Shown: positions 1-64,000 of the stretch, one piece after another
Layout of the letters: each line of letters starts with the position of its first letter
Position numbering within the stretch: the stretch's first letter is position 1
Source of the DNA: Bacillota bacterium
GTDB lineage: Bacteria; Bacillota; Sulfobacillia; JACIYH01
Direction: 5' to 3'
DNA length: 64,000 nt
Assembly (NCBI GenBank): GCA_030019365.1
Contig: JASEFA010000001.1
Span: 462,953 to 526,952 of the forward strand
Notes under the pieces: generated by a model
Told to the model about the DNA's origin: nothing
Seen by the model: the letters and a program-made list of their open reading frames with translations, nothing else
The model's database searches: none
Translations under genes and position numbers: made by a program

Positions 1-505
1 GCAGGAATACCGCCAGGAAGGCCAGCACGAGAGCCGCCGGGTAGTACCACCATCCGGCCCCCACCCCGGCCCCGTACCCCAGGGTAACCGGCAAAACCAG
101 CAGGATGACCCACAGGGACTCGGCCGCCAGTATCTCGGCGAACTTGACCGTGAAGACCTGCCTGACGGTAAGGGGAGCACAGAAAAGGAGGGGCAGGTCC
201 GAAGACGAGTACATGGTCACGAAGGCGGTCCCGAAGGCGGTGAAAAGGCAGATCGCCAGACCCACCAGGTAGACGCCCGAGAGCAGGAGACTCTCCATGC
301 CAGTGAACATGGCGGCGGCCTCCGGAGGCATCCCCGGCAGGCCCCGCGCCGTCCAACCGAACACGTAGCGCGAACCCAGGAAGGCCACCACACTCCATAC
401 CACGCCGAGGAAGGCCAGGATGAGGCTGACGGCCGCCGCCACGTGGGACCGGCGGGCCAGGGAGCGCCAGAACAGCCGGAACTTCCACGCGAACAGCCGG
501 CTCAC
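1..505 (-). CDS. ABC-2 type exporter permease, N-terminal part (cut by window edge)
   Basis: Membrane subunit of an ABC exporter that pairs with the ATPase encoded just upstream. The GTG start at 505-503 overlaps the ATPase stop in a GTGA arrangement, so the two are translationally coupled. About 168 residues are visible: a basic N-terminus (starts MSRLFAWKFRLFW), a first membrane span near residues 24-43, a second near 74-95 and further hydrophobic spans near 130-168. The reading frame is open to base 1, so the C-terminal part lies outside the window. The pattern of a 1:1 ATPase/permease pair fits ABC-2 export systems; the cargo cannot be told from sequence. Confidence 0.75.
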   Translation of the reverse strand, partial: MSRLFAWKFRLFWRSLARRSHVAAAVSLILAFLGVVWSVVAFLGSRYVFGWTARGLPGMPPEAAAMFTGMESLLLSGVYLVGLAICLFTAFGTAFVTMYSSSDLPLLFCAPLTVRQVFTVKFAEILAAESLWVILLVLPVTLGYGAGVGAGWWYYPAALVLAFLAVFL

Positions 506-1290
506 GAGGCGGCCTCCTCCCCCAGCAGGCGGATCACTTCCTCGTACTCGGTGCCCCCCGTAAGCTTGAGGAAGATGTCCTCCAGGGTGGCGGAATCCTC
601 CCGGGCCTGCGCCCGCAGTTCTTCCATGGTCCCGCAGGCGATGAGGTGTCCGCGGTCGATGATGCCCACCCTGGTGCACATGCGCTCGGCAATCTCCAGG
701 ACGTGGGTGGACATGAAGACGGTCACCCCCCTGCCGGCGAGAGCCCGCAGCGTGTCTTTGAGCACGCGCGCGCTGCGCGGGTCCAGGCCTACGGTGGGTT
801 CGTCCAGGATGAGGACGCGCGGCTCGTGCACCAGCGCCCCCGCCACCGCGATCTTCTGCCTCATGCCCCGGGAGTAAGACTGGATGAGGTCGTCCCCCCG
901 CTCGCTCAGGCCGAAGAGCTCCAGCAGTTCCGGAATGCGCTCGTTCCTGCGGCTGCCGTCCACCCTGTACAGGTCCGCCATGAAGGTCAGCAACTCACGC
1001 CCGGTCAGCTTCTCATACAGCACCGGTTCGTCGGGCACGTAACCGAGCAGAGCCTTGGCCCGCACCGGTTGGGTCTGGATATCGTGGCCGCCGATGAGCA
1101 CCCGCCCTGCCGTGGGCCGCAGCAGCCCGGTGAGCATGCGGATGGTGGTGGTCTTGCCCGCCCCGTTTGGCCCCAGGAACCCGAACAGGTCCCCCGGCCC
1201 CACCTCCAGGTTGAGATCATCCACGGCGGCCAGCGTCCCGTAGCGCTTGCACAGCCCCTCCGTCCTGATCAAAGGTGTCCCTCCCCCCAT
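502..1290 (-). CDS. ABC transporter ATP-binding protein
   Basis: Cytoplasmic ATPase of an ABC exporter. Walker A (GPNGAGKTT, about residues 40-48), signature region SYSRGMRQK, Walker B with LILDEPTVGLDP, and a switch histidine in MSTHVLE are all present. Total length of 262 residues with a C-terminal tail matches the CcmA/YhaQ-like exporter ATPases. The first ATG is at 1290, but a GGAGGG motif sits about 7 bases before an in-frame TTG at 1272 (codon 7), so translation probably begins there. It overlaps the downstream permease by GTGA, and lies 18 bases below the GerMN lipoprotein gene, so all three may share a transcript. Confidence 0.92.
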   Translation of the reverse strand: MGGGTPLIRTEGLCKRYGTLAAVDDLNLEVGPGDLFGFLGPNGAGKTTTIRMLTGLLRPTAGRVLIGGHDIQTQPVRAKALLGYVPDEPVLYEKLTGRELLTFMADLYRVDGSRRNERIPELLELFGLSERGDDLIQSYSRGMRQKIAVAGALVHEPRVLILDEPTVGLDPRSARVLKDTLRALAGRGVTVFMSTHVLEIAERMCTRVGIIDRGHLIACGTMEELRAQAREDSATLEDIFLKLTGGTEYEEVIRLLGEEAAS

Positions 1291-1308
1291 CTGCCACCGG
1301 CGCCCGCG

Positions 1309-2391
1309 TCAGGGCCCGCAGGCAAAAACATCCACGATGATGCGGGCCGGGTCCGCAAGAGACCACAGGCGCCAGCCGTAGGCCCGGACGGGCCGGAGGG
1401 CCAGGCTGAAAGCGTAGGCCCGATCGTCCTCCAGCGTGTCCCAGCGCACCACCTCTGCCCGCCAGTCCCCGAGTTGCACTTTCTGGCCGGGCGCCAGGGC
1501 AGCCACCTTCGTCCCCCGCACGCCGTTGATGGTGATGCCGATGACGCGGGCAGTGGCCGAGTAGGTGGCCACGGTGGCGGGGATGATCGGGGACGTCTCG
1601 CCCTCGGGTCCTTCCAGCTGGAACACCAGGCGGAACAACCCCGGGTGGGCCGACCAGCGCACCGAAGCCAGCCAGAGCCCGTCTATCGGCTCCCCCACCT
1701 CCTGCCGCGGGGAAACATCGAGGAGCGATGGGCTGCCGGACAGGCAGTCGGGAAGCCCGATGTGACCCCAGAAGTCCTCGATACGCATGCCGTCGACGGC
1801 GCCCCGGTTCTTTCCCTCGACCAGCAACTTCACCTTCTCCACCCCGCGGAACTGCGCGAGGGTGAAGTACAGGGCATTGAGCGCCAGGGCTTCGGTGGTG
1901 GAACTGGCACCGATCTCGCTCGCCCGGGTGATCACCTCCCGGCTCAGGTCCACCACGGCCACGCCGTCGGCCACCTTCACGCCCAGCACCCGCGTGCTCG
2001 CGGGAAGGACGGGTCCCAGCCCGCTCTTCTTCTCCACGGCAGTGGGGCCGGCCACCAGAGCCTGCACCGCCGCCGCCGGACACCCATCTTCCGGCACGGC
2101 CACCGAGCGCAGCGCCGGCTCCAGCTTCGTCTCCCGGGCAGAGAAAACCACGACGGGTGCCGGGGCTGGCGGCTGCCCCGGACCCCCTGGTGGCTGCTCA
2201 CCGCCGCCCGCGGGGGGCGCGCTGCCCTGCGGGGGGCCCGTTTCCCCGACACCGGGACTTTGGGGAGGCGGGCCCTCCTGCCCGGGGCCGGGTGGCCGGC
2301 CGGATGATCCAGAAAGACATCCGCCCAGGATCAACAGCACCGCCATCAGCACGACCGGAACCGGATACCGGTACCTGCCCAAGAACCACAC
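1309..2391 (-). CDS. GerMN-domain lipoprotein with C-terminal AMIN-like domain
   Basis: Predicted exported lipoprotein: hydrophobic signal at about residues 10-24 ending in the lipobox LGGC. A Pro/Gly-rich linker (about 28-80) leads to a GerMN domain (about 85-205) with the typical hydrophobic strand and helix pattern (VADGVAVVDLSREV, STTEALALNALYFTLAQF). The last 130 residues form an all-beta region ending IIVDVFACGP that resembles AMIN-type domains. GerMN proteins such as GerM act in sporulation and germination in Bacillota; this role is inferred from the family. The gene lies upstream of the ABC exporter genes in the same direction. Confidence 0.8.
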   Translation of the reverse strand: MWFLGRYRYPVPVVLMAVLLILGGCLSGSSGRPPGPGQEGPPPQSPGVGETGPPQGSAPPAGGGEQPPGGPGQPPAPAPVVVFSARETKLEPALRSVAVPEDGCPAAAVQALVAGPTAVEKKSGLGPVLPASTRVLGVKVADGVAVVDLSREVITRASEIGASSTTEALALNALYFTLAQFRGVEKVKLLVEGKNRGAVDGMRIEDFWGHIGLPDCLSGSPSLLDVSPRQEVGEPIDGLWLASVRWSAHPGLFRLVFQLEGPEGETSPIIPATVATYSATARVIGITINGVRGTKVAALAPGQKVQLGDWRAEVVRWDTLEDDRAYAFSLALRPVRAYGWRLWSLADPARIIVDVFACGP

Positions 2392-2647
2392 CCCCGAAGC
2401 CCCCCGCGGCTCACGCCGTGCGGGAACCGGTCCGCGGTGCCCGCCTTAGCCTACCACATCCGTGCCCAACAGGCGATCATAATGAGTAGTGGCTGCCCGG
2501 CGGGCTACAACCAGGGCTGCCGCCTGGCGGGCGGGCAGCCCGTAGGTGTCCCGTACTTGAAGTAGCCCACCAGCGAAGGGCTCTTACCTCCTTATGCTGC
2601 AAGGGGTTAACCTAATGCATATTGTGTTTACTGGAGAGGTGAAAGCC

Positions 2648-2713
2648 GTGAGGGCAGTCGTCATCCTGGCGCTGTTCACCATAGCCGTGCTTGCCGTGCT
2701 CTTCCTCGAGTAG
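2648..2713 (+). CDS. Tiny single-span membrane peptide (21 aa)
   Basis: Short open frame, GTG start, preceded by GGAGAGG 8 bases upstream. It encodes a 21-residue peptide that is almost entirely one hydrophobic helix (core ILALFTIAVLAVLF) with an Arg at position 2 and a final Glu. The core closely matches a second tiny peptide encoded at 52359-52454 (core ILAVFTIAVLAMWF), which argues that both are real and belong to one family. The function is unknown; small single-span peptides often modulate membrane complexes, but nothing here says which. Confidence 0.5.
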   Translation: MRAVVILALFTIAVLAVLFLE

Positions 2714-2859
2714 GGCTGACAGTTCCGCGAGGAGGCGGGGTGAGGTCGAGGCCGCACAGTTCTGGCAGGGGGTGGCCAGGCACAGGTGGGGCGTGTCTGT
2801 GCCGCCCCCGGGTCATTCTACGGCGCCCGTTTCCTGCCGGGTGGCCGGGCCTCGGGTGC

Positions 2860-3150
2860 GGGAACCAGGCCGGCAAGCACTACCTGTTCCAGGTCCTCGA
2901 CGATCGGGAATCGTGGTTGGAGATCGTGCGCACCGGCGCGGGGAGACTGGTAAGGACGGTGGTGTGCAGGAACGCACACGCCATATACGGCGTCTGGTCA
3001 CCCCACGGATCCCGCACGGATCCCGCATTGCCTTCCTGCGGCTGGAGGACAGAAGCGCGACCATATGGACGAAATAGCGCCGCCAATCGCGCACAGGTTG
3101 GGCATCCTGGAGGTGGCAGATCAGCAGCTCAGCATAGCGATCTGTCCGTG
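2860..3150 (+). pseudogene. Broken beta-propeller gene, paralog of the lipoprotein at 54820-56400
   Basis: A remnant readable only by switching frames. Segments GKHYLFQVLDD, VWSPHGSRIAFL and APPIAHRLGIL align in order with SSHYLYQLVKG, VWSPDGVHVAFL and TPPIAHRLGIL in the intact propeller lipoprotein near the other end of the window. A perfect 11-base tandem duplication (CGGATCCCGCA at 3006-3016 and 3017-3027) breaks the frame within SPHGSR; removing one copy restores VWSPHGSRIAFL. A second shift follows near 3060. The N-terminal two thirds and the C-terminus are missing. Confidence 0.65.
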
Positions 3151-3411
3151 AACCTCTTCGCGCAACGCAGCCATGCCCGCATGAACCTCTCCGCGCAGCG
3201 CGGCTACCTCCCCGCTGAGCCGCTGGTCAAGGCGGTCAAACCGCTGCTCCAGGCGGTCGGCCCGATCCTCCATCCGATCCATTCGCGGATTAAGCCGCTG
3301 CTCCATACCCTCGACCCGCTTGTCGAGGGAGTCCAGCTTCCACACAAGTACGTCCCACGGGCTCACAGTTGCGGCTTCCTGCTTCCCGGCCTCGTCGCCC
3401 ACGCCGAGCAC
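3121..3411 (-). CDS. Small coiled-coil protein
   Basis: A 96-residue protein starting at GTG 3411 with GGAGGTG about 8 bases upstream. From residue 20 on it is a regular heptad-like coiled coil (LDSLDKRVEGMEQRL, DRLEQRFDRLDQRL) followed by repeated AALREEVH units. There is no signal peptide, membrane span or catalytic motif. It sits below Tad locus 1 on the same strand, but nothing in the sequence ties it to the pilus. Its last 30 bases overlap the propeller remnant on the other strand. No family assigned. Confidence 0.6.
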   Translation of the reverse strand: MLGVGDEAGKQEAATVSPWDVLVWKLDSLDKRVEGMEQRLNPRMDRMEDRADRLEQRFDRLDQRLSGEVAALRGEVHAGMAALREEVHGQIAMLSC

Positions 3412-3558
3412 CCCGCTTCACCTCCATGATACCCGACCCTGTCCAGCCAGATCAACCGCCCGCCTCCGGTCCACCGAGCCGGCGGTTGAGCTTCCGCTGT
3501 TGAACGCCACGCCGGGGTGTCGACAGCCCCGGAACTCGTCAGGGACCCCCGCCTCGTG

Positions 3559-4110
3559 TCAACGCCGGGATGATCGTTTTTCGACCACACTGGCGTCCGC
3601 GTGGGCAGCCAGGCGAACCTGGTGCGTCCACCAGACCAGGTGGACGGGCACGCTCACCTCCACCCATACGGAGACGGTAGGGTCACGGATGAACCGGCCT
3701 GTGCGGGGGTGGATCGTGGGGCCCTCCGCCACGTTGATGACGTACACCTGCACGCGGCTGCTTCCCACCACCCCACCCAGGTCGCGCAGGTTTTCCGTGG
3801 TGATCCGGTCGGCCGCGAGCCTCGCCCGTTCCTCGTCCAGGTACCTCTCGCCCTCCGCCAGCCGTTCCAGGTCCACTTCCTGGGCACCCGCCAGGGCCCC
3901 CAGGTCGGCAGCCGCCTGCGCCCACCGGGCAAGCACGAAGAGCCGCCCCGTCTCCACCACCAGGGCCATGGCGGCCACCAATACGGGGAGAAAGGCCACC
4001 ACCAGCACCAGTACCGCTCCGGACTGGCCGGTCACCAGGCTGGCCGGCCACGATCGCCCGGGCGCCGGCACGTCAGTGTTCGCCCCCTTCAACTGCCGCC
4101 CGGCAAGCAT
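3559..4110 (-). CDS. TadG-like pilus assembly protein, Tad locus 1
   Basis: Member of the TadE/TadG group of membrane-anchored minor pseudopilins. The ATG at 4110 overlaps the stop of the upstream tadE as TGATG, which fixes the start. The 183-residue protein has a GQSGAV motif, then one hydrophobic anchor (VLVLVVAFLPVLVAAMALVV) and the ALAGAQEV motif seen after the anchor in TadG-like proteins. The rest is an extracellular beta-rich part (VQVYVINVAEG, VSVWVEVSVPV). Shorter than classical TadG, which carries a von Willebrand domain. It is the last clear tad gene of this locus. Confidence 0.75.
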   Translation of the reverse strand: MLAGRQLKGANTDVPAPGRSWPASLVTGQSGAVLVLVVAFLPVLVAAMALVVETGRLFVLARWAQAAADLGALAGAQEVDLERLAEGERYLDEERARLAADRITTENLRDLGGVVGSSRVQVYVINVAEGPTIHPRTGRFIRDPTVSVWVEVSVPVHLVWWTHQVRLAAHADASVVEKRSSRR

Positions 4111-4592
4111 CAGCGCACCTTCTCGCTGCGCGTGACCGCTTCCGCCTTGAGTTCCACCCCGCGACCCCCAACCCACTCCAGGGCATGGGTGAGGAAGGTG
4201 TAGGGGTACGAAACCCGCGCGTGGACCACGGTTCCGTAACTCGCCTGGCGAGGCCAAATCTCCACCGCGGCAAGGCCGGGGTCAAGCGCCCCCAACTGGA
4301 GCGTCTCTTCCGCCCGCTGGTACGCTTTCGTGGACGCTCCACCGTCCACCGCCGCCTGCCGGGCGGCCTCCCGGGCAGCCATGCTCACCACCAGTTGCGC
4401 ATCCAGCACCAGCCCCAACTCCACCATGCCCAGGAGCATGGTAACCAGGAGCCCGGCCACCAGGGCAAACTCCACGGCAGCCGCCCCCCGCTCCCCACCG
4501 GCCAGCCCCCGCCCGACAGGACCGCTGCGGACGGGCGCACTCCTGAGCCGGCAAAGATGCTGCCAGGGGGAGTCCACCCGCATAGTGCACAC
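4110..4592 (-). CDS. tadE: TadE-like minor pilin, Tad locus 1
   Basis: Minor pseudopilin of the Tad pilus, inserted in the membrane by an N-terminal helix. The TadE signature is clear: GAAAVEFALVAGLLVTMLLG followed by ELGLVLDAQLVVSMAAREAA, with the conserved Glu one helix turn after the cleavage-type region. 160 residues is a usual length. AGGAGG lies 9 bases before the GTG at 4592; an ATG three codons later is less well spaced. The stop overlaps the start of the next gene (TGATG). Confidence 0.88.
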   Translation of the reverse strand: MCTMRVDSPWQHLCRLRSAPVRSGPVGRGLAGGERGAAAVEFALVAGLLVTMLLGMVELGLVLDAQLVVSMAAREAARQAAVDGGASTKAYQRAEETLQLGALDPGLAAVEIWPRQASYGTVVHARVSYPYTFLTHALEWVGGRGVELKAEAVTRSEKVR

Positions 4593-4643
4593 CCCAACCC
4601 ACCTCCTGCACCTGCATCTCCGGTGACAACCCCTTGCGGTTGC

Positions 4644-4838
4644 CTACCGGGTCAGCTCCTGGATCACCTCCTGGAGCTTCCCGGCCACTGCATCGCGCAA
4701 CTGCCCCAGGGTAGTCATGAGAGCGATAACTATCAGAGCCAGGATCAGGGCGTATTCAGCTGTGGTTGCCGCCGTCGAAGGGGCCAGGAATCCGGCAAAC
4801 CGCCATAGGGCCCTGTGGATCTTCTGAATCACTGCCAT
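4644..4838 (-). CDS. flp: Flp-type IVb pilin, Tad locus 1
   Basis: Major pilin subunit candidate. The 64-residue protein starts at ATG 4838, with GGAGGTG 7 bases upstream. It has a short basic leader, then TTAEYALILALIVIALM, which carries the Glu-Tyr pair typical of Flp pilins, and a short amphipathic tail. Flp prepilins are cleaved by the TadV/CpaA peptidase before assembly; no such peptidase gene is visible in the window. Located between tadC and tadE, unlike locus 2, where flp comes first. Confidence 0.85.
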   Translation of the reverse strand: MAVIQKIHRALWRFAGFLAPSTAATTAEYALILALIVIALMTTLGQLRDAVAGKLQEVIQELTR

Positions 4839-4891
4839 GGTTGCCCACCTCCAGGTGATGGAATAGAAGCGGTAGACCATACCTCACGGCT

Positions 4892-5737
4892 CTACCAGCG
4901 AGAAAGGAAGACCAGCAACTGGGGCACAAGTACCAGGGCCAGCACCGAGGGCAGGAACAGGCACACCGTGCACAGCGAGAGTTTCAGGGGAGCGGTGGCG
5001 GAAGCTGCCTGCAGCCGTCGCCGGCTGGCTTCCCGCAGGCCTTCCGCCTGGGAGCGCAGGATGTCAGCCAGAGGGATGCCCAGAAGCTCCCCCTGCCGCA
5101 GGGCTCCGCCCAGCGCCCTCAGCTCAGGGGAATCGTACTTCTCCCCCAGGTCCGCCACCAGTTGCGCAGGAGGAACAGCGTCAAGGACCGCGCGCACTTC
5201 CCTGCCCAGCCTGCCCCCTGCCGCCAGAGCCCCCTCTTCCAGCGAGCCCCTGAGGTTCAGGCCTGCCTGCTGGCACACCACCAGGAAATCCAGGAACTGG
5301 GGCAGCGAGGCTGCAATTTCCCGGGCCCGCGCCCGGCGTATCCGACCCTCCGACCAGCCGGGTAGCAAACCCCCCGCCACCGCCGCGGCGAGGACCAGAA
5401 GGGGCGACGGCGCCGATCCGGCCACCAGGGCCGTCGCCGTGGCCGTCACACCCACGGCGGCCGCAGCCATCACCCTGCGGCCCAGCCGGCGGGTGTGCGT
5501 CCTGTTGCCAGGCACGGCGACACTCGACGCGCCTGCCGCGGAGACCCTGTTCACGCCCAGCCGGGACAGCAGCCGGACCAGCACCTCCCCCACCCTCTCC
5601 TCTGCAGTCGTCAAGAACCCGAACCAGTCCCGGTCCCGTTCGGGTATGGTCAGGCGCCCCAGCGGCCCCGGGGCGAAGGCGGACGACGCCGACAGCCACA
5701 TTGCCATTCCGGCCAGGACAGCTGCAAGGGTCGCCAC
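4892..5737 (-). CDS. tadC: TadC-like inner membrane platform protein (T2SSF), Tad locus 1
   Basis: One of two GspF-like membrane proteins that form the platform under the pilus. The T2SSF core is seen in FLDFLVVCQQAGLNLRGSLE and in GGALRQGELLGIPLADILRS, and the C-terminal span is TVCLFLPSVLALVLVPQLLVF. A GTG at 5737 is preceded by GGGAGGTG with 7-base spacing and begins directly with a membrane span (VATLAAVLAGMAMWL). An upstream in-frame ATG at 5797 has no good ribosome site. 281 residues. About 137 bases separate it from tadB. Confidence 0.85.
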   Translation of the reverse strand: MATLAAVLAGMAMWLSASSAFAPGPLGRLTIPERDRDWFGFLTTAEERVGEVLVRLLSRLGVNRVSAAGASSVAVPGNRTHTRRLGRRVMAAAAVGVTATATALVAGSAPSPLLVLAAAVAGGLLPGWSEGRIRRARAREIAASLPQFLDFLVVCQQAGLNLRGSLEEGALAAGGRLGREVRAVLDAVPPAQLVADLGEKYDSPELRALGGALRQGELLGIPLADILRSQAEGLREASRRRLQAASATAPLKLSLCTVCLFLPSVLALVLVPQLLVFLSRW

Positions 5738-5874
5738 CGTCGCACCTCCCGTTTTGGCCTTGCCGGACGAAGCCCACCGGCTGCCGGACGCCCCCATGTA
5801 CCGCAAGGCCCCGTGCCACTGGAAGCCGCCCTCACCCGCAGAAGTCCTCGCTGGACCTGAGGGCCCCGCCGCTC

Positions 5875-6582
5875 CTACCGGGGCGGCCGCAAAAGAAAGA
5901 GGGTGACCGCCACGCCCAGCAGCCACGTCATGACAGCAAAGCCAAGCGCCAGCTGACCGGCTGAAGTCTCCGCCACGACCCGCCACGTCTCGCTCTGCGA
6001 TCTGGCGGTGGCTATCATCACCAGAGGTGGCACCGATGCCACCACTGCCGCGGAAAGACGTGCTTCCGCCCCCTGCGCCCAGGCGTCTTGGCGATCACGC
6101 CTCCGCCGCTCCAGAGTGGCGGCTACCTGGGCCAGTGGGGCCGACATGCTGCCACCCACCTGCCGCACCAGTTCCAGGGTGTCCACCAGAAGGTCCACGT
6201 CCCGCGATCCTGCCCGCATCTTCCAGGAGCGTAGGGCTCCCGAGAGGGAGATGCCCAGGTGATACTCCCTGAGCACCTGCTCCAGTTCCCCTCTCAGGGG
6301 ACCGGATACCTGGCGGACGGCGTGCTCCAGGGCACCGGGAACACTCATCCCCACTCCCACCGCCCCGGCCAGGATTTCCGCCAGGCGGCCGAGCTGGGCC
6401 TCAATGGCACGCCGGTCCCGCCAGGAAAGCAGCACCGTCCGGAGTCGCCCCGGGCAACTCAAAGGCTTCCGCACCGCCGGTTCGCCAAGCCTACCCGCGA
6501 GCCGGCCCGGCGTCGTCCTGAGCAGCAGGTCCGCGCCCAGCACTGCCAGGAACACCACCATACTCACCCAGGGCGCCGTCAT
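5875..6582 (-). CDS. tadB: TadB-like inner membrane platform protein (T2SSF), Tad locus 1
   Basis: Partner of TadC in the pilus platform. The start is set at ATG 6582 (MTAPWVSMVVFL), with GGGAGG about 11 bases upstream. The 235-residue protein has an N-terminal span, a cytoplasmic T2SSF domain (ILAGAVGVGMSVPGALEHAV, VDTLELVRQVGGSMSAPLAQ) and two C-terminal spans (SAAVVASVPPLVMIAT; LALGFAVMTWLLGVAVTLFLL). The start lies inside the 3' end of tadA, which overlaps it by 92 bases in another frame. Confidence 0.85.
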   Translation of the reverse strand: MTAPWVSMVVFLAVLGADLLLRTTPGRLAGRLGEPAVRKPLSCPGRLRTVLLSWRDRRAIEAQLGRLAEILAGAVGVGMSVPGALEHAVRQVSGPLRGELEQVLREYHLGISLSGALRSWKMRAGSRDVDLLVDTLELVRQVGGSMSAPLAQVAATLERRRRDRQDAWAQGAEARLSAAVVASVPPLVMIATARSQSETWRVVAETSAGQLALGFAVMTWLLGVAVTLFLLRPPR

Positions 6583-8005
6583 GCCGGATTCTCCCTCCCG
6601 TCGCGCGCGGCACCGGGGCCACCGCGGGGCCCCCGGGGCGATCCACAGGGGCACCGGGGCCGTCGCCCGCTGACCTGTCGATTGCAGAGGTCCCTCCCTG
6701 TCGCCAGGCGGGCACCGCCAGCCCCTCCCTTGCCATTCTTTCAGCCTGACCGGGCTCAAAGGCCGGCTCGGCCACCCGCTCGAAGCGTTCCGTGCCGCCG
6801 GAATCGGCTGCGTACCGGAAGACGGGGTGAAGGGGCAACCCGTCCGTACTAACCAGGCTCACTTCCACCACTCGCCTGCGTCCGTCGTGAAAGCGGGCCT
6901 GCTGCACGATGACATCCAGCGCGCTGCGGATTTGCTGCCGTATCGCGTTGAGCGGCAGGTTGGCCTCGGCCATCAGCACCATGTTTTCCAGGCGTGTCAG
7001 GGCCTCCGCGCTCGAGTTGGCGTGCACCGTACAGGCCGACCCCGGGTGACCGGTGTTCATGGCCTGCAGCATGTCCAGCGCCTCCCCACCCCGGCACTCG
7101 CCCACCACGATACGGTCGGGACGCATGCGCAGCGCGTTCCGCACCAGTTGTCGCATGGTGACCTCGCCCCGCCCCTCGGCGTTGGGCGGGCGGCACTCCA
7201 GTCGCACGATGTGGGGAAGATCCGCGCGCAACTCCGCCGAGTCCTCGATGGTGATGACACGCTCTCTCGCCGCCAGTGAACTGACCAGAGCACCCAGGGT
7301 GGTGGTCTTGCCCGAACCGGCCCCGCCGCTGATAAGGACGTTGAGCCGTCCGCGGAAGCACAGGGAGAGGAAGTCCGCTACCTCAACACTCATGGTCCTT
7401 AGATCGACCAGGTCCTCCAGGGAAAGGGGACGGCCCGGGAACTTGCGCACGGTGAGCACCGGGCCCACCAGGCTCAAGGGTGGGATGACCACGTTGATGC
7501 GGGAACCATCGGGGAGCCTGGCGTCGGCGTAGGGCGAGGAAACATCCACCCGCCGGCCCAGGGGTGCCACCATGCGCGTGACCAGGTGCATGAGGTCTTC
7601 TTCGTCCCGGAACGTTATCCCGGTGGGCTCGATTCTCCCCCGCCTTTCCACGAACACCTGTCCGGGCCCGTTCACCATCACTTCGGTGATCTCGGGGTCG
7701 GCCATCAGAGGTTCCAGGGGCCCATATCCCACCATGGCCGATGTCAGCTCGTCGGCCAGGACCTCCCTGCTCAACCTGGCGTGGCCCACATTGTCGCGCA
7801 CCAGCGTCTGCAGGACGACCGACCTGAGCTTCTCCCGGCAGCTGCGGTCCCGCCGGGCTTCGTTGACCAGCCGGCCGTACTCGTCCAGAAGACGGGGCTG
7901 CAGCGCACGCAAGAGGTCATCCAGCCTGGGTGTGCTCTCGCCGTCGCCTCCGGGTACCCCGGCCGACGGCGGCAGGGCCGCCAGACGCTTCAACAGCCCG
8001 CCCAC
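6491..8005 (-). CDS. tadA: TadA/CpaF secretion ATPase, Tad locus 1
   Basis: Hexameric ATPase that powers pilus assembly. The 504-residue protein has the N-terminal CpaF region (ITEVMVNGPGQVFVERRGR), Walker A GGAGSGKTT, an Asp box near TIEDSAEL, Walker B-type RIVVGE and a conserved His box (TGHPGSACTVHANS). GTG start at 8005, with GAGGGGG upstream. After the conserved core ends, a Pro/Gly/Arg-rich tail of about 85 residues runs on, and its last 30 codons overlap tadB. That tail may be dispensable or result from loss of an earlier stop. Confidence 0.92.
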   Translation of the reverse strand: MGGLLKRLAALPPSAGVPGGDGESTPRLDDLLRALQPRLLDEYGRLVNEARRDRSCREKLRSVVLQTLVRDNVGHARLSREVLADELTSAMVGYGPLEPLMADPEITEVMVNGPGQVFVERRGRIEPTGITFRDEEDLMHLVTRMVAPLGRRVDVSSPYADARLPDGSRINVVIPPLSLVGPVLTVRKFPGRPLSLEDLVDLRTMSVEVADFLSLCFRGRLNVLISGGAGSGKTTTLGALVSSLAARERVITIEDSAELRADLPHIVRLECRPPNAEGRGEVTMRQLVRNALRMRPDRIVVGECRGGEALDMLQAMNTGHPGSACTVHANSSAEALTRLENMVLMAEANLPLNAIRQQIRSALDVIVQQARFHDGRRRVVEVSLVSTDGLPLHPVFRYAADSGGTERFERVAEPAFEPGQAERMAREGLAVPAWRQGGTSAIDRSAGDGPGAPVDRPGGPAVAPVPRATGGRIRHDGALGEYGGVPGSAGRGPAAQDDAGPARG

Positions 8006-8017
8006 GAGAACCCCCCC

Positions 8018-9529
8018 TCAGAGCCGCGCCGGGCGATGGGATGCTCGGCGGAGAAACCAACCCCGCCTTCGTTCGGGCGCGCGCGCCGGTGCATCCGGGG
8101 CGGGGATGATGCCCTGGGCCAGGTCGAACAGGGCGGTGGCCAGGGGACCGGTGTGGCGGAGGAGGTAAGGGGTGCCCTGCATCACGGAGCGGCACGCACC
8201 GGGGTCGTCTGGCAGCAAGGCCACGGGGGCCATCCCGAGAAAGGCGTGGATGTCCCGAGCGTCGGGGGCGCCTTCATGGTAGCGATTGACGACCAGGCCT
8301 ATTGCGCCCCGCTGTATTCCCAGCCTGGGCATCAGGTCCAGGAAGACCCGGGCCTGATACAGACAGGCCGGATCCTGTACCACTACCAGCAGGATGCGGG
8401 TGGCACTCTCCAGGGCCTGGCAGAGTGCCTCGTCGCAGGGGCTGGGCGCAGTGTCGATCACCACCACCGGAAAACTTCCCCTCGCGCTGGCCAGAACCGA
8501 ACGCAGGTGATCCTGCCCGATGAACTCAGCCATCTCCGGGCGCGAGGGACCCTTGAGCACGTATAGCGCCGACGGAGGGTGCCTGACCAGGTGCTCGCGC
8601 AGCACCTCCGGGCTGACCTCCCGCCCGGAATTGAGGAGATCCAGCATCCCGGGTCCTCCCTGCAGGTTGAGGTGAATGCTGACGTCCGCCGAAGGCAGAT
8701 CCCAGTCCAGCAAGAGCACTTCCTGTCCCCGCGAGGACAGCGCGGCGGCGACGTTCACGGCGACGAAGGTCTTTCCCACTCCCCCCTTAGGGCTGCAGAC
8801 GGTCACCACCTGCGGCGTGGGAAAACCCTGCCACCCCCAGCCGGATGCTGCCACACGAGCGGCGCCAGCCGCGGAACCGGTCCGGGCCGGCTCCGGCGGG
8901 GATGGGGGCGGCCGCGATACGTCCACCGGGCCGCTGGTCGCAGCGACCCCCCGGGGAGACAGGGGTGGACGCGGCGCGTCGGCGGCGGCACCGGTGGCAG
9001 CCCTGGTCGGACCGGGCAGACTGGAGGGCAGACCCTGCACGGCGGGCTGCGGCGCAACCATTGCCGCAGAGGGCGGCGGCGCGGGCCGAGCGAGCGGCTG
9101 CGGGCCGGCCGGGGTGGATGGCGACGACTCCGGCGCCGCGGACGTTGCGGCCGGGTGGGAGCCACCACCATCGCCGCCGCCAAGCATCTGCCGGACGGTC
9201 TCGACCAGCCGGCGGTAGTCTGGCGGTGAGGGAAACACGTGCCAGCCAGCGGGCAGTTGCCCGGGGTCGGGCGCCTCTGACGCCCGCACCATCACCACGG
9301 GCAGGTCCGGGAACAACCAGGTCAGGTTGCCGGCGATGGCCCCCAGGTCGTAGGTCCCTTCCAGGTCGGGGGCGAGTACCAGCACGCGCGGCCGGTACCG
9401 GTCCAGGGCGCCGAACAGCAGCTCTGCCTGAGTAACCTCCGCCGCGGGGGGAATTCCGCTGCGCTTGAGAGCCACAGAGAGCAGCGGGTCCCGCCCGGCC
9501 ACCATGACTCCGGCCCCATTCGCGCTCAT
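8018..9529 (-). CDS. cpaE: CpaE/TadZ-like pilus localisation ATPase, Tad locus 1
   Basis: MinD/ParA-type protein that in other Tad systems positions the pilus machinery at the membrane. Residues 1-115 form an atypical receiver-like domain without a clean phosphoacceptor site (VLVLAPDLEG). Residues about 120-235 are a Pro/Ala/Ser-rich linker. From about 240 the MinD domain follows with an intact deviant Walker A (SPKGGVGKT), LLLDWDLPSADVS and VVIDTAPSP. The ATG overlaps the cpaB stop (ATGA), and tadA begins 13 bases after its stop. Confidence 0.88.
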   Translation of the reverse strand: MSANGAGVMVAGRDPLLSVALKRSGIPPAAEVTQAELLFGALDRYRPRVLVLAPDLEGTYDLGAIAGNLTWLFPDLPVVMVRASEAPDPGQLPAGWHVFPSPPDYRRLVETVRQMLGGGDGGGSHPAATSAAPESSPSTPAGPQPLARPAPPPSAAMVAPQPAVQGLPSSLPGPTRAATGAAADAPRPPLSPRGVAATSGPVDVSRPPPSPPEPARTGSAAGAARVAASGWGWQGFPTPQVVTVCSPKGGVGKTFVAVNVAAALSSRGQEVLLLDWDLPSADVSIHLNLQGGPGMLDLLNSGREVSPEVLREHLVRHPPSALYVLKGPSRPEMAEFIGQDHLRSVLASARGSFPVVVIDTAPSPCDEALCQALESATRILLVVVQDPACLYQARVFLDLMPRLGIQRGAIGLVVNRYHEGAPDARDIHAFLGMAPVALLPDDPGACRSVMQGTPYLLRHTGPLATALFDLAQGIIPAPDAPARAPERRRGWFLRRASHRPARL

Positions 9530-10245
9530 GGGACGTCCTCCCGAGACGAACCCTCACCGGTGGTCTGGGCACCTGTACCGAAAAACAGGTTATCCCAGGT
9601 CACCCCGGGCGTGGCAACGACCTGGGGCTCGAACGGGCACAGCGCCAGATACAGGGAGCCATGCTCCAGGGCAAAGGCCAACCGCTCCGCCTCCTCCACG
9701 GTGACTGCCAGCAGCACGCCCAGGGGAAGGTCTTTGCCCCGCGTCCAGGCCTGCCCGCGCTCGTCGCGCACCCCCAGCACTCTGACTCCTGCAACGAGAA
9801 CCCGTGCCACCTCGGGCTGGTCCGGAACGTCGCTCACGAAGACCACGTCCACCAGGCTCCCCGGCTGCAACGCACCTCCGCCCCACCGTTCCATGGGGAT
9901 CGGTAGCAGCATCGCCCGCAGCTGAGGGGGCAACTCGCAACCCGGCCCCGCTTCCTCGCGGGACCGGGTCCGGCTCATCAGGACCTGTTCGCCCGCCACC
10001 AGGTCCGCGGCGGTCACCCGGCCGAGCGCATCCCGCAGAGACCTCAGCGCCTGAGCGTGTATGGCATCCCGCGGCAGCATCACCACCCGGAGGTCACCCG
10101 CCCCCAGCACCTTCCCCATCGGCACGGGGCCGGCCGCCACCACCACCGGATACCTCCGCCCCAGGCCATCCAGGTAAAAGTAAACCGTCAGGGCCGCCGC
10201 CAGCGCCAGCACCACACTGCCTGCCATCCGCCATCTGCCTGCCAC
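9526..10245 (-). CDS. cpaB: CpaB/RcpC-like SAF-domain protein, Tad locus 1
   Basis: First gene of locus 1. CpaB/RcpC proteins carry an SAF domain and act at the envelope end of the Tad machine. A GTG at 10245 has GGGGAGG 7 bases upstream and gives a 239-residue protein: one N-terminal span (AGSVVLALAAALTVYFYL), the SAF region with VVVAAGPVPMGKVLGAGDL and the RcpC part with QPGSLVDVVFVSD and LLAVTVEEAERLAFALEHG. It stops soon after this part, so it lacks the long C-terminal extension of the CpaB in locus 2. The stop overlaps cpaE (ATGA). Confidence 0.85.
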   Translation of the reverse strand: MAGRWRMAGSVVLALAAALTVYFYLDGLGRRYPVVVAAGPVPMGKVLGAGDLRVVMLPRDAIHAQALRSLRDALGRVTAADLVAGEQVLMSRTRSREEAGPGCELPPQLRAMLLPIPMERWGGGALQPGSLVDVVFVSDVPDQPEVARVLVAGVRVLGVRDERGQAWTRGKDLPLGVLLAVTVEEAERLAFALEHGSLYLALCPFEPQVVATPGVTWDNLFFGTGAQTTGEGSSREDVP

Positions 10246-10423
10246 AGCCCCACCTCCCCGCCAACCCCGACCACTCGCAAGAGAAGGCGCGGGGAGGCGA
10301 ACAGACGCCGGCGGCTCCCGAGTCGACGCCTGCCCCTCCACGTACGGCCTGTGTGCATGCTTGCCCCCCTTCCGCTCGCGCGGCCGTCACCCCCGGGGCA
10401 GTCCGCCTCCCCATTTCGACCTT

Positions 10424-10452
10424 ATCCTACCATGGTCCCCAGATCTTGTCAA
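10424..10452 (-). promoter_or_regulatory. Sigma-A type promoter for Tad locus 1
   Basis: On the minus strand TTGACA (plus 10447-10452) is followed after exactly 17 bases by TAGGAT (plus 10424-10429). The -35 box is a perfect consensus. It points into cpaB, whose GTG is about 180 bases downstream. The -35 box occupies the same bases as the -35 of the divergent SLH-gene promoter. Confidence 0.65.
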
Positions 10453-10474
10453 GCACCCCGAAATATGGGAGAAT
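10446..10474 (+). promoter_or_regulatory. Sigma-A type promoter for the SLH protein gene
   Basis: TTGTCA (10446-10451), a 17-base spacer, then GAGAAT (10469-10474), about 37 bases before the GTG at 10512. The two divergent -35 boxes form the palindrome CTTGTCAAG, so polymerase can probably occupy only one of the two promoters at a time. Confidence 0.6.
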
Positions 10475-10511
10475 AGGGGAGCCGGCGGCCCCCTCCCTGG
10501 AGGTGAGGACA

Positions 10512-12173
10512 GTGGGAACCGGTATGTCGAACCCGCGCAGCGAGGTGGCCGCCTGCGTCCGCCTGCTGCTGGCAGCGGTGCTGGTGGTGGGAGTGGCAGC
10601 CACCTTTCCGGCACCCGCAGGGGCTACCCACGGGGCTACGCCGGGGGACCCGTGGTACGAGGACGTGTCATCCCGCTTTTGGGCTTACCGGGACATCCGC
10701 ATCATGTGGGAGGAAGAGTGCGCGGACGGGTGGGTGTTCACCCGCTGGCGATGGACGCCGTGGGGCGATTGGGAGGAGACGCTTTCCCGCTTCTACCCCA
10801 ACGATCGCATCAGCCGGGCGCAGTACGCCCTGCTCATGGCCAAGACCTTTCGCCTGCAACCCAAAGATGACTCCCGCCCGACCTTTGCCGACGTTCCCCG
10901 GGGTTTCTGCCTTTACGGCGACGAGCCCGCATACGGGTACATCGAAGCCCTGGCCGCCCGGGGCTGGGTCATGGGCGTAGGGGACGACGGGTTCCTGCCC
11001 CACGAGTTCATCGAACGCCAGCACGCCGTCGCGTTGCTGATACGGGCACTGGGCCTGGGCCCCTTCGCCCGGGCGATGGCGGCCGAGGCGAGCCGATACC
11101 TGGACCGTTTCCCGGACGGCTGTCAGGTGGATCCCTCGATGGCGCCCGAGATGGCCCTGGCCATCCGGCTGAGGATCATCATCGGTTACGACGACGGCCG
11201 CCTGCATCCCCGTGACCACATCTGGCGGTGCCAGGCCGCGGCGCTCATGGTGCGATCAGCTCTCATAGACGCCACCGCCGACCCGCCCCGCCTCAGCCCC
11301 GACGGGGACGGCGTGGAGGACACCGCCACCTTCAGGTTCCGCACCCTGAAGAATCGCTCCACCCGGAAATGGAGCCTCTCCATCGGCAACCTGGAGGGCG
11401 AATGGTACCGCTCCTTCTACCCGGAGGGTTGCCCGGGCGAGCCACCTCTCTGCCTGGCCTGGGACGGCCGCGGCGATGGGGGGCGGACCCTTCCCGACGG
11501 CACCTACTTCTACCAGGCCTGGATCGTCGACTCCCGCGGCGAGACGTGGCGGTCCGCCCTCAAACCCCTCACTCTGGAAAGGAGACGACTGTGGGGACAG
11601 ATCCATCCCGCCCACGTGGCTCCGGCCGAACGCCTCGTGATCGACGCGTCCACCACCGGGGGAGCCCAGCGGGTGACTGCTCACACGGGCGGCGTCCTGC
11701 TCGAACTGGTCCCCGCCTCGCCTCCTGAGATGGTAGGAAGCAACCGCTGGCACGGGACCTTCACCGCACCCGGGGACGGAGAAGAAGGATCCCGGCGGGT
11801 CAGGCTGGTGGCCCTGTTTCCGGGCACCACCCGCTCCCTCGATCTCAGCTACTACCTGCGCGACCCCCTCAGCCTCACCGGAACCCTGGACCCCAACCCC
11901 GCCCGCGCAGGCGGCCGCATACGGGTGCTGGCCTTCACCAGCCCCAACGTGTCCTCGGTGCGAGCGGACCTTCCCTGGGGCGAGCGGATCACCCTGCTCG
12001 CCCGCGAAACAGGCACCTGGGTGGGGAGCTTCCGCACCCTGCCCGACACCGCCGACGGCGCCTACCCGGTGCTCCTCGAAGCCAGGACGGGCGGAAGAAG
12101 TCGCCAGCATCCCCTCCAGCTCATCATCCAGGGCTCGTCTCTCGAGGACCTGGCCATCGTCCTCAGTGACTGA
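10512..12173 (+). CDS. Secreted S-layer homology (SLH) protein with FlgD-like Ig region
   Basis: Predicted cell-surface protein of 553 residues. GGAGG lies 8 bases before the GTG at 10512; an ATG four codons later is possible. A signal peptide spans about residues 12-38 (LLLAAVLVVGVAATFPAPAG). SLH-type repeats follow: ISRAQYALLMAKTF with FADVP, then VMGVGDDGFLPHEFIERQHA, then IIGYDDGRLHPRDHIWRCQA. At about residue 265 LSPDGDGVEDTATF opens a FlgD/CHU-type Ig-like module with LPDGTYFYQAWIVDS. SLH domains usually bind pyruvylated wall polymers. Divergent from Tad locus 1 with a shared promoter region, and overlapping the DUF192 gene tail to tail by 11 bases. Confidence 0.8.
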   Translation: MGTGMSNPRSEVAACVRLLLAAVLVVGVAATFPAPAGATHGATPGDPWYEDVSSRFWAYRDIRIMWEEECADGWVFTRWRWTPWGDWEETLSRFYPNDRISRAQYALLMAKTFRLQPKDDSRPTFADVPRGFCLYGDEPAYGYIEALAARGWVMGVGDDGFLPHEFIERQHAVALLIRALGLGPFARAMAAEASRYLDRFPDGCQVDPSMAPEMALAIRLRIIIGYDDGRLHPRDHIWRCQAAALMVRSALIDATADPPRLSPDGDGVEDTATFRFRTLKNRSTRKWSLSIGNLEGEWYRSFYPEGCPGEPPLCLAWDGRGDGGRTLPDGTYFYQAWIVDSRGETWRSALKPLTLERRRLWGQIHPAHVAPAERLVIDASTTGGAQRVTAHTGGVLLELVPASPPEMVGSNRWHGTFTAPGDGEEGSRRVRLVALFPGTTRSLDLSYYLRDPLSLTGTLDPNPARAGGRIRVLAFTSPNVSSVRADLPWGERITLLARETGTWVGSFRTLPDTADGAYPVLLEARTGGRSRQHPLQLIIQGSSLEDLAIVLSD

Positions 12174-12555
12174 GCGGATCTCGCGCGTGGGGGTCCGCCT
12201 GGACGGCGCTGACCGCCAGCCTGTCTCCCGCCGTAGTTGCCGTGGCCATAACCGTGCCGGCAGGGAGCTCCAGCACGCACGTGGCAGCCCTGACCCATGG
12301 GCCCCATCGGTTGGGCCTCATGAGGGTACACGCCAGGATCACCCGACCGTTGCCGGCTATGTACAGCGCGTCGATAGGAAACCTCATGCCGAAGGTGTGG
12401 ATGCCTCGACATGGCGTGAGGAGCAGGCCCTCTCCGGGGGCAAGACCCCGCCTGCCCAGCAGGCCCCGCAGCCGACTCAGGCAGATATCGGCCACCCACG
12501 CCCGGTCGGCCAGGATCGTTCCTCGACTGGCATTAGTAACCCGTACTGCCTTCAC
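12163..12555 (-). CDS. DUF192 family protein
   Basis: A 130-residue protein with the DUF192 fold signature: SRLRGLLGRRGLAPGEGLLL, then the conserved IHTFGMRFPIDALYI and a C-terminal VLELPAGT. The family is widespread and its biochemical role is unknown; it is often found beside T2SSF genes, as here, and overlaps tadC by 4 bases. No signal peptide is evident in this copy. Being the last gene of Tad locus 2, it is probably co-transcribed with it. Confidence 0.82.
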   Translation of the reverse strand: MKAVRVTNASRGTILADRAWVADICLSRLRGLLGRRGLAPGEGLLLTPCRGIHTFGMRFPIDALYIAGNGRVILACTLMRPNRWGPWVRAATCVLELPAGTVMATATTAGDRLAVSAVQADPHARDPLSH

Positions 12556-13463
12556 GGCCGGAGGAACGCCCCCAGGATATGCAGGACGGCAGGCCCCAGG
12601 ATGATCACCAGCAGGGAAGGGAAGATGCAGAAGACGAGCGGGAACACCAGCTTCACGGGAGCCTGCATGGCCAGTTCCTCGGCCCTCTGCTTCTGACGCC
12701 TCCGCATCTCGTCGGACTGAACCCGGAGCGCCCGGGCCAGCCCGGTGCCGAGCTGCTCCGCCTGGATGATCGCCCCGGCAAAGGCCCTGAGTTCCGCCAG
12801 GCCCACCCGGTTGGCCAGGTGCTCCAGTGCCTCTGCCCGGGTGGCTCCCACGTTCACTTCTCGAAGGTAGACCTGCAACTCATCGCTCAAAGGTCCGGGC
12901 AGCTTCTCGGCTACCTTCTGCAGTGCTCCGTCGAACCCCACGCCGGCCTCCACGGAGACACACAGAAGGTCGATGGCATCAGGCAGGCGCTTCCTGATGG
13001 CGGCGCGTCGCCGCGAGATTACCCGCCCCAAGATGAAGTCGGGCAGGCAGTACCCCACCACCGGCCAGGCCAGGAACGACACCAGGGAAAGGCCACCCGA
13101 CCCGGTCCCTGCCCAAACCAGCGACACGGCCATCCCCCCCAGGCTGCCCAGCAGCTTGGCGGCAAGCAGGCTGTCGGCGGGCAAAGGACGACCGGCATGC
13201 TCCAGCCTCTCCTGGAGTTGCCGCCTGATGCGCGTCGGGGTCCAGCGCACTGCCACCTGTCGGAGGTCCCGAAGCACTGGAGCCAGGGCCCGTTCCCGGA
13301 GAGGCGCCCGGTCAGGCCGGGGTGCTGGCGCCCCCCGGCCCATCCGCTGCAGTCGTCGGGCCAGAGCAGTCTCTTCTTCGGTGGGAGCGACGACGGCGTA
13401 CGTGAGCGCCCACCCCGCCAGAAAGCTCAACGTCAGCAAACCCAGGCGCAGGTAAGCTTCCAT
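12552..13463 (-). CDS. tadC: TadC-like platform protein (T2SSF), Tad locus 2
   Basis: 303-residue inner membrane platform protein. N-terminal span LTLSFLAGWALTYAVVA, a second hydrophobic pair near 110-150, then the T2SSF domain with LPDAIDLLCVSVEAGVGFDG and FAGAIIQAEQLGTGLARALR, and a final span FPLVFCIFPSLLVIILGPAV. Start set at ATG 13463 (MEAYLRL). A GTG nine codons upstream would overlap tadB. It is clearly different in sequence from TadC of locus 1, so the loci are not recent duplicates. Confidence 0.87.
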   Translation of the reverse strand: MEAYLRLGLLTLSFLAGWALTYAVVAPTEEETALARRLQRMGRGAPAPRPDRAPLRERALAPVLRDLRQVAVRWTPTRIRRQLQERLEHAGRPLPADSLLAAKLLGSLGGMAVSLVWAGTGSGGLSLVSFLAWPVVGYCLPDFILGRVISRRRAAIRKRLPDAIDLLCVSVEAGVGFDGALQKVAEKLPGPLSDELQVYLREVNVGATRAEALEHLANRVGLAELRAFAGAIIQAEQLGTGLARALRVQSDEMRRRQKQRAEELAMQAPVKLVFPLVFCIFPSLLVIILGPAVLHILGAFLRP

Positions 13464-13476
13464 TCCCCGAGGCCCC

Positions 13477-14544
13477 CTACATATCCACACTGACCAGCTT
13501 GCGGATGACGAAGAAACCGATCACGGCCAGCAGGGCAGCGGCACCCAGCATCAGTTGCCCGAGGCCACTCGTCACCAGGATCTCCAGATACTCGGGGCTG
13601 AGCCACCATATCAGCGCGCCGAGGACCAGGGGCAGGCTCCCCACGATGATCCCGGACAGTCGTCCCTGGGCGGTGAGCGTGCGGACCTCCCCCCGCAGGC
13701 GCAAACGGTCGCGGATCGTCTCGCCGACGCGGTCGATCACCTGGGCAAGATTGCCGCCGGCCTCCCGCTGAACGCTGACGGCGGCCACCACCAGATCCAG
13801 GTCAAGGCTACCGACCCTTGCCGACAGGCGGCGGAGAGCATCCTCCAGGGGGACGTTCACACGTGTCTCCTGGACCAGCCGTGACAGCTCCGGGCCGAGG
13901 GGTGCCGGCACCTCCCGGCTCACCGTGTCCGCCGCCTGCAGAAAGGACTGGCCTGCTCGCAGTGCTCCCGCTATCATGGTGAGCGCGTCCGGCAACTGGC
14001 GCTCAAAGGACGCGATACGCCGGGCCACCCGCCGCCTCAACCAGAGTGAGGGAATCGCCCCGCCTGCAGCGGCGCACGAGAGGACCAGGGCAGGCCTTTC
14101 GAACAGGAGGCCTGCAACGGTGCCCACCGCAGCGGTCACCAGGCTCAACAGGCAAAACTCCGCCGGCGTAAGTTCGATCGCCCCCCGGAGCAGGGCCTTT
14201 TCGAGCCTGCCGGGGGAGACGAGGCTTCCGAGCCCGTGCCCCACCCGCCCGTCCGGGCCACGGGTCCGCCAGACCACGCGGCGTATCCACCGTGCCGTCC
14301 GGCGTACGCCACCCGCGACACCGCCCTGGCCGTCCGGCCTGCTGCCGGCACGGTGGCGTCCGGTGCCGGGCCGCTCCGATGCCCCACTGGGACGCTCGGC
14401 TGAGCTGGTGCAATGCTCCAGCGCATCGCCCGGACGGCGGCTCGGCCGTTCCCACCTGGCCGCGGGGACCGGGCGGGCGGGCCAGATGGCCCACAGAGTG
14501 GTCAGCACGGCGGTCGCGAAAACCGACGCGAGCACCACACCCAT
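13477..14544 (-). CDS. tadB: TadB-like platform protein (T2SSF), Tad locus 2
   Basis: 355-residue platform protein, about 120 residues longer than TadB of locus 1. The extra length is a charged Arg/Pro/Gly-rich cytoplasmic segment (about 22-100) after the first span. The T2SSF domain has LPDALTMIAGALRAGQSFLQ and DLVVAAVSVQREAGGNLAQV, and two C-terminal spans close the protein (IIVGSLPLVLGALIWWL; LMLGAAALLAVIGFFVI). It begins 2 bases after tadA ends. Confidence 0.88.
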   Translation of the reverse strand: MGVVLASVFATAVLTTLWAIWPARPVPAARWERPSRRPGDALEHCTSSAERPSGASERPGTGRHRAGSRPDGQGGVAGGVRRTARWIRRVVWRTRGPDGRVGHGLGSLVSPGRLEKALLRGAIELTPAEFCLLSLVTAAVGTVAGLLFERPALVLSCAAAGGAIPSLWLRRRVARRIASFERQLPDALTMIAGALRAGQSFLQAADTVSREVPAPLGPELSRLVQETRVNVPLEDALRRLSARVGSLDLDLVVAAVSVQREAGGNLAQVIDRVGETIRDRLRLRGEVRTLTAQGRLSGIIVGSLPLVLGALIWWLSPEYLEILVTSGLGQLMLGAAALLAVIGFFVIRKLVSVDM

Positions 14545-14545
14545 C

Positions 14546-15967
14546 TTACCTCGCCTCCCTGCCGTCGGGGTTGAACAGGCCGGGCGGAAGGTCCACCCCG
14601 GTGCCGGTCAGTCGCTCCCAGAAGCGAGGCACGATGCCAGTGGGCCGGTGTACCGCAATCAGCCTGCCGTCGGGTCCGATTCCCGTTATTTCCAGCCGGA
14701 ACATGTCCTGCAATACGATCACGTCCCCCTCCATCCCCTGCACCTCCGTGACGTGGGTGATGCGGCGGGTGCCGTCCTTGAGACGGGCCTGATGGATGAC
14801 CAGGTCCAGGGCCGCCGCTATCTGCTCCCGGACCGCACGCAGGGGGAGGTCCATCCCCGCCATGAGGGCCATGGTCTCCAGCCTCGACAGCAGGTCCCTC
14901 GGCGAGTTGGCGTGGACGGTGGTCAGGGAACCGTCGTGACCGGTGTTCATGGCCTGGAGCATGTCCAGGGCTTCGCCCGTGCGCACCTCGCCCACCACAA
15001 TCCGGTCGGGCCGCATCCGCAGGGCATTGCGCACCAGCTGTCTGATGGTGATCTCCCCCGCGCCTTCCAGGTTGGGAGGTCGTGCTTCCAGGGAAACCAC
15101 GTGTTCCTGCTGCAACCTCAATTCTGCCGCATCCTCGATGGTGACGATCCGCTCGTGCCTGGGTATGAACGAGGAAAGCACGTTCAGGGTCGTGGTCTTG
15201 CCGCTACCGGTCCCGCCGGAAACCACCGTGTTGAGGCGCGCGAGCACCGCAGCCTTCAGGAAATCGCAGATGCGCTGATCCACCGTTCCCAGGCGTACCA
15301 GATCCGAAGCGGTAAGGGGCTGGCGGCTGAACTTACGTATGGTCAGCGTGGGACCGGTCACCGCCACGGGAGGGATGATGGCGTTCACCCGCGAACCGTC
15401 GGGGAGACGGGCGTCCACCATAGGGGAGGCCTCGTCGATGCGCCGGCCCAGGGGGGCCACGATGCGCTCTATGAGATCGAGCACCTCCTTGGGCCCGGAG
15501 AAGCGCACCGGGGTCGGCTCGATACGCCCGTTCCGTTCGATGTAAACCTGATACGGACCGTTGACCATGACTTCCGTGACCGTGGGGTCATCCAGGAACG
15601 CCTGGATGGGCCCGTATCCCACTATGCTGGCGGTAATGGCGTCGGCCAACCCGTCCTGCTCCAAAGGGGAAACCCCTTCCTCGCCCAGGACTGCCATGAT
15701 TACTTCCCGGACCTCGGACCCCGGCGCGACCTGCTCCTTGCGGGTGGCCAGCCGTTCCAGCAACCTGGCCTGCGCCTTGGCCCGCAGCGCGGCAACTGCC
15801 GCCTGCTGGGGCTGTTCCGGTGCCCGGGGCCCCGGCGGCGGCGCAGGTTGCCGCGGAGGTTCCGGCTGGCTGGACGCACCGGGCAAGAACGGGGCACCCC
15901 GGGCGGAGCGGTCCTCCCTGCCGGGCGATTCCCCTGCTTTCTCCATGACGCGCCGATACAGGCTCAT
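14546..15967 (-). CDS. tadA: TadA/CpaF secretion ATPase, Tad locus 2
   Basis: 473-residue pilus ATPase. The ATG at 15967 overlaps the stop of the upstream cpaE-like gene (ATGA). A Pro/Gln-rich N-terminal stretch (about 25-55) precedes the CpaF core: VTEVMVNGPYQVYIERNGR, Walker A GGTGSGKTT, TIEDAAEL, the Walker B region RIVVGEVRTGEA and the His box TGHDGSLTTVHANS. Unlike the locus 1 copy, it ends soon after the core with a compact 35-residue tail and has no long overlap with tadB. Confidence 0.94.
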   Translation of the reverse strand: MSLYRRVMEKAGESPGREDRSARGAPFLPGASSQPEPPRQPAPPPGPRAPEQPQQAAVAALRAKAQARLLERLATRKEQVAPGSEVREVIMAVLGEEGVSPLEQDGLADAITASIVGYGPIQAFLDDPTVTEVMVNGPYQVYIERNGRIEPTPVRFSGPKEVLDLIERIVAPLGRRIDEASPMVDARLPDGSRVNAIIPPVAVTGPTLTIRKFSRQPLTASDLVRLGTVDQRICDFLKAAVLARLNTVVSGGTGSGKTTTLNVLSSFIPRHERIVTIEDAAELRLQQEHVVSLEARPPNLEGAGEITIRQLVRNALRMRPDRIVVGEVRTGEALDMLQAMNTGHDGSLTTVHANSPRDLLSRLETMALMAGMDLPLRAVREQIAAALDLVIHQARLKDGTRRITHVTEVQGMEGDVIVLQDMFRLEITGIGPDGRLIAVHRPTGIVPRFWERLTGTGVDLPPGLFNPDGREAR

Positions 15968-17313
15968 GCTCCACCCCCCTGCCACCTCATGATTCCCTCG
16001 GGGGCCCAGCCCGTCCCCACCAGACGGTCGTAAACGGAGGCGCTGCGAGCGGGTGTCGCCCGCGCAGGCCGCGGCGGCCTCCGTTGCCGGTCGCGCACAG
16101 GCTGGGCGGGTACCTCCCCGAGGCCGTCCACCACCTCCCCGGTGGCCTCCCCACCCGGCCCCGCCAGGCTCTCTCCCATCCTTACCAGGGCCCGGGCCAC
16201 CTCGCTCCGGCCGCGCTTGAGGACAAAAGGTTGGCCGCGATCGGACGCCCCCAGCACCGTGCCTTCGTCTGCAGGGATGACGTAGGAAACGGGATGATCC
16301 AGGCCGCGGGATATCTGCTCGAGCTTTATCGAGCGCTGGGGATCGTACCGATTCACCACCAGGCGCACTTTCTCGGACGGGTAACCCAGCTTGCCCAGCA
16401 GCACGTCGAGGATCCGCCCCGCGCGGTAAAGCACAGGCACCTCGGCGGTCGTCACCAGCATGACGACCTGGGCAGAATCCAGGGCCGCCAGTGTGGCCTC
16501 CCGAAAAGTGCTCTGGGTATCCACTACCAGGTAGTCGCACAGACGGCGGAGGCGGGAGATGACCTGGGTTACGTACGGTCGACCCGCTTCCCTGCGTGCC
16601 TCCCCGTCCACCTCTGCAGCCAGGTGCGGTTCGGGCGGAGCCGCCAGCAGCCCGGGAAGGCCCGCCGTGCCGGGGGTAAGGACCTTGAGTATCATGTCGT
16701 CGGTGAGCTCCCCCTCGCGGCGGCACAGGTCGATGATGCTCGTGCGCGGCTCCACACCCATAAGGGGCCCGGCCACCCCGAACTCCAGGTCCAGGTCCAT
16801 GAGGACGGCCTTACGCCCGCGCAAGGCGAGCCAGGACGCCAGGTTGACTGCCAGGGTGGTCTTACCCACACCGGCCGGGCCAAAAAACACCACGCTCAGC
16901 GCCCCCGAAGCGGGATGGGGAGTGGGAGGCAAGTCCCCCGTTCCATCCACCGCCGCCCTGATGGCAGCCAACAGTTCGTCGGCACCGAAGGGCTTTACCA
17001 GGTAGTCCCTCACACCCGCCCGCATGGCCCGGCGGAACTCCTCCGCTCCTGACTCAACCGAAACCACGATTACGGACGTGGGAAGCTGCCCCCGCACCGC
17101 CTCCGCCACCTGGGCTCCGTCCAGGCTGGGAAGGCGCATGTCCACCACCATGACATCGGGCCGGAGGGCGATGGCCATGGCGACCGCCTTCGTCCCGTCC
17201 TCCGCCTCGCCTACCACCTCCACATCCCCCGAGCCCCCCAGCATGGCTCTGAGGGTGCTGCGCCAGGCGGCGGAGTCCTCCGCGATCAGGACCCGGATCC
17301 TGTCTTCCTCCAT
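15964..17313 (-). CDS. cpaE: Receiver domain-CpaE fusion, Tad locus 2
   Basis: 449-residue protein from ATG 17313 (AAGGAG 8 bases upstream). Residues 1-120 are a canonical response-regulator receiver: acidic pocket near AED (11-13), phosphoacceptor Asp58 in VVDMRLP and Lys107 in YLVKPF. From about 140 a MinD-like ATPase follows, with Walker A GPAGVGKTT (about 145-153) in which the usual signature lysine of the KGGVGKT loop is replaced by Pro, and later LVVDTQSTF. A basic Pro/Arg-rich tail closes it. The intact phosphorylation site suggests control by a histidine kinase; a DegS-like kinase is encoded 4 kb upstream. Confidence 0.88.
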   Translation of the reverse strand: MEEDRIRVLIAEDSAAWRSTLRAMLGGSGDVEVVGEAEDGTKAVAMAIALRPDVMVVDMRLPSLDGAQVAEAVRGQLPTSVIVVSVESGAEEFRRAMRAGVRDYLVKPFGADELLAAIRAAVDGTGDLPPTPHPASGALSVVFFGPAGVGKTTLAVNLASWLALRGRKAVLMDLDLEFGVAGPLMGVEPRTSIIDLCRREGELTDDMILKVLTPGTAGLPGLLAAPPEPHLAAEVDGEARREAGRPYVTQVISRLRRLCDYLVVDTQSTFREATLAALDSAQVVMLVTTAEVPVLYRAGRILDVLLGKLGYPSEKVRLVVNRYDPQRSIKLEQISRGLDHPVSYVIPADEGTVLGASDRGQPFVLKRGRSEVARALVRMGESLAGPGGEATGEVVDGLGEVPAQPVRDRQRRPPRPARATPARSASVYDRLVGTGWAPEGIMRWQGGGA

Positions 17314-17326
17314 GCCCGTCACTCCT

Positions 17327-18694
17327 TCACGGGAGAACCCACAGGAGGACCAGCATCTCGCTCGTGCCTCGCTCCACCTCGTCAGAACGGAGGCTGGCTG
17401 GCAAAGCCAGGCGGGAGAGGCCATCAGGTGCTCCCAGACACTGGGCACCCAGGAGCCCATGAATGACCAGGCAGTCCCCCACACCCAGGGTCACTGTGCC
17501 GGCCAGGCGCTCGGAGCCGGGCTGCACTTCCTCCGCCCCCAGGGTCGCTTCTGCCCGGCCGTCCGTACCTAACGCGCCCAGAAGGGGCTCCCCGTTAGAC
17601 CCGGTCTGCGGCACGTCCAGATACCGGAGTTCTGCGCTGGCATCCAGCCTCCAACCCCGTTTGTCGGCGGGTACTCCCACCACCTCCAGGCGGAAGCCGT
17701 AGCTGATCCAGGCCAGGCCCCCCCGCCCGGAAACCGGCACGCTCGACTCCAGTTCCCAGCGAACCGGTACTCCGGATCCACCGGACAGCTCTCGCCGGGC
17801 GATCAGCCGACCCTTGCCCTGAGTGACGAGAGATTCCACTTCCCTCCGGAAAGACGCATCCCTGGTGATGATGCCGGCGGGCCACCCCCGCCCTAAGCCG
17901 AGCGCAGCCAGCTGGCCCGACTGCACCTCGAACATGGCCGCTACCGACCGCAGGGCCGGACCCGGAACGGGCTTGAGGCGGGCGCTTGTTCCGGCCGAAA
18001 AGGATGCGGTGGTCAGCTCGATCTCGCCTCTCGTCCACTCCCCCGTGAGCGGGCGCAGGGCCAGGCGGATGCGCCCCGTCTCCTCGGCCAGGGCCAGAGC
18101 GATGGCCTGCTCCGGAGTCACTGCCACCGTCACCGATCGCACTTCCCCGCCCGCCGCCTTGGCGGGGGGCACCACCTCCGTGGTCCGGCCCACCGCCACC
18201 ACCTGGACGTCTTCCAGGAGCAAACGGGACTTGTCCGCCCCTGCCACTTCCCGCGGGAAGGTAGCGATCACGTCCACCCTGTCACCAGGCCGAAGCAACC
18301 ACGCCACTGCCTTCACTTCGTCGGCAGCCACGGTGACCGCCCGGTACCCGCTGGGAAGGTGGCTGCCCAGTCCCAGGCTGGTGCCGGGATAGACCAGCTT
18401 GCTGCGCAGGACCAGCTCTCCGGGCACCAGGGGTACCAGGGTCACCTTGCCTTCCGCCTGGGTCAGGTCCGTCAGCGTCTCCGGGCCCGCCAGGGAAGGA
18501 GGCACACCCTTGAGCACCAGGTCCGCAGCCGTCAGCACGGTGCCGGACGACATGGCCCGGGCCGCAGCTACCACCCGTACCTCCTCGGGAGGACGGGGAG
18601 CCAGCTTCTGAAGATAAGCGTAGGTGGCTGAAACCGCCACCAATCCTACCAGTACCGGAAGCAGTATGAGCTTCAGTACTTGCCTGCGCGTCAT
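17327..18694 (-). CDS. cpaB: CpaB SAF-domain protein fused to a secretin-like core, Tad locus 2
   Basis: 455-residue envelope protein. Residues 7-27 form a membrane anchor; about 38-105 is the SAF domain (ARAMSSGTVLTAADLV, LVPGELVLRSKLV); about 110-235 is the RcpC part (AWLLRPGDRVDVIATF, VTPEQAIALALAEE). From about 250 the protein resembles the secretin core domain: FEVQSGQLAALGLG, SLVTQGKGRLIARREL, SYGFRLEVVGVP, AELRYLDV, VTLGVGDCLVIHGLL and the C-terminal SEMLVLLWVLP, in the usual order. No N0/N1 secretin modules precede it. This would combine CpaB and CpaC roles in one polypeptide. Confidence 0.8.
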   Translation of the reverse strand: MTRRQVLKLILLPVLVGLVAVSATYAYLQKLAPRPPEEVRVVAAARAMSSGTVLTAADLVLKGVPPSLAGPETLTDLTQAEGKVTLVPLVPGELVLRSKLVYPGTSLGLGSHLPSGYRAVTVAADEVKAVAWLLRPGDRVDVIATFPREVAGADKSRLLLEDVQVVAVGRTTEVVPPAKAAGGEVRSVTVAVTPEQAIALALAEETGRIRLALRPLTGEWTRGEIELTTASFSAGTSARLKPVPGPALRSVAAMFEVQSGQLAALGLGRGWPAGIITRDASFRREVESLVTQGKGRLIARRELSGGSGVPVRWELESSVPVSGRGGLAWISYGFRLEVVGVPADKRGWRLDASAELRYLDVPQTGSNGEPLLGALGTDGRAEATLGAEEVQPGSERLAGTVTLGVGDCLVIHGLLGAQCLGAPDGLSRLALPASLRSDEVERGTSEMLVLLWVLP

Positions 18695-18713
18695 GCCACC
18701 GCCCCCCGATCGT

Positions 18714-19652
18714 TCACCTCGTCAGCTTTACCCCCAGGGCGCGCCAAGAGGCCGCCCCCTCCCATGCCCCCAGCTCCCCCGCCGTTGCCCGGCGCAGGAA
18801 GCGCCCGTATACCCACGACTCCGACCCCTCGCCGGTGTAGTCCTCAAGAAAGAAGTAGGCGAAACCAACCACGGTGACTTCGTCCCGGCCGTGCACTCCC
18901 GAGAAGTCGACCACCGGCAGAAGCAGCAGGCGCGGAGAGTTGGGAGCATAGTCCGTAAACGTCTCTCCGGGGCGGGCCCGAGCCAGCCGCTCCTCGATGG
19001 CCCAGCCTGTGGGACCGGACATGTTGCCAGGCTCGGTTTCCAGCCGGTCCCCCACCCGCACCATCTGCTGCCAGCCTTCGGCCAGCCTCTGCTCGTAATT
19101 GCGCGCCCCCCGGCCTCCCAGGGCCAGGGCATGGAAGTTTCCGTGCTCTCCGCTCCCTCCCGCCAGCTTGAGGGCGTACCGTTCCCCCACCACGAAATCC
19201 TCCTCACCCACGCCCAAAGGCACCACCCCCCGGGCGCCGCCCAGGGGGGCCACGGACGCCTCCGCCCGCGCTCCCACCGGCATATGCTCCACCGACCATA
19301 TGCGTGCAAAGGTGGTGCCCGGATCGGCGGCAGCGGTCACCCGTATCACGCTGGGCGGCTCACCCGGAGCCGGGGCCTCTCCCCGTGCTTCGCTGGCGGT
19401 CATTACGTCCACCTCTACCTGCCCGGGATCAAGGCCGTGACGGGAGGCATATGCGTGCGCCACCTGCTCGGCTGCCACCGGATCCCCCGGGAGTTCCGCT
19501 ACCCCGCCCAGAGCAGCGGCATCGACCGCGTCCTGAAGCTCCATGCGAGCCAGGTAGCCCCGCCCCGCATCCAGAGCCAGCGCCGCGACCCCCATCAGGC
19601 AGGCACCCATTAACGCCGCCATGACGAGGACGTAGCCTTTCTCGTCGCGCAC
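18714..19652 (-). CDS. TadG-like pilus assembly protein, Tad locus 2
   Basis: 312-residue protein beginning at GTG 19652 (VRDEKGYVLVM), with GAGGTGAG just upstream. The N-terminal DEKGYVLVMAALMGACLMG and AALALDAGRGYLARMELQDA match the Flp-assembly TadG N-terminal domain, with AVDAAALGGV after the anchor. The rest (about 80-312) is an extracellular domain with a beta-rich pattern and no von Willebrand metal site that I can see. It is much longer than the locus 1 homolog. Located between tadE and the CpaB-secretin gene. Confidence 0.78.
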   Translation of the reverse strand: MRDEKGYVLVMAALMGACLMGVAALALDAGRGYLARMELQDAVDAAALGGVAELPGDPVAAEQVAHAYASRHGLDPGQVEVDVMTASEARGEAPAPGEPPSVIRVTAAADPGTTFARIWSVEHMPVGARAEASVAPLGGARGVVPLGVGEEDFVVGERYALKLAGGSGEHGNFHALALGGRGARNYEQRLAEGWQQMVRVGDRLETEPGNMSGPTGWAIEERLARARPGETFTDYAPNSPRLLLLPVVDFSGVHGRDEVTVVGFAYFFLEDYTGEGSESWVYGRFLRRATAGELGAWEGAASWRALGVKLTR

Positions 19653-19732
19653 GGTCTCACCTCGCTCCCTCAGCACCTGCAGGCCCTCACTCCCGCCAAC
19701 CCCCGCCACCAGGTACCCGCCGAGCAGCGCCG

Positions 19733-20143
19733 TCACTCGATGCGCATGTAGACCCGCCTTTCGACCAGGACGGTGGACCCCAGGATGGGTTGGAAGAGAC
19801 CGATCAGAGGCCGGTAGGCGAAGCGCACGATGACCTCCAGTGTGTCCCCCGTGGACCGGGACGAAGCCGGGGGCGATATCACCACTTCCAGCCGGGCCGG
19901 GTCGAGGCCCGGGCACGAAGCCACCACGCGGTCTGCTATAGCCTGATCCTCCGCACCGGTAGCGCCCAGCCGGGCGCCCTCGCGGGCACCGTGTTCCACC
20001 GTCAGGTACACATTGAGCAGCATGCCGAACTCCAGGATGCCCAGGAGCAGCACCAGCAGGACGGGCAGGGCCAGGGCCAACTCCACCAGCGCCTGGCCCC
20101 GCTCGCCCGCTCCTGCACCGTGTCCTCTCACTCGCGCTCTCAC
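19733..20143 (-). CDS. tadE: TadE-like minor pilin, Tad locus 2
   Basis: 136-residue minor pseudopilin from GTG 20143, which has GGGGAG 5 bases upstream. Signature GERGQALVELALALPVLLVL followed by LGILEFGMLLNVYLTVEHGA and REGARLGATG. The C-terminal half is beta-rich (DTLEVIVRFAYRPL, STVLVERRVYMRIE). It is cleanly spaced between flp and tadG. Confidence 0.88.
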   Translation of the reverse strand: MRARVRGHGAGAGERGQALVELALALPVLLVLLLGILEFGMLLNVYLTVEHGAREGARLGATGAEDQAIADRVVASCPGLDPARLEVVISPPASSRSTGDTLEVIVRFAYRPLIGLFQPILGSTVLVERRVYMRIE

Positions 20144-20252
20144 CGGCTCTCCCCCCGGCCGCTTACCCCGGCGACCCTCCCGCACCGGCTCCACCCTGAA
20201 GAAAACGGGTCCCACCTGTTCGGCGGGACCCGACGGGGCGGGGCTTCCTTTC

Positions 20253-20450
20253 TTAGGGGCCAGGCAACTGGAGCTTGTCCTTGATCCCGGTGAAGAGGTC
20301 GCTCAGCCTGACACCCAGTGCACCTAGTGCCACGATCACACCAACTGCGATGAGGGCGATGATGAGACCATACTCGACCAGCGACTGACCGTTTTCGTCC
20401 CGGCACCGCGCCCGCAACCAGGTGATGAGGTAGTTGAGCGGGTTCAGCAT
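20253..20450 (-). CDS. flp: Flp-type IVb pilin, Tad locus 2
   Basis: 65-residue major pilin candidate with AAGGAGG 8 bases before ATG 20450, an excellent site that suits a highly expressed subunit. The leader MLNPLNYLITWLRARCRDE is basic; the mature part starts GQSLVEYGLIIALIAVGVIV and continues to LGVRLSDLFTGI. It is the first gene of locus 2. No clear consensus promoter was found in the 150 bases upstream; TGCTATTTT near plus 20515 could be an extended -10. Confidence 0.92.
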   Translation of the reverse strand: MLNPLNYLITWLRARCRDENGQSLVEYGLIIALIAVGVIVALGALGVRLSDLFTGIKDKLQLPGP

Positions 20451-20598
20451 TTGTGGACCCTCCTTTCCGTGCCGATTTCCCCTGCGGTTCCCTGCCGAGT
20501 CTCCGGGAACAAAATAGCAGGCCCGCAGCCTGCCCAGCATGAGTCCATCAGCCTCATTTTTCGTCCGGGACCTTTGGCCCCGGTGAGGGCCGGGGGTC

Positions 20599-21252
20599 CT
20601 ACCGGGAAGCGTCCCGCGCCCTGATCCAGCCCTTCTGGTAACACAGGGCCAGCATCTCCGAGCGGCCTTTGACCCCCAGCTTGCTGTAGATGTTACTCAG
20701 GTGGTTTTTCACCGTTTTCGGTGCTACGTAAAGCCTCCGGGCCACGTCGGCACTGCTGAATCCTTGCGCGATCAAGCCCACGATTTCCCACTCGCGGGCC
20801 GACAGGCCCCCGGGCCCCTGCCGTTCCTGCGGCCGGCAGGGGATACGGGCCAGCTTCTGCGCCAAAGGGGAATGGATGAACAGCTGGCCGCGGGCGGCCG
20901 CCCGGATGGCGTCCACCAGGACAGGAGGATCCGCTTCTTTCAGCACGTAGCCGTTGACGCCAGCGCGCAAGGCTTCCTGCAGATACTGAGTCTCATCGTG
21001 GATGGTAAGCAGGACGATGCCCAGGTCGGGGCGGGTCTGACGGATAGAGCGGGCCACCTCGATACCGTTCAGGCCGGGCATGCTGATGTCCAGCACCACC
21101 ACCCCGGAGGGCATCTCGGCCGCCTTCTCCACCGCATCCCTCCCGTCAGAGGCCTCGGCCACCACCCGGAAGGACGGTTCCAGCTCCAGTACCGCCCGGA
21201 GCCCCTGGCGAACCAGAGGATGATCATCGGCTACCAGCACCGCCACTTCCAT
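20599..21252 (-). CDS. NarL/DegU-type response regulator
   Basis: 217-residue transcription factor. Receiver residues: acidic pair in VADDHP (9-10), phosphoacceptor Asp55 in VVLDISMPG, and Lys in GYVLKEADPP. A LuxR-type helix-turn-helix follows at about 150-205 (LSAREWEIVGLIAQGFSSAD, VAPKTVKNHLSNIYSKLGV). ATG 21252 has GGGAGG 7 bases upstream. Its likely partner kinase lies immediately upstream on the same strand. The gene ends about 150 bases before flp of Tad locus 2, so it may control that locus; this is inference from position. Confidence 0.9.
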   Translation of the reverse strand: MEVAVLVADDHPLVRQGLRAVLELEPSFRVVAEASDGRDAVEKAAEMPSGVVVLDISMPGLNGIEVARSIRQTRPDLGIVLLTIHDETQYLQEALRAGVNGYVLKEADPPVLVDAIRAAARGQLFIHSPLAQKLARIPCRPQERQGPGGLSAREWEIVGLIAQGFSSADVARRLYVAPKTVKNHLSNIYSKLGVKGRSEMLALCYQKGWIRARDASR

Positions 21253-21367
21253 GCGCCGCCCTCCCTTCCCTCGAACGCTCAGCGCCCTGCTGCGCCTGTC
21301 GCCATTCACGCAGGCCGCAGGGGGTGGCAGCGCCTGCAGGTGCCCCGCATGGCCTCATGCGACCTCT

Positions 21368-22615
21368 CTACTCCGGAGGAAGGGGGATCTCCGCCCCGAC
21401 CTGGGTGCCCCGGCCCGGCCGGGACTTGATCCACCACTTCCCTCCCAGGAACTGCACCCTTTCCTTCATCCCGGCCAGCCCGAAGGTGTCGGGCGGCAGG
21501 GTGGCAGGGTCGAATCCTTTACCCCGGTCATAGACCACCAGGCGCACGCGGTCCCGGTTGGTGTGGAGGGCTACCGCTGCTCTGTCTGCACCTGCGTGCT
21601 TCCAGACGTTGTTGAGGGCTTCCTGAAGCACGCGAAAGAGGGCGATTTCCACCGCGGGAGGAAAGCGCCTGTCGGAGCCGCGTACTTCCAGCCTCACCTC
21701 CACCCCCGTTCGCTGCTGCCAGCCTCCCAGCCAGGAACGCATGGCGGGTACCAGGCCCAACTCATCCAGGCTCATGGGGCGCAGGTCGAAGATCATGCGC
21801 CGCAGGTCGAACAGGCAGGCACCAAGCAGCTCCTTCAGGTCCCCCAACTCGCGCCCTGCCCGTCCCGGGTCCTCCTCCAGGAACCGCCCGCAGACCTCCG
21901 ACCGCATCATGGCCGCCGCCATGGTCTGGGCGGGCCCATCGTGGATGTCGCGGGCCAGCCGCCGCCTCTCGTCTTCCTGAGCCTTGAGCAGGCTGAGACC
22001 CAGCCGGAATCTCTCCTGCCACGAGCCCACCTGGGCGGTGAGGTCGCGCAGGTTGCCGGACAGGTAGCCCAGCACCACCCCCACCTGGGCCACCAGTTCC
22101 TCCGCCCGCCTGACCGCCTGCTCCAGTCCCCGGAAGCGGCGCTCCAGCTCTTCCCGGCGGCGCCGCAGCTCCCTTTCCCTGTCCTGAGCGGTCAGGAGTT
22201 GAGCACGGGTCTCTACCGCCCTCTGATAGGCGGCCTGCACCGCATCCTCGCCGTAAGCGGCCAGGTTCGCGCTCACCTGCATGAGCGCGACGCGGGCCGC
22301 CCGCTCCTGCTGCTCGAACTGGTCCACCAGGGCGATCTGGACGGTCACCTGCTTGCGAACCTCTTCCAGCTCTCCCTTAACTTTATCGTACTCGGACCGG
22401 GCCGACTCAGCGATGGCGTATATCTGCGCCCTGCTGCGATCGATGGCGGAGATGGTCTCCTGGATGATCCTCTCCAGGGCCTGCAACTGCCGGGTACCCA
22501 ACTCTTCCGGGCGGAAGTCGGGGGAGGGAGACGAGGGCACAGTGCCGAAATCGGGAACAGGAGGATTCTTCTGCTGGGCACCTTGCTCGGACGATCCCTT
22601 CACCGGCTGCGCCAC
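21368..22615 (-). CDS. DegS-like cytoplasmic sensor histidine kinase
   Basis: About 415 residues with no membrane span. An N-terminal DegS-type region (about 38-215) is mostly coiled coil (ERIIQETISAIDRSRAQIYA, then Arg/Glu-rich helices). The HisKA_3 box has the phosphorylated His in RRLARDIHDGPAQTMAAAMM, and the HATPase has LFRVLQEALNNVWKHA, VYDRGKGFD and FGLAGMKERV. The first GTG is at 22615 with GGAG directly against it; a GTG at 22603 has better spacing from GGAGGT. Its 5' end overlaps the divergent mltG frame. Confidence 0.9.
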   Translation of the reverse strand: MAQPVKGSSEQGAQQKNPPVPDFGTVPSSPSPDFRPEELGTRQLQALERIIQETISAIDRSRAQIYAIAESARSEYDKVKGELEEVRKQVTVQIALVDQFEQQERAARVALMQVSANLAAYGEDAVQAAYQRAVETRAQLLTAQDRERELRRRREELERRFRGLEQAVRRAEELVAQVGVVLGYLSGNLRDLTAQVGSWQERFRLGLSLLKAQEDERRRLARDIHDGPAQTMAAAMMRSEVCGRFLEEDPGRAGRELGDLKELLGACLFDLRRMIFDLRPMSLDELGLVPAMRSWLGGWQQRTGVEVRLEVRGSDRRFPPAVEIALFRVLQEALNNVWKHAGADRAAVALHTNRDRVRLVVYDRGKGFDPATLPPDTFGLAGMKERVQFLGGKWWIKSRPGRGTQVGAEIPLPPE

Positions 22616-23632
22616 CTCCGTCCTGGCCCCGGGCGCGGTCCCCTTCTCATCCTGACCGCGTGTCTGGCACTGGTCGCGTGCATCGGGGCCTCCGTGGCAT
22701 GGGCGTCACGCCCCGTTGACCCTGCGTCCCGCGCCGACGTGCGGGTGGTCATCCCGCCGGGTTCTCCCGTAGAAAGTATCGGGCAAATCCTGTACCGGGC
22801 AGGGCTGATCCGCCATCCCCTCGCCTTCCGCGCCCTGGTCGAGTGGATGGGCGTACCCACCCGGCTGCACGCGGGAGAGTACGATTTCACCCCCGCCATG
22901 GGCCTGCGGGAAATCATCCGCCGCCTGGTGAGGGGCGAGGTGGCCACCTATCCCTTTACCATCCCTGAAGGCTTTACGGTGGAGCAGATAGCCGATCTGC
23001 TTGCCCGGCAGGGTCTGGCCGACCGGGAGAAGTTCCTCGATGCCGCCCGTCGTCTGGAGCTGGCGCCGCACTCGCCTCCTGAGCCGGGGCGGGTGCGCTA
23101 TCCCCTGGAAGGTTATCTGTTCCCCGATACCTACCGGGTGCCCCGGGGGACCGCCGAATCCGAGCTGATTTCCCTTATGGTGCAACGCTTCCGCGAGATC
23201 TGGGACCGGGAACTGGCCGACAAGGCCAGGGCGCAGGGGTTGTCCGTGCACGAGGTGGTCACCCTGGCTTCCATCGTGGAGAAGGAAACGGGGGTGCCGG
23301 AAGAGCGCCCCCTGGTGGCGGGAGTGTTCTGGAATCGCCTGCGACGGGGCATGCTCCTGCAGGCCGACCCCACCGTCCTCTACGCCCTGCGCAGGACGGG
23401 AGGCCTGCTGCGGCGCGACCTGCAGGTGGACTCCCCTTACAACACCTACGTGCATCCGGGACTGCCCCCCGGACCCATCGCCAACCCGGGAAAGGCGGCC
23501 CTGCAGGCCGTGCTGGAACCGGCGGCCACCGACTACCTCTACTTCGTGGCACGGGGCGACGGCACCCACCAGTTCTCCCGCACCCTGAGAGAGCACCTGG
23601 AAGCGGTCAGGCGCTATCGCACCGCCCGCTAA
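22583..23632 (+). CDS. mltG: Endolytic murein transglycosylase MltG
   Basis: Membrane-anchored lytic transglycosylase that cuts nascent glycan strands. An N-terminal anchor (LLILTACLALVACIGASVAW) is followed by a LysM-like region (IPPGSPVESIGQILYRAGLI), then the YceG catalytic domain with IPEGFTVEQIADLL, YPLEGYLFPDTYRVPRG, the Glu-containing LASIVEKETG and the end motif NTYVHPGLPPGPIANPG. The start is uncertain: no ATG or GTG precedes the anchor, and TTG at 22583 gives a 349-residue protein of normal family length but overlaps the divergent kinase gene. A GTG at 22694 would remove the anchor. Confidence 0.88.
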   Translation: MLGRSLHRLRHLRPGPGRGPLLILTACLALVACIGASVAWASRPVDPASRADVRVVIPPGSPVESIGQILYRAGLIRHPLAFRALVEWMGVPTRLHAGEYDFTPAMGLREIIRRLVRGEVATYPFTIPEGFTVEQIADLLARQGLADREKFLDAARRLELAPHSPPEPGRVRYPLEGYLFPDTYRVPRGTAESELISLMVQRFREIWDRELADKARAQGLSVHEVVTLASIVEKETGVPEERPLVAGVFWNRLRRGMLLQADPTVLYALRRTGGLLRRDLQVDSPYNTYVHPGLPPGPIANPGKAALQAVLEPAATDYLYFVARGDGTHQFSRTLREHLEAVRRYRTAR

Positions 23633-23672
23633 CCTGGCCCCCCCCACCGGACCGATCAGCCCGGGGTGTCTC

Positions 23673-24194
23673 TCAGCGGGACGGGCCGCCCGGAGGGACT
23701 ACCCCCAGGGCACGGAGGATGAGGTGCTCCGGGTGGCGGATTAGACGAGTCCAGAAGAACTCCCGGGCCGCCAGCGGGGTCACGAGTACGGTGAGAAGCC
23801 CCAGGCGGTTGCCCCCCAGGACGTCGGTGAACAGCTGGTCTCCCACCATGGCCGTTTGGGCGGGTGCGGTACCCATGATCTGCATGGCCCTCCGGAAAGC
23901 CCGCCGTCGCGGCTTGCCGGCATTGGAGATGCCGGGTATCCCGAGCAGGCCGGCAATCTCCTTCACCCTGGCCGCCCGGGCGTTGGCGGAGAGGCAGAGC
24001 TGAAAACCCCGCTCCCGGGTCCGTCCGACCCAGGCCAGCAACCGCCCGCTCACCTGGCCGCATCCCCAGGGCACCAGGGTGTTGTCCAGGTCCAGGATCA
24101 CGCCCCGGATGCCGCGCTGCCAGAGGTCTTCCAGGTCCAGATCGTAGATGCTCGAAACGGTCAGCCGCGGACGCAGGTACTCCAGGAATGCCAT
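23673..24194 (-). CDS. YqeG-family HAD phosphatase
   Basis: 173-residue HAD-superfamily IIIA phosphatase. Motif I is LDLDNTLVPW (Asp nucleophile and general acid), motif II serine is in CLSANARA, the lysine is in NAGKPRRRAF and motif IV is in MVGDQLFTDVLGGNRLG. YqeG proteins are common in Bacillota; the substrate is not firmly known. It lies between mltG, to which it is convergent, and sigK, upstream of it on the same strand. Confidence 0.88.
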   Translation of the reverse strand: MAFLEYLRPRLTVSSIYDLDLEDLWQRGIRGVILDLDNTLVPWGCGQVSGRLLAWVGRTRERGFQLCLSANARAARVKEIAGLLGIPGISNAGKPRRRAFRRAMQIMGTAPAQTAMVGDQLFTDVLGGNRLGLLTVLVTPLAAREFFWTRLIRHPEHLILRALGVVPPGGPSR

Positions 24195-24222
24195 GGTAGC
24201 GACATTATATCACGTCACGGCC

Positions 24223-24954
24223 CTAAACACCCTGGATGAGGGAATTCATGGTCTGGATGGCCCGCTTCTCAATGCGGCTCACGTAGGACCGGGAAATCCC
24301 CAGCTGACGGGCGATGTCCCTCTGCGTGTGCTGTATCCCATCCCTCAAGCCGTACCTCCGCTCCAGAACCTCGCGCTCCTTGCGGGGCAAGGCCTCCAGC
24401 CACTGGCGCACCCGGCCACGCTGCCAGAGCGAGTCAACCAGGTCGGGGATGGCCTCGTCGTCGGTGGTCAGCACCTCCATGAGGGTGACCTCGTTGCCCT
24501 CCCGGTCCACCCCGATGGGGTCGTGGAGGGAAACCTCCTTTCTTTTCTTCTTCCGGGCGCGCAGGTGCATGAGGATTTCGTTCTCCACGCACTTGGCCGC
24601 GTATGTCGCCAGCTTGGTTCCCCGCGCGGGGTCGTATGTGTCGATGGCCTTCATCAGACCCAGGTTCCCCACCGAAATCAGGTCCTCTATGTCTTCCCCG
24701 GTGCTCTCGAACTTCTTTACGATGTGGGCGACCAGGCGCAGGTTGTGCTCGATGAGCTTGTTGCGGGCCAACCTGTCGCCGGCCTTCGCGGCCTGCAGGT
24801 ACCTGGCTTCTTCCGGGGGAGTGAGCGGCCGGGGGAAGGATCCGTTCCCCAGGTATCCGCCCCACAGCCCCAAACAACGCAAAATGGCGGCAAAGAGACC
24901 CGCCAGCATGCCAGTGTCCATGCGGACACCCCCAACCCCAGCGTCATAGTCCAT
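24223..24954 (-). CDS. sigK: Sporulation sigma factor SigK
   Basis: 243-residue sigma-70 family factor. Pro-sequence-like N-terminus (AGLFAAILRCLG), region 2 with NLRLVAHIVKKFE, DLISVGNLGLMKAIDTYDPA and LATYAAKCVENEILMHLRA, then KEVSLHDPIGVDREGNEVTL, characteristic of SigK, and region 4 QRDIARQLGISRSYVSRIEK. The gene is a single intact frame, not split by a skin-type element. An internal ATG at 24921 may be the true start. SigK drives late mother-cell transcription during sporulation, which is the best single sign that this organism forms spores. Confidence 0.9.
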   Translation of the reverse strand: MDYDAGVGGVRMDTGMLAGLFAAILRCLGLWGGYLGNGSFPRPLTPPEEARYLQAAKAGDRLARNKLIEHNLRLVAHIVKKFESTGEDIEDLISVGNLGLMKAIDTYDPARGTKLATYAAKCVENEILMHLRARKKKRKEVSLHDPIGVDREGNEVTLMEVLTTDDEAIPDLVDSLWQRGRVRQWLEALPRKEREVLERRYGLRDGIQHTQRDIARQLGISRSYVSRIEKRAIQTMNSLIQGV

Positions 24955-24979
24955 CCATATGCCGCCGGAGGGTCGGGTG

Positions 24980-25225
24980 TTACTCGATCGGCCGGCTCAG
25001 CGTCCTCAGCACACCCGTCTCCACGACTGCCACGGGCAGGCCCTTGATCCGCCGGGGCAGCAGGCGACGCGTCTGGGTGAAGAGCTCATCCTCGACGAGA
25101 ACCACCAGGCAGTCCTCACCCCGGGCATTCTTGCCCGCACCGATTCCAGCCACCCCAGGCCTCGAGAGCAGCCTGCGGCCGCGGCGCCGGACCAGGGATG
25201 AACACCTGGAATCCTGCCCGGACAT
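24980..25225 (-). CDS. Small conserved-looking protein upstream of sigK
   Basis: 81-residue protein starting at ATG 25225 with GGGGGAG upstream. The middle reads GVAGIGAGKNARGEDCLVVL and KGLPVAVVETG. This resembles the short leader region found before some trypsin-like peptidase domains (pattern VxGIGxGK...VVLVE...GxPxxVVETG), but the catalytic domain is absent. It is followed after 25 bases by sigK and may be in its transcript. Function not known. Confidence 0.55.
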   Translation of the reverse strand: MSGQDSRCSSLVRRRGRRLLSRPGVAGIGAGKNARGEDCLVVLVEDELFTQTRRLLPRRIKGLPVAVVETGVLRTLSRPIE

Positions 25226-25246
25226 AGGCTCTCCCCCGCTCCTGAC

Positions 25247-25255
25247 TACTATATG
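25247..25255 (-). promoter_or_regulatory. Possible SigE/SigK-type -10 element upstream of the sigK transcript
   Basis: The minus strand reads CATATAGTA, which fits the CATANNNTA -10 pattern of mother-cell sigma factors, about 22 bases before the small gene that precedes sigK. I see no convincing matching -35, so this is only suggestive. Confidence 0.25.
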
Positions 25256-25366
25256 ATACGCTGCTGCCCCCTTTGGTGCCAGACCCAAAAAACGACACGG
25301 TTCGTGCCTCCCGCCCCCGTATAATCAGGGACGTGGCCCGAGATAGGCGGAAGGGGGAAGCACCCG

Positions 25367-25573
25367 GTGAGCAGGGCGGCAGAAAACGTGCCCGGACAGT
25401 TCGTGGGAAAGGTTACTGTGGAAGCAGGAGGTTTCCTTCCGCTTACCCCGCAGGTGCTCAGTCTCCTGGGCATAAAGAGCGGCGACTACGTGTACCTCAA
25501 GGCGGAAAGCGACCGGCTGGAGTTGCGCAAGCTGCGCCTGAGGGCCAACCCCCCTGGGCGCCGTCTGGAATAG
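25367..25573 (+). CDS. AbrB-like swapped-hairpin protein
   Basis: 68-residue protein from GTG 25367 with GGGGGAAG upstream. The core GKVTVEAGGFLPLTPQVLSL, LGIKSGDYVYLKAESD and RLELRKLRL matches the strand-turn-helix pattern of AbrB/MazE-type DNA-binding hairpins (resist-bind-induce order: beta strand, PxxVLxxLGIKxGDxVxL, beta strand). Such small proteins bind DNA as dimers in Bacillota. A TATAAT sits at 25320-25325 without a good -35. A hairpin terminator follows at 25629. Confidence 0.6.
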   Translation: MSRAAENVPGQFVGKVTVEAGGFLPLTPQVLSLLGIKSGDYVYLKAESDRLELRKLRLRANPPGRRLE

Positions 25574-25628
25574 ACCTTCTGACATCGCGCCCGGAATGCC
25601 CCCGGGACGGCCCCCGGAACCACGAAAT

Positions 25629-25651
25629 AGCGGCTCCGATACGGAGCCGCT
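25629..25651. terminator. Bidirectional hairpin terminator
   Basis: A perfect 10-base-pair stem (AGCGGCTCCG / CGGAGCCGCT) with a 3-base loop, followed by TCTCATCT on the plus side and ATTTCGTG on the minus side. It lies between the convergent AbrB-like and DUF1292 genes and probably serves both. Confidence 0.75.
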
Positions 25652-25676
25652 TCTCATCTGATCCGAGAGGGAACGG

Positions 25677-26084
25677 CTACTTCTTGCCCCTGCCCCTTTC
25701 CGCGTCCTCCTCTTCCTCCTCTTCTTCCTCCTCTTCTTCTTCCTCTTCTTCCAGATCTTCGTCTTCCTCTTCCAGGTCCTCGTCCTCGTCGAAGTCCTCG
25801 TCCAGATCCTCTTCGTCCTCTATGAGAGCCTCCCAGGCGTCGGCTACCTTTTCCCACTCTTCATCGTCTTCAATATCTACGAGGACGTCCTCACCTTTAT
25901 CATCCGTGTCGATACGCAGGATCACGGCGTCGCCCTCGTCTTCTTCTTCGCTTTCTTCGTCCACGGGCAGGAGGATGGCGTAGTCTTTGCCCTCGACCTC
26001 GATGACGTCGACGATGGCGAACTCGTGCTCTTTACCCTCTTCATCGGTGAGAACGACCGTATCCATGTCCTCATCTTTCGGCAC
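25677..26084 (-). CDS. DUF1292 protein with a very acidic tail
   Basis: 135-residue protein. Residues about 7-55 form the DUF1292 core (VVLTDEEGKEHEFAIVDVIE, GKDYAILLPVDEE), as in YrzB of Bacillus. From about 80 to 128 the sequence is almost only Asp and Glu, including an uninterrupted run of Glu near the end, then a basic AERGRGKK tip. GTG start at 26084 with GAGGTGATG upstream and a strong sigma-A promoter 30-60 bases further. Role unknown; such polyanionic tails often bind basic proteins or cations. Confidence 0.82.
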   Translation of the reverse strand: MPKDEDMDTVVLTDEEGKEHEFAIVDVIEVEGKDYAILLPVDEESEEEDEGDAVILRIDTDDKGEDVLVDIEDDEEWEKVADAWEALIEDEEDLDEDFDEDEDLEEEDEDLEEEEEEEEEEEEEEEDAERGRGKK

Positions 26085-26116
26085 GGGGCATCACCTCGTT
26101 CCCCCAAGATGTGCTC

Positions 26117-26145
26117 ATTTTACCTGAGCGCTGGAAGGCTGTCAA
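26117..26145 (-). promoter_or_regulatory. Sigma-A promoter for the DUF1292 gene
   Basis: Minus strand: TTGACA (plus 26140-26145), 17-base spacer, TAAAAT (plus 26117-26122). Near-perfect vegetative consensus, about 33 bases before the GTG start at 26084. Confidence 0.8.
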
Positions 26146-26341
26146 CGCTCGGCCACGCCGCGGTCCGGTGGCTCAGCCCGATCCGGGGGCGCGCGCAGCG
26201 CCGCACCCCGCTATATAAGGGTGCCCGCCCGCCCGCCTTTTAACCGCGGCGCCGCCCCCATGCTCCGGATACACAGCGGACACCGTGGGGAACAGGAGCC
26301 CCGGGGCCGCAGACCGGGAGAGCTGGGGGAACGAAACGATG

Positions 26342-27436
26342 CTACCCGACGGGAAGGAAGCGATTCGCCAGGCGCCTCATCACCTGAGGCATGGTGGTGT
26401 ACTCCATCTGCTCCAGGTGGAGCCGGTGGGGTTCGAAGGGCCCGTGCTGCCGCATGTAATCGGCGATCTCGAGAGCCAGCTGCCGCGCGCGGTCGAAGGC
26501 GGGGTCGGCGAACAGGTCCTGGGGACCCACCAGTTGCCCCTCCGCCACCTGGAACCCCAGAGCCACCACCCGGGGAGGGCCGTCGAAGCGCGTGGGAGTG
26601 GCCTGGGCCACGCCGCAGGGCATGAGCGGTCCCACGTGGGAGCCGCGCATCCACCCCGCCACCAGGTGAGGCCAGGCGAAGGGTTCCAGCACCTCGCCCA
26701 GGGCCGGCATCCCGCTCTGGCAGCGCACCACGCACACGGGGTCATCCTTACCCACGTACCGGCCCGCCATCAGGCTGAGCCGCTGGGTGCTCACGGCTGC
26801 CGCCACCTCGCCGGTCTCTTTGCTGACTATGTGATTCAGGCAAAAGCGCGAGGGGGCCCCGATGAAGATGAGGAGGTCGTATAGCTCCTCGGGGAGGTTG
26901 AAGGTTACCACTGCCTTCTCCCGCACATCCATCACTTCAAACCGGAAGCCGGCGTGCATCTTGGGATCGATGACCAGACCGCTGGTGTTGAAGGGATCGG
27001 CGAATATCCGGTAGAGGGGGAGGTTGAAGGCCCCGGGCTCGGTCTTGTCGGCCATGAACACCACGATGGGCTCCGACGGGCGTTCTTCGAACTCCATCTC
27101 CGCCACGCCCGGCCCCATGCCCCGCACATTCCCCGCAAAGGCATCGCTGAGAAGGTCCTGACCCGCCCCGTACAGCTTCAGCTTCTTAGCCACCTCCGTG
27201 CAGGCCACGAAGGTGTTCCAGGATAGCTCATGGATGGGCGGGCTGTCCACCCCCTGCCGGTGGGTCATGATGAGGGCCAGGTCATCACCCACCGAAGACA
27301 CCCGGAAGTCCACGAGCAACCCCCCGGCCGCTCCCAGGCATTCCTCTGCCCGCTCCTTCAGCGCCGGGTGTACCGAAGAATGACCCACGAACCCCCCCAC
27401 GTCAGCCTTGATCACGCTCACCGTCACTCTGTCCAC
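26342..27436 (-). CDS. Bifunctional fructose-1,6-bisphosphate aldolase/phosphatase (type V)
   Basis: 364-residue cytoplasmic enzyme of gluconeogenesis that condenses triose phosphates and removes the 1-phosphate. Family motifs: TVSVIKADVGGFVGHSSVHP at the N-terminus (metal and substrate residues), VGDDLALIMTH, GPGVAEMEFEERPSEPIVVF and SGLVIDPKMHAGFRFEVMDV. GTG 27436 has GGGAGG upstream. This ancestral type is typical of archaea and deep-branching or thermophilic bacteria, so its presence supports a non-model, possibly thermophilic or chemolithotrophic background. Downstream of the rhomboid gene on the same strand. Confidence 0.93.
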   Translation of the reverse strand: MDRVTVSVIKADVGGFVGHSSVHPALKERAEECLGAAGGLLVDFRVSSVGDDLALIMTHRQGVDSPPIHELSWNTFVACTEVAKKLKLYGAGQDLLSDAFAGNVRGMGPGVAEMEFEERPSEPIVVFMADKTEPGAFNLPLYRIFADPFNTSGLVIDPKMHAGFRFEVMDVREKAVVTFNLPEELYDLLIFIGAPSRFCLNHIVSKETGEVAAAVSTQRLSLMAGRYVGKDDPVCVVRCQSGMPALGEVLEPFAWPHLVAGWMRGSHVGPLMPCGVAQATPTRFDGPPRVVALGFQVAEGQLVGPQDLFADPAFDRARQLALEIADYMRQHGPFEPHRLHLEQMEYTTMPQVMRRLANRFLPVG

Positions 27437-27566
27437 GCTCTTTCCTCCCTTGGCAATATGTCTTTCGCCGGCGACGGCAGGCCGTCGCGCGCGACTCCCC
27501 CGAGAACTATCCGTCCCATGAGGGGCCGCTCCGTCGCCGGTGGCGGAGCAGGATCCTCCCATCCGC

Positions 27567-28250
27567 CTAGCGATACAGGGCACGCCTGTCGCTCGCAAAC
27601 ACCCCCACCAGTACCAACCCCGCCAGGAATCCCCCGATGTGAGCCCACCAGGCTATCTGCCGGCCGCTGGGAACGCCCAGCGCCGCCACCCCGTTGGCAA
27701 GCTGCAGCAGGAACCATCCCAGCAGGAAGAGGACGGCCGGCACCTGGACCACCGTGAGGAATATCCCCAGCGGGACCAGGGTGGCCACCCGCGCTCCGGG
27801 AAAGCTGACCAGATACGCACCCAGCACCCCGGCGATGGCGCCGCTGGCCCCGATGGCGGGAACGCGCACGCCAGGGTCGGCCAGGATATACGCCCCGTTG
27901 CCGATCACCCCCACCAGCAGGTAGAACAGCAGGAAGCGCCCGTGCCCCATCCTGTCCTCCACGTTGTCCCCGAAGATCCACAGGTATAGCATGTTGCCGG
28001 CAAGGTGCATCCATCCTCCGTGCAGGAAGATGGACGTCACCAGCGGCACGAGCAGCTGCCACCGGTAGGCCAGCACATCTTCCAGCGGGAAGTAGCGGGC
28101 GGGCACCACCCCCCAGTAGTGCACCACCCCCCAGAGCTTCTGCGCCGGCAGGGACCACTCGTAGAGGAACACCAGGACACTGGTCGCCACCAGGAGCCGG
28201 GTTACCACCGGGTAGCGCCGGGAAGGTATGTCGTCGTGCAGCGGGATCAA
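27567..28250 (-). CDS. Rhomboid-family intramembrane serine protease
   Basis: 227-residue polytopic membrane protease. The catalytic Ser is in GASGAIAGVLGAYL and the catalytic His in WWAHIGGFLAGLVLV; the rhomboid L1/H2 signature is SIFLHGGWMHLAGNMLYLWI. Six or seven spans are visible. AGGAGG lies 7 bases before TTG 28250, which decides the start. Upstream of the FBP aldolase/phosphatase on the same strand. Substrate unknown. Confidence 0.92.
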   Translation of the reverse strand: MIPLHDDIPSRRYPVVTRLLVATSVLVFLYEWSLPAQKLWGVVHYWGVVPARYFPLEDVLAYRWQLLVPLVTSIFLHGGWMHLAGNMLYLWIFGDNVEDRMGHGRFLLFYLLVGVIGNGAYILADPGVRVPAIGASGAIAGVLGAYLVSFPGARVATLVPLGIFLTVVQVPAVLFLLGWFLLQLANGVAALGVPSGRQIAWWAHIGGFLAGLVLVGVFASDRRALYR

Positions 28251-28388
28251 ACCGGGGCCTCCTCGCGCGCAGGCAAACGGCGTGCGCCACCTATTTCTCG
28301 GCCACCTGCAGGATTTCCTGCCCCCCCGCGGGAAATACCTCGGGTGGCCTGGGGGATGATCGCCGGCCCGACGAAGGGAGAGATACCG

Positions 28389-30099
28389 GTGTTCCATGGC
28401 ATCCTGAATGGACTGGCGGGAGAAGTCTCGGGGGCCCGTGCCCTGGACACAGTGACAGAAATCACCAGGCACCACCGCATCCAGGCCAGCCCCGGCTTCC
28501 GGCATGCGGCCCGCGCCCTTGCCCCCCGCCTGGAGCGGGCACCTGGCCGACGCCCTCCAGTACACCTCTTTCTGGTGGGCGCCCGGGGACAGGCCTATCT
28601 GGGGATTCGTCCTTTCTCCGCGGGCAGGGGACGCGTTGAGAAAGCTGCTCAGGGAGGCGGGCCCGGAAGGCCTGCCCGTTCATGCCCGGGTGGCGGCTCG
28701 CTTCTACGCAGGGAGCATGGACGTACTGTCCGCGGTGCTGCCGGGCACCTCATCAGAGGAAATCCTGGTGATTGCGCACCTGTGCCACCCTCAGCCTTCC
28801 GCCAACGACAACGCCTCCGGGGCAGCGGCGGCGGTGGAGGCCCTGGTGAGCCTGGCGTCCCTGATCGAACGGGGCAGCCTGCCCCGCCCCCGGCGGGGAA
28901 TCCGCCTGCTGCTGGTGCCGGAGATCAACGGCACTACCTGCTACCTGGCCTCCCAGCCCGGGGCGGCAGCACGAACCGTGGCGGCGGTCAATCTGGACAT
29001 GGTGGGCGAACGCCAGGACCTGTGCGGCAGCGTCCTACAGGTGGAGTCGGGACCCCTGGCCACCCCCTCTTTCGCTTCCGACCTGCTGTCCCTGATCATG
29101 GCCGAGGCCCTCACGGAAGGGACCAACTGGGGTGGTACCGCCCGGCTACCCATGTTGCGCTGGACAGAAACACCTTTTTCGGGCGGGTCTGACCACTACC
29201 TGCTGGGCGACCCCACCGTGGGCATCCCCTGCCCCATGATCATCCAGTGGCCCGACAGGTTCTACCACACCTCCGCCGATACCCTCGACAAGGTCGACCC
29301 CGAAGCGCTGCGCCGGGTGGCGGTGGCCACGGGAACATACGCCATGTTCCTGGCGAACGCGGGCCTGCCGGAAGCGTGCTGGCTGGGGACAGAGATGACC
29401 GCCCGCTTCGCCCCCACCCTGCACGCCGCGGTGCGCGACAGCGTGCTGCGAAGCGAGGAAACCGGCGGGCAGGCCGGGGCGGCAGCTGGAGTCGCAGGGC
29501 GCATCGCCTTCCGGCTCGACCGCCGGCTCGCCGATCTGGCCTCATTGCACAGACTGCTCGCCCCGGAGGAAGGCGAGTCGTTCCGGAAAGTGGAGGCGTC
29601 TCTCGCAGAAGAGTGCCGGCGGGTGGCGCAGCAGGAGGAGCGCCGCATCACCATACTGAGGAGCACCACTCATCCCGCCCCAACACCGACCGCCGCCCCC
29701 GCGGGCAGGAAAGGCCGGGAAGACGGGCCACCTACCCCGCAGGGCGGGGAACCACACGGGCCCGGCGCGGCAGGCGACGGAGACCCGGAGGCGCGACGCC
29801 TGATCCCCCGGCGTCTCCTTCCCGGGCCGGTGGACCGCCGGGATGTGTTTGCCTCCCTGCCGGCATCCGAAGCTCTCGAGTTCTTCCTTTTCCGGCGGGA
29901 GCACAAGAAAGGCGCCGATTTGCTGGAAACCCGCCTCCTCTACTGGAGCGACGGGAAACGGACCCTGGCCGAGGTGGAGCGGCTGGTGGAACTGGAAACC
30001 GGCGTGCGCGATACCCCATACGCCCTCGGCTATCTCCGGCTCCTCGAGCGCGCGGGCTTCCTGGAGTTGCGACCTTCAGCTGCGACAGGTTGCCATTGA
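28389..30099 (+). pseudogene. DUF4910/M28-type aminopeptidase gene with internal deletion and frame change
   Basis: A GTG at 28389 with GGGAG upstream begins a frame encoding the normal N-terminus of this family (ARALDTVTEITRHHRIQASP, then GFRHAARALAPRLERA). Near 28540 the homology jumps to another frame at DALQYTSFWW, which continues to the stop at 30099 with the zinc-peptidase part (AHLCHPQPSANDNASGAAAA, LDMVGE, GGSDHYLL, HTSADTLDKVDPEAL) and a C-terminal winged-helix-like segment (LLYWSDGKRTLAEVERLVEL). In intact relatives I expect about 120 more residues between these parts. The downstream frame, open from ATG 28504, could still give a truncated protein. Confidence 0.65.
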
Positions 30100-30133
30100 A
30101 GAGGGACGCACCCGGGAATCGACGGGCCCGGAG

Positions 30134-30937
30134 CTAGGAGGTCAGGCGGGCCTGGCGCGAGATCTCCTCGCACTGGCATCCCCGCTGGCGGGGCAGGTGG
30201 CTTACGATCTCCACCAGCAGGGTGCGGAGCCGCTCGTTGTTCTGGGAGAAGACCCGCAGGACCTCTTCGTGGGTGACGGGCCTGATGTCGGTCCGGCCTT
30301 CCAGCCCCACGTCGTAGTCGGTGATGAGGGATATGTTGAGGTAGCACATGCCCAGCTCCCGCGCCAGCACCACCTCGGGATACTGGGTCATGTTGATCAC
30401 TTCCCAGCCCAGCTGGGAGAACCACCGGCTTTCCGCCCGCGTCGAGAAACGGGGGCCCTGGATCACCACCACCGTACCCTGGCGGTGCCCGGGAAGGCCC
30501 AGGGCCTGCATGCGCTCCCACGCCACCTGCCGCATTTCGGGGCAATAGGGATCGGCAGTGGAAATGTGGGCGACGGCCGGTCCATCGAAAAACGTATCAT
30601 TGCGCCCGCGGGTGCGATCCACGAACTGGTCGCACAGGACGAATTCGCCCGGCCGGACGGGCGGCTGCAAGCTCCCCGCCGCACAGGGGCCGATGATACG
30701 GGTGACCCCCAGCTCCTTCATGGCCCACAGGTTGGCGCGATAGTTGATGGCATGGGGCGGGTACTGGTGGTGCTTGCCGTGACGGGGCAGAAAGGCCACC
30801 TCCCTGCCCGCTATTTCGGCCAGAGCGACCCGATCACTGGGAGCACCATAGGGAGTATCGACGGTGACCTCCCGTACCCCCTCCAGGAACTGATAGAAAC
30901 CGGACCCCCCGAAGATGCCGATCTCGGCCTCGGCCAT
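30134..30937 (-). CDS. mtnP: S-methyl-5'-thioadenosine phosphorylase
   Basis: 267-residue cytosolic enzyme that phosphorolyses methylthioadenosine to adenine and methylthioribose-1-phosphate. Phosphate and substrate residues: GIFGGSGFYQF, LPRHGKHHQYPPHAINYRAN, IQGPRFSTRAES and NMTQYPEVVLARE. ATG 30937 has GGAGGAGG upstream. Last gene of an apparent operon with apt and ahcY, which fits joint salvage of the by-products of S-adenosylmethionine use: the adenine it releases is the substrate of apt. Confidence 0.95.
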   Translation of the reverse strand: MAEAEIGIFGGSGFYQFLEGVREVTVDTPYGAPSDRVALAEIAGREVAFLPRHGKHHQYPPHAINYRANLWAMKELGVTRIIGPCAAGSLQPPVRPGEFVLCDQFVDRTRGRNDTFFDGPAVAHISTADPYCPEMRQVAWERMQALGLPGHRQGTVVVIQGPRFSTRAESRWFSQLGWEVINMTQYPEVVLARELGMCYLNISLITDYDVGLEGRTDIRPVTHEEVLRVFSQNNERLRTLLVEIVSHLPRQRGCQCEEISRQARLTS

Positions 30938-31045
30938 GAACTCATCCTCCTCCTGCGCCCGTACCCCGGGCGCACCGGGCCTTCCGGCCGACGCCCGCCC
31001 CCTGGCCCGCCGGCCCCATGTGATGAAGGACCAGGCGGGCGCCCG

Positions 31046-31570
31046 TCAGTCGAACTTGATGAGGGACCAAACGGGGTACCCGGCCAGCTTCTCGCGACCG
31101 CGCAAAGGTGATAGCTCGATCAGGAAGCAGAAGCCTGCCACCCGGCCTCCTTCCCTTTCCACCAGCGTGCGCACGGCGCTGGCGGTACCGCCGGTGGCGA
31201 GCAGGTCGTCCACGATGAGCACCCGCTGGCCCGGTTCCACCGCGTCGGCATGCATTTCCACCGCCGCCGTGCCGTATTCCAACTGGTATTCCTCCCGCTC
31301 CTTGGCCCAGGGCAGCTTCCCTGGCTTGCGTACGGGCACGAAACCCACTCCCAAGCGCTCGGCCACCGGCGCCCCCACGATGAACCCCCGCGATTCCACA
31401 CCCGCCACCAGGTCCACCGGCACCCCCCGCCAGTGCTCGGCCAGTAGATCCAGGGCATGGCGGAAGGCGGCCGGCTCGCGCAGGAGTGGTGTGATGTCAC
31501 GGAACAGGATCCCGGGCACGGGGAAGTCGGGGATGCTTCTGATCAGGCCCGCCAGACGTTCCACATCCAT
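31046..31570 (-). CDS. apt: Adenine phosphoribosyltransferase
   Basis: 174-residue purine salvage enzyme that joins adenine and PRPP to AMP. The PRPP loop VLIVDDLLATGGTASAV and the N-terminal FPVPGILFRDITPLL are diagnostic, with GVESRGFIVGAPVAERLGVG for the pyrophosphate loop. GGGAGGGGAG precedes ATG 31570. Lies 30 bases after ahcY ends. Confidence 0.95.
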   Translation of the reverse strand: MDVERLAGLIRSIPDFPVPGILFRDITPLLREPAAFRHALDLLAEHWRGVPVDLVAGVESRGFIVGAPVAERLGVGFVPVRKPGKLPWAKEREEYQLEYGTAAVEMHADAVEPGQRVLIVDDLLATGGTASAVRTLVEREGGRVAGFCFLIELSPLRGREKLAGYPVWSLIKFD

Positions 31571-31600
31571 CGTATCTCTCCCCTCCCTGGCACCTCCGGG

Positions 31601-32830
31601 CTACACCGTGCCCGTCTCCCACTGCTCCAGGTAATGTTTCTGCTCCTCGGTGAGCTGCCCGAGGGCGATGCCCATGGCCTCCAGCTTCATCCGGGCCACC
31701 TGCTCGTCTATCTCGTCCGGGACCCGGTATACTGCCGGAGCAAGACCGGGCCGGGTGGACAGCCAAGCCACGGTGAGGGCCTGGTCCGCGAAACTCATGT
31801 CCATCACCTCCGCGGGGTGCCCCTCCGCCCCGGCCAGGTTCACCAGGCGCCCCTCGCAGAGGAGGTACAGGCGCCTGCCATCGGGCAGGGCGTACTCGTC
31901 CACGTTCTCCCGGGCCCGGCGCTTCCGACCCATGCTCTCCAGGGCCCCGATGTCGATCTCCACGTTGAAGTGCCCGGCGTTCGCCAGGATGGCGCCGTCC
32001 TTCATCGCGCGCATGTGCTCTCCCGAGACGGCTTTCAGGTTGCCCGTCACAGTGATGAAAAGGTCTCCCCGCGGGGCCGCCTCGTCCATGGAGACCACCG
32101 GGAAGCCCTCCATGGCCGCCTCCAGCGCTCGCAGGGCGTTCACCTCCACCACGAGCACCCGGGCCCCCATGCCCCGCGCCCGCGCCGCTACCCCCCGCCC
32201 GCACCAGCCGTATCCCACCACCACCACGGTGCTTCCCGCCAGCAGGATGTTGGTGGTCCGTAGGACCCCGTCCAGGGCCGATTGTCCGGTTCCGTACCGG
32301 TTGTCAAACAGGTACTTCGTGCGGGCGTCGTTAACGGCCACTATCGGGTAGCGCAACTGCCCGTCACGGGCCAGCGCGCGCAACCTGGTGACCCCGGTGG
32401 TGGTCTCTTCCGTCCCCCCCCACACGTCCGCCAGCAACTCCTGACGCTCCTGGTGGATCATGGCAACCAGGTCTGCCCCGTCGTCCATGGTGAGGTGGGG
32501 ACGGGTGTCCAGCACTTCCCGGATGTGAGCGTAATACTCCTCCCGGCTCGCCCCCCGCCGGGCGTGCACGGCGATGCCCCGCTCGATCAGGGCAGCCACC
32601 ACATCGTCTTGCGTGCTCAGGGGGTTGGAGGCACACAGAGCCACCTGTGCCCCCCCTGCCTGCAGGGTGAGCGCAAGGTTCGCCGTCTCTGTGGTGACGT
32701 GCAAACACGCCCCCATGCGCACGCCCTCGAGAGGCTTCTCAGTCTCCCAGCGACGCCTGATCTCGCCAAGTACCGGCATGCGCCGAGCGGCCCACCCGAT
32801 GCGTTCCTCTCCCTCTCCTGCCAGGCTCAA
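31601..32830 (-). CDS. ahcY: Adenosylhomocysteinase (S-adenosylhomocysteine hydrolase)
   Basis: 409-residue NAD-dependent enzyme converting S-adenosylhomocysteine to homocysteine and adenosine. Substrate domain: [36 protein letters not shown] and [23 protein letters not shown] site: [13 protein letters not shown]; late motif [20 protein letters not shown] and [12 protein letters not shown] 32830 with GGGGGAG just upstream is the best start. Short bacterial form. Follows the small membrane-protein gene by 12 bases. Confidence 0.95.
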
Positions 32831-32842
32831 CCGGCACTCCCC

Positions 32843-33310
32843 CTATCCCCGCCCTATCGTCACCGCCGCTGCCCCCGCTCCCGCCACCAGCAACCCGGCG
32901 GCCACGACCCCCAGGGTGATGGCACCCAGGGCCGGGACGGGTCTTATTCCCAGAAAGCTGGCTGCTACCGCACCCGTCCAGGCCCCCGTGCCCGGCAGGG
33001 GAGCGGCCACGAACGCGGCCAGCCCGAGGAGCCCCCAGCGCCTGACCCGGGCCGCCAGGCGGGACGAACCCCGCTCCCCCCAGCCCTTGAGGCGACTGTG
33101 CAGCCACGGCTGCCGCTCCAACCAGTTGAGGCCGGTCCGGGTGCCCCACAGCAGGGCAGGGACCGGAAGCAAATTGCCTAGCACAGACCACATCCAGGCC
33201 TGCCAGGGGGCAAGCCCCAGCGCCAGCCCCAGCGGGATGGCGCCTCTCAGCTCCACCACCGGGGTGGCAGCAGTGGTCACCACCGCCAGCACCCGGTCCA
33301 CCATGTCCAT
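32843..33310 (-). CDS. Small multidrug export-like membrane protein (COG2426)
   Basis: 155-residue polytopic protein with about four spans. N-terminal ATPVVELRGAIPLGLALGL is the family hallmark (VELRGAIPxG), followed by LGNLLPVPALLW and, near the C-terminus, GTGAWTGAVAASFLGI. Named small multidrug export proteins by homology; transport activity is not proven for most. ATG 33310 and a second ATG two codons later are both possible. Between ireB and ahcY on the same strand. Confidence 0.82.
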   Translation of the reverse strand: MDMVDRVLAVVTTAATPVVELRGAIPLGLALGLAPWQAWMWSVLGNLLPVPALLWGTRTGLNWLERQPWLHSRLKGWGERGSSRLAARVRRWGLLGLAAFVAAPLPGTGAWTGAVAASFLGIRPVPALGAITLGVVAAGLLVAGAGAAAVTIGRG

Positions 33311-33327
33311 CCCCCGCCCCCGCCTTC

Positions 33328-33597
33328 CTAAGCCTTGCCTTCTGCAGCGGCGACGTACGCCCTCACCAGCTCTTCCAGAAGCTCGTGCCGTTCCACCTGT
33401 CGTACCAGGTTGCGGGCATCCCTGTAGCTGGTGATGTAGGCTGGTTCTCCCGAGAGCAAGTATCCCACGATCTGCTGCACGGGATCGTGAGTTCCTTTTT
33501 CCTGCAGGGCACTGTACACCCTGAGCAGGACCTCCCTCGGGTTGAGCTGCTTTTCGCCCTGGGGACGGAACACACGGGTGTCGCCTTCTCCTAGCAC
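33328..33597 (-). CDS. ireB: IreB-family regulatory phosphoprotein
   Basis: 89-residue cytoplasmic protein. In enterococci IreB is phosphorylated by the PASTA kinase IreK and affects cephalosporin tolerance. Family signature: [59 protein letters not shown] 33597 has GGGGAGG 7 bases upstream. The N-terminal region GDTRVF contains a Thr where the kinase target threonines usually lie. Likely first gene of the ireB-ahcY-apt-mtnP transcript. Confidence 0.93.
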
Positions 33598-33801
33598 GGC
33601 CACTCCTCCCCTGCCGGGATGCAACAACTATGTTTTCGCCGCCCGCAGCCCCACTCCTCTCCCAGCGCCCACCAGTCACAGAACCCGTCCGGGGCCACCG
33701 GCTGCGGAACGTGTCGAAACGGCACTCCATTTTGTACATCCGGGCGACAGGAATTCCCCTACCAAGGGATAAGTATCCAGAGATAGAAGGGAGGTGACCG
33801 C

Positions 33802-34179
33802 TTGGAATCGATGGGAGAGCGGCTACGCCGCCTTCGGGTGAGCCGGGGTATGAGTCTCGACGAGGTAGCACAGGCCGTGGGGTGCCATTACTCCACCATA
33901 AGCGCCTACGAGCGGGGTACCCGCAATCCCAGCCAATCGACCCTGGCCAGGCTCGCCCAGCTGTACCAGGTCTCGGTGCCGTTCCTGGTCTGCGACGGCA
34001 CCGACCTGGCGGGGATGCTCCCACCCGAAATGAGGGAGCTGTTCCACGTCGCCCGCGAGCGAACAGACGTTGCCCAGCTGGCGCTCCGGGCGGCTCAATG
34101 TCGGCGCGAGGTGGTATACCACATCGATGGGCTCCTGTCCTTCCTGCAGAGCGCGGCCAACCCCCTGTCGGGCGAGTAA
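33802..34179 (+). CDS. XRE-family helix-turn-helix regulator
   Basis: 125-residue protein: an N-terminal Cro/CI-type helix-turn-helix (ERLRRLRVSRGMSLDEVAQA, CHYSTISAYERGTRNPSQST, LARLAQLYQVSV at about 5-62) and a helical C-terminal part of about 60 residues without a recognised motif. TTG 33802 is preceded by GGGAGGTGA; the ATG three codons later is an alternative. Divergent from ireB across about 200 bases. A strong terminator follows at 34293. Confidence 0.88.
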   Translation: MESMGERLRRLRVSRGMSLDEVAQAVGCHYSTISAYERGTRNPSQSTLARLAQLYQVSVPFLVCDGTDLAGMLPPEMRELFHVARERTDVAQLALRAAQCRREVVYHIDGLLSFLQSAANPLSGE

Positions 34180-34292
34180 CCTTCCTGTCAGCAGGTGCAT
34201 TCCCCAGCGCGAACCATCAGGTGCCCAAGATGCAATCGTCCACCACGAGCCCCACCAGCGAAAGTGCTGGAAATACATATCGGGGGCGGGCT

Positions 34293-34326
34293 CCGGGCGC
34301 GGCAACCAGCCGCGCCCGGTCTTTGT
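34293..34326 (+). terminator. Rho-independent terminator after the XRE gene
   Basis: An 11-base-pair perfect GC stem (CCGGGCGCGGC / GCCGCGCCCGG, loop AACCA) at 34293-34319, followed by TCTTTGT. It lies 113 bases after the XRE stop codon. Confidence 0.75.
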
Positions 34327-34426
34327 GCGCCCGGCATAGGCGCTGACTTGGGGGTGGAGGCCCCCCCTGGTTGGGCGAGGCAGGACGAGCCCGCGACGGG
34401 CGGAGGATGGGGGAATGCTTCCCGAT

Positions 34427-34495
34427 CTGGTGCCTGACCTCCAGGCTGGTGTAAACGGGGCTGATGGGGGTGACGATGCCTCCCAGACTGAGCAC
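34427..34495 (-). pseudogene. Short acyl-CoA synthetase-like remnant
   Basis: The minus strand encodes LGGIVTPISPVYTSLEVRHQ, which reads like the A3-A4 area of AMP-forming acyl-CoA ligases (pattern GGIVVPxNPxYTxxEVxxQL). Only about 23 residues match before the sequence becomes unrecognisable, so this looks like a leftover fragment. The 34180-34498 gap otherwise holds only the XRE terminator. Confidence 0.3.
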
Positions 34496-34498
34496 CGG

Positions 34499-36001
34499 TC
34501 AGGCGCTGTGCTTGAGGGTGCGGAACAGGCGGTACAGGGGGGGCAGGTAGAGTTGCAGCCCGTAGCGCATGCGCCCCAGCAGGTGGCGGGTGGCATCCGC
34601 CCAGCGTACCAGGGCCCGCGTGGGCAGGTGCCGCCAGAGCAGCGCCCGCTCTACGATGCAGCCTGGTACGCTGTCGGGGCCGAAGAGACGGTACAGGCGC
34701 ACCAGGGGGCGGAAGAAGAGGTGCAGGAGCAGTACGTCCTGCCTGGGCAGACCGGGCTGGTCCAGGAAGGTGCGGGCACGGTAGTCGAGGGGCGGGCGCA
34801 CGTAGCCCTCCCGCACCGAGACTTCGTACAGGTCGGTGCCCGGATAGGGCGAGAAGACGCTCACCACCACTGCCGAGGGGCGGGCGCGGGCGTTCAACCT
34901 GGCGGTGGCCAGGACGCTGCCGCGGTCTTCCCCGGGGAGACCTACCATGTTGTAGGCGACCGTGTTCATCCCCAGTTCGTGGCAGGTGCGGAACGCTTCC
35001 ACCATACGTTCGTCGCTCACCGGCCTGCCCAGCACCACCCGGCGGATCTGGGGATCCCCCGACTCGATGCCCATGTATACGGTGCGGCACCCGGCCGCCG
35101 CCAGCAGGGAAGCCCGGGCGCGGTCCACGAGGTCCGGCCGCTGGTTGCACGCAAAAGGAAGGCCGATTTCACGACGGTAGAGGTCGCAGAACTCCTCCAG
35201 CCAGTCCCGGCGCAGGCCGAATACGTTGTCCAGGAAGCGGATTTCCCTGGTCCCCGGGGACCAGGCGAGGAGCTTGCGCAGGTACGCCATGGCGCCGGCG
35301 GGGCTGCGGAAGCGGGGGTAGCGGTGGGCGTTGGGGTAGACGTCCCGCTGCCGGTGGTTAGAACAATACCCGCAGCGGAAGGGACAGCCCCGCGACACCA
35401 TGGCGATGGCGGCGCGGGCGCGGGTGGCCAGCAGACGCGAGTGGTTGAAAAGCCCGAACTCGGGCAGCGGCAGGAGGTCGAGACCCTCCACCAGGGGCCG
35501 CACGGGGTTGCGCACGATGCCCGAGGGGGTGCGGAACCACATGCTGCCTACCCGAGTGGGATCGGTACCGCCTGCCAGGGCGTCGGCCAGTTCCACCATC
35601 GCCTTGTCCCCCTCTCCCAGGCAGACCGCATCCACCCCCGGAACCTCTATGCATTCCCCGGGAGCCAGGGTGGGGTGGTAACCACCCCAGACCACCGGGG
35701 CCCGCGACACTTCCTTCACCCAGGCTGTGTACTGGGCGCAATAGGACAGGGCACTAGAACGCACGGTAAGGCCCACCAGGGCGGGGTCGTGCCGCCCCAC
35801 GGCTCCCAGGAACTCCTCCCTGGACGGGGGACGGGTCAGGTGAAGCAGGGCCACGCGGTGCCCGGCGTGTTGCAGCGAGGCGGCCATGGCCGCCAGGCCC
35901 TCCGCGTACCAGCCCCCCTCCTCGACCTGGTACCGCCCCGGCCGCAGGGCCACCTCCGTCACCGTGAAGTCCGGATAGACCAGAAGGACTTCAATACCCA
36001 T
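34499..36001 (-). CDS. B12-binding-domain radical SAM protein
   Basis: 500-residue protein. Residues 1-150 form a cobalamin-binding Rossmann domain (VLLVYPDFT at the start, VGLTVRSSALSYCAQYTAWV, VVWGGYHPTLAPGE). The radical SAM cluster CxxxCxxC is in MVSRGCPFRCGYCSNHRQ (about 210-225), followed by the barrel (IRFLDNVFGLRRDWLEEF, TVYMGIESGDPQIRRVVLGR). A C-terminal region of about 120 residues is Arg/Leu-rich. ATG 36001 has GGGGAGAGG upstream. This class modifies natural products, lipids or tetrapyrroles; no partner gene here fixes the substrate. Confidence 0.9.
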   Translation of the reverse strand: MGIEVLLVYPDFTVTEVALRPGRYQVEEGGWYAEGLAAMAASLQHAGHRVALLHLTRPPSREEFLGAVGRHDPALVGLTVRSSALSYCAQYTAWVKEVSRAPVVWGGYHPTLAPGECIEVPGVDAVCLGEGDKAMVELADALAGGTDPTRVGSMWFRTPSGIVRNPVRPLVEGLDLLPLPEFGLFNHSRLLATRARAAIAMVSRGCPFRCGYCSNHRQRDVYPNAHRYPRFRSPAGAMAYLRKLLAWSPGTREIRFLDNVFGLRRDWLEEFCDLYRREIGLPFACNQRPDLVDRARASLLAAAGCRTVYMGIESGDPQIRRVVLGRPVSDERMVEAFRTCHELGMNTVAYNMVGLPGEDRGSVLATARLNARARPSAVVVSVFSPYPGTDLYEVSVREGYVRPPLDYRARTFLDQPGLPRQDVLLLHLFFRPLVRLYRLFGPDSVPGCIVERALLWRHLPTRALVRWADATRHLLGRMRYGLQLYLPPLYRLFRTLKHSA

Positions 36002-36306
36002 AGGATCTACCTCTCCCCGGGAATCCTGTCCCCACTTTACAAGAGACGGACCTGGCCCCCTAACCGTTGCAACGGCGACAGGGTTCACACGCCGACTCGG
36101 GATTGCAGCCCCCAGGGGGATGCCCATGCGCACCTTGTCCCAGACCACCCGCAGCACACTGACCCGAGGGACACGCCGTACGCGCCCGAGAGCACCCCGC
36201 CCAGCCCGCGGAACAGATACGGGGTGCTGATACGGGGTGCTGAGCACGCCGCGCACGAGCCTGCCCGCCGAAGACAGGGCTACGACGTAGCGGGCGCGCC
36301 TCGGGT
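36002..36306. other. Gene-free 305-base stretch with a 13-base tandem duplication
   Basis: No complete gene seen. At 36216-36228 and 36229-36241 the 13-mer GATACGGGGTGCT occurs twice in perfect tandem. On the minus strand, mentally removing one copy joins VRGVLSTPY to LFRGLGGVLSGAYG in one frame, so this may be a decayed gene broken by the duplication. I could not recognise the product. Confidence 0.4.
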
Positions 36307-39048
36307 TCAGGGTCCCTCCGCCAGCCGGCTCAGGATGGTTGCCACCTCCGCCCGCGTGGCGGGGGCCAAGGGTCGAAAAACGTACTTCTTCCCTTGAGGG
36401 ACTCCCCTTACCAGGCCCTGCTCCTCCACGGCAGCGATGCAGTCCCGCGCCCAGCTGCCCGCCACATCGGCGAACCGGCTGGTGAAGCCGGGGGACGGGG
36501 TAGTGGCACCGCGTACCCGGGCCAGCATGGCCGCCAGTTCCGCCCGGGAAACGGGGTCATCGGGACGAAACCTCACCGTACCGTCCCCCACCGGCTCGCC
36601 CTGTACGAGTCCCCGCTGCTCCAGGGCCAGGATATGCTCCCCTGCCCAGTGTTCCCCCACGTCGGCAAAGCGGGTGGCGAACCCCTCTGCAGGGGCGGTC
36701 GCCACCAGGTAACGCGCCAGCACGGTCGCCATCTCTGCCCGGGTGATGGGAGCCGTGGGACGGAAGGTGCCATCCCCGTACCCCTGCATGAGACCCAGCC
36801 GCGCCATCCCGGCCACCCTTTCCCGCGCCCAATGCCGGGACATGTCGGCGAAGGGAACCTCCGGGGACGGGAGCGGCGAAGGGGCCACCTGCAGGGCATA
36901 CAGGTAGCCATCCATCGAGGGCACGAGCACGTACCCGGGCCCAGCCGTCACCCGGCCGGCAAGCAGCCGAAAGTCCAGGCGGTAGCGCCATGCCTCCTGC
37001 CCGGTCCAGCCGTTGCAGGCCACCACCTCTCCCCACAATCCGCCCAGGATGGCGTCCCCACCGTATGGCACTGCGGGTGAGTCGTACACGGTGACATCCG
37101 TGGGCAGCTCCCACCACACCTCGCCGCTCAGGGGGTGCAGGGCGGTCACCCTGCCCCCGGCGGTGTTGACCAGTAGGCCCAGGTTCTGCGCCACGGGATA
37201 GGACAGTCCCCCGGGGACGGTGCTCTGCCACACGACCTCACCGGTGGCGGCATCGAGGGCGTGCACCCCCACACGGCCGGCATGCGGGTCGGCGGGGGTG
37301 GTCACGTATACTTTGTCCAGGTAGTACAGCGGGGCACCCCCGATGGGCGCGTAGTACACCTGCCGGGCCAGGTTACGCTTCCACACCAGTCGCCCGGTGG
37401 CGGCATCGAGGGCGTAGACGTGTCCGTCCCATGAACCGAAGTACACCATGCGGCGCCCCCAGGTTGCGACGGCGCGGATGAGACCCCCAGTGGGGAAGCG
37501 CCACCTCTCCGAGCCCGTAGACGCATCCAGGGCGCGGAATACACCTTCTCCATCCCCGAAGTACACGGTGCCTGCGGCATAGAGGGGCGAGGCCACCACC
37601 GGTCCCCGCCCGGAGAACCGCCACTTCATCTTGCCGGTGGCGGCATCCACAGCCGTAAGCCGGCCATCGGTGGAGCCGAAGTAGACGGTGTCGCCGGCCA
37701 GGCAGGGCGCGGAGAGGATGGGACCGCTCGTCCACACCTGCCACCTGAGCCTGCCGTCGGTTAACCCGACGCAGCGCAGAGCCCCGTCGTTGGAGCCGAA
37801 GTACACTACGCCCCGAGCGCCGTTGACGACGGGGGTGGACTGGACACCCCCGCCGGTGCGGTACCGCCAGGCCAGCGACACCGACGCCGGTGGGGGCTCC
37901 AGGAGGACGCGCACCTCCCTGGTCCACACCTCCTCGCCCACGGTCGCACGCACGGCGAGGTCGTGGAATCCCGGCGGCAGCCCATCGATGGAGACGGTGG
38001 TCACACGCAGGGCCTGCCCGGGATCGCCCAGAGGAAGCCAGGGACCCCCACCCACCCGGTATTCCACCCCCGCCTCGGACGGAGATACCTGAACCCGGAG
38101 AGGCAAATCACTCTTCCACCGGGAACCGGCTTTGGGGCCCACCACCTTCAACTCAACAACCGGGACACCCTCGGCGGGGCTGATGGGCACGGCGGCAGAC
38201 AGGGCAGATTCCTCGTCCACCGTCCTGGCCCATACGGTGAGGGCTCCCTCGGCCACGCGGACGATGGCGTACCCGCCCTCCATGGCCGCTTTGGTCATGA
38301 AGAAGGGGATGCCGTTCCGTCGCCAGGAGGCGTGGATGTGCCCGTGCCCGGTGAACACGGCCACCACCCGGTATCCCTCGACCGCCTCCAGGAAATCCTG
38401 TTCGTTGTCCAGGAAACGCTGACCCGGATAGCCCACGGGATGGTGAATGAAGACCACGACGGGCGCTTCCTTGCCCCAGGCGGCCAGCCGGCCTCGCAGC
38501 CAGTCCAGCATCAGCGGCTCGAAGTGTCCGTGGGTCTGGTTGGTCACCGAGGTGTCCAGCACCACGAAGTGGATGCCCCCGTGAGAGAAGTCATAGTAGC
38601 TGCGGCCGTAACGGTTTACGAAGTTGCCCTTGCCGGCGTCCAGCCACCTGCTCTCGTGGTTTCCAAGGGCTGAGTACACGCGCAAGCCCAGGCGCGCCAG
38701 GGTGGCGTCGTAGGCATCGTACTGGTCCCGGCCGCCCAGCTCGGTCAGGTCGCCCCCCACCACCACAAAGGCCGGCCTCTCGGGCCGGGCCGCGATCTCG
38801 CTCACCACCCGGGGCGTGAACCGGTTGCCCGCTCCCGAACCCAGATGGGGATCGGTCATGTGGATGAAGGTGAACGCCCCCGGCTGCTGGCTCTCGCCCT
38901 GCGCCCGCGCATCGGGCCAGCCCCACCCTGTCCCGGGCCGTGCCGGCCACCAGGCTGCCGCGAGAAGAAAGACGAGCAACACCAGCCACGACCGGCGGAG
39001 CAAGCCCCGTCCCTGCCGCAGCTTCCTGCGGTCCCAACGTTGCAGCAC
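36307..39048 (-). CDS. Surface metallophosphoesterase with PQQ propeller and three SLH repeats
   Basis: 913-residue secreted protein. Signal peptide at about 18-50. Calcineurin-like phosphoesterase at about 57-290 with the metal motifs MTDPHLG, VVGGDLTE, ALGNHES, VFIHHPVG and GHGHIHASW. A linker of Ig-like type is followed at about 390-720 by a beta-propeller of PQQ-type repeats (VVYFGSNDGALRCVGLTDGR, VYFGSTDGRLTAVDAATGKM). Three SLH repeats end it (FADMSRHWARERVAGMARLG, FADVGEHWAGEHILALEQRG, FADVAGSWARDCIAAVEEQG). GGGAGG lies 8 bases before GTG 39048. Probably wall-anchored and acting on extracellular phosphoesters. Confidence 0.9.
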   Translation of the reverse strand: MLQRWDRRKLRQGRGLLRRSWLVLLVFLLAAAWWPARPGTGWGWPDARAQGESQQPGAFTFIHMTDPHLGSGAGNRFTPRVVSEIAARPERPAFVVVGGDLTELGGRDQYDAYDATLARLGLRVYSALGNHESRWLDAGKGNFVNRYGRSYYDFSHGGIHFVVLDTSVTNQTHGHFEPLMLDWLRGRLAAWGKEAPVVVFIHHPVGYPGQRFLDNEQDFLEAVEGYRVVAVFTGHGHIHASWRRNGIPFFMTKAAMEGGYAIVRVAEGALTVWARTVDEESALSAAVPISPAEGVPVVELKVVGPKAGSRWKSDLPLRVQVSPSEAGVEYRVGGGPWLPLGDPGQALRVTTVSIDGLPPGFHDLAVRATVGEEVWTREVRVLLEPPPASVSLAWRYRTGGGVQSTPVVNGARGVVYFGSNDGALRCVGLTDGRLRWQVWTSGPILSAPCLAGDTVYFGSTDGRLTAVDAATGKMKWRFSGRGPVVASPLYAAGTVYFGDGEGVFRALDASTGSERWRFPTGGLIRAVATWGRRMVYFGSWDGHVYALDAATGRLVWKRNLARQVYYAPIGGAPLYYLDKVYVTTPADPHAGRVGVHALDAATGEVVWQSTVPGGLSYPVAQNLGLLVNTAGGRVTALHPLSGEVWWELPTDVTVYDSPAVPYGGDAILGGLWGEVVACNGWTGQEAWRYRLDFRLLAGRVTAGPGYVLVPSMDGYLYALQVAPSPLPSPEVPFADMSRHWARERVAGMARLGLMQGYGDGTFRPTAPITRAEMATVLARYLVATAPAEGFATRFADVGEHWAGEHILALEQRGLVQGEPVGDGTVRFRPDDPVSRAELAAMLARVRGATTPSPGFTSRFADVAGSWARDCIAAVEEQGLVRGVPQGKKYVFRPLAPATRAEVATILSRLAEGP

Positions 39049-39154
39049 GGGTCAGACCTCCCTGTCCATTACCCGCCCTCCTATACAGACGCACCACACG
39101 CTCCCAGGTTGCAGCGCTAGCGGTGGCGAGTTGCGCCCGCCGGTCTGCCGCGTG

Positions 39155-39241
39155 TGCCTCGGCCGGCCCCAAGGTACCGTCAGACGCCTACTCACGGAGG
39201 CGAGGCGGGCCGTAGGCAAGTGGATTGAAGAGAACGGATGA
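39155..39241 (+). pseudogene. C-terminal fragment of an ECF sigma factor
   Basis: About 29 codons ending in TGA at 39241 encode LGRPQGTVRRLLTEARRAVG, matching the end of sigma region 4 (pattern LGxPxGTVxSRLxRAR). The upstream part of the gene is missing. It is followed at once by a fragment that resembles an anti-sigma C-terminus, as expected for a decayed sigma/anti-sigma pair. Confidence 0.5.
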
Positions 39242-39257
39242 TGTGAGATGTGGTGGA

Positions 39258-39525
39258 GTGGACAAGGACACGGGCCGCACCGACCTGCGCCTGGCCCAGG
39301 CGTCCCTCACCGACCCGCCCGCCCTCACCCTGCCCGGCAGCAAAGATGCCCCTCAAGCCCCCTACCTCACCATCCTGGCCCAAGACGACGTCGAGGTCAC
39401 AAAGGGCATCAAGGGCCGCCACGTCCTGGCGCGCTACGCACCACCCGGCGTCCCTGCCCGCGAAGTGCGCTACCTGCTGTGGCAGGACTCCCAGAACCTG
39501 TTCCTCCTGGAAGGCACCGTCTCCA
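39258..39525 (+). pseudogene. DUF4367-like (anti-sigma type) C-terminal fragment
   Basis: Codon use in this frame is G/C-rich at third positions, as in real genes. The peptide (APYLTILAQDDVEVTKGIKG, REVRYLLWQDSQNLFLLEG) resembles the DUF4367 domain often found at the C-terminus of anti-sigma proteins (pattern YLxWxxxGxxYxLxG). There is no membrane span or sigma-binding part. It runs without a stop into the next remnant, where the frame changes. Confidence 0.35.
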
Positions 39526-39531
39526 GGCGGG

Positions 39532-39660
39532 GGCACCGTGGCAGACCTGCTGGGCCCGCGGGCAGTGTTCCTCTGCGCGGGCGTCCTGTGCCTCGCATGT
39601 GCCGCGGCGTCTCTACCCATATTGCGTGCACGCGAAGCACACCGCTTAGATCAGAGATAG
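39532..39660 (+). pseudogene. C-terminal fragment of an MFS-type transporter
   Basis: 43 codons ending in TAG at 39660 encode GGTVADLLGPRAVFLCAGVL and CLACAAASLPILRAREAHR, the typical last span and basic tail of a major facilitator protein (pattern GPRxVFxxAGxLxLxxAxxALxLLR). It lies in another frame than the preceding fragment, so two unrelated gene ends have been joined here. The 39049-39730 stretch holds nothing else I recognise. Confidence 0.45.
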
Positions 39661-39730
39661 ACCCCGACGCTTCGAGGCCGGGGACGACAAGGTTGCATAG
39701 CGCTACCACACCATCTGACGTCGTTAGGAG

Positions 39731-40261
39731 TCAAGGCGTTGCGCGACCGGGCAGTTCGCCCTCCGGCCCTATCAAGCGTACGAACCAGACGAGCGGGACT
39801 ACCAACGCAATACCGCCTAGGGCACCCTGCAAGAACCATGTCGCCCAGGCAAGGACAGGCCTGGTGGCCAGGAACATCCCCACGGCGGCACCGGGCCACG
39901 GAGCCCGATCGGGCGGGAAAGCGTATAACGGCCAGATCAGCAAACCCAGGCCCCAGTTGACCACGTCTGAGCCTACCGCGCCGGGGAACAGGAGAAGGCC
40001 GATGGGGTGAAACTCGCTTGACCGCATGAACCGGTCAACGGCGCTGTACGGCCTGCGGGCGGCGAGATCCGCGAAGAGCAGGGCCGCCCGTGAGGCATGC
40101 CAACCGAACTCGCCTCCGGCCGTGAACGCCGCCCCCAGCAGGCCGAACAACACACCCGTTATCAGTGCCCTGCGCAGCCACCTGGCGGACCTGAGCGCCG
40201 CTATCAGGCCACCCACCAGGACGGCGCTCGCCGCCACCCCCCACCAGACCAACGGCGCCAC
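39731..40261 (-). CDS. Unknown polytopic membrane protein
   Basis: About 176 residues with four to five spans (WWGVAASAVLVGGLIAAL, ALITGVLFGLLGAAFTAGG, WGLGLLIWPLYAF, ALGGIALVVPLVWFVRLIG). No family recognised. GGGAGG on the minus strand gives good spacing to GTG 40261; ATG 40270 lies too close to it. It follows the coiled-coil gene by about 46 bases on the same strand. Confidence 0.6.
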   Translation of the reverse strand: MAPLVWWGVAASAVLVGGLIAALRSARWLRRALITGVLFGLLGAAFTAGGEFGWHASRAALLFADLAARRPYSAVDRFMRSSEFHPIGLLLFPGAVGSDVVNWGLGLLIWPLYAFPPDRAPWPGAAVGMFLATRPVLAWATWFLQGALGGIALVVPLVWFVRLIGPEGELPGRATP

Positions 40262-40307
40262 CCTGTGCATCCTCCCGCACAACCGCCGCTCCCCTCACCC
40301 GAGGTGA

Positions 40308-41255
40308 TCATGGGAGCTGGGCCTGTTCTACCAAACGTTGCCTCTTGCGGCGGACATCCTCCGTCATTGCGGCGGTGCGGCGCAGCTCCTCTTCCAGCCT
40401 TCGCTGCATCGATGCCACCGCCGCTCGCTGCTCTTCGGTCCGGCTTCTTGCCTCGCTGATCCTGGACTGAACCACCCAGTCGACGATGAGCCCGTCGAAG
40501 AAGTAGTCGGCGAAAGTGAGGAAACCGCCGACGCCGACGCCGAGATCGACCCGGCCTCCCACGTCCGCCATTTCCCTCTGCAGCCGGCTCAATGACTGCT
40601 GGGCGAGAGCGGCCTTGCCCCGCGCGTCATCGATGCGGGAATGCTTGATGGCCGTCGCGAGCAGGCCTCCGCCCACTATGTCCCAGATGCCCCAGCTGGC
40701 GGCGCTACCCAGGGCGGCGAGCAGATCGTCCAGGGAAGCCAGGGCCTCCCGGGCTGCTGCCAGCGCCTCTTCCAGCTCCTTTGCCGAGCTTGAGAGCCGG
40801 CCTTCTTCCTCCGCCAGTTCCAGGAGAGCCGCGGCCGCTTCGCCCCCTCCACTCTTGAGCGCCTCTTCTTTCTGCCGGAGCAGCCGCAGGTACTCTTCCT
40901 CGGCCTGCCCCAGAGAGGCCAGCCGTTCCCGCAGGGCTGCGACCTCCTCTTCGAGGGCCTCTACCTGCCCCCGGCCCGCTTCGTACTTCAACTGGGCGGC
41001 TGCCAATTCCTGTCTTTCCCGGTCCAGCTTCTGCTCCCTCGTCCCCAAAAGGCCGGAAAGGAGGGCGGTGGGGCCGAGGCCCTGCAGCCCCTGCACATCC
41101 TGCTCTTCTTTGGCGAGCACCAGTTCCAGTTCGCGGCACCTCTCCCGGCACCGGGCCAGATCATCCCGGGCGGCCTGCAGCTTGCCCTGCAACCGGGCCG
41201 CCAGGTCCCGGCGTTCCCGCGCGCTCTCCAGTTCAGCCTCCAGAGTACGATCCAT
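40308..41255 (-). CDS. Coiled-coil protein with a central hydrophobic segment
   Basis: 315-residue protein of mostly long Glu/Arg/Leu-rich helices (about 1-165 and 270-315). Between the coils lies a conserved-looking segment, SAASWGIWDIVGGGLLATAI followed by KHSRIDDARG, and a hydrophobic FLTFADYFFDGLIVDWVVQ. The WxxWDxxGGGLxxTxxKHSxID pattern occurs in uncharacterised Bacillota coiled-coil proteins as far as I recall. No enzymatic motif. Function unknown. Confidence 0.75.
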   Translation of the reverse strand: MDRTLEAELESARERRDLAARLQGKLQAARDDLARCRERCRELELVLAKEEQDVQGLQGLGPTALLSGLLGTREQKLDRERQELAAAQLKYEAGRGQVEALEEEVAALRERLASLGQAEEEYLRLLRQKEEALKSGGGEAAAALLELAEEEGRLSSSAKELEEALAAAREALASLDDLLAALGSAASWGIWDIVGGGLLATAIKHSRIDDARGKAALAQQSLSRLQREMADVGGRVDLGVGVGGFLTFADYFFDGLIVDWVVQSRISEARSRTEEQRAAVASMQRRLEEELRRTAAMTEDVRRKRQRLVEQAQLP

Positions 41256-41277
41256 GCGCCTATCTCCTTTCCCGGTT

Positions 41278-41703
41278 TCAGAGCCGAGGATGTGCCGCGC
41301 GTGGCGATGCCCCGAGACGTACGGTCATCAGCCGGCGCTGCAGCAGGGCAGCCGTAGGGTAAGGCAGGCCAGGTGGCCCGGCAGCCGGCCGGTCAGGAGA
41401 GGGCGCCTCGATGATGGCCTTGCAGAAGGCGGGCAGGTCCGCGGGGGTGCGCGACGTGACGAGCTTGCCGTCCACCACCACTTCCTGGTCCACGTAGGTG
41501 GCGCCTGCGTTGACGACGTCGTCCCGGATGGCCGCCACGCACGTGACCGTGCGCCCGCGCAGGATACCCGCCGACACCAGCACGTGCCCGGCGTGGCAGA
41601 TGCCCGCCACCACCTTGCCTAGCTCCCTCATGCGGCGTACAGGGTCCTCGAAGTCCTTCTCCACCAGCACCGCCACTCTGCGGCCGGGAATCTCGCCGCA
41701 CAT
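41278..41703 (-). CDS. Internally deleted DJ-1/PfpI-family protein
   Basis: 141 residues, ATG 41703. It begins as a normal PfpI protein (RRVAVLVEKDFED), then jumps straight to the region before the nucleophile (MRELGKVVAGICHAGHVLVS) and continues normally (DDVVNAGATYVDQEVVVDG, SRTPADLPAFCKAIIEA) before an unrelated 35-residue tail. Intact relatives have about 60-70 residues between these parts, including the strand and loop with the acidic active-site partner. The reading frame is kept, and the nucleophile elbow Cys remains. Probably non-functional or altered; the deletion is inferred from family knowledge. Confidence 0.75.
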   Translation of the reverse strand: MCGEIPGRRVAVLVEKDFEDPVRRMRELGKVVAGICHAGHVLVSAGILRGRTVTCVAAIRDDVVNAGATYVDQEVVVDGKLVTSRTPADLPAFCKAIIEAPSPDRPAAGPPGLPYPTAALLQRRLMTVRLGASPRAAHPRL

Positions 41704-41708
41704 CCCTG

Positions 41709-43685
41709 TCAGTCCCTTCCGTAGATTCCGGGGAAGTAGCGCTCGTACAGGGAGGGGTTGAACGCCCGGTGGACCCCGTTTTCGTCGCGCAACCTGCGCA
41801 GGCCCTCCAGGTCCAGGTCGGCTACCACCACGTCTTCCCCGTGCGGATCGTCGGTCTGGGCGAGCACACCATCACCTGTGGCAGAGAGTTCCATGGGGGC
41901 CAACACGCCGCTGCGCCCGGTGAGGGTGAGACCGAACAGACTGCCCACCATGCACGACTGGATGCCGTAGACCTGCGACTCCTGCACCCGTGGCCAGATG
42001 CCTCGCAGGGCCTTCCACCAGTTGTACTGCTCCGGGTTGGCACTGGGGATGATCACCACTTCGGCCCCGCGCTGGGCCAGGATGCGGAAGGTCTCGAAGT
42101 AGGTGGCATCCATGCACACCGGGGCGGCAAACCGCCCCCAGGGGGTACCGAAGATGGCCAGGTCGTCCCCGGTCTGGAGCCCCCATGCCACTTCCATGGG
42201 GATGAAGTGGCACTTCTGCTGCTCACCCAGCCTGCTCCCGTCCGGGTCATAGACGTGGGCCACGTTCACCATGCGGCCGCGGGCGTCGGGCAGGATGGCG
42301 CTGCCGGCCACCACGTACACGCCGAACCTGCGGGCCGCTTCGGAGAATGCAGCCTCGTGGACCTGCTGCACCACCGGGGCCAGCGAGCGGAAGATGTCGG
42401 CCACCGTGGCGTCGGGGCCCATGCTCCTCACCGCCTGGCCCGGGTCGCCCGCAGCCATGATGTCGTCGATGCCGGGCAGCAGACCCAGCAGGGCGGTGGC
42501 CACGTCCTCGGGGAACGCCACCAGTCGGGCGCCCCGTTCTGCCGCCCGGGCAGCAAAACCCAGGATCCTGCCCGCGTATTCCTCGGGCGAGCGCACCAGC
42601 TCGAGCCGCATCTGTACCGCCGCCACCGTTACGCGCGCGTCCCGCAGCGCAGCGCCCGCACATGCGCCCCCGGCCGGCACCGCCGCGTCCGCACGCGGGC
42701 CCCCGGTCTCCGCTGGCGGCAGCGGGGGTGCCCCCTCCGTCCCCGGAACGCTGGAAGCAGCGGGGGCGGAGCGATAGACGGCCGGCAGGTAGCGCCGGTA
42801 CAGCCGGGGATTGAGCAAACCCAGTACGGGGTACTGCCGGATGACCTCCTCCCGGGCCGCGAAGTCCAGGTGGGCGAGCACCAACCCCTCCTCATCGGGT
42901 CCATCGTTCAGGATGCCGGTCTCGCCCGGGGTCATCTCGCAGGGGGCAAAGATGGCTGTGCGCCCCTCGAACTCCACCTCGCCACACGGGAGGGCCAGGC
43001 GGCCGTGGAGGCAGCTCTCCACCCCCAAGGTCTGGTTCTGCTGCACCTCCTGCCAGATTCCGGCCAGCTGACGCCAGGATACGTACGGGCGGCGCACCGC
43101 CTGCAGGGAGAGGAGGACCTGGGCGCCCTGTAGGGCCAGGATGCGGCTCACCTCGGGATACCAGGCGTCGCTCCCCACGAGCATGCCGAAACGCCCGACT
43201 TCGGTCGGGAAAACGAACAACTCGTCCCCCGGGACCAGGCCAACGGTCCTCTCCTCGGGGAGCACATGGGTCTGGCGCTGCCCCCCCAGCACCCTCCCGT
43301 CCGGTCCGAGGAGCACGCCCACGCGCCCGCGGTCGGGCAGCCCCAGGGCCAGGTACACTCCCGCCTCGCGAGCCACTTCCCCGGCGACCCCTACCAGGTC
43401 GTCCGCCTCCCCGCCAACCGCCTCCCCGTGAACGGCGGCCCCCCGAATTGCCCCACCCGCCGCACCGACCGATTCATCGTGTGCCCCCGGAGCAGGTGTG
43501 CCAGCAGCCCGGGCGCTGTGACCTGCGTGGGGGCGGGCCAGCAGATCGCCGAGATATGGGAGGACTACCAATCTGGCGCCGGCCCGGGCGGCCCGCTCGA
43601 CGGGCCCGCGCAGGAGATCCGCTACCTCGCTCACGCTCTCGCACCAACGAGGCTCAAGCTGCACCGCACCCACCAGGACGTCCAA
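41709..43685 (-). CDS. Tandem nitrilase-superfamily protein with an inactive first domain
   Basis: 658 residues in two carbon-nitrogen hydrolase domains. In the second (about 350-658) the catalytic triad is complete: Glu393 in FPEDVA, Lys491 in EQQKCHF, Cys524 in APVCMDATY. In the first (about 1-305) all three are replaced: Tyr44 at the Glu position (VLPYLGD), Gln138 at the Lys position (QRQTHVLPEE), Gly171 at the Cys position (MLVGSDAWYPE). Each half ends alike (NPRLYRRYLPAVYR and NPSLYERYFPGIYG), pointing to an old tandem duplication. TTG 43685 has AGGGGT upstream. Substrate unknown. Confidence 0.85.
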   Translation of the reverse strand: MDVLVGAVQLEPRWCESVSEVADLLRGPVERAARAGARLVVLPYLGDLLARPHAGHSARAAGTPAPGAHDESVGAAGGAIRGAAVHGEAVGGEADDLVGVAGEVAREAGVYLALGLPDRGRVGVLLGPDGRVLGGQRQTHVLPEERTVGLVPGDELFVFPTEVGRFGMLVGSDAWYPEVSRILALQGAQVLLSLQAVRRPYVSWRQLAGIWQEVQQNQTLGVESCLHGRLALPCGEVEFEGRTAIFAPCEMTPGETGILNDGPDEEGLVLAHLDFAAREEVIRQYPVLGLLNPRLYRRYLPAVYRSAPAASSVPGTEGAPPLPPAETGGPRADAAVPAGGACAGAALRDARVTVAAVQMRLELVRSPEEYAGRILGFAARAAERGARLVAFPEDVATALLGLLPGIDDIMAAGDPGQAVRSMGPDATVADIFRSLAPVVQQVHEAAFSEAARRFGVYVVAGSAILPDARGRMVNVAHVYDPDGSRLGEQQKCHFIPMEVAWGLQTGDDLAIFGTPWGRFAAPVCMDATYFETFRILAQRGAEVVIIPSANPEQYNWWKALRGIWPRVQESQVYGIQSCMVGSLFGLTLTGRSGVLAPMELSATGDGVLAQTDDPHGEDVVVADLDLEGLRRLRDENGVHRAFNPSLYERYFPGIYGRD

Positions 43686-43788
43686 CGACCTCACCCCTCT
43701 TCTCGCACACGTCGCCGCCCGTCGTGCAGCCGTGCGGCAGCGACACCGGACCGCGCCACGTGCCTGAGGCCAGGCCGCAACCAGCGGC

Positions 43789-44070
43789 TCACTGACCCAG
43801 GTATTCTTTGAGCGCTTCCCGCAGCCCTTCCAGGGATTGCTCCAGGGTGCCGTCCCTGACCGCATGCACCACGCACACCTTGAGGTGCTCGTCGAACAGC
43901 ATGGCTGCCACTTTGTCCCAGGCCGCTTTCACCGCCCTGACCTGATGGAGGATTTCGGGGCAGGAACGCCCCTCCTCAAGCATCCGCGCCACGGCGCGGG
44001 TGTGCCCTTCTATCCGGGCCACCCTGGCCGCCAGCTCGCGATACAGTTGGGCATGCGGGTGCTCGCCCAC
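43789..44070 (-). CDS. csoR: CsoR/FrmR-family metal-sensing repressor
   Basis: 93-residue all-helical DNA-binding protein. N-terminal IEGHTRAVARMLEEGRSCPE carries the first Cys; FDEHLKVCVV carries the His and second Cys, giving the Cys-His-Cys metal set of copper-type CsoR proteins. GTG 44070 has GGGAGG 9 bases upstream. Encoded 141 bases after the P-type ATPase it probably controls; a matching G-tract palindrome lies at the ATPase promoter. Copper is suggested by the residues, but other metals are possible. Confidence 0.85.
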   Translation of the reverse strand: MGEHPHAQLYRELAARVARIEGHTRAVARMLEEGRSCPEILHQVRAVKAAWDKVAAMLFDEHLKVCVVHAVRDGTLEQSLEGLREALKEYLGQ

Positions 44071-44115
44071 GGCAATCGACCTCCCCCCGGACAATCGACC
44101 TCCTCCAGGACAACA
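44071..44115 (-). repeat. Duplicated ribosome-site segment before csoR
   Basis: On the minus strand GGAGGTCGATTG occurs twice within about 25 bases (copies read GAGGAGGTCGATTGTC and GGGGGAGGTCGATTGCC). The second copy is the ribosome site of csoR. The rest of the 140-base gap to the ATPase gene shows nothing else. Confidence 0.55.
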
Positions 44116-44210
44116 GACCCCCCGGAACGGCTTCTGGTGGCGCCTCCTCGGCCCCGGGACATCGGCCGGTGCTCTGTCGGCAACGTCACCAGCAAGCCGG
44201 TAACCCGGCC

Positions 44211-46343
44211 TCACCAGCGGGGGCGGTAACCCAGCAGGCGGGCCGAATTGGCCACCACCGCCGCCGATGCCACGTTGTGCAGAACGGCCCCCGCCACCGG
44301 CGTGAGGATACCGGCCCAGGCCAGGGCCATCCCCACCAGGTTCACCGCCACGGCAAAAACCCAGATGTTCTGCTTGATCACCGTCACGGTACGCCGGCCC
44401 CACTGCAGGACATCGGGCACCAGCAGGAGATCGTCGCCCATGAGCACCACGTGGGCGCTCTCGATGGCGACCTCGCTCCCCGCCGCCCCCATGGCGATAC
44501 CCAGGTCGGCTGCCGCCAGGGCAGGGCCGTCGTTGACCCCATCCCCCACCATGGCGACCCCCTGTCCATTCTGCCGCATCCGGCGGATCATTTCCAACTT
44601 TTCCTCCGGCATCATGCCCGACCGGTACTCGTCCACCCCCAGGGCCTCAGCCACACTGCGGGTGCTGGCTTCCGCGTCACCGCTCAACACCAGGATACGG
44701 GCCGCACCCGCGCGGCGCAGCCGGCACACGGCCTCCTGGGACCCCTCCCGCGGACGGCCGGCCACCGCGATTCCTGCCACCGGGCGGCCGTCGATCATCA
44801 CCAGCAGGGGGGTCCGTCCCTGCCTCTCCTCCCGCTGCATGAACTCGCCTGCCGCCGCCCATGACGGGGCAGGACCGTACCCGTCGGCACCACCGGGTGT
44901 CCGGGGTGCCTCCCTCTCCTTTGCCAGTTGGCCCCGCTCGCATCCGTCAGCGGGCGCCTCCTGTTGAACCGCGGCCCGCCAGAGGGCGGCTCCGCCCACC
45001 TGTACCAACTCACCGTCGAGGCGAGCGGTCACCGACTGCCGCGTGACGCTGAAGTCTTCCGGTTCGGGGATGGAGATCCCCAACTCTTCGGCCCTGGCAA
45101 CGATGGCACGCGCGAACGGATGGGAGGAGTGGCTCTCCGCGGCAGCTGCCCGCCGCATGAGGGAAGTGATCGCGTCGGCCCTGTCCCCCGTGTCGGCCCC
45201 CCGCGGATCGGCGTGAGGCGCGCGTCCGCCCGCGCCGGCCCCACCCCGGCCCGGGTCGTCTCTGTCCCCGCCCGGGGCAGCCCCGTCTGTGCTGAAGGGT
45301 TCCACTTCCACCACACTCGGCGATGCCGTGGTGAGCGTTCCCGTCTTGTCGAACACCACCGTGGTGACCGCGGCTGCAGCTTCCAGGGCAGCGCCACCCC
45401 GGATGATGACGCCCCGCCGGGCCGCACCGCCCACGCTGGCCAGCACCGCCGTGGGAGTGGCGAGCACGAGGGCACACGGGCAGGCGGTCACCAGCACCGC
45501 CGCCGCCCGCACCAGTTCACCGGTCACCAGATAGGCCGCTGCCGCCACGACCAGGATGATGGGCGTAAACCAGGAGGCGAAACGATCGGCCACCCGTTGG
45601 GTGGCACCCCGGCTGGCCTGGACCTCGCGCACGATGGCCACGATGCGCCCCAGGGTGGTGTCCTGCCCCACCCGGCCGGTCTCGATCTCCAGGGCTCCCG
45701 TCTGCACCACCGTCCCCGCATAAACCGGGCACCCGGGGTCTTTCTCACCGGGGACAGACTCTCCCGTGATGCTGGACTCGTCCACCGCACCGGAACCCGC
45801 GACCACCGCCCCGTCCACCGGCACCCGTTCCCCGGCCCTGGCGAGCACCCTTTCACCCGGCCACACTTCCCATGCCCTGACCTGCGTCCACACCCCGTCG
45901 CGCCACACCGTGGCCGTATCGGGCACCAGGTTGACCAGACTGCGGATTGCCCTCCGGGTGCTATCTACCACCACGTCCTCCACCGATTCCCCCAGGATCA
46001 TCATGAAGGCCACGATGGCGGCTGCCCTGGCGTCGTGCAGGTAGAGGGTGGCGGCCATCGCCACCACCACCAGCACCCCGGCGGTGATGCGGCGGGACCG
46101 CCACACCTCCACCGCGGTGGTCCAGGCGATGGTGGCGGCCCCGGCGACAGCCGCCACCAACGTGGGATTCAACCACACGTTGCCCCACGCCGGGGCCAGC
46201 CCCATCAGGATAAGAGCCAGGAGGACGACGGGAAAGGCGAACCTGATCCCGTACACCTTCGCGCGCGCGACCCATCGCGTGTCACCCGGCGCCGTGTGGT
46301 GCGGCGGGGCCTCTTCGACGATTCCGTGGTGCCCTTCGTGCAT
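44211..46343 (-). CDS. Heavy-metal P1B-type ATPase
   Basis: 710-residue metal-exporting ATPase. The N-terminus is His-rich (MHEGHHG, PPHHTAP) with no HMA domain. Actuator motif SITGESVPGEKD, intramembrane CPC (288-290, in TACPCALVLATPTAV), phosphorylated Asp332 in FDKTGTLTT, then GDGVNDGPALAAAD. The nucleotide-binding part has a long Gly/Asp/Ala-rich insertion. The last span contains HNVASAAVVANSARLL, more like zinc/cadmium or manganese-type P1B pumps than classical CopA, so specificity is open. ATG 46343 has AGGAGG upstream. A promoter and CsoR-like operator lie about 165-220 bases upstream. Confidence 0.9.
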   Translation of the reverse strand: MHEGHHGIVEEAPPHHTAPGDTRWVARAKVYGIRFAFPVVLLALILMGLAPAWGNVWLNPTLVAAVAGAATIAWTTAVEVWRSRRITAGVLVVVAMAATLYLHDARAAAIVAFMMILGESVEDVVVDSTRRAIRSLVNLVPDTATVWRDGVWTQVRAWEVWPGERVLARAGERVPVDGAVVAGSGAVDESSITGESVPGEKDPGCPVYAGTVVQTGALEIETGRVGQDTTLGRIVAIVREVQASRGATQRVADRFASWFTPIILVVAAAAYLVTGELVRAAAVLVTACPCALVLATPTAVLASVGGAARRGVIIRGGAALEAAAAVTTVVFDKTGTLTTASPSVVEVEPFSTDGAAPGGDRDDPGRGGAGAGGRAPHADPRGADTGDRADAITSLMRRAAAAESHSSHPFARAIVARAEELGISIPEPEDFSVTRQSVTARLDGELVQVGGAALWRAAVQQEAPADGCERGQLAKEREAPRTPGGADGYGPAPSWAAAGEFMQREERQGRTPLLVMIDGRPVAGIAVAGRPREGSQEAVCRLRRAGAARILVLSGDAEASTRSVAEALGVDEYRSGMMPEEKLEMIRRMRQNGQGVAMVGDGVNDGPALAAADLGIAMGAAGSEVAIESAHVVLMGDDLLLVPDVLQWGRRTVTVIKQNIWVFAVAVNLVGMALAWAGILTPVAGAVLHNVASAAVVANSARLLGYRPRW

Positions 46344-46386
46344 CCTGCTGCGACCTCCTACCGTCACCGAAGGCGCTGCCAGCGCC

Positions 46387-46467
46387 GTTGCCCGCGCCGC
46401 TGCGACCGGTAGCGTTGCACTCGCTGGCGCGACCGGGGCCGTTGCCCGCGCTGGCGCGACCGGCGTC
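46387..46467. repeat. Three 27-base tandem repeats in the ATPase leader
   Basis: Imperfect copies at 46387-46413, 46414-46440 and 46441-46467, each starting GTTGC and containing GCGACCGG. The unit is a multiple of three and stays in frame with the ATPase (minus-strand peptide units such as PVAPARATA), so an N-terminal extension is possible, but the best start lies downstream. Confidence 0.75.
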
Positions 46468-46506
46468 GGCTCGATCAGCGCGATCGACGGGCGCAGCGTA
46501 GATCCC

Positions 46507-46523
46507 ATCCCCCCGGAGGGGAT
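46507..46523. promoter_or_regulatory. CsoR/RcnR-like G-tract operator
   Basis: Perfect inverted repeat ATCCCC-CCGGA-GGGGAT. CsoR and RcnR family repressors bind C/G-tract palindromes flanked by AT pairs. It lies just downstream of the -10 box of the ATPase promoter, where binding would block transcription. Confidence 0.55.
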
Positions 46524-46532
46524 AGCGAGCAT

Positions 46533-46562
46533 ATGATAGAACAAAGGGCACCGAACCGTCAA
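46533..46562 (-). promoter_or_regulatory. Promoter for the metal ATPase and csoR
   Basis: Minus strand: TTGACG (plus 46557-46562), 18-base spacer, TATCAT (plus 46533-46538). The predicted transcript start is near 46526, directly against the G-tract palindrome at 46507-46523. Confidence 0.65.
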
Positions 46563-46595
46563 GGTGTCAGATGCATCCCGTGTTGTCGGTCTGTG

Positions 46596-46740
46596 ATATT
46601 GTCACCCTCTAAGCGGACTGAGAAAATGTCACCCATTGCTCCTCGATCCCATCGAGCACGCCGCCCTCCACCCCCTGCTCCAGCAGGTGGGCCCGCAGCC
46701 GGGCGATGGGGCACTTCTTCCTCCAACCCCATCTCTTTCA
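46596..46740 (-). mobile_element. Possible insertion-sequence end (IS21-like)
   Basis: Direct repeats TGTCACCC at about 46600-46607 and 46627-46634 lie 27 bases apart with AAAATG between, as in the multi-repeat ends of IS21-type elements. The minus strand upstream reads LRAHLLEQGVEGGVLDGIEE and ends at a stop between the repeats, which could be a transposase or accessory-gene tail. No complete transposase is present. Confidence 0.3.
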
Positions 46741-46760
46741 CGCGTGGATTACTCCCCGTC

Positions 46761-46789
46761 TTGACAGCCAGGAAACGGATAGCAATAAT
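46761..46789 (+). promoter_or_regulatory. Sigma-A promoter upstream of the FAD oxidase operon
   Basis: Perfect TTGACA (46761-46766), 17-base spacer, AATAAT (46784-46789). It points towards the FAD oxidase gene 480 bases away, across a stretch with a regulator remnant. It may originally have served that regulator. Confidence 0.65.
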
Positions 46790-46889
46790 GGGAAGAGACG
46801 TGGTCAGACCGGCTGGGCTCCCTTGGTCTTACCTGTGCCGCCGGTGTTACCTGTGGCTCACAGCGCACCCTGGCGCGGTTGTCAGGCAA

Positions 46890-47130
46890 TCCCGTTTTCG
46901 CCCTCATGTTGAACAGTTGCACCGGGTTGTATGTCCGCGCGGCCGAGCGCTACTTCGGGCGCCCGGAAAACCGCGCGGCCTCGCGCATGTTCTATGCTCG
47001 GCTGCTGGAGGCAGCCACCGCGCGACGTCGAGGGGGCCGCAGCCACGGTGGCCGAGGCCATGGGGGAAAGCATCATCCTGTGGCGGGAAACCGTCTCTGA
47101 GGGGGAGTCGCTCACGGCGGCGGGCGGTCG
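46890..47130 (+). pseudogene. Possible GntR/FCD-type regulator remnant
   Basis: In one frame the peptide MLNSCTGLYVRAAERYFGRP continues as FYARLLEAAT; after a frame change it reads RDVEGAAATVAEAMGESIIL. The combination (long helix with LLEAxxARDxxxAxxxVxxxMxxSI) is like the C-terminal ligand domain of FadR-type GntR regulators. No DNA-binding part is left. The rest of the 46563-47273 gap shows no gene. Confidence 0.35.
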
Positions 47131-47273
47131 CCACCCTCGATGAAGAGCTCGACGGGGGAACCGGAGGCGTCATAGCGTGTCAGCACGATGAGCAGCGGAC
47201 GGACGCTACGGGACCGCCGCAAGCCGACGGGGCTGACAGCTCCTACGGAACCGCGGCAAGGGGGCGGACAGGC

Positions 47274-48863
47274 GTGAGACGCTGGAATGGCTGGGGGGAC
47301 GAAGCGGTCACCTATCCGGTGCCACCCGGAGCACAGCGGTTTTTGGAGGCGGCGCTGGGAGCGGGTGCGCCACCACGGGACGTCGCCCTGGCGGACGTGG
47401 TGGCCCGGGTTCCCCCCTCACGCCTGCCCGCTCATCCCCTGGTGAGCACCGATCCCGAGCAGAGGGTGCGCCACGCCCTGGGCCAGAGTCTGCCCGACTG
47501 GATCGCCACCCGCAGCGGAACGCTTGTCGCATTCCCTGACGGGGTGGCCTTCCCCGCGGGGAACGAACAGGTGCGCGAGCTGATCCGGTATGCCCGGGAC
47601 ACCGGCACCCGCATCATTCCCTACGGGGGAGGAACCAGCGTGCTCGGGCACCTGGCGGCACCACCCGGCGATCCCCCTGTGCTCTCCGTGGACCTGGGGC
47701 GGATGAACACCCTCCTCCACCTGGACGAAACCAGCCACCTGGCCACCTTCGGGGCGGGCGTGCGGGGGCCCGAACTGGAGCGAGCGCTCGGGCAACGAGG
47801 GTTCACCCTGGGACACTTTCCGCAGTCGTGGGAGTACTCCACCCTGGGCGGCTGGGTGGCCACCCGCTCCGCCGGTCAGCAGTCCCTCGGCTACGGGAGA
47901 ATCGAGGACCTCTTCGCCGGAGGCCGGCTGGAATCCCCTGCGGGGACGCTGGTGATGCCGCCCTTTCCCGCCTCGGCAGCCGGGCCCGACCTCCGCCAAC
48001 TGGTGCTGGGATCGGAAGGCCGCCTGGGCGTTTTCACCGAGGTGACGGTGCGGGTGACCCCCCTGCCCGCCGGGGAGAGCTTCCCCACCGTTTTCTTCCC
48101 CGATTTCGAGTGTGGCATGCGGGCCGTGCGCGAGATGGCGCAGACCCGCCTCCCCCTGTCCATGTTGCGCCTGAGCACTGCCCAGGAGACCACCACCAAC
48201 CTGGTCCTGGCTGGCCGGGAACGGGCCATCGGACTCCTGGAGCGGTGGTTGTCCATGCGCGGGGCCGGGCCGGGTAAGTGCATGCTCCTCATGGGTCTCT
48301 CGGGCAACCGGGCGCTCTTGCGCCAGGGTCGCCGACTGGCCCTGGAGGCAGCACGTTCCCACGGTGGCGTGCCGGGGGTGGAAGCGTTCGGCCGCGAGTG
48401 GATCAGGCATCGCTTCCGCACCCCCTACCTGCGCAACACCCTCTGGGAAATGGGTTACGCCGCAGACACCCTGGAGACGGCCGCCACCTGGAGCGTGATC
48501 CCCGGCCTGCTGGAAGCGGTGGAGTGGGCGTTGCGGGAGGGGCTGGCCGCCATCGGGGAAAGGGTTTACGTCTTCACCCATCTCTCCCACGTCTACCCCG
48601 ACGGTGCCAACATCTACACCACCTACCTGTACCGGCTGGCAGCCGATCCCACCGAATCGCTGCGACGCTGGCAAACCCTGAAGGGGGCCGCCAGCCGAGC
48701 CATCGTGGCCGGGGGCGGGACCATCAGCCACCAGCACGGCATCGGCACCGACCACCGGTCCTACCTCGAAGCGGAAAAGGGCGTCCTCGGCATGGAGGTG
48801 CTGCGGTCCGTGTGCCGCACCCTCGACCCGGCCGGCATCATGAACCCCGGTAAGCTGCTCTAG
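47274..48863 (+). CDS. FAD-linked oxidase related to alkyl-DHAP synthase
   Basis: 529-residue flavoprotein of the vanillyl-alcohol-oxidase fold. N-terminus RRWNGWGDE as in bacterial AGPS-like proteins; FAD-binding part with TRIIPYGGGTSVLGHLA, TFGAGVRGPELERAL and HFPQSWEYSTLGGWVATRSA; C-terminal GERVYVFTHLSHVYPDGANI, GTISHQHGIGTDHRSYLEAE and LDPAGIMNPGKLL. Eukaryotic AGPS makes ether lipids from acyl-DHAP; the bacterial substrate is not known. GTG 47274. First gene of a trio with glpD and an FGGY kinase, which suggests glycerol-type or ether-lipid chemistry. Confidence 0.87.
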   Translation: MRRWNGWGDEAVTYPVPPGAQRFLEAALGAGAPPRDVALADVVARVPPSRLPAHPLVSTDPEQRVRHALGQSLPDWIATRSGTLVAFPDGVAFPAGNEQVRELIRYARDTGTRIIPYGGGTSVLGHLAAPPGDPPVLSVDLGRMNTLLHLDETSHLATFGAGVRGPELERALGQRGFTLGHFPQSWEYSTLGGWVATRSAGQQSLGYGRIEDLFAGGRLESPAGTLVMPPFPASAAGPDLRQLVLGSEGRLGVFTEVTVRVTPLPAGESFPTVFFPDFECGMRAVREMAQTRLPLSMLRLSTAQETTTNLVLAGRERAIGLLERWLSMRGAGPGKCMLLMGLSGNRALLRQGRRLALEAARSHGGVPGVEAFGREWIRHRFRTPYLRNTLWEMGYAADTLETAATWSVIPGLLEAVEWALREGLAAIGERVYVFTHLSHVYPDGANIYTTYLYRLAADPTESLRRWQTLKGAASRAIVAGGGTISHQHGIGTDHRSYLEAEKGVLGMEVLRSVCRTLDPAGIMNPGKLL

Positions 48864-48923
48864 GGCAAGGCAGGCGACCGGGCCCGTCCCGGGGACGGGC
48901 CCATGTGGTTGGGGGGCGATACC

Positions 48924-50579
48924 ATGCGCGATCCGGACGGTACCGTCTGCGGTCCGCCGGGGGGCGATAGCCACTGCGGTCCGTTGGCGGGCGAGACCGT
49001 AGGGGACCGCGCCCGTCGCTGGGGGACACTGGACCAGCCCTGGGACGTGGTGGTGATCGGGGGCGGGATCACCGGCGCCGGGATTTTCCGGGAGGCGGTG
49101 CTGCAGGGGTACCGTACCCTCCTCCTGGAACGGGCCGACTTCGCTTCCGGGACCTCCAGCCGTTCCGGAAAGCTGGTGCACGGCGGCCTGCGCTACCTCA
49201 AACAGGGCCAGGTGAGGGTTACCTGGCACTCGGTACGGGAACGGGAAAGACTCCTGCGGGAACTGCCCGGCCTCGTCACCCGCCTGGACATCCTGCTACC
49301 GGTGTACCGGGGGGACCCGCTGGGTGGCTTCCTGCTCAAGGTCGGCCTGGTCATCTACGACGCCATGGCCATGCGTCGCGGGCACGAGTATCACCCCGCA
49401 CCTGCCTTCCTGGGTATGGCGCCCCACACCCGCAAGGAGGGCCTGCTGGGCGGGTTCCGGTACCGGGACGCCCTCACCGATGATGCCCGGCTGGTCCTGC
49501 GCGTAATACGCGAAGGGGTCAAGGCCGGCGGGGCGGCACTCAACTACGCGTCCGTCGAGGAACTTCGGCGCCCGCGCTCGGGGCGCGTGGAGGGCCTGAC
49601 TGTGCGCGATGCCGTCACCGGCCGTACGGCCGAGGTGCGGGCACGCGCGGTCATCTCCGCCGCGGGTATCTGGGCGGACCGCTTGCGTGCCCGCCTGGGC
49701 AGACGGCCCCGCCTGCGGCTTCTGCGCGGCAGCCACCTCATCTTCCCCGCCGCCCGCCTGCCCGTGCCGTACGGGATCAACGTGTTCCACCCCGCCGACG
49801 GCCGGCCCCTCTACGTCCTGCCCTGGGAGGGCGTCACCCTGGTGGGCACCACCGACGTGGACCACGGAGATGATCCCGAGGGCGAACCCTGCATCAGCCC
49901 GGCGGAGGCGGAATACCTGCTGGAGGCCGTGCGTCACCAGTTCCCCGCCCTGGACCTGGGGCCCGACGACGTGCTCTCCACCTTCGCCGGGGTGCGAGCC
50001 GTGGTGGGCACCGGAAAGAAGGACCCCTCCCGGGAGTCGCGGGACTACGCAATGTGGAGGGAAGAGATGCTCACCGTGGCCGGGGGCAAGCTCACCACCT
50101 TCGGGGTGCTGGCCCGCGAGGCCCTGCGCCGCCTCCAGGCGCAGCTTCCCCGCGCGAGCCAACCGGCCGCCCAAGAGGCTGCCGCCGGGGGGGCTGCCGG
50201 ACCGGGGGCCGCGTCCCTGTTGGCCCCGGGGGCCTGGTTGCGCCTGCAGGGTCGGTACGGCCGGGAAGCCGCCGACCTGGTAGGCAGGGCAGGACCGGGA
50301 GAACTCGAACCCGTGCCCGGGACGGCCACCCTGTGGGCGGAACTGCGCTGGGCGGCGGCCCGCGAGGACGTGGTGCACCTGGACGATCTCCTCCTGCGGC
50401 GGGTTCGCCTGGGCCTCCAGCTTGCCCGGGGAGCCATCCCCCTGCTCGACCGCATCCGCCCCCTGGTGCAAGGGGAGCTGGGCTGGGACGAGACCCGCTG
50501 GCAGCAGGAACTCGACCGCTACATCGCGCTGTGGGATTCGTCGTACAGCCCCGCTCTCGCTGGCGCAACCCCGGGCTGA
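48924..50579 (+). CDS. glpD: Glycerol-3-phosphate dehydrogenase (FAD, aerobic type)
   Basis: 551-residue membrane-associated flavoenzyme oxidising glycerol-3-phosphate to DHAP. FAD motif VVVIGGGITGAGIFREAVLQ, then LLLERADFASGTSSRSGKLV and HGGLRYLKQGQVR, and later SAAGIWADRLRARLG, VLPWEGVTLVGTTDVDHG and VAGGKLTTFGVLAREAL. ATG 48924 (GGGGGGCGA upstream) is preferred; an ATG at 48903 is in frame. The C-terminal domain has a Pro/Ala/Gly-rich insert near 415-440. Co-directional with the oxidase (60-base gap) and kinase. Confidence 0.92.
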   Translation: MRDPDGTVCGPPGGDSHCGPLAGETVGDRARRWGTLDQPWDVVVIGGGITGAGIFREAVLQGYRTLLLERADFASGTSSRSGKLVHGGLRYLKQGQVRVTWHSVRERERLLRELPGLVTRLDILLPVYRGDPLGGFLLKVGLVIYDAMAMRRGHEYHPAPAFLGMAPHTRKEGLLGGFRYRDALTDDARLVLRVIREGVKAGGAALNYASVEELRRPRSGRVEGLTVRDAVTGRTAEVRARAVISAAGIWADRLRARLGRRPRLRLLRGSHLIFPAARLPVPYGINVFHPADGRPLYVLPWEGVTLVGTTDVDHGDDPEGEPCISPAEAEYLLEAVRHQFPALDLGPDDVLSTFAGVRAVVGTGKKDPSRESRDYAMWREEMLTVAGGKLTTFGVLAREALRRLQAQLPRASQPAAQEAAAGGAAGPGAASLLAPGAWLRLQGRYGREAADLVGRAGPGELEPVPGTATLWAELRWAAAREDVVHLDDLLLRRVRLGLQLARGAIPLLDRIRPLVQGELGWDETRWQQELDRYIALWDSSYSPALAGATPG

Positions 50580-50660
50580 ACCCCGTACCCCACGGGGCCA
50601 GGCCGGGGCCCGATGTTAGGGCCCTGGCGGCCGGGGGTCCGCGAAGAAAGGAGGGAGCCC

Positions 50661-52307
50661 ATGGGTGGCGAGTTGATCCTTTCCCTGGACGCAGGCACCC
50701 AGAGCATGCGCGCCCTGGTGTTCGACCCCCGGGGTCACCTGCGGTACCAGGCCCGGGTACCCGTCCATCCCCCCTACCATTCGCCGCAGCCGGGGTGGGC
50801 CGAGCAGGAACCGGACACCTACTGGGAGGCCCTGGCCCGTGCCTGCCGGATGCTGTGGGGGCAGGGGGCTCAGCCTGACTCTCTGGCTGCACTGGCCCTC
50901 ACCGGCCAGCGGGCCAGTGTGGTGAACCTGGACCGGCAGGGCCGACCGCTACGGCCGGCCATCCTCTGGCTGGACGGGCGGCGGGCGGAGCGTTTCCCGC
51001 GGGTGGGGGGCCGCTGGGGGCTGCTCTTTGCACTGGCGGGGCTGCGGAGCACCCTCGAGTACCTGCAGGCCGAGGCTGAGGCCAACTGGCTGTGGGCCAA
51101 CCAGCCCGACGTGTGGGAGCGCACCGCCCACTACCTCCTGCTGTCCGGCTACCTCACCCACCGGCTTACGGGCCGCTACGTGGATTCCGTGGGATGCCAG
51201 GTGGGTTACGTCCCCTTTGACTACCGGCGCCTGACCTGGTCGGCCCCTTCGGACTGGAAGTGGCAGGCCCTCCCCGTGCGCCGGGAGACCCTGCCCGAGT
51301 TGACACCACCCGCACGGAAACTGGGCGAGGTGACGGAGCCGGCGGCGCGGGCCACCGGCCTGCCTGCGGGGCTGCCCGTGGTGGCGGCCGCAGCGGACAA
51401 GGCCTGCGAGGCGCTCGGGGCCGGGTGCCTGAACCCCTCCCTGGCCTGCATCGGCTACGGGACCACTGCTACCGTCAACGTCACCTCCCCCCGCTACCTG
51501 GAACCCATCCGCCTCATCCCGCCCTACCCCAGCGCAGTGCCCGGTGCCTACAACCTGGAGTTCCAGGTATACCGCGGTTTCTGGCTGGTTTCCTGGTTTC
51601 GGGAACAGTTCGGCCAGCCCGAAACGGCCGCCGCGGGGGCGCAAGGGCCGGGCGAAGGCCCCCCGGTCGAGACCCTCCTGGACCGCCTGGCGGAAGGGGT
51701 CGCGCCCGGCAGCCAGGGCCTGGTGCTGCACCCCTACTGGTCTCCGGGCCTGCGCTTCCCGGGCCCCGAGGCCCGGGGGGCGGTGGTAGGGTTCGCCAGC
51801 TTCCACACCCGTGCCCACTTTTACCGGGCCCTGCTGGAAGGACTGGCTTATGCCATGAGAGAAGGGAGGGAACGGATCGAGCGGCGCACGGGGGTCCCGG
51901 TACGGGAGCTGCGCGTGTGCGGGGGCGGGTCGCGCAGCGACCTGGTCATGCAGATCACCGCGGACGTCAGCGACCTGCCCGCTTCCCGCCCGGGCGTGGC
52001 CGAGGCATCCGGCCTGGGCGCGGCCGTGCTGGCAGCGGTGGGCGCCGGGCTGCACCGCGACCTCCCCACCGCGGTGCGGGAGATGACGCGCACCGGGGAG
52101 CGATTCGAGCCGCGGCGTGAGGCGGTGGCCGTGTACGACGACCTCTACCGCAGGGTTTACCGGCGCCTCTATCCCCGGCTCCGCCCCCTCTACCGGGAAC
52201 TACCCGGCGCGACCGGCGGGGCGGCGACCAGGGGGGCGACCACGCCAGCGGCCGGGGCGGCGAGCGAGCAGGCCCATAGCGGGGCGCCGTCAGGGAGGGC
52301 CAATTGA
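50661..52307 (+). CDS. FGGY-family carbohydrate kinase (glycerol kinase-like)
   Basis: 548-residue sugar/polyol kinase. ATP and substrate motifs: LSLDAGTQSMRALVFD at the N-terminus, ALTGQRASVVNLDRQG, LWLDGRRAE, ACIGYGTTATVN and VRELRVCGGGSRSDLVMQIT. GGAGGGAG precedes ATG 50661. It differs from classical GlpK in the second domain, so the substrate may be glycerol, a related polyol or a ketose. Ala/Gly/Thr-rich tail of about 30 residues. Its neighbours favour glycerol or a glycerol-like substrate. A 12-bp hairpin begins right after the stop. Confidence 0.87.
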   Translation: MGGELILSLDAGTQSMRALVFDPRGHLRYQARVPVHPPYHSPQPGWAEQEPDTYWEALARACRMLWGQGAQPDSLAALALTGQRASVVNLDRQGRPLRPAILWLDGRRAERFPRVGGRWGLLFALAGLRSTLEYLQAEAEANWLWANQPDVWERTAHYLLLSGYLTHRLTGRYVDSVGCQVGYVPFDYRRLTWSAPSDWKWQALPVRRETLPELTPPARKLGEVTEPAARATGLPAGLPVVAAAADKACEALGAGCLNPSLACIGYGTTATVNVTSPRYLEPIRLIPPYPSAVPGAYNLEFQVYRGFWLVSWFREQFGQPETAAAGAQGPGEGPPVETLLDRLAEGVAPGSQGLVLHPYWSPGLRFPGPEARGAVVGFASFHTRAHFYRALLEGLAYAMREGRERIERRTGVPVRELRVCGGGSRSDLVMQITADVSDLPASRPGVAEASGLGAAVLAAVGAGLHRDLPTAVREMTRTGERFEPRREAVAVYDDLYRRVYRRLYPRLRPLYRELPGATGGAATRGATTPAAGAASEQAHSGAPSGRAN

Positions 52308-52336
52308 TTGAGCCGACCCGCACGGGGTCGGCTCAA
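52308..52336. terminator. Hairpin between convergent genes
   Basis: 12-base-pair perfect stem (TTGAGCCGACCC / GGGTCGGCTCAA, loop GCACG) directly after the FGGY kinase stop and 22 bases after the stop of the convergent small peptide gene. There is no T-run on either side, so it may act as a boundary or processing hairpin more than a classical terminator. Confidence 0.6.
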
Positions 52337-52358
52337 TGGATGGGAAGCACTGGTGGAA

Positions 52359-52454
52359 TCACACGAACCACATAGCGAGCACAGCGATGGTGAACACGGC
52401 CAGAATGATGATCCAGTTCCACCAGGGGCCGGGACCCGGAGCCTTGGTCTCCAC
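52359..52454 (-). CDS. Small single-span membrane peptide (31 aa)
   Basis: GTG 52454 with AAGGAGG 8 bases upstream. The peptide starts VETKAPGPGPWWNW and continues into one hydrophobic span IIILAVFTIAVLAMWFV. The core FTIAVLA and its flanks match the 21-residue peptide at 2648-2713. Function unknown. Convergent with the FGGY kinase; the 250 bases upstream of it carry no other gene. Confidence 0.6.
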   Translation of the reverse strand: METKAPGPGPWWNWIIILAVFTIAVLAMWFV

Positions 52455-52572
52455 CTCTTCCACCTCCTTCTCCTCAGGGACAGAATATGACGGTATCCGG
52501 CCGGGGGACAGCGGTAGTCTCACGTCTCGACCCCCTTCTGCTTCACATAATATGCAAGCGGGGTAACTGGTG

Positions 52573-52591
52573 ACGCTCCCGCCGGGAGCGT
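52573..52591. repeat. GC-rich hairpin
   Basis: Inverted repeat ACGCTCCC-GCC-GGGAGCGT in the gap between the small peptide gene and the yitT-like gene. No T-run follows. It may insulate the two divergent genes. Confidence 0.4.
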
Positions 52592-52685
52592 AGGCCCCCT
52601 GCCGAGGGCACCCACCGTACCGGAGGCCAGCACCCCGACAGGGGCCACACGGGCCCCAGGGGGCGTGCGGGAAGGCCGTATGCCC

Positions 52686-52694
52686 TGCTATAAT
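52686..52694 (+). promoter_or_regulatory. Extended -10 promoter for the YitT-family gene
   Basis: TGCTATAAT, a perfect extended -10 (TG-N-TATAAT). The -35 region is not recognisable. The first in-frame GTG of the gene begins at 52701, 7 bases after the -10, which is where transcription should start. Confidence 0.6.
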
Positions 52695-52700
52695 GGCATC

Positions 52701-53813
52701 GTGGCAGAAAAAGCTGCCTTGAAGGTGGCGAGATACCCCGTGCGCACCGCTGACGAGAAAGCGAGCACCGCAGCGGTCCCCGCGACAAACCGGACCGGCC
52801 GGGAGGGAGCCGACCAGCTTCGCAGCGGCCTCATGCTGGTGGCGGGAGCCGCCATATTCTCCCTGGGGCTGAACGGCCTGGTGGTGGCCAACGGACTGGC
52901 CGAAGGGGGCCTTTCCGGGATCTCAGTCATCGTGCATTACTTCACCGGCTGGCCGGTGGGGGTCCTCTACCTGCTCCTCAATGTCCCGCTGCTCGTACTC
53001 GGCTATATCTCCCTCGGCGGCCGCTTCACCCTGCGCACGCTGGTGGGTGCGGGCCTGGTCACCGGGGCACTCATCCTGACCCGATCGGTCAGGTTTCCCA
53101 TGAACGACCTCCTCCTCGCCTCCCTGTACGGAGGCGTGATCAACGGCACCGGCCTGGGGCTCATGTTCCGCGCCGGCGGCTCAAGCGGGGGCCTGGACAT
53201 CCTGGCCCAGCACCTCCGCCACCAGCGCGGCCTCACCGTGGCGGAGACCTACCTGGTGGCGGACGGCATCGTGCTGGCGGCGGCGGGGTTCCTGCTGGGA
53301 GCCGATACCGCCCTGTACGCCCTCATCGTCACCTTCGTGGGGGGACGGGTGGCCGACCTCATCCAGGAAGGGCCCAACCGGGCCAAGGCGGTGCTCATCA
53401 TCACCGGCCGGGTGGAACCCCTCACCCACTACGTGACGTCGGTGCTGGAGCGGGGGGCTACGGTGTTTGACGTACGCGGTGCCTACACCGGGCGGCCCAG
53501 GGGCCTGGTGATGACCGTGCTCAGTCGCCGGGAACTGGCCCGCCTGAAGCAGCACGTGCGCCAGTTGGACGCCCGCGCCTTCATGGTGGTGCAGGATGCC
53601 ACCGAAGTCATCGGCGAAGGATTCGGTACCATCGTGCCCCCGCACGGGCCGGCACCCGCGTCCCTACGGGCCGGGCGCCGGGTGCCGCGGCCGCGGCGGA
53701 GGACCCAGCCGCCGGATCAGGGACCGGAAATCATCCGGGATGGCGGCCCACAGGCGCAGGGAAACCGGCGGCGGCAGGCGAATGGACCCCGAAAGCGACT
53801 ACCTGAGAGGTAG
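52701..53813 (+). CDS. YitT-family membrane protein (DUF161 and DUF2179)
   Basis: About 370 residues. Spans at about 46-200 belong to the YitT membrane domain (MLVAGAAIFSLGLNGLVVAN, GLAEGGLSGISVIVHYFTGW, RAGGSSGGLDILAQHLR). A cytoplasmic DUF2179 domain follows at about 225-310 (KAVLIITGRVEPLTHYVTSV, RGATVFDVRGAYTGRPRGLV, DARAFMVVQDATEVIGEGFG). A Pro/Arg-rich tail of about 60 residues may be an artefact of the adjacent deletion. If translation starts at 52701 the mRNA is leaderless; GTG 52725 is an alternative. Confidence 0.85.
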   Translation: MAEKAALKVARYPVRTADEKASTAAVPATNRTGREGADQLRSGLMLVAGAAIFSLGLNGLVVANGLAEGGLSGISVIVHYFTGWPVGVLYLLLNVPLLVLGYISLGGRFTLRTLVGAGLVTGALILTRSVRFPMNDLLLASLYGGVINGTGLGLMFRAGGSSGGLDILAQHLRHQRGLTVAETYLVADGIVLAAAGFLLGADTALYALIVTFVGGRVADLIQEGPNRAKAVLIITGRVEPLTHYVTSVLERGATVFDVRGAYTGRPRGLVMTVLSRRELARLKQHVRQLDARAFMVVQDATEVIGEGFGTIVPPHGPAPASLRAGRRVPRPRRRTQPPDQGPEIIRDGGPQAQGNRRRQANGPRKRLPER

Positions 53814-53819
53814 TGGGAA

Positions 53820-54419
53820 AGGCTGGCCCGTGAGGACGCGCGGGTGATGGGCATCCTGGGCCTGGGCGTGCAGGGGCGCGCCAACCTGGAGGCAGTCCGC
53901 CACGTGTGCGACATCCGGGAGGTGCGTGCCTACGACATCGTCCCCGAGCGCCGGGACGCCTACGCCCGTGAGATGGAGGAAGCCACGGGGATACGCATCA
54001 TCCCCGTCGACACCCCCCGCGACGCCGTGGCGGGTTGCGACATGGTGGTCACCGCGGGCCCCATCCTGAAGCATCCCACCCCCGTCATCACACCCGACTG
54101 GCTGAGTCCGGGGGTGCTGGCGGTGCCCCTGGACTTCGACTCTTACTTCACCCCGGCCAGCACGCACGCAGTGGACTACTCCGTCACCGACGACGCCGCC
54201 CAGTACCTCTACTACCGCCAAACCGGTTACTTCGGGGGATGCCCCGACCCCCACGCCGACCTGGGAGAGGTGGTGGTGGCCAAGAAGCCAGCCCGCACCG
54301 ACCCCTCCCAGAGGATCATGAGCATGAACCTGGGGCTGGCCATCGAGGACATGGCCGTGGCCCAGGCCGTCTACCGCCGGGCCGTTGACACGGGCCTGGG
54401 CACCGCCCTCCCCCTCTGA
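53820..54419 (+). pseudogene. N-terminally truncated ornithine cyclodeaminase/mu-crystallin homolog
   Basis: The frame opens just after a stop near 53815 with ERLAREDARVMGILGLGVQG, the middle of the family, and continues through the Rossmann domain (VTAGPILKHPTPVITPDWLS, VPLDFDSYFTPASTHAVDYS) to the normal C-terminus (IMSMNLGLAIEDMAVAQAVY). The first 120 or so residues, which form part of the dimer and substrate domain, are absent; the tail of the YitT gene now abuts. A GTG/ATG pair at 53844 could start a 191-residue NAD-binding fragment. Confidence 0.65.
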
Positions 54420-54422
54420 CCC

Positions 54423-54760
54423 GAGCCGCAAAGGGCTAAAGCCCCCGAGGAGGATTCCTCGCATGACGGAGCGTTCGCGGACAGGATCAACGAAGAGATC
54501 CTGTTCTCCGCCATAGAGGGCAACAGCACCCTGAGGGAAAGCAGAGAACAGGTCGCCCGCGGGGGATACTCAGTGCCGCGTGCCCGGCCACACCGGGCGC
54601 TGCATGAAGCCATGCCACCAGAGTGTAAGGCGCGTCTGCAGGGGGAGGCGGTCCGCGTAGAACCCGATGATTTTCCCCTGGATCTGTTCAGCACCCGCGG
54701 CCACAACCTCCAGCCAGACGGGCAGCGGCTTCGTGGAGGGACTCCCGGCCCACCCGGGCG
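54423..54760 (+). pseudogene. Unrecognised gene remnant
   Basis: Beyond the cyclodeaminase stop the same frame stays open with coding-like codon use: FADRINEEILFSAIEGNSTL, then HEAMPPECKARLQGEAVRVE and PDDFPLDLFSTRGHNLQPDG. There is no start codon with a ribosome site in front of the open part and no family I recognise. It may be the tail of a deleted gene. This covers most of the gap between 54419 and 54820. Confidence 0.35.
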
Positions 54761-54819
54761 CAACGCCGCTATGCCTTCTGTCGTCTATCCGTAGGGAAGG
54801 TCACAGAGGAGGGATAGTC

Positions 54820-56400
54820 TTGTTAGCCCGGATAAATGAGCACCTGTTCTCAAGGAAGGGGGGAAAGGGCTCGCGAGGGCACGGGCGGCCAGGGGCGGGG
54901 CTGGCTCCCCGGATACTTGCGCTGGTCACCTGCCTGTCGCTGCTCCTTCCCCTCGTGGCAGCAGGCTGCTTCGGAAAGCCGACCGGCGAGGGCCCGGCCG
55001 GGACCGCCGGGCCTGAGCAGGAGCCACTGCGTCCGGGCGCGGTGGCCGTGCGCATGGAAGGTGCGATCGCGACGGCGGGACCCTTTCCGCAGTTGCTCTC
55101 GCCCCGGTGGGTGAGCACAGGAAAGCTGGTCGCCCTGGCCAGACACGATGGTAGTGAGTCGCTGGTCGAGTTTTCCCGCGGTGAGGGGAACACCTGGACC
55201 GGTCGCACCCTGCTCACCCTGAAGGCGGGCTCCGTGCCCGCATCGTTTTACGGGTGGGACTATCTGTACGAGGGTAAGTCCATTCTGTTTACCTCCCTGT
55301 CGGAGAATTGCCTGTGGCAATACGACATACCGCCGTCCGCGGCCCAAAGTGCCGAGCAGAAGGTCTCGCGGGTAGCGGAGGGGATCCACACCTTCAAAGT
55401 CTCGCCAGATCACACCCGGGCGGTCGTATACGGCCCCAAAGAGGCCAGCATGCTCGATTTTCGCACCGGTGGCACCACCTCCCTCCCCGACGTCCGCACC
55501 TACGAGTTTCCCTTCACCGGGCACGCCAGTAGCTGGTCCCCCGACAGCTCCCACTACCTGTACCAGTTGGTGAAAGGGCAATTGAAAACCGCCTTCGGCA
55601 TCGTGAGGGCCGACACCGGAAAGACCGTCAGGAGGATTGCACCGGATGACAGTTGCGCCTTCGACGCAGTATGGTCGCCGGATGGTGTCCACGTGGCCTT
55701 CCTGCTGCTGAAGGGCAGGGGCGACGGATTCCTGGGCCCCCATGACGAATTGACCCCTCCCATCGCCCACAGGTTGGGGATCCTGAACGTGCGGACGGGC
55801 GAGGTGGCCTACCTGGCCGTCCCGCAGAAGCTGGTCTACGGGCTGCCCGTGTGGTCCCCCGCGGGCGATCAGGTGGCCTTCGCGGCCGGCACCGTGCAGG
55901 GATCGAAGCAGAAAGGCTTCCAGGCCAGTACCACCCTCTACGTGGCCTCCCGGTCCGGCAAGGAGTGGCAGGTCGGCCCGGTCACCCGGGAAACCGAAGG
56001 CGCCCGCCATGTCCCCCGGTCCTGGGCTCCCGGTGGCAAGGCCCTGGCCTTCACCTCAGGGAGGGATGAGCCGCGCCCACAATACACCTTCGGCGTGGTA
56101 ACGGCCAGCACGGGTGCAGATGGCCGCCTGTCCTGGTCGGCCCCCGTCATGCTCGGCGAGGTGGACGAAAGGGTGGTCTGGCTCGACGAGCACACGCTGG
56201 TGGGACTGGTAACCCCGGCGGCGGGCAAGCAACAGATCCGCGTGTTCTCGGTGGACGGGAGCGTGGTCTCCACGCTGGAGGGACCGCCGGTACACCACTC
56301 GGAGATGGCCCTCTCCCCTGACGGGCGCTACCTGGCCTACACAGTAGTCGCTCCCGGCCAGGACACCGCCACAGTCCTCAAAATACGCCCCGCGAGATAA
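54820..56400 (+). CDS. Beta-propeller lipoprotein
   Basis: 526-residue exported lipoprotein. TTG 54820 has AGGAGGGA 5 bases upstream. Signal region LALVTCLSLLLPLVAAGC ends in the lipobox VAAGC. The mature part is a TolB/WD40-like propeller with repeated WSPD/SPDG blades (FKVSPDHTRAVVYGPKEASM, HASSWSPDSSHYLYQL, DAVWSPDGVHVAFLLL, LPVWSPAGDQVAFAAG, MALSPDGRYLAYTVV). Function unknown. A broken paralog of its middle blades is at 2860-3150. Confidence 0.8.
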   Translation: MLARINEHLFSRKGGKGSRGHGRPGAGLAPRILALVTCLSLLLPLVAAGCFGKPTGEGPAGTAGPEQEPLRPGAVAVRMEGAIATAGPFPQLLSPRWVSTGKLVALARHDGSESLVEFSRGEGNTWTGRTLLTLKAGSVPASFYGWDYLYEGKSILFTSLSENCLWQYDIPPSAAQSAEQKVSRVAEGIHTFKVSPDHTRAVVYGPKEASMLDFRTGGTTSLPDVRTYEFPFTGHASSWSPDSSHYLYQLVKGQLKTAFGIVRADTGKTVRRIAPDDSCAFDAVWSPDGVHVAFLLLKGRGDGFLGPHDELTPPIAHRLGILNVRTGEVAYLAVPQKLVYGLPVWSPAGDQVAFAAGTVQGSKQKGFQASTTLYVASRSGKEWQVGPVTRETEGARHVPRSWAPGGKALAFTSGRDEPRPQYTFGVVTASTGADGRLSWSAPVMLGEVDERVVWLDEHTLVGLVTPAAGKQQIRVFSVDGSVVSTLEGPPVHHSEMALSPDGRYLAYTVVAPGQDTATVLKIRPAR

Positions 56401-56493
56401 CCAGGCGGGAGGAACGCAAGCGCTCCCGCATTCCTCCAGCCGTGTGAATTTCTTGACGCGCGACACCGAGTTGTCACAGGGAGGGGCGGTTTC

Positions 56494-56744
56494 ATGGAAC
56501 CCGGGATCAGGCGCGCAGAAGAACGGGACATCGACGCCCTGGCTGAGATGTACGTGGAATTGCACAACTTCCACGCGACGGCAATTCCTTCCCGCCTCCG
56601 TATAGTGGGTGGAGTGGACGATCGCCTGGTGCGGGCGCGATCGAGATAGAGGTGGACATCTGGGAGTTCCCGGGCGGCCCTCTCGGTTTCTACGACAAGC
56701 TCGGGTATGTGACTCAGAGACGCAGGATGGTTAGAAGGCTCTAG
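56494..56744 (+). pseudogene. GNAT acetyltransferase gene with large internal deletion
   Basis: ATG 56494 with GGGAGGGG upstream starts a normal GNAT N-terminus (GIRRAEERDIDALAEMYVEL). After about 40 codons the homology breaks off. The C-terminal motif resumes in another frame (DIWEFPGGPLGFYDKLGYVT and QRRRMVRRL, stop at 56744). The whole acetyl-CoA binding motif A is missing. Confidence 0.7.
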
Positions 56745-56794
56745 ATCTGCAGCGGCCGGCGTTCACAGAAAGAACACCACCGCCAGGGCAAAGG

Positions 56795-56800
56795 TATAAT
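56795..56800 (+). promoter_or_regulatory. -10 box before the EamA gene
   Basis: Perfect TATAAT about 34-40 bases before the start of the EamA-family gene; no clear -35 at the right distance. Confidence 0.4.
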
Positions 56801-56833
56801 GACCTGGCGGCAGCCTTCGCCCGTGGAGGAGGG

Positions 56834-57259
56834 ATGATTGTGAGCGCCGTAGCCTGGGCGTTCCTGGCCATGCTGCTGTGGGGCGCCGCCCCCATTCTCG
56901 GCAAGCTGGGCCTCGCCCGCACGGACCCTTTCCTGGGACTTCTCGTCCGTAACGGTACCGCCTTCCTGATCCTGGTCACAGGTCTGCTGGTGGCCGGCCG
57001 CCTGCGCCTCCCCATCCCCGTCGACGCCCGCAGTGGTGCCCTGCTGGCCGGGGAGGGGATCGTGGCCTCCCTGCTGGCCCAGCTTGCCTACTACTGGGCC
57101 CTCAAGCTCGGCAGCCCCGCCCGCGTGGCGCCGCTGGCGGCCGCCTATCCCCTCATCACGGTTCTGCTGTCACTCATCCTGTTGCGGGAGCACCTTTCCT
57201 GGATGCGAGTGGCCGGCGCCCTCCTGGTAGTCGGGGGGGTCATCCTGCTCGGCCGATAG
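56834..57259 (+). CDS. Small EamA-family (DMT) membrane protein
   Basis: 141 residues with four spans forming one EamA unit: AWAFLAMLLWGAAPILGKLG, FLILVTGLLVAG, ALLAGEGIVASLLAQLAYYW and the end AYPLITVLLSLILLREHLSW, RVAGALLVVGGVILLGR. Single-unit DMT proteins work as dimers; substrate unknown. ATG 56834 is close to GGAGGAGGG; GTG 56840 has better spacing. Confidence 0.85.
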   Translation: MIVSAVAWAFLAMLLWGAAPILGKLGLARTDPFLGLLVRNGTAFLILVTGLLVAGRLRLPIPVDARSGALLAGEGIVASLLAQLAYYWALKLGSPARVAPLAAAYPLITVLLSLILLREHLSWMRVAGALLVVGGVILLGR

Positions 57260-57356
57260 CCTTTCTCCCGCAGGGCAACCTCGCGAGCTCGCCCGGCGGC
57301 CCGGACCGGAGAGGACCACGTCCCACCCGGCTCGGCGAGAAACGCCACCCCGCGCC

Positions 57357-57560
57357 TCAAAGGTGTTGCTTCAACTCCTCCACAGAGGCCCGGACGAGTT
57401 CATCCCCGGTTACTTGTGGCAGGCGGCTCAACCGCCACCTCCACCCCCCATTATACTGGAAAGGTTTGCTTTCCTGCACCTCCGTTCCCGCCCGACCGAC
57501 CAGCTCGCCTATCCATGCTTCCGCCACAGGATTGTCTGGCCGCTCCCGGCCGCCGGTCAC
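57357..57560 (-). CDS. Small protein coupled to the nucleoside phosphorylase gene
   Basis: 67 residues; its GTG overlaps the phosphorylase stop as GTGA, so it is likely translated by coupling. Sequence is polar with VQESKPFQYNGGWRWRLSRL and a helical C-terminus DELVRASVEELKQHL. No family recognised, no membrane span. Confidence 0.5.
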   Translation of the reverse strand: MTGGRERPDNPVAEAWIGELVGRAGTEVQESKPFQYNGGWRWRLSRLPQVTGDELVRASVEELKQHL

Positions 57561-58426
57561 CCTGAGACCTCGTCCGTCGCCCCGCAGACCACGGGCGGCG
57601 CCCGGCGTCCCAGGACACGGGGTAGGGCGTGGCAGACCGCCTCCAGGGTGGTCGCCACCCGCTCGGTCCGGTACCCCTCCTCCCAGCTTTCGCCGAAGAG
57701 TTCATCGCTGATGAAGAGCACGGCGGCAAACTCGATATGGCGGTACATGGCGATAGACATGAGGGCGGTGCATTCCATCTCCACCGCCAGAACACCTTCC
57801 CGGGCATACTGCTCGACCTTGTCCCTTGTCTCGCGGCAGGGGGAATCCATGGTCCAGACGCCCCCTTCCGTCACGCGCATCCCGGCGAGGGCTGTCCTGA
57901 GTTCCGCCAGCAGTGCGGGCGACGGCCGGCAGGCCGCACCCGGAGGGAGGTAGTGGTAAGACGTCCCCTCCTCCCGCACACCCCAGGTGGGCAGGACGAT
58001 ATCTCCAATCCTGCACCGCGGGCTGAGCGAGCCGGCCGCCCCCACCATGAGTATGCGCCCTACTCCCGACGCGATCAGGGCTTCCATCAACATGCCCGCT
58101 GCCGGCGCGCCGATGGAGGACAGGTAGACGGCCGCCTCGTTGTCCATCCTGCCCTCCACCGCACCCGGGAGCACGGGCGCCTCCCTGGCGTCCACAAGCC
58201 CCAACGCCCGCAGCAAGGACTGGTAAGATCTCCTCGTGAAAGACAGCACGGCCAGGTCCGCAGCAATCTCTTTCGCGAACACCGCTGGGTCTATCAGCGC
58301 CGGCGCTGCGGACAACCACATGGGTCCCGCCAGGCCTACCGGCCCGCCCTGCCCCGCCGGCCCTGCCGAGCCCGGCCCATCCGGGCACACGGGCCTTTCC
58401 CAGCCCGCAGCACCTTCTTTGCCCAC
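57557..58426 (-). CDS. Nucleoside phosphorylase (PNP/UDP family)
   Basis: 289-residue enzyme of the hexameric purine/uridine phosphorylase family. Motifs: RILMVGAAGSLSPRCRIGDI (phosphate and base pocket), LAVEMECTALMSIAMYRHIE (ribose-binding Glu-Met-Glu) and AVLFISDELFGESW (catalytic Asp). The first 35 residues are Gly/Pro-rich and collagen-like (GSAGPAGQGGPVGLAG), absent from usual relatives. GTG 58426 has GGGGGG just upstream. Substrate (inosine, guanosine or uridine) cannot be told. Confidence 0.85.
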   Translation of the reverse strand: MGKEGAAGWERPVCPDGPGSAGPAGQGGPVGLAGPMWLSAAPALIDPAVFAKEIAADLAVLSFTRRSYQSLLRALGLVDAREAPVLPGAVEGRMDNEAAVYLSSIGAPAAGMLMEALIASGVGRILMVGAAGSLSPRCRIGDIVLPTWGVREEGTSYHYLPPGAACRPSPALLAELRTALAGMRVTEGGVWTMDSPCRETRDKVEQYAREGVLAVEMECTALMSIAMYRHIEFAAVLFISDELFGESWEEGYRTERVATTLEAVCHALPRVLGRRAPPVVCGATDEVSG

Positions 58427-58465
58427 AGAAGCCCCCCTTTCGCTTCGCCAGGAAAACCTTGAGCC

Positions 58466-58612
58466 CTAATACCCCTCGACCTCCCGTTGCGGGGCCAGTC
58501 TGCTCGGGAGGCCACAGCCCGCAGCTAAACCGAGGAGGACGACCGCGCACAGGAAGATGATGGTGAGCGCCCTGATGATCCCCGAGCTTTTGCTTCCGCG
58601 CACTCCTGCCAT
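58466..58612 (-). CDS. Very small lipoprotein
   Basis: 48 residues from ATG 58612, with GGGAAGGGG upstream. Basic start (GVRGSKSSGIIR), hydrophobic span ALTIIFLCAVVLLGLAAGC ending in the lipobox LAAGC, and a 20-residue mature part. No family recognised; lipidated peptides of this size are often membrane-associated accessory factors. Lies 40 bases before the phosphorylase gene on the same strand. Confidence 0.55.
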   Translation of the reverse strand: MAGVRGSKSSGIIRALTIIFLCAVVLLGLAAGCGLPSRLAPQREVEGY

Positions 58613-59092
58613 CCCCCTTCCCGCACGGGGTCCAGGAACAAGCCAATAACTTCCACGCCACCGGCTGGCATTTCGGCAGAGCAACATCCGATTCCTCCTG
58701 AACAGGATTGCCTCAGCGAGCGACGCGCTGCCTTCACTGCGGTTACAGGAAGCTACCATGGGGATGGTTCTCGGCCATTGCGGCAGCGGCGGTGGACGGG
58801 CATCCCGGCATCGGTCCGTCCCTGTCAGGGGTCATGTAATTCACCCACCGGGCCGCTGGAAATGCCAAGAAGTTCTGCCGCGCGTCGAGCGGGCCGTGCC
58901 TTACGTCAGAGAGAGTCCTTATAACCCCGCATCTCTCCCCTCAACAACATGTGAAGGTGGGGAGAAGCCGGGCAGGGAGCCGGGAATCATACAGTCTGCG
59001 CAGGGCAAGCAGGCGGTGTGCGGCGAGCAGGCGGTGTACGGCAAGCAGAACCGCCTTGGCGGGGGTGAGGCGCCACGCTGCGAACAGGGCGG
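58613..59092. other. Gap with a short tandem repeat
   Basis: No gene or remnant recognised. Two and a half copies of an 18-base unit (GGCAAGCAGGCGGTGTGC type) occur at 59004-59021, 59022-59039 and part of 59040-59057. Confidence 0.5.
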
Positions 59093-59542
59093 GTGTTGGT
59101 GGGCGGGGCGGTGGGTATCGTGGCGAAAGATCTGATCTTGCAGGGGGCGGTCGCCGCGGGGTGGGCGCGTTACGACCTCTGGGCTGTCCTGGCGAGACCG
59201 GTCTTGGGCGGGGATGTGGTACCGTTCACCGCCGCCTGGTCCGTGGCCGTCACCGGTTTCTTCCTCCACCTGGCCATCGGCGTGGTCTGGGCGGAGATCG
59301 TGGAACTGGCCCGCCCCTGGTGGATACCTCTCGTGGGTCGACACCCGGCAGTACTGGCCTTGGTCAATACCGTCCTGATCTGGACGGGATGGGGCCTCAG
59401 CTTCCCGGCCGTCGGGCTGGGACCGGCGCCCTGGGCCCTGGGGCCGCTCACCACCGCCATCACCCTGGCGAGCGACCTGGCCTACAGCCTGGTGCTCAGC
59501 CGCCAGCTTGTTCCCCGGCCGCTCCCGCACCGGGCAGGTTAG
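59093..59542 (+). CDS. Unknown polytopic membrane protein
   Basis: 149 residues with about four spans (GGAVGIVAKDLILQGAVAAG, WSVAVTGFFLHLAIGVVWAE, PAVLALVNTVLIWTGWGLSF, ALGPLTTAITLASDLAYSLV). GTG 59093; the ribosome site is weak (AGGGCGG). No family recognised. Ends convergently against the nucleotidyltransferase gene with a 4-base overlap. Confidence 0.6.
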   Translation: MLVGGAVGIVAKDLILQGAVAAGWARYDLWAVLARPVLGGDVVPFTAAWSVAVTGFFLHLAIGVVWAEIVELARPWWIPLVGRHPAVLALVNTVLIWTGWGLSFPAVGLGPAPWALGPLTTAITLASDLAYSLVLSRQLVPRPLPHRAG

Positions 59543-60558
59543 CAGCGGACCATGACGCCCACGGCTGCGGCGCGCTCGTCTTCCACCACGGCGCCGTAGC
59601 CCACCACCGCGCGCTCCAGAGATACCCCACCACCCACGACGGCATCGGCCCACACCACGGTGTCCTGCAGGCGGGCACCCATGCCCACCCTGACCCGCGG
59701 GCCCACCACCGCCCAGGGCCCCACCTGGGCGCCCTTCTCCACGCGGCAGCCGTCACCCAGGACGAAGGGAGGGACGAGACGGGCGCCGCGCTCGACCACC
59801 ACGTCCTCTCCCACCCACCCCCCACCCTGCCGCGCGCCCAGAAGGGGAATGGCGGCCCGGCCCTGCAGGATGTCGCGGTGCACCTGCAGGTAGCCGGCGG
59901 GCGTCCCCAGGTCGTTCCAGTACCCCACCGCGGGGAACCCGTACACCGACAGCCCCGCCTCGATGAGCCCGGGGAAGGTCTCCCTCTCCACGGAAACAGC
60001 CCGTCCCCCCGGGATTATGTCGAGGACCCGGGGATCGAATGCGTAGATCCCCGCGTTTATGTAGTTGCTGGGCGCCTCCTCCCGTCGGGGTTTCTCCACG
60101 AAGCGCCTGATGCGGCCGTCGGCGGCCAGGTCCACCACCCCATACGGGGAAGGGTCGCCCACCGGGGTGAGGGCGATGGTCACCGCCGCCCCTTTCTCCA
60201 GGTGGAACCGGTAGAGGGCCCCCAGGTCGGCACTCGACACCACATCGGCGTTGAAAACCAGGAAGGGCTCTTTGAGGCCCACCGCCGCGTTGCGGATGGC
60301 ACCGCCCGTGCCCAGGGGCTCGGCCTCCAGCACCAGCGAAATCCACTCGTCCAGCCCCTGGCCGTGGAAGTGGTCCCGGATGACCTCCCAGCGGTGACAG
60401 GCCGTGCAGAGGATGCGCGTCACCCCCTGCGCCCGGCAACTCGTTACCAGCCGGTCCAGCCAGGGCTGGTTCGCCACCGGCACCATGGGCTTGGGCAGAG
60501 TCTCAGTCAGGGGGTGAAGGCGCGTGCCCTGGCCACCGGCCAGAAACACAGCATCCAC
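59539..60558 (-). CDS. NDP-sugar nucleotidyltransferase with left-handed beta-helix domain
   Basis: 339-residue enzyme activating a sugar phosphate. Nucleotidyltransferase motif VFLAGGQGTRLHPLTETLPK at the N-terminus, LGTGGAIRNAAVGL, FNADVVSSADL and FVEKPRREEAPSNYINAGIY; C-terminal hexapeptide-repeat region (VGEDVVVERGARLVPPFVLG, VEKGAQVGPWAVVG). It resembles mannose-1-phosphate guanylyltransferase or glucose-1-phosphate uridylyl/thymidylyltransferase paralogs; the exact sugar is open. GTG 60558 has GGAGGAGG 8 bases upstream. Confidence 0.88.
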   Translation of the reverse strand: MDAVFLAGGQGTRLHPLTETLPKPMVPVANQPWLDRLVTSCRAQGVTRILCTACHRWEVIRDHFHGQGLDEWISLVLEAEPLGTGGAIRNAAVGLKEPFLVFNADVVSSADLGALYRFHLEKGAAVTIALTPVGDPSPYGVVDLAADGRIRRFVEKPRREEAPSNYINAGIYAFDPRVLDIIPGGRAVSVERETFPGLIEAGLSVYGFPAVGYWNDLGTPAGYLQVHRDILQGRAAIPLLGARQGGGWVGEDVVVERGARLVPPFVLGDGCRVEKGAQVGPWAVVGPRVRVGMGARLQDTVVWADAVVGGGVSLERAVVGYGAVVEDERAAAVGVMVRC

Positions 60559-60583
60559 GCAGGAAACCTCCTCCATGACAGGG

Positions 60584-60610
60584 GGCAAGGCCGGCGAGCC
60601 CGGCCTTGCC
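60584..60610. terminator. Hairpin in the gap below ilvC
   Basis: 11-base-pair perfect stem (GGCAAGGCCGG / CCGGCCTTGCC, loop CGAGC) between ilvC and the nucleotidyltransferase gene. No T-run on the minus strand, so termination of the ilv transcript here is plausible but not certain. Confidence 0.45.
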
Positions 60611-60785
60611 TGACTTGCAGCTTTAATCTAGATGAGGGAGCCCCTACCTGTCAATCCGGAGACAAGCCAGGCAGCGGCGGGATCACTGCAGCGCCGCCCG
60701 TCCGGCTCGGAAGACCCCGACCAGCCCTGCGGGCTCGCACCGGGCGGCGCCATGCCCGACCGGTGGCACAGGCGGGTGGCCCTGC

Positions 60786-61793
60786 CTAGTTTGCCCCTGC
60801 GCTTGGCGCTTTCAGCCAGGGCATCATGGCCCGCAGCTTGTCCCCCACCTGCTCGATGAGGTGAGAGGAGTCACGCGCCATCAGGTTGGTGAGCACGGGC
60901 CGGCCGGCCTGGTTCTCCAGGATCCATTCGCGGGCGAACTCCCCGGACTGGATGCGGGCCAGGGCTTCCTTCATGGCCTGCTTCACCTGGGGGCCCACGA
61001 TGCGGGGTCCCATGGTGAGGTCGCCGTACTTGGCGGTGTCGGAGACACCCCGGCGCATGTGGGTGATGCCGCCCTCGTAGATCAGGTCCACGATCAGCTT
61101 GAGCTCATTGAGGCACTCGAAGTAGGCGATCTCGGGCTGGTAGCCAGCCTCCACCAGGGTCTCGAAGCCGGCCTTGATGAGGGCGGTCACACCCCCGCAC
61201 AGCACGGCCTGCTCGCCCAGGAGGTCGGTTTCCGTCTCCTCCCGGAAGGTCGTCTCGATGACCCCCGCCCGCGTGCAGCCGATGGCGCGGGCATAGGCCA
61301 GGCCGATCTGGTGCGCCGAGCCGGTGGCGTCCCGGTGCACGGCCAGCAGGGCGGGAACCCCCGCTCCTTCCAGGTAGAGGCGACGTAACAGGGCCCCCGG
61401 GGCCTTGGGCGCCACCATGAATACGTCCACCTCGGGCGGCGGCACCACCTGGCCGTACAGGATGTTGAAGCCGTGGGCGAACCCCAGGGCCTTACCCGCG
61501 GCCAGGTGAGGCCGCACCTGCTCCTCGTACACCTGGCGGTGCTGGTGGTCGGGGAGCAGGAACACGATCACCTGCGCGGAAGCCGCCGCCTGCGCGGGGG
61601 TCATCACCCCGAAGCCGTCGGCCACGGCCCGTTCCCACGACCGCCCGGGCCGCAGGCCCACAACCACGTCGACCCCGCTATCCTTCAAGTTCTGCGCCTG
61701 CGCACTCCCCTGGCTGCCATACCCCAGCACGGCTACCCGCGAGCCTTGCAGCCGCCCCGGGTCGGCGTCCTGATCGTAGAGTACCCTGGCCAT
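60786..61793 (-). CDS. ilvC: Ketol-acid reductoisomerase
   Basis: 335-residue class I enzyme of valine, leucine and isoleucine synthesis. Cofactor motif [15 protein letters not shown]; knotted C-terminal domain with metal residues in [17 protein letters not shown] and [19 protein letters not shown]. The beta2-alphaB loop (residues 48-53, RPGRSW) is one residue shorter than the common RxGSxSW form, a feature linked to NADH use in some family members. ATG 61793 has GGGGAGG upstream; the start lies inside ilvN. Confidence 0.95.
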
Positions 61794-62292
61794 GCCACAT
61801 ACCTCCCCTTGATTCCTTGCTGCCGCGGGCCATGGCGATCTTGCCCGTGCGGACGACTTCCATAATGCCGAACTCGCGCAGGAGATCCACCATGGCCGAG
61901 ACCTTCTCCTCGTCGCCAGTGATCTCCACCACCAGACTGCGCCGCGCCACGTCCACGATCTTCCCCCGGAAGATGTCCACCACCTGCATGATGGCCGTGC
62001 GCTGGGCGGGGGGCGCATGCACCCGCACCAGGGCCAGCTCTCGACCGATGGCATCGGGTTCCTCCAGTACGGACACCTTGATCACGTTGATGAGCTTGTT
62101 CAGCTGCTTCTGCACCTGCTCCAGGATCCGGTCGTCCCCATCCACCACGATGGTCATGCGCGAAAGCGAAGGGTCCTGGGTGACGCCCACGGCCAGGCTC
62201 TGGATGTTATACCCCCGGCGTCCGAACAGGCCGGCCACCCGTGAGAGGACCCCGGGCTGGTTCTCCACCAGGACGGAAAGGGTGCACTTCAT
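61678..62292 (-). CDS. ilvN: Acetolactate synthase small (regulatory) subunit, C-terminally extended
   Basis: Valine-feedback regulatory subunit. The ACT domain is at the N-terminus ([36 protein letters not shown]), then the C-terminal ALS_ss domain ([40 protein letters not shown]). Normal proteins end soon after this point; here the frame continues about 45 residues and overlaps ilvC by 116 bases. The usual stop seems lost at the codon after GSKE. ATG 62292 has GGGGGGTGA upstream. 204 residues in total. Confidence 0.92.
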
Positions 62293-62306
62293 GCCTATCA
62301 CCCCCC

Positions 62307-63959
62307 TCACCAGCTCACGATGATGCGGGCCAGGGGTTCCCCGGCCGGCACCATGGGGAGCACCTTCTCGTCCGGCGGCACCAGGCAGTGGAGCAGCCCG
62401 GGACCGGGCTCGGCGAGCAGCGCCGACAGCCCTTCCTCCAGCTCGCCCGGATCGCCGCACCGCCAGGCCTTGATACCATACGCGCCGGCCAGTGCCACCC
62501 AATCGGGACCCTGCAGCGACACCGCTACCAGGTTGCCGTCGAAGAACATGTCTTGCCACTGGCGCACCATGCCCAGGCTGCCGTTGTCCAGGAGCACGAT
62601 CTTGATGGGCAGATTCTCCTGCCGCACGGTGGCCAGCTCCTGCAGGTTGATCTGCAGGCTCCCGTCCCCCGTCACCAGCACCACCGTCTTGCCGGGACAC
62701 CCCACCTGCGCCCCCACCGCCGCCGGCAGGCCGTATCCCATGGCTCCCAGCCCGCCCGAAGTGAGCAGGGTGCGGGGATGGTAGAAGGGGTAGTGCTGGG
62801 CCACCCACATCTGGTGCTGGCCCACGTCGGTCACCAGGATGAGGTCTCCCCGCCGGGCCGCGTCAGCCGTGGCCTGGGCCAGGGCGCGCACGGTGCGGGC
62901 GCCCATGCCGTCCTGCCCGGCCGGCGACCGGAAGGAATCAACCTGGTCCACCCACTCCTGGCGCCGCCTCTCCGGCACCAGGGGGATAAGTGCCTCCAGC
63001 ACCCGGCCCGCGTCGCCCACGATGGGGATGTGGGCGGGCACGTTCTTGCCCAGCTCAGCCGGGTCCACATCCACGTGGATGATCTGCGCCTCTGCGGCAA
63101 AGGCTTCCCGCTTGCCCGTCACCCGGTCGCTGAAGCGCGCCCCCAGGGCCAGCAGCACGTCACACTCCTGCACGGCCCGGTTGGCCGCCACGGTGCCGTG
63201 CATCCCGACCATCCCCAAGAACAGGGGATGGTCCGCCGGCACCGTCCCCAGGCCCATCAGGGTGCTGGCGACGGGGAACCCCCCCTTCTCGGCCAGCCGC
63301 ACCGCCAGGGGCGCGGCTTCCGCCCGGTTAACACCGCCCCCCACCAGGAGCAGCGGCCGTCTCGCCGAAGCAAGCACCTCCGCCGCCCTGGCCACCTGGG
63401 CGGGGTGGCCGTCGCGCCGGGGTTTGTATCCGGGAAGCCGGGGGGCGGCATCAACGACCGCCGGCACTTCCGCCTCCGCCACGTCCCGGGGCAGGTCCAC
63501 CAGGACAGGACCGTTGCGGCCGGCCTGCGCCAGGTAGACCGCTTCGTTCAGTATCCGGGGCAGATCTTCCACCCGGCTCACCAGGTAGTTGTGTTTGGTG
63601 AGGGGCATGGTGGCCCCGAAAACGTCCGTTTCCTGGAAGGCGTCGCGGCCCAGCTGGCCGGTGGGAACCTGCCCGGTGATGGCGAGCACCGGCACCGAAT
63701 CCAGAAAGGCGTTGGTCAATCCACACAGCAGGTTGAGCGCCCCCGGACCCGAGGTGGCGACGCAGGCTCCCAGCCTGCCGGTGGCGCGCGCGTAACCATC
63801 GGCCGCCATGGCGGCGGCTTGCTCGTGCCGCACCAGCACGTGCCGCAACGACCGGGGCAGCACGTCGTACACGGGGATGACCGCCCCGCCCGGATAACCG
63901 AAGATGACCTCGATCCCATGCTCGCGGAGCGAGTTCCAGAGGACTTCGGCGCCGATCAT
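62307..63959 (-). CDS. ilvB: Acetolactate synthase large (catalytic) subunit
   Basis: 550-residue thiamine-diphosphate enzyme joining two pyruvates, or pyruvate and 2-oxobutyrate. Catalytic Glu in VLVRHEQAAAMAADGYARAT, FAD-area motifs in the middle domain, and the ThDP/Mg motif GDGSLQINLQELATV near residue 430. ATG 63959 has GGTGAGGGG upstream; the promoter region lies beyond the window. First gene of ilvB-ilvN-ilvC; leader regulation cannot be judged. Confidence 0.96.
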   Translation of the reverse strand: MIGAEVLWNSLREHGIEVIFGYPGGAVIPVYDVLPRSLRHVLVRHEQAAAMAADGYARATGRLGACVATSGPGALNLLCGLTNAFLDSVPVLAITGQVPTGQLGRDAFQETDVFGATMPLTKHNYLVSRVEDLPRILNEAVYLAQAGRNGPVLVDLPRDVAEAEVPAVVDAAPRLPGYKPRRDGHPAQVARAAEVLASARRPLLLVGGGVNRAEAAPLAVRLAEKGGFPVASTLMGLGTVPADHPLFLGMVGMHGTVAANRAVQECDVLLALGARFSDRVTGKREAFAAEAQIIHVDVDPAELGKNVPAHIPIVGDAGRVLEALIPLVPERRRQEWVDQVDSFRSPAGQDGMGARTVRALAQATADAARRGDLILVTDVGQHQMWVAQHYPFYHPRTLLTSGGLGAMGYGLPAAVGAQVGCPGKTVVLVTGDGSLQINLQELATVRQENLPIKIVLLDNGSLGMVRQWQDMFFDGNLVAVSLQGPDWVALAGAYGIKAWRCGDPGELEEGLSALLAEPGPGLLHCLVPPDEKVLPMVPAGEPLARIIVSW

Positions 63960-64000
63960 GGCCCCTCACCCGCCCTCGTCCGCCCCTCCCGCCCGACCCG

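Follow-up and report, generated by a model that had tools for sequence, protein, structure and literature searches.

Tad secretins of the RcpA/CpaC type are outer-membrane proteins that carry N-terminal periplasmic domains (VirB9-like, T2SS-T3SS_pil_N or BON, and N3) and assemble into channels of 12-15 subunits. RcpA contacts the membrane via its lip, its barrel rim and the AHL: the membrane is entered by the inner lip together with the outer barrel, and the amphipathic domain sits at its inner leaflet (PMC10499894). The RcpC of P. aeruginosa forms a dodecamer that is anchored in the membrane and has a pore of ~5 nm; it guides the pilus and binds RcpA through a C-terminal β-hairpin (PMC12307814), and CpaB of C. 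crescentus is an alignment subcomplex too (PMC13170226). Denise et al. 2019 (PMC6668835) regard the secretin as absent from monoderms, having been lost as the Tad system adapted to them. Stand-alone PilQ homologues occur in some Gram-positive pil operons (Imam et al. 2011, PMC3244431), and separate Tad secretins are found in other Bacillota, including Lucifera butyrica (L084), Negativicutes (L095) and the genomes G343, G177 and G257, where cpaC is the next gene after cpaB within one operon.

Here we describe a Tad CpaB from a Bacillota lineage that continues into a secretin core. The protein shares with RcpC (PDB 9gzr; PMC12307814) the transmembrane anchor, the SAF-type D1 domain and the RcpC D2 domain, as well as the neighbours TadE, CpaE, CpaF, TadB and TadC. 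However, RcpC ends in a linker and the β-hairpin that docks on RcpA, whereas in the fusion the chain runs on into the secretin core. With RcpA/CpaC (PDB 8odn; PMC10499894) it has in common a full-length secretin core, the gate-1 segment and the C-terminal strand, but it lacks a start or export signal of its own, an N-domain and the LGDIP loop; its lip region is shorter, and the core sits within CpaB in a host without BamA. The separate Tad secretins of other Bacillota differ in that cpaB and cpaC remain two genes, the T2SS-T3SS_pil_N and BON domains are kept, and BamA is present in the nine genomes tested. The Gram-positive PilQ homologues likewise place a secretin homologue in so-called Gram-positive lineages, but they belong to type IVa-like pil operons as separate genes, without CpaB and with no trimmed fusion reported (PMC3244431). 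No earlier report of a CpaB-secretin fusion was found in our literature search, which covered few subscription journals.

Results

Organisation of the fusion gene and its locus

The window, as we call the whole 64,000-nucleotide stretch of DNA analysed here, contains two tandem tad loci at 3559-10341 and 12552-20540 (both minus strand), with the secretin fusion in the second. The features of the fusion gene and of its neighbours are as follows.

17327..18694, minus strand: cpaB-secretin fusion gene (P0001), an open reading frame of 455 aa plus stop
18602..18688, minus strand: N-terminal membrane anchor helix, residues 3-31 (helix H3-31 of the full-length AlphaFold2 model; hydrophobic sequence)
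18395..18580, minus strand: SAF domain, residues 39-100 (PF08666, E 1.6e-9; FlgA fold, Z 11.9)
18053..18370, minus strand: RcpC/CpaB ring domain, residues 109-214 (PF16976, E 3.2e-26; RcpC 9gzr, Z 10.1, 92 residues, 2.6 Å)
17330..17965, minus strand: secretin-derived core, residues 244-455 (profile match to RcpA 8odn, AlphaFold2, and PF00263 in 8/11 family members)
17828..17929, minus strand: shortened region at the RcpA inner-lip position, residues 256-289 (segment lengths, with the lip assigned from the RcpA alignment)
17366..17458, minus strand: region in place of the amphipathic membrane loop, residues 413-443 (segment lengths and motif counts)
20253..20540, minus strand: Flp pilin (PF04964, E 5.2e-11)
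19733..20215, minus strand: TadE minor pilin (PF07811, E 1e-15)
18714..19916, minus strand: open reading frame of a TadG-like protein, directly upstream of the fusion gene (PF13400)
15964..17316, minus strand: CpaE/TadZ with an N-terminal response-regulator receiver domain (PF00072, E 1.4e-22; CbiA/AAA_31, MinD-like ATPase)
14546..16726, minus strand: open reading frame of the CpaF/TadA ATPase, the real start probably near 15970 (T2SSE, E 2.5e-66)
13477..14544, minus strand: TadB platform protein (T2SSF, E 1.2e-16)
12552..13490, minus strand: TadC platform protein (T2SSF, E 1.5e-19)

The fusion gene is part of a tad locus with Flp, TadE, CpaE, CpaF, TadB and TadC; the start of CpaE/TadZ, ~10 nt downstream of the fusion gene, was picked by eye. 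The order Flp, TadE, CpaB-secretin, CpaE, CpaF, TadB, TadC is conserved in the named relatives, within the limits of their contigs. The CpaB of the first locus (9526-10341, minus strand) has 271 aa and lacks the secretin part, in agreement with the initial annotation of this DNA. Both CpaB types lie on one contig in several relatives, ~7-21 kb apart, and the paired tad loci may represent an ancient, conserved organisation in which the work is divided between them. Between the two loci, 10476-12170 (plus strand) encodes a protein with an SLH (S-layer homology) domain that also matches CHU_C weakly. Directly upstream of the Flp pilin gene, at 20599-22615 (minus strand), are a NarL/LuxR-type response regulator and an apparent sensor histidine kinase, which are possible regulators of the tad locus. 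The genome encodes Spo0A, consistent with the spore-former lineage that had been supposed for it.

Sequence evidence for a secretin core

The N-terminal part of the 455-aa protein is a conventional CpaB: TIGR03177 (pilus_cpaB, NCBIfam) covers residues 10-238 with 153 bits against a cut-off of 71, and the SAF and RcpC domains both score above their curated Pfam cut-offs. Past residue ~240 neither Pfam nor NCBIfam returned anything, with no PF00263 (Secretin) match even at an E-value of 10, and a PF00263 profile search of the window's own genome was without any match. It is these last ~210 residues that form the divergent secretin core. The initial annotation had read this stretch of DNA as a CpaB carrying its own secretin-like core; its coordinates are right, on the minus strand, and the four motifs that it had pointed to sit at residues ~288-455, where they align with the secretin positions 'GkArVl..p.l', 'YGv.L.v.P', 'GetlvigGL' and 'tELvi.vtP'.

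Used as a query, the C-terminal part of the window protein finds the C-termini encoded in G001, G003, G021 and G028 (E 2e-69, 1.6e-11, 3.6e-10 and 1e-7, respectively), the G003 match being the C-terminus of the relative L003. PF00263 scores above its cut-off of 27.5 bits within the CpaB frame of G005 (55.4), G016 (51.5), G030 (33.7) and G003 (32.7), and more weakly in G013 and G020. When 11 family members were aligned (the window protein and 10 relatives with the same fusion), eight matched Secretin in Pfam and some matched the GspD, PilQ, MshL and YscC models of NCBIfam. The PF00263 search that had been suggested as a check therefore gives a divided answer, negative for the window protein and its genome but positive for most of the family. 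The window copy is among the most diverged in the fused family (stem branch of 3.1 changes per column in the secretin-domain tree), and PF00263 is blind to its sequence alone; a single-sequence test would thus have led us wrongly to dismiss the finding.

Profiles built from the family gave a clearer result. Searched against all PDB sequences, the C-terminal family profile has significant matches to secretins only, and the top match is RcpA, the P. aeruginosa Tad secretin (8odn, E 6.4e-14, profile positions 14-213 of 216). For the full-length family profile the two best PDB matches are RcpC (9gzr, positions 36-220, E 1.9e-23) and RcpA (positions 214-440, E 9e-13). As these two best relatives are known binding partners in P. 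aeruginosa (PMC12307814), we count their pairing in favour of the fusion model. An hhalign comparison of the fused C-termini with eight separate CpaC-type secretins of the phylum gave a probability of 99.5 and an E-value of 4e-22 over 197 columns.

The negative Pfam result on the single window sequence would also be expected if the C-terminus were a β-rich CpaB tail with a chance likeness to secretin motifs, or an artefact of assembly or contamination. Against this, the same tail is found in independent genomes and contigs, four of which exceed the PF00263 cut-off in the CpaB frame, and chance likeness is ruled out by the PDB profile match (E 6e-14) together with the predicted structure, which is that of a secretin; we give such an explanation practically no weight. 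Together these data confirm that the window protein is a Tad-pilus CpaB/RcpC with a divergent secretin core, showing both the fusion and homology to RcpA and to PilQ/GspD.

Predicted structure

AlphaFold2 modelling of the C-terminal part with nine natural sequences resulted in a mean pLDDT of 83.6 and a pTM of 0.79, and the strands of the secretin barrel are predicted to be kept. Foldseek TM-scores of the monomer model against secretins were low (mostly 0.25-0.38; ~0.3) despite significant E-values, perhaps owing to the bending of barrel subunits, and a second look with the DALI-like VIA-align was used in their place. The top 28 VIA-align entries are all secretins, with Z from 9.7 to 7.0 against 6.3 for the next unrelated entry, and include InvG, GspD, PilQ, pIV and RcpA (8.5); these matches rest on a predicted model and have an rmsd of ~4-6 Å. 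The full-length model contains, in sequence order, a FlgA/SAF fold (Z 11.9), an RcpC fold (9gzr, Z 10.1) and the secretin core, with domain placement that is uncertain (pTM 0.46). These models predict a secretin fold for the C-terminal domain, as the initial annotation had anticipated. That annotation had named the lack of a secretin-profile match and an unrelated fold as grounds for giving it up; the former is seen with the window protein alone, whereas the predicted fold is that of a secretin.

Elements lost and kept relative to separate secretins

Segment lengths were compared after aligning the secretin domains of 13 fused and 43 separate proteins. At the position of the RcpA inner lip, the segment has a median of 32 residues in the fused proteins versus 51 in the separate ones, its identity as the lip coming from the alignment rather than from a superposed structure. 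The amphipathic-loop segment measures 25-30 residues in the 13 fused domains versus exactly 33 in all 42 separate domains measured, and its LGDIP-type motif (LGDIPxLG) is present in 35 of 43 separate domains and in none of the 13 fused. The gate-1 segment has retained its length (47 residues fused, 48 separate). Apart from Secretin, the Pfam domains of the fused proteins are of the CpaB type only (RcpC, SAF, ChapFlgA). The secretin N-domains T2SS-T3SS_pil_N and BON were not found by Pfam in the 11 aligned fused members, in contrast to the separate secretins of the phylum, which carry both; the fusion had been described from the outset as lacking N-terminal secretin modules, and this is upheld. 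Given the membrane contacts of RcpA (PMC10499894), the shorter lip region and the missing AHL indicate that the lost parts are largely those that contact the outer membrane, and the kept parts those that line the pilus path.

Distribution, envelope markers and history of the fusion

A protein search found CpaB in all 41 related genomes, with a matching frame of 435-503 aa in about a quarter of them and of ~240-300 aa elsewhere. The C-terminal profile is present in 12 of the 154 genomes of the class, and the fusion also occurs in one genome outside it (G502). The resulting 13 genomes, the window's and 12 others that keep the fusion, span 12 family-level groups, and their frames are open. In the rest of the phylum this profile picks up separate secretins, which are often encoded by the gene directly after cpaB. 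The closest unfused matches (E 1e-29 to 4e-27) are such secretins right after cpaB in G343, G177 and G257 (L051-L053), from a single BamA-bearing family, and are useful as an outgroup to the fused domain. One fused genome, G013, also has a partial stand-alone secretin (L031, contig 18, 4838-5095; 65 bits, 348-aa frame), which is likely contamination: completeness of the bin is 88% and contamination 3%, and its record L074 carries the title Acetobacteraceae.

Outer-membrane genes had been proposed as something to look for in relatives that keep the fusion. In a profile search BamA (PF01103) was found in 0 of the 154 class genomes, 110 of which are of high quality. BamA is absent from all 13 fused genomes but present in 9/9 tested phylum genomes with a separate secretin, and LpxC is likewise found in 0/13 versus 8/9; the fused genomes count as one clade for the fusion trait, and this is one correlated contrast rather than 22 independent ones. 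A diderm host is rejected by these absences, which fit the earlier suggestion of a relic from a diderm ancestor.

A true membrane pore, with the class having a hidden outer membrane without LPS and the fusion crossing the envelope as a channel in one piece, would agree with the predicted retention of the secretin barrel strands. However, the search that failed to find BamA in any of the 154 class genomes was positive in all nine secretin-bearing phylum genomes, LpxC is absent from the fused genomes, the amphipathic loop is gone and the lip region is shorter. We consider such a channel very improbable. The minimal pore envisaged in the initial annotation is thus only partly supported: with the parts that contact the outer membrane in RcpA reduced or gone, the protein is more likely to form a soluble ring or conduit than a pore in a membrane.

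Of the CpaBs of the class, all that are fused and most that are not fall in one clade of the CpaB tree (SH-aLRT 97), where the two kinds are intermixed. Many class CpaBs are without the secretin domain, and one genome of the same genus (G002) has only a CpaB of the locus-1 type; this interspersion, together with G002 having the locus-1 type alone, indicates that the secretin domain is dispensable. Several independent fusions would be permitted by the CpaB tree taken alone, which requires 7 label changes, but are opposed by the secretin-domain tree, in which every fused domain lies on one side of a 100/100 branch. A single fusion followed by repeated domain losses is favoured though not proven, the secretin tree having long branches. 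Comparison of the window with its sister genome gave a dN/dS of 0.16 in the CpaB part and of 0.31 in the secretin part, rough values at a dS of ~1, which is near saturation; roughly, the secretin part appears constrained, less so than the CpaB part.

The main rival to a working ring is a non-functional relic: a core that was fused during outer-membrane loss, no longer functions as a ring and is disappearing from one lineage after another. The unfused CpaBs among the fused ones, the fast evolution of the window copy and the presence of only a locus-1 CpaB in G002 all speak for it. Yet the frames remain open in 13 genomes from 12 family-level groups, the dN/dS is 0.31 and the predicted fold is confident, and every member shows trimming of the same elements next to a gate-1 of unchanged length, a pattern that random decay would not give. 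On this evidence a mere relic seems unlikely.

Discussion

These data allow us to propose a mechanism for the origin and use of the fusion. We consider it probable that cpaB fused with an adjacent cpaC and that the secretin turned into a gated ring, soluble and seated on the CpaB alignment ring of a single-membrane envelope, the ring and its function being what we infer. Given that cpaC directly follows cpaB elsewhere, a single deletion from the end of cpaB through the N-domains of CpaC could have created the fusion. With the outer membrane lost, the secretin, which monoderms usually delete, would have been retained to extend the CpaB ring in soluble form. The N-terminal helix would anchor the single chain in the cytoplasmic membrane, the SAF and RcpC domains would make up the alignment ring, and the secretin core would form a second, gated β-ring directly atop it, lining the route of the Flp pilus through the peptidoglycan and any surface layer. 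In this arrangement the fusion would substitute for the joint of the RcpC β-hairpin with the RcpA N-domain, and would impose a 1:1 stoichiometry on the alignment and secretin rings. There is, in our estimate, a somewhat better than even chance that an outer-membrane pore protein has been remade as a gated ring that is soluble and stacks onto the alignment ring, giving a one-chain Tad conduit of matched symmetry in a single-membrane lineage. Its role would most likely be that of a soluble gated extension of the conduit through the peptidoglycan, one that perhaps reaches the foot of a surface layer; the gene for the SLH-domain protein adjoins the locus.

Given that we infer the ring of the fusion, the secretin-fold C-terminus might instead serve CpaB as a monomeric adhesion or peptidoglycan-binding module, and the remodelling of one side of the domain (lip, AHL) could suit such a role. 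However, CpaB/RcpC forms rings (PMC12307814), which would gather ~12 secretin cores in one place, and the gate-1 segment is kept, leaving a monomeric module improbable.

The soluble gated ring would have consequences for how the Tad system is understood. In contrast to the standard view (PMC6668835), the secretin core would have outlasted the outer membrane by becoming part of CpaB, its membrane-facing elements having been cut back, and the fusion would stand as a molecular trace of outer-membrane loss in the Bacillota. As a natural 'Rosetta stone' fusion it supports the contact between RcpC and RcpA, and it may offer structural studies of the Tad conduit a simpler protein, as a 1:1 fusion removes the proposed 12:13 mismatch. 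The role of a secretin without an outer membrane also becomes testable. If the model is true, a diderm machine would have been adapted to a monoderm cell by a route other than simple secretin loss.
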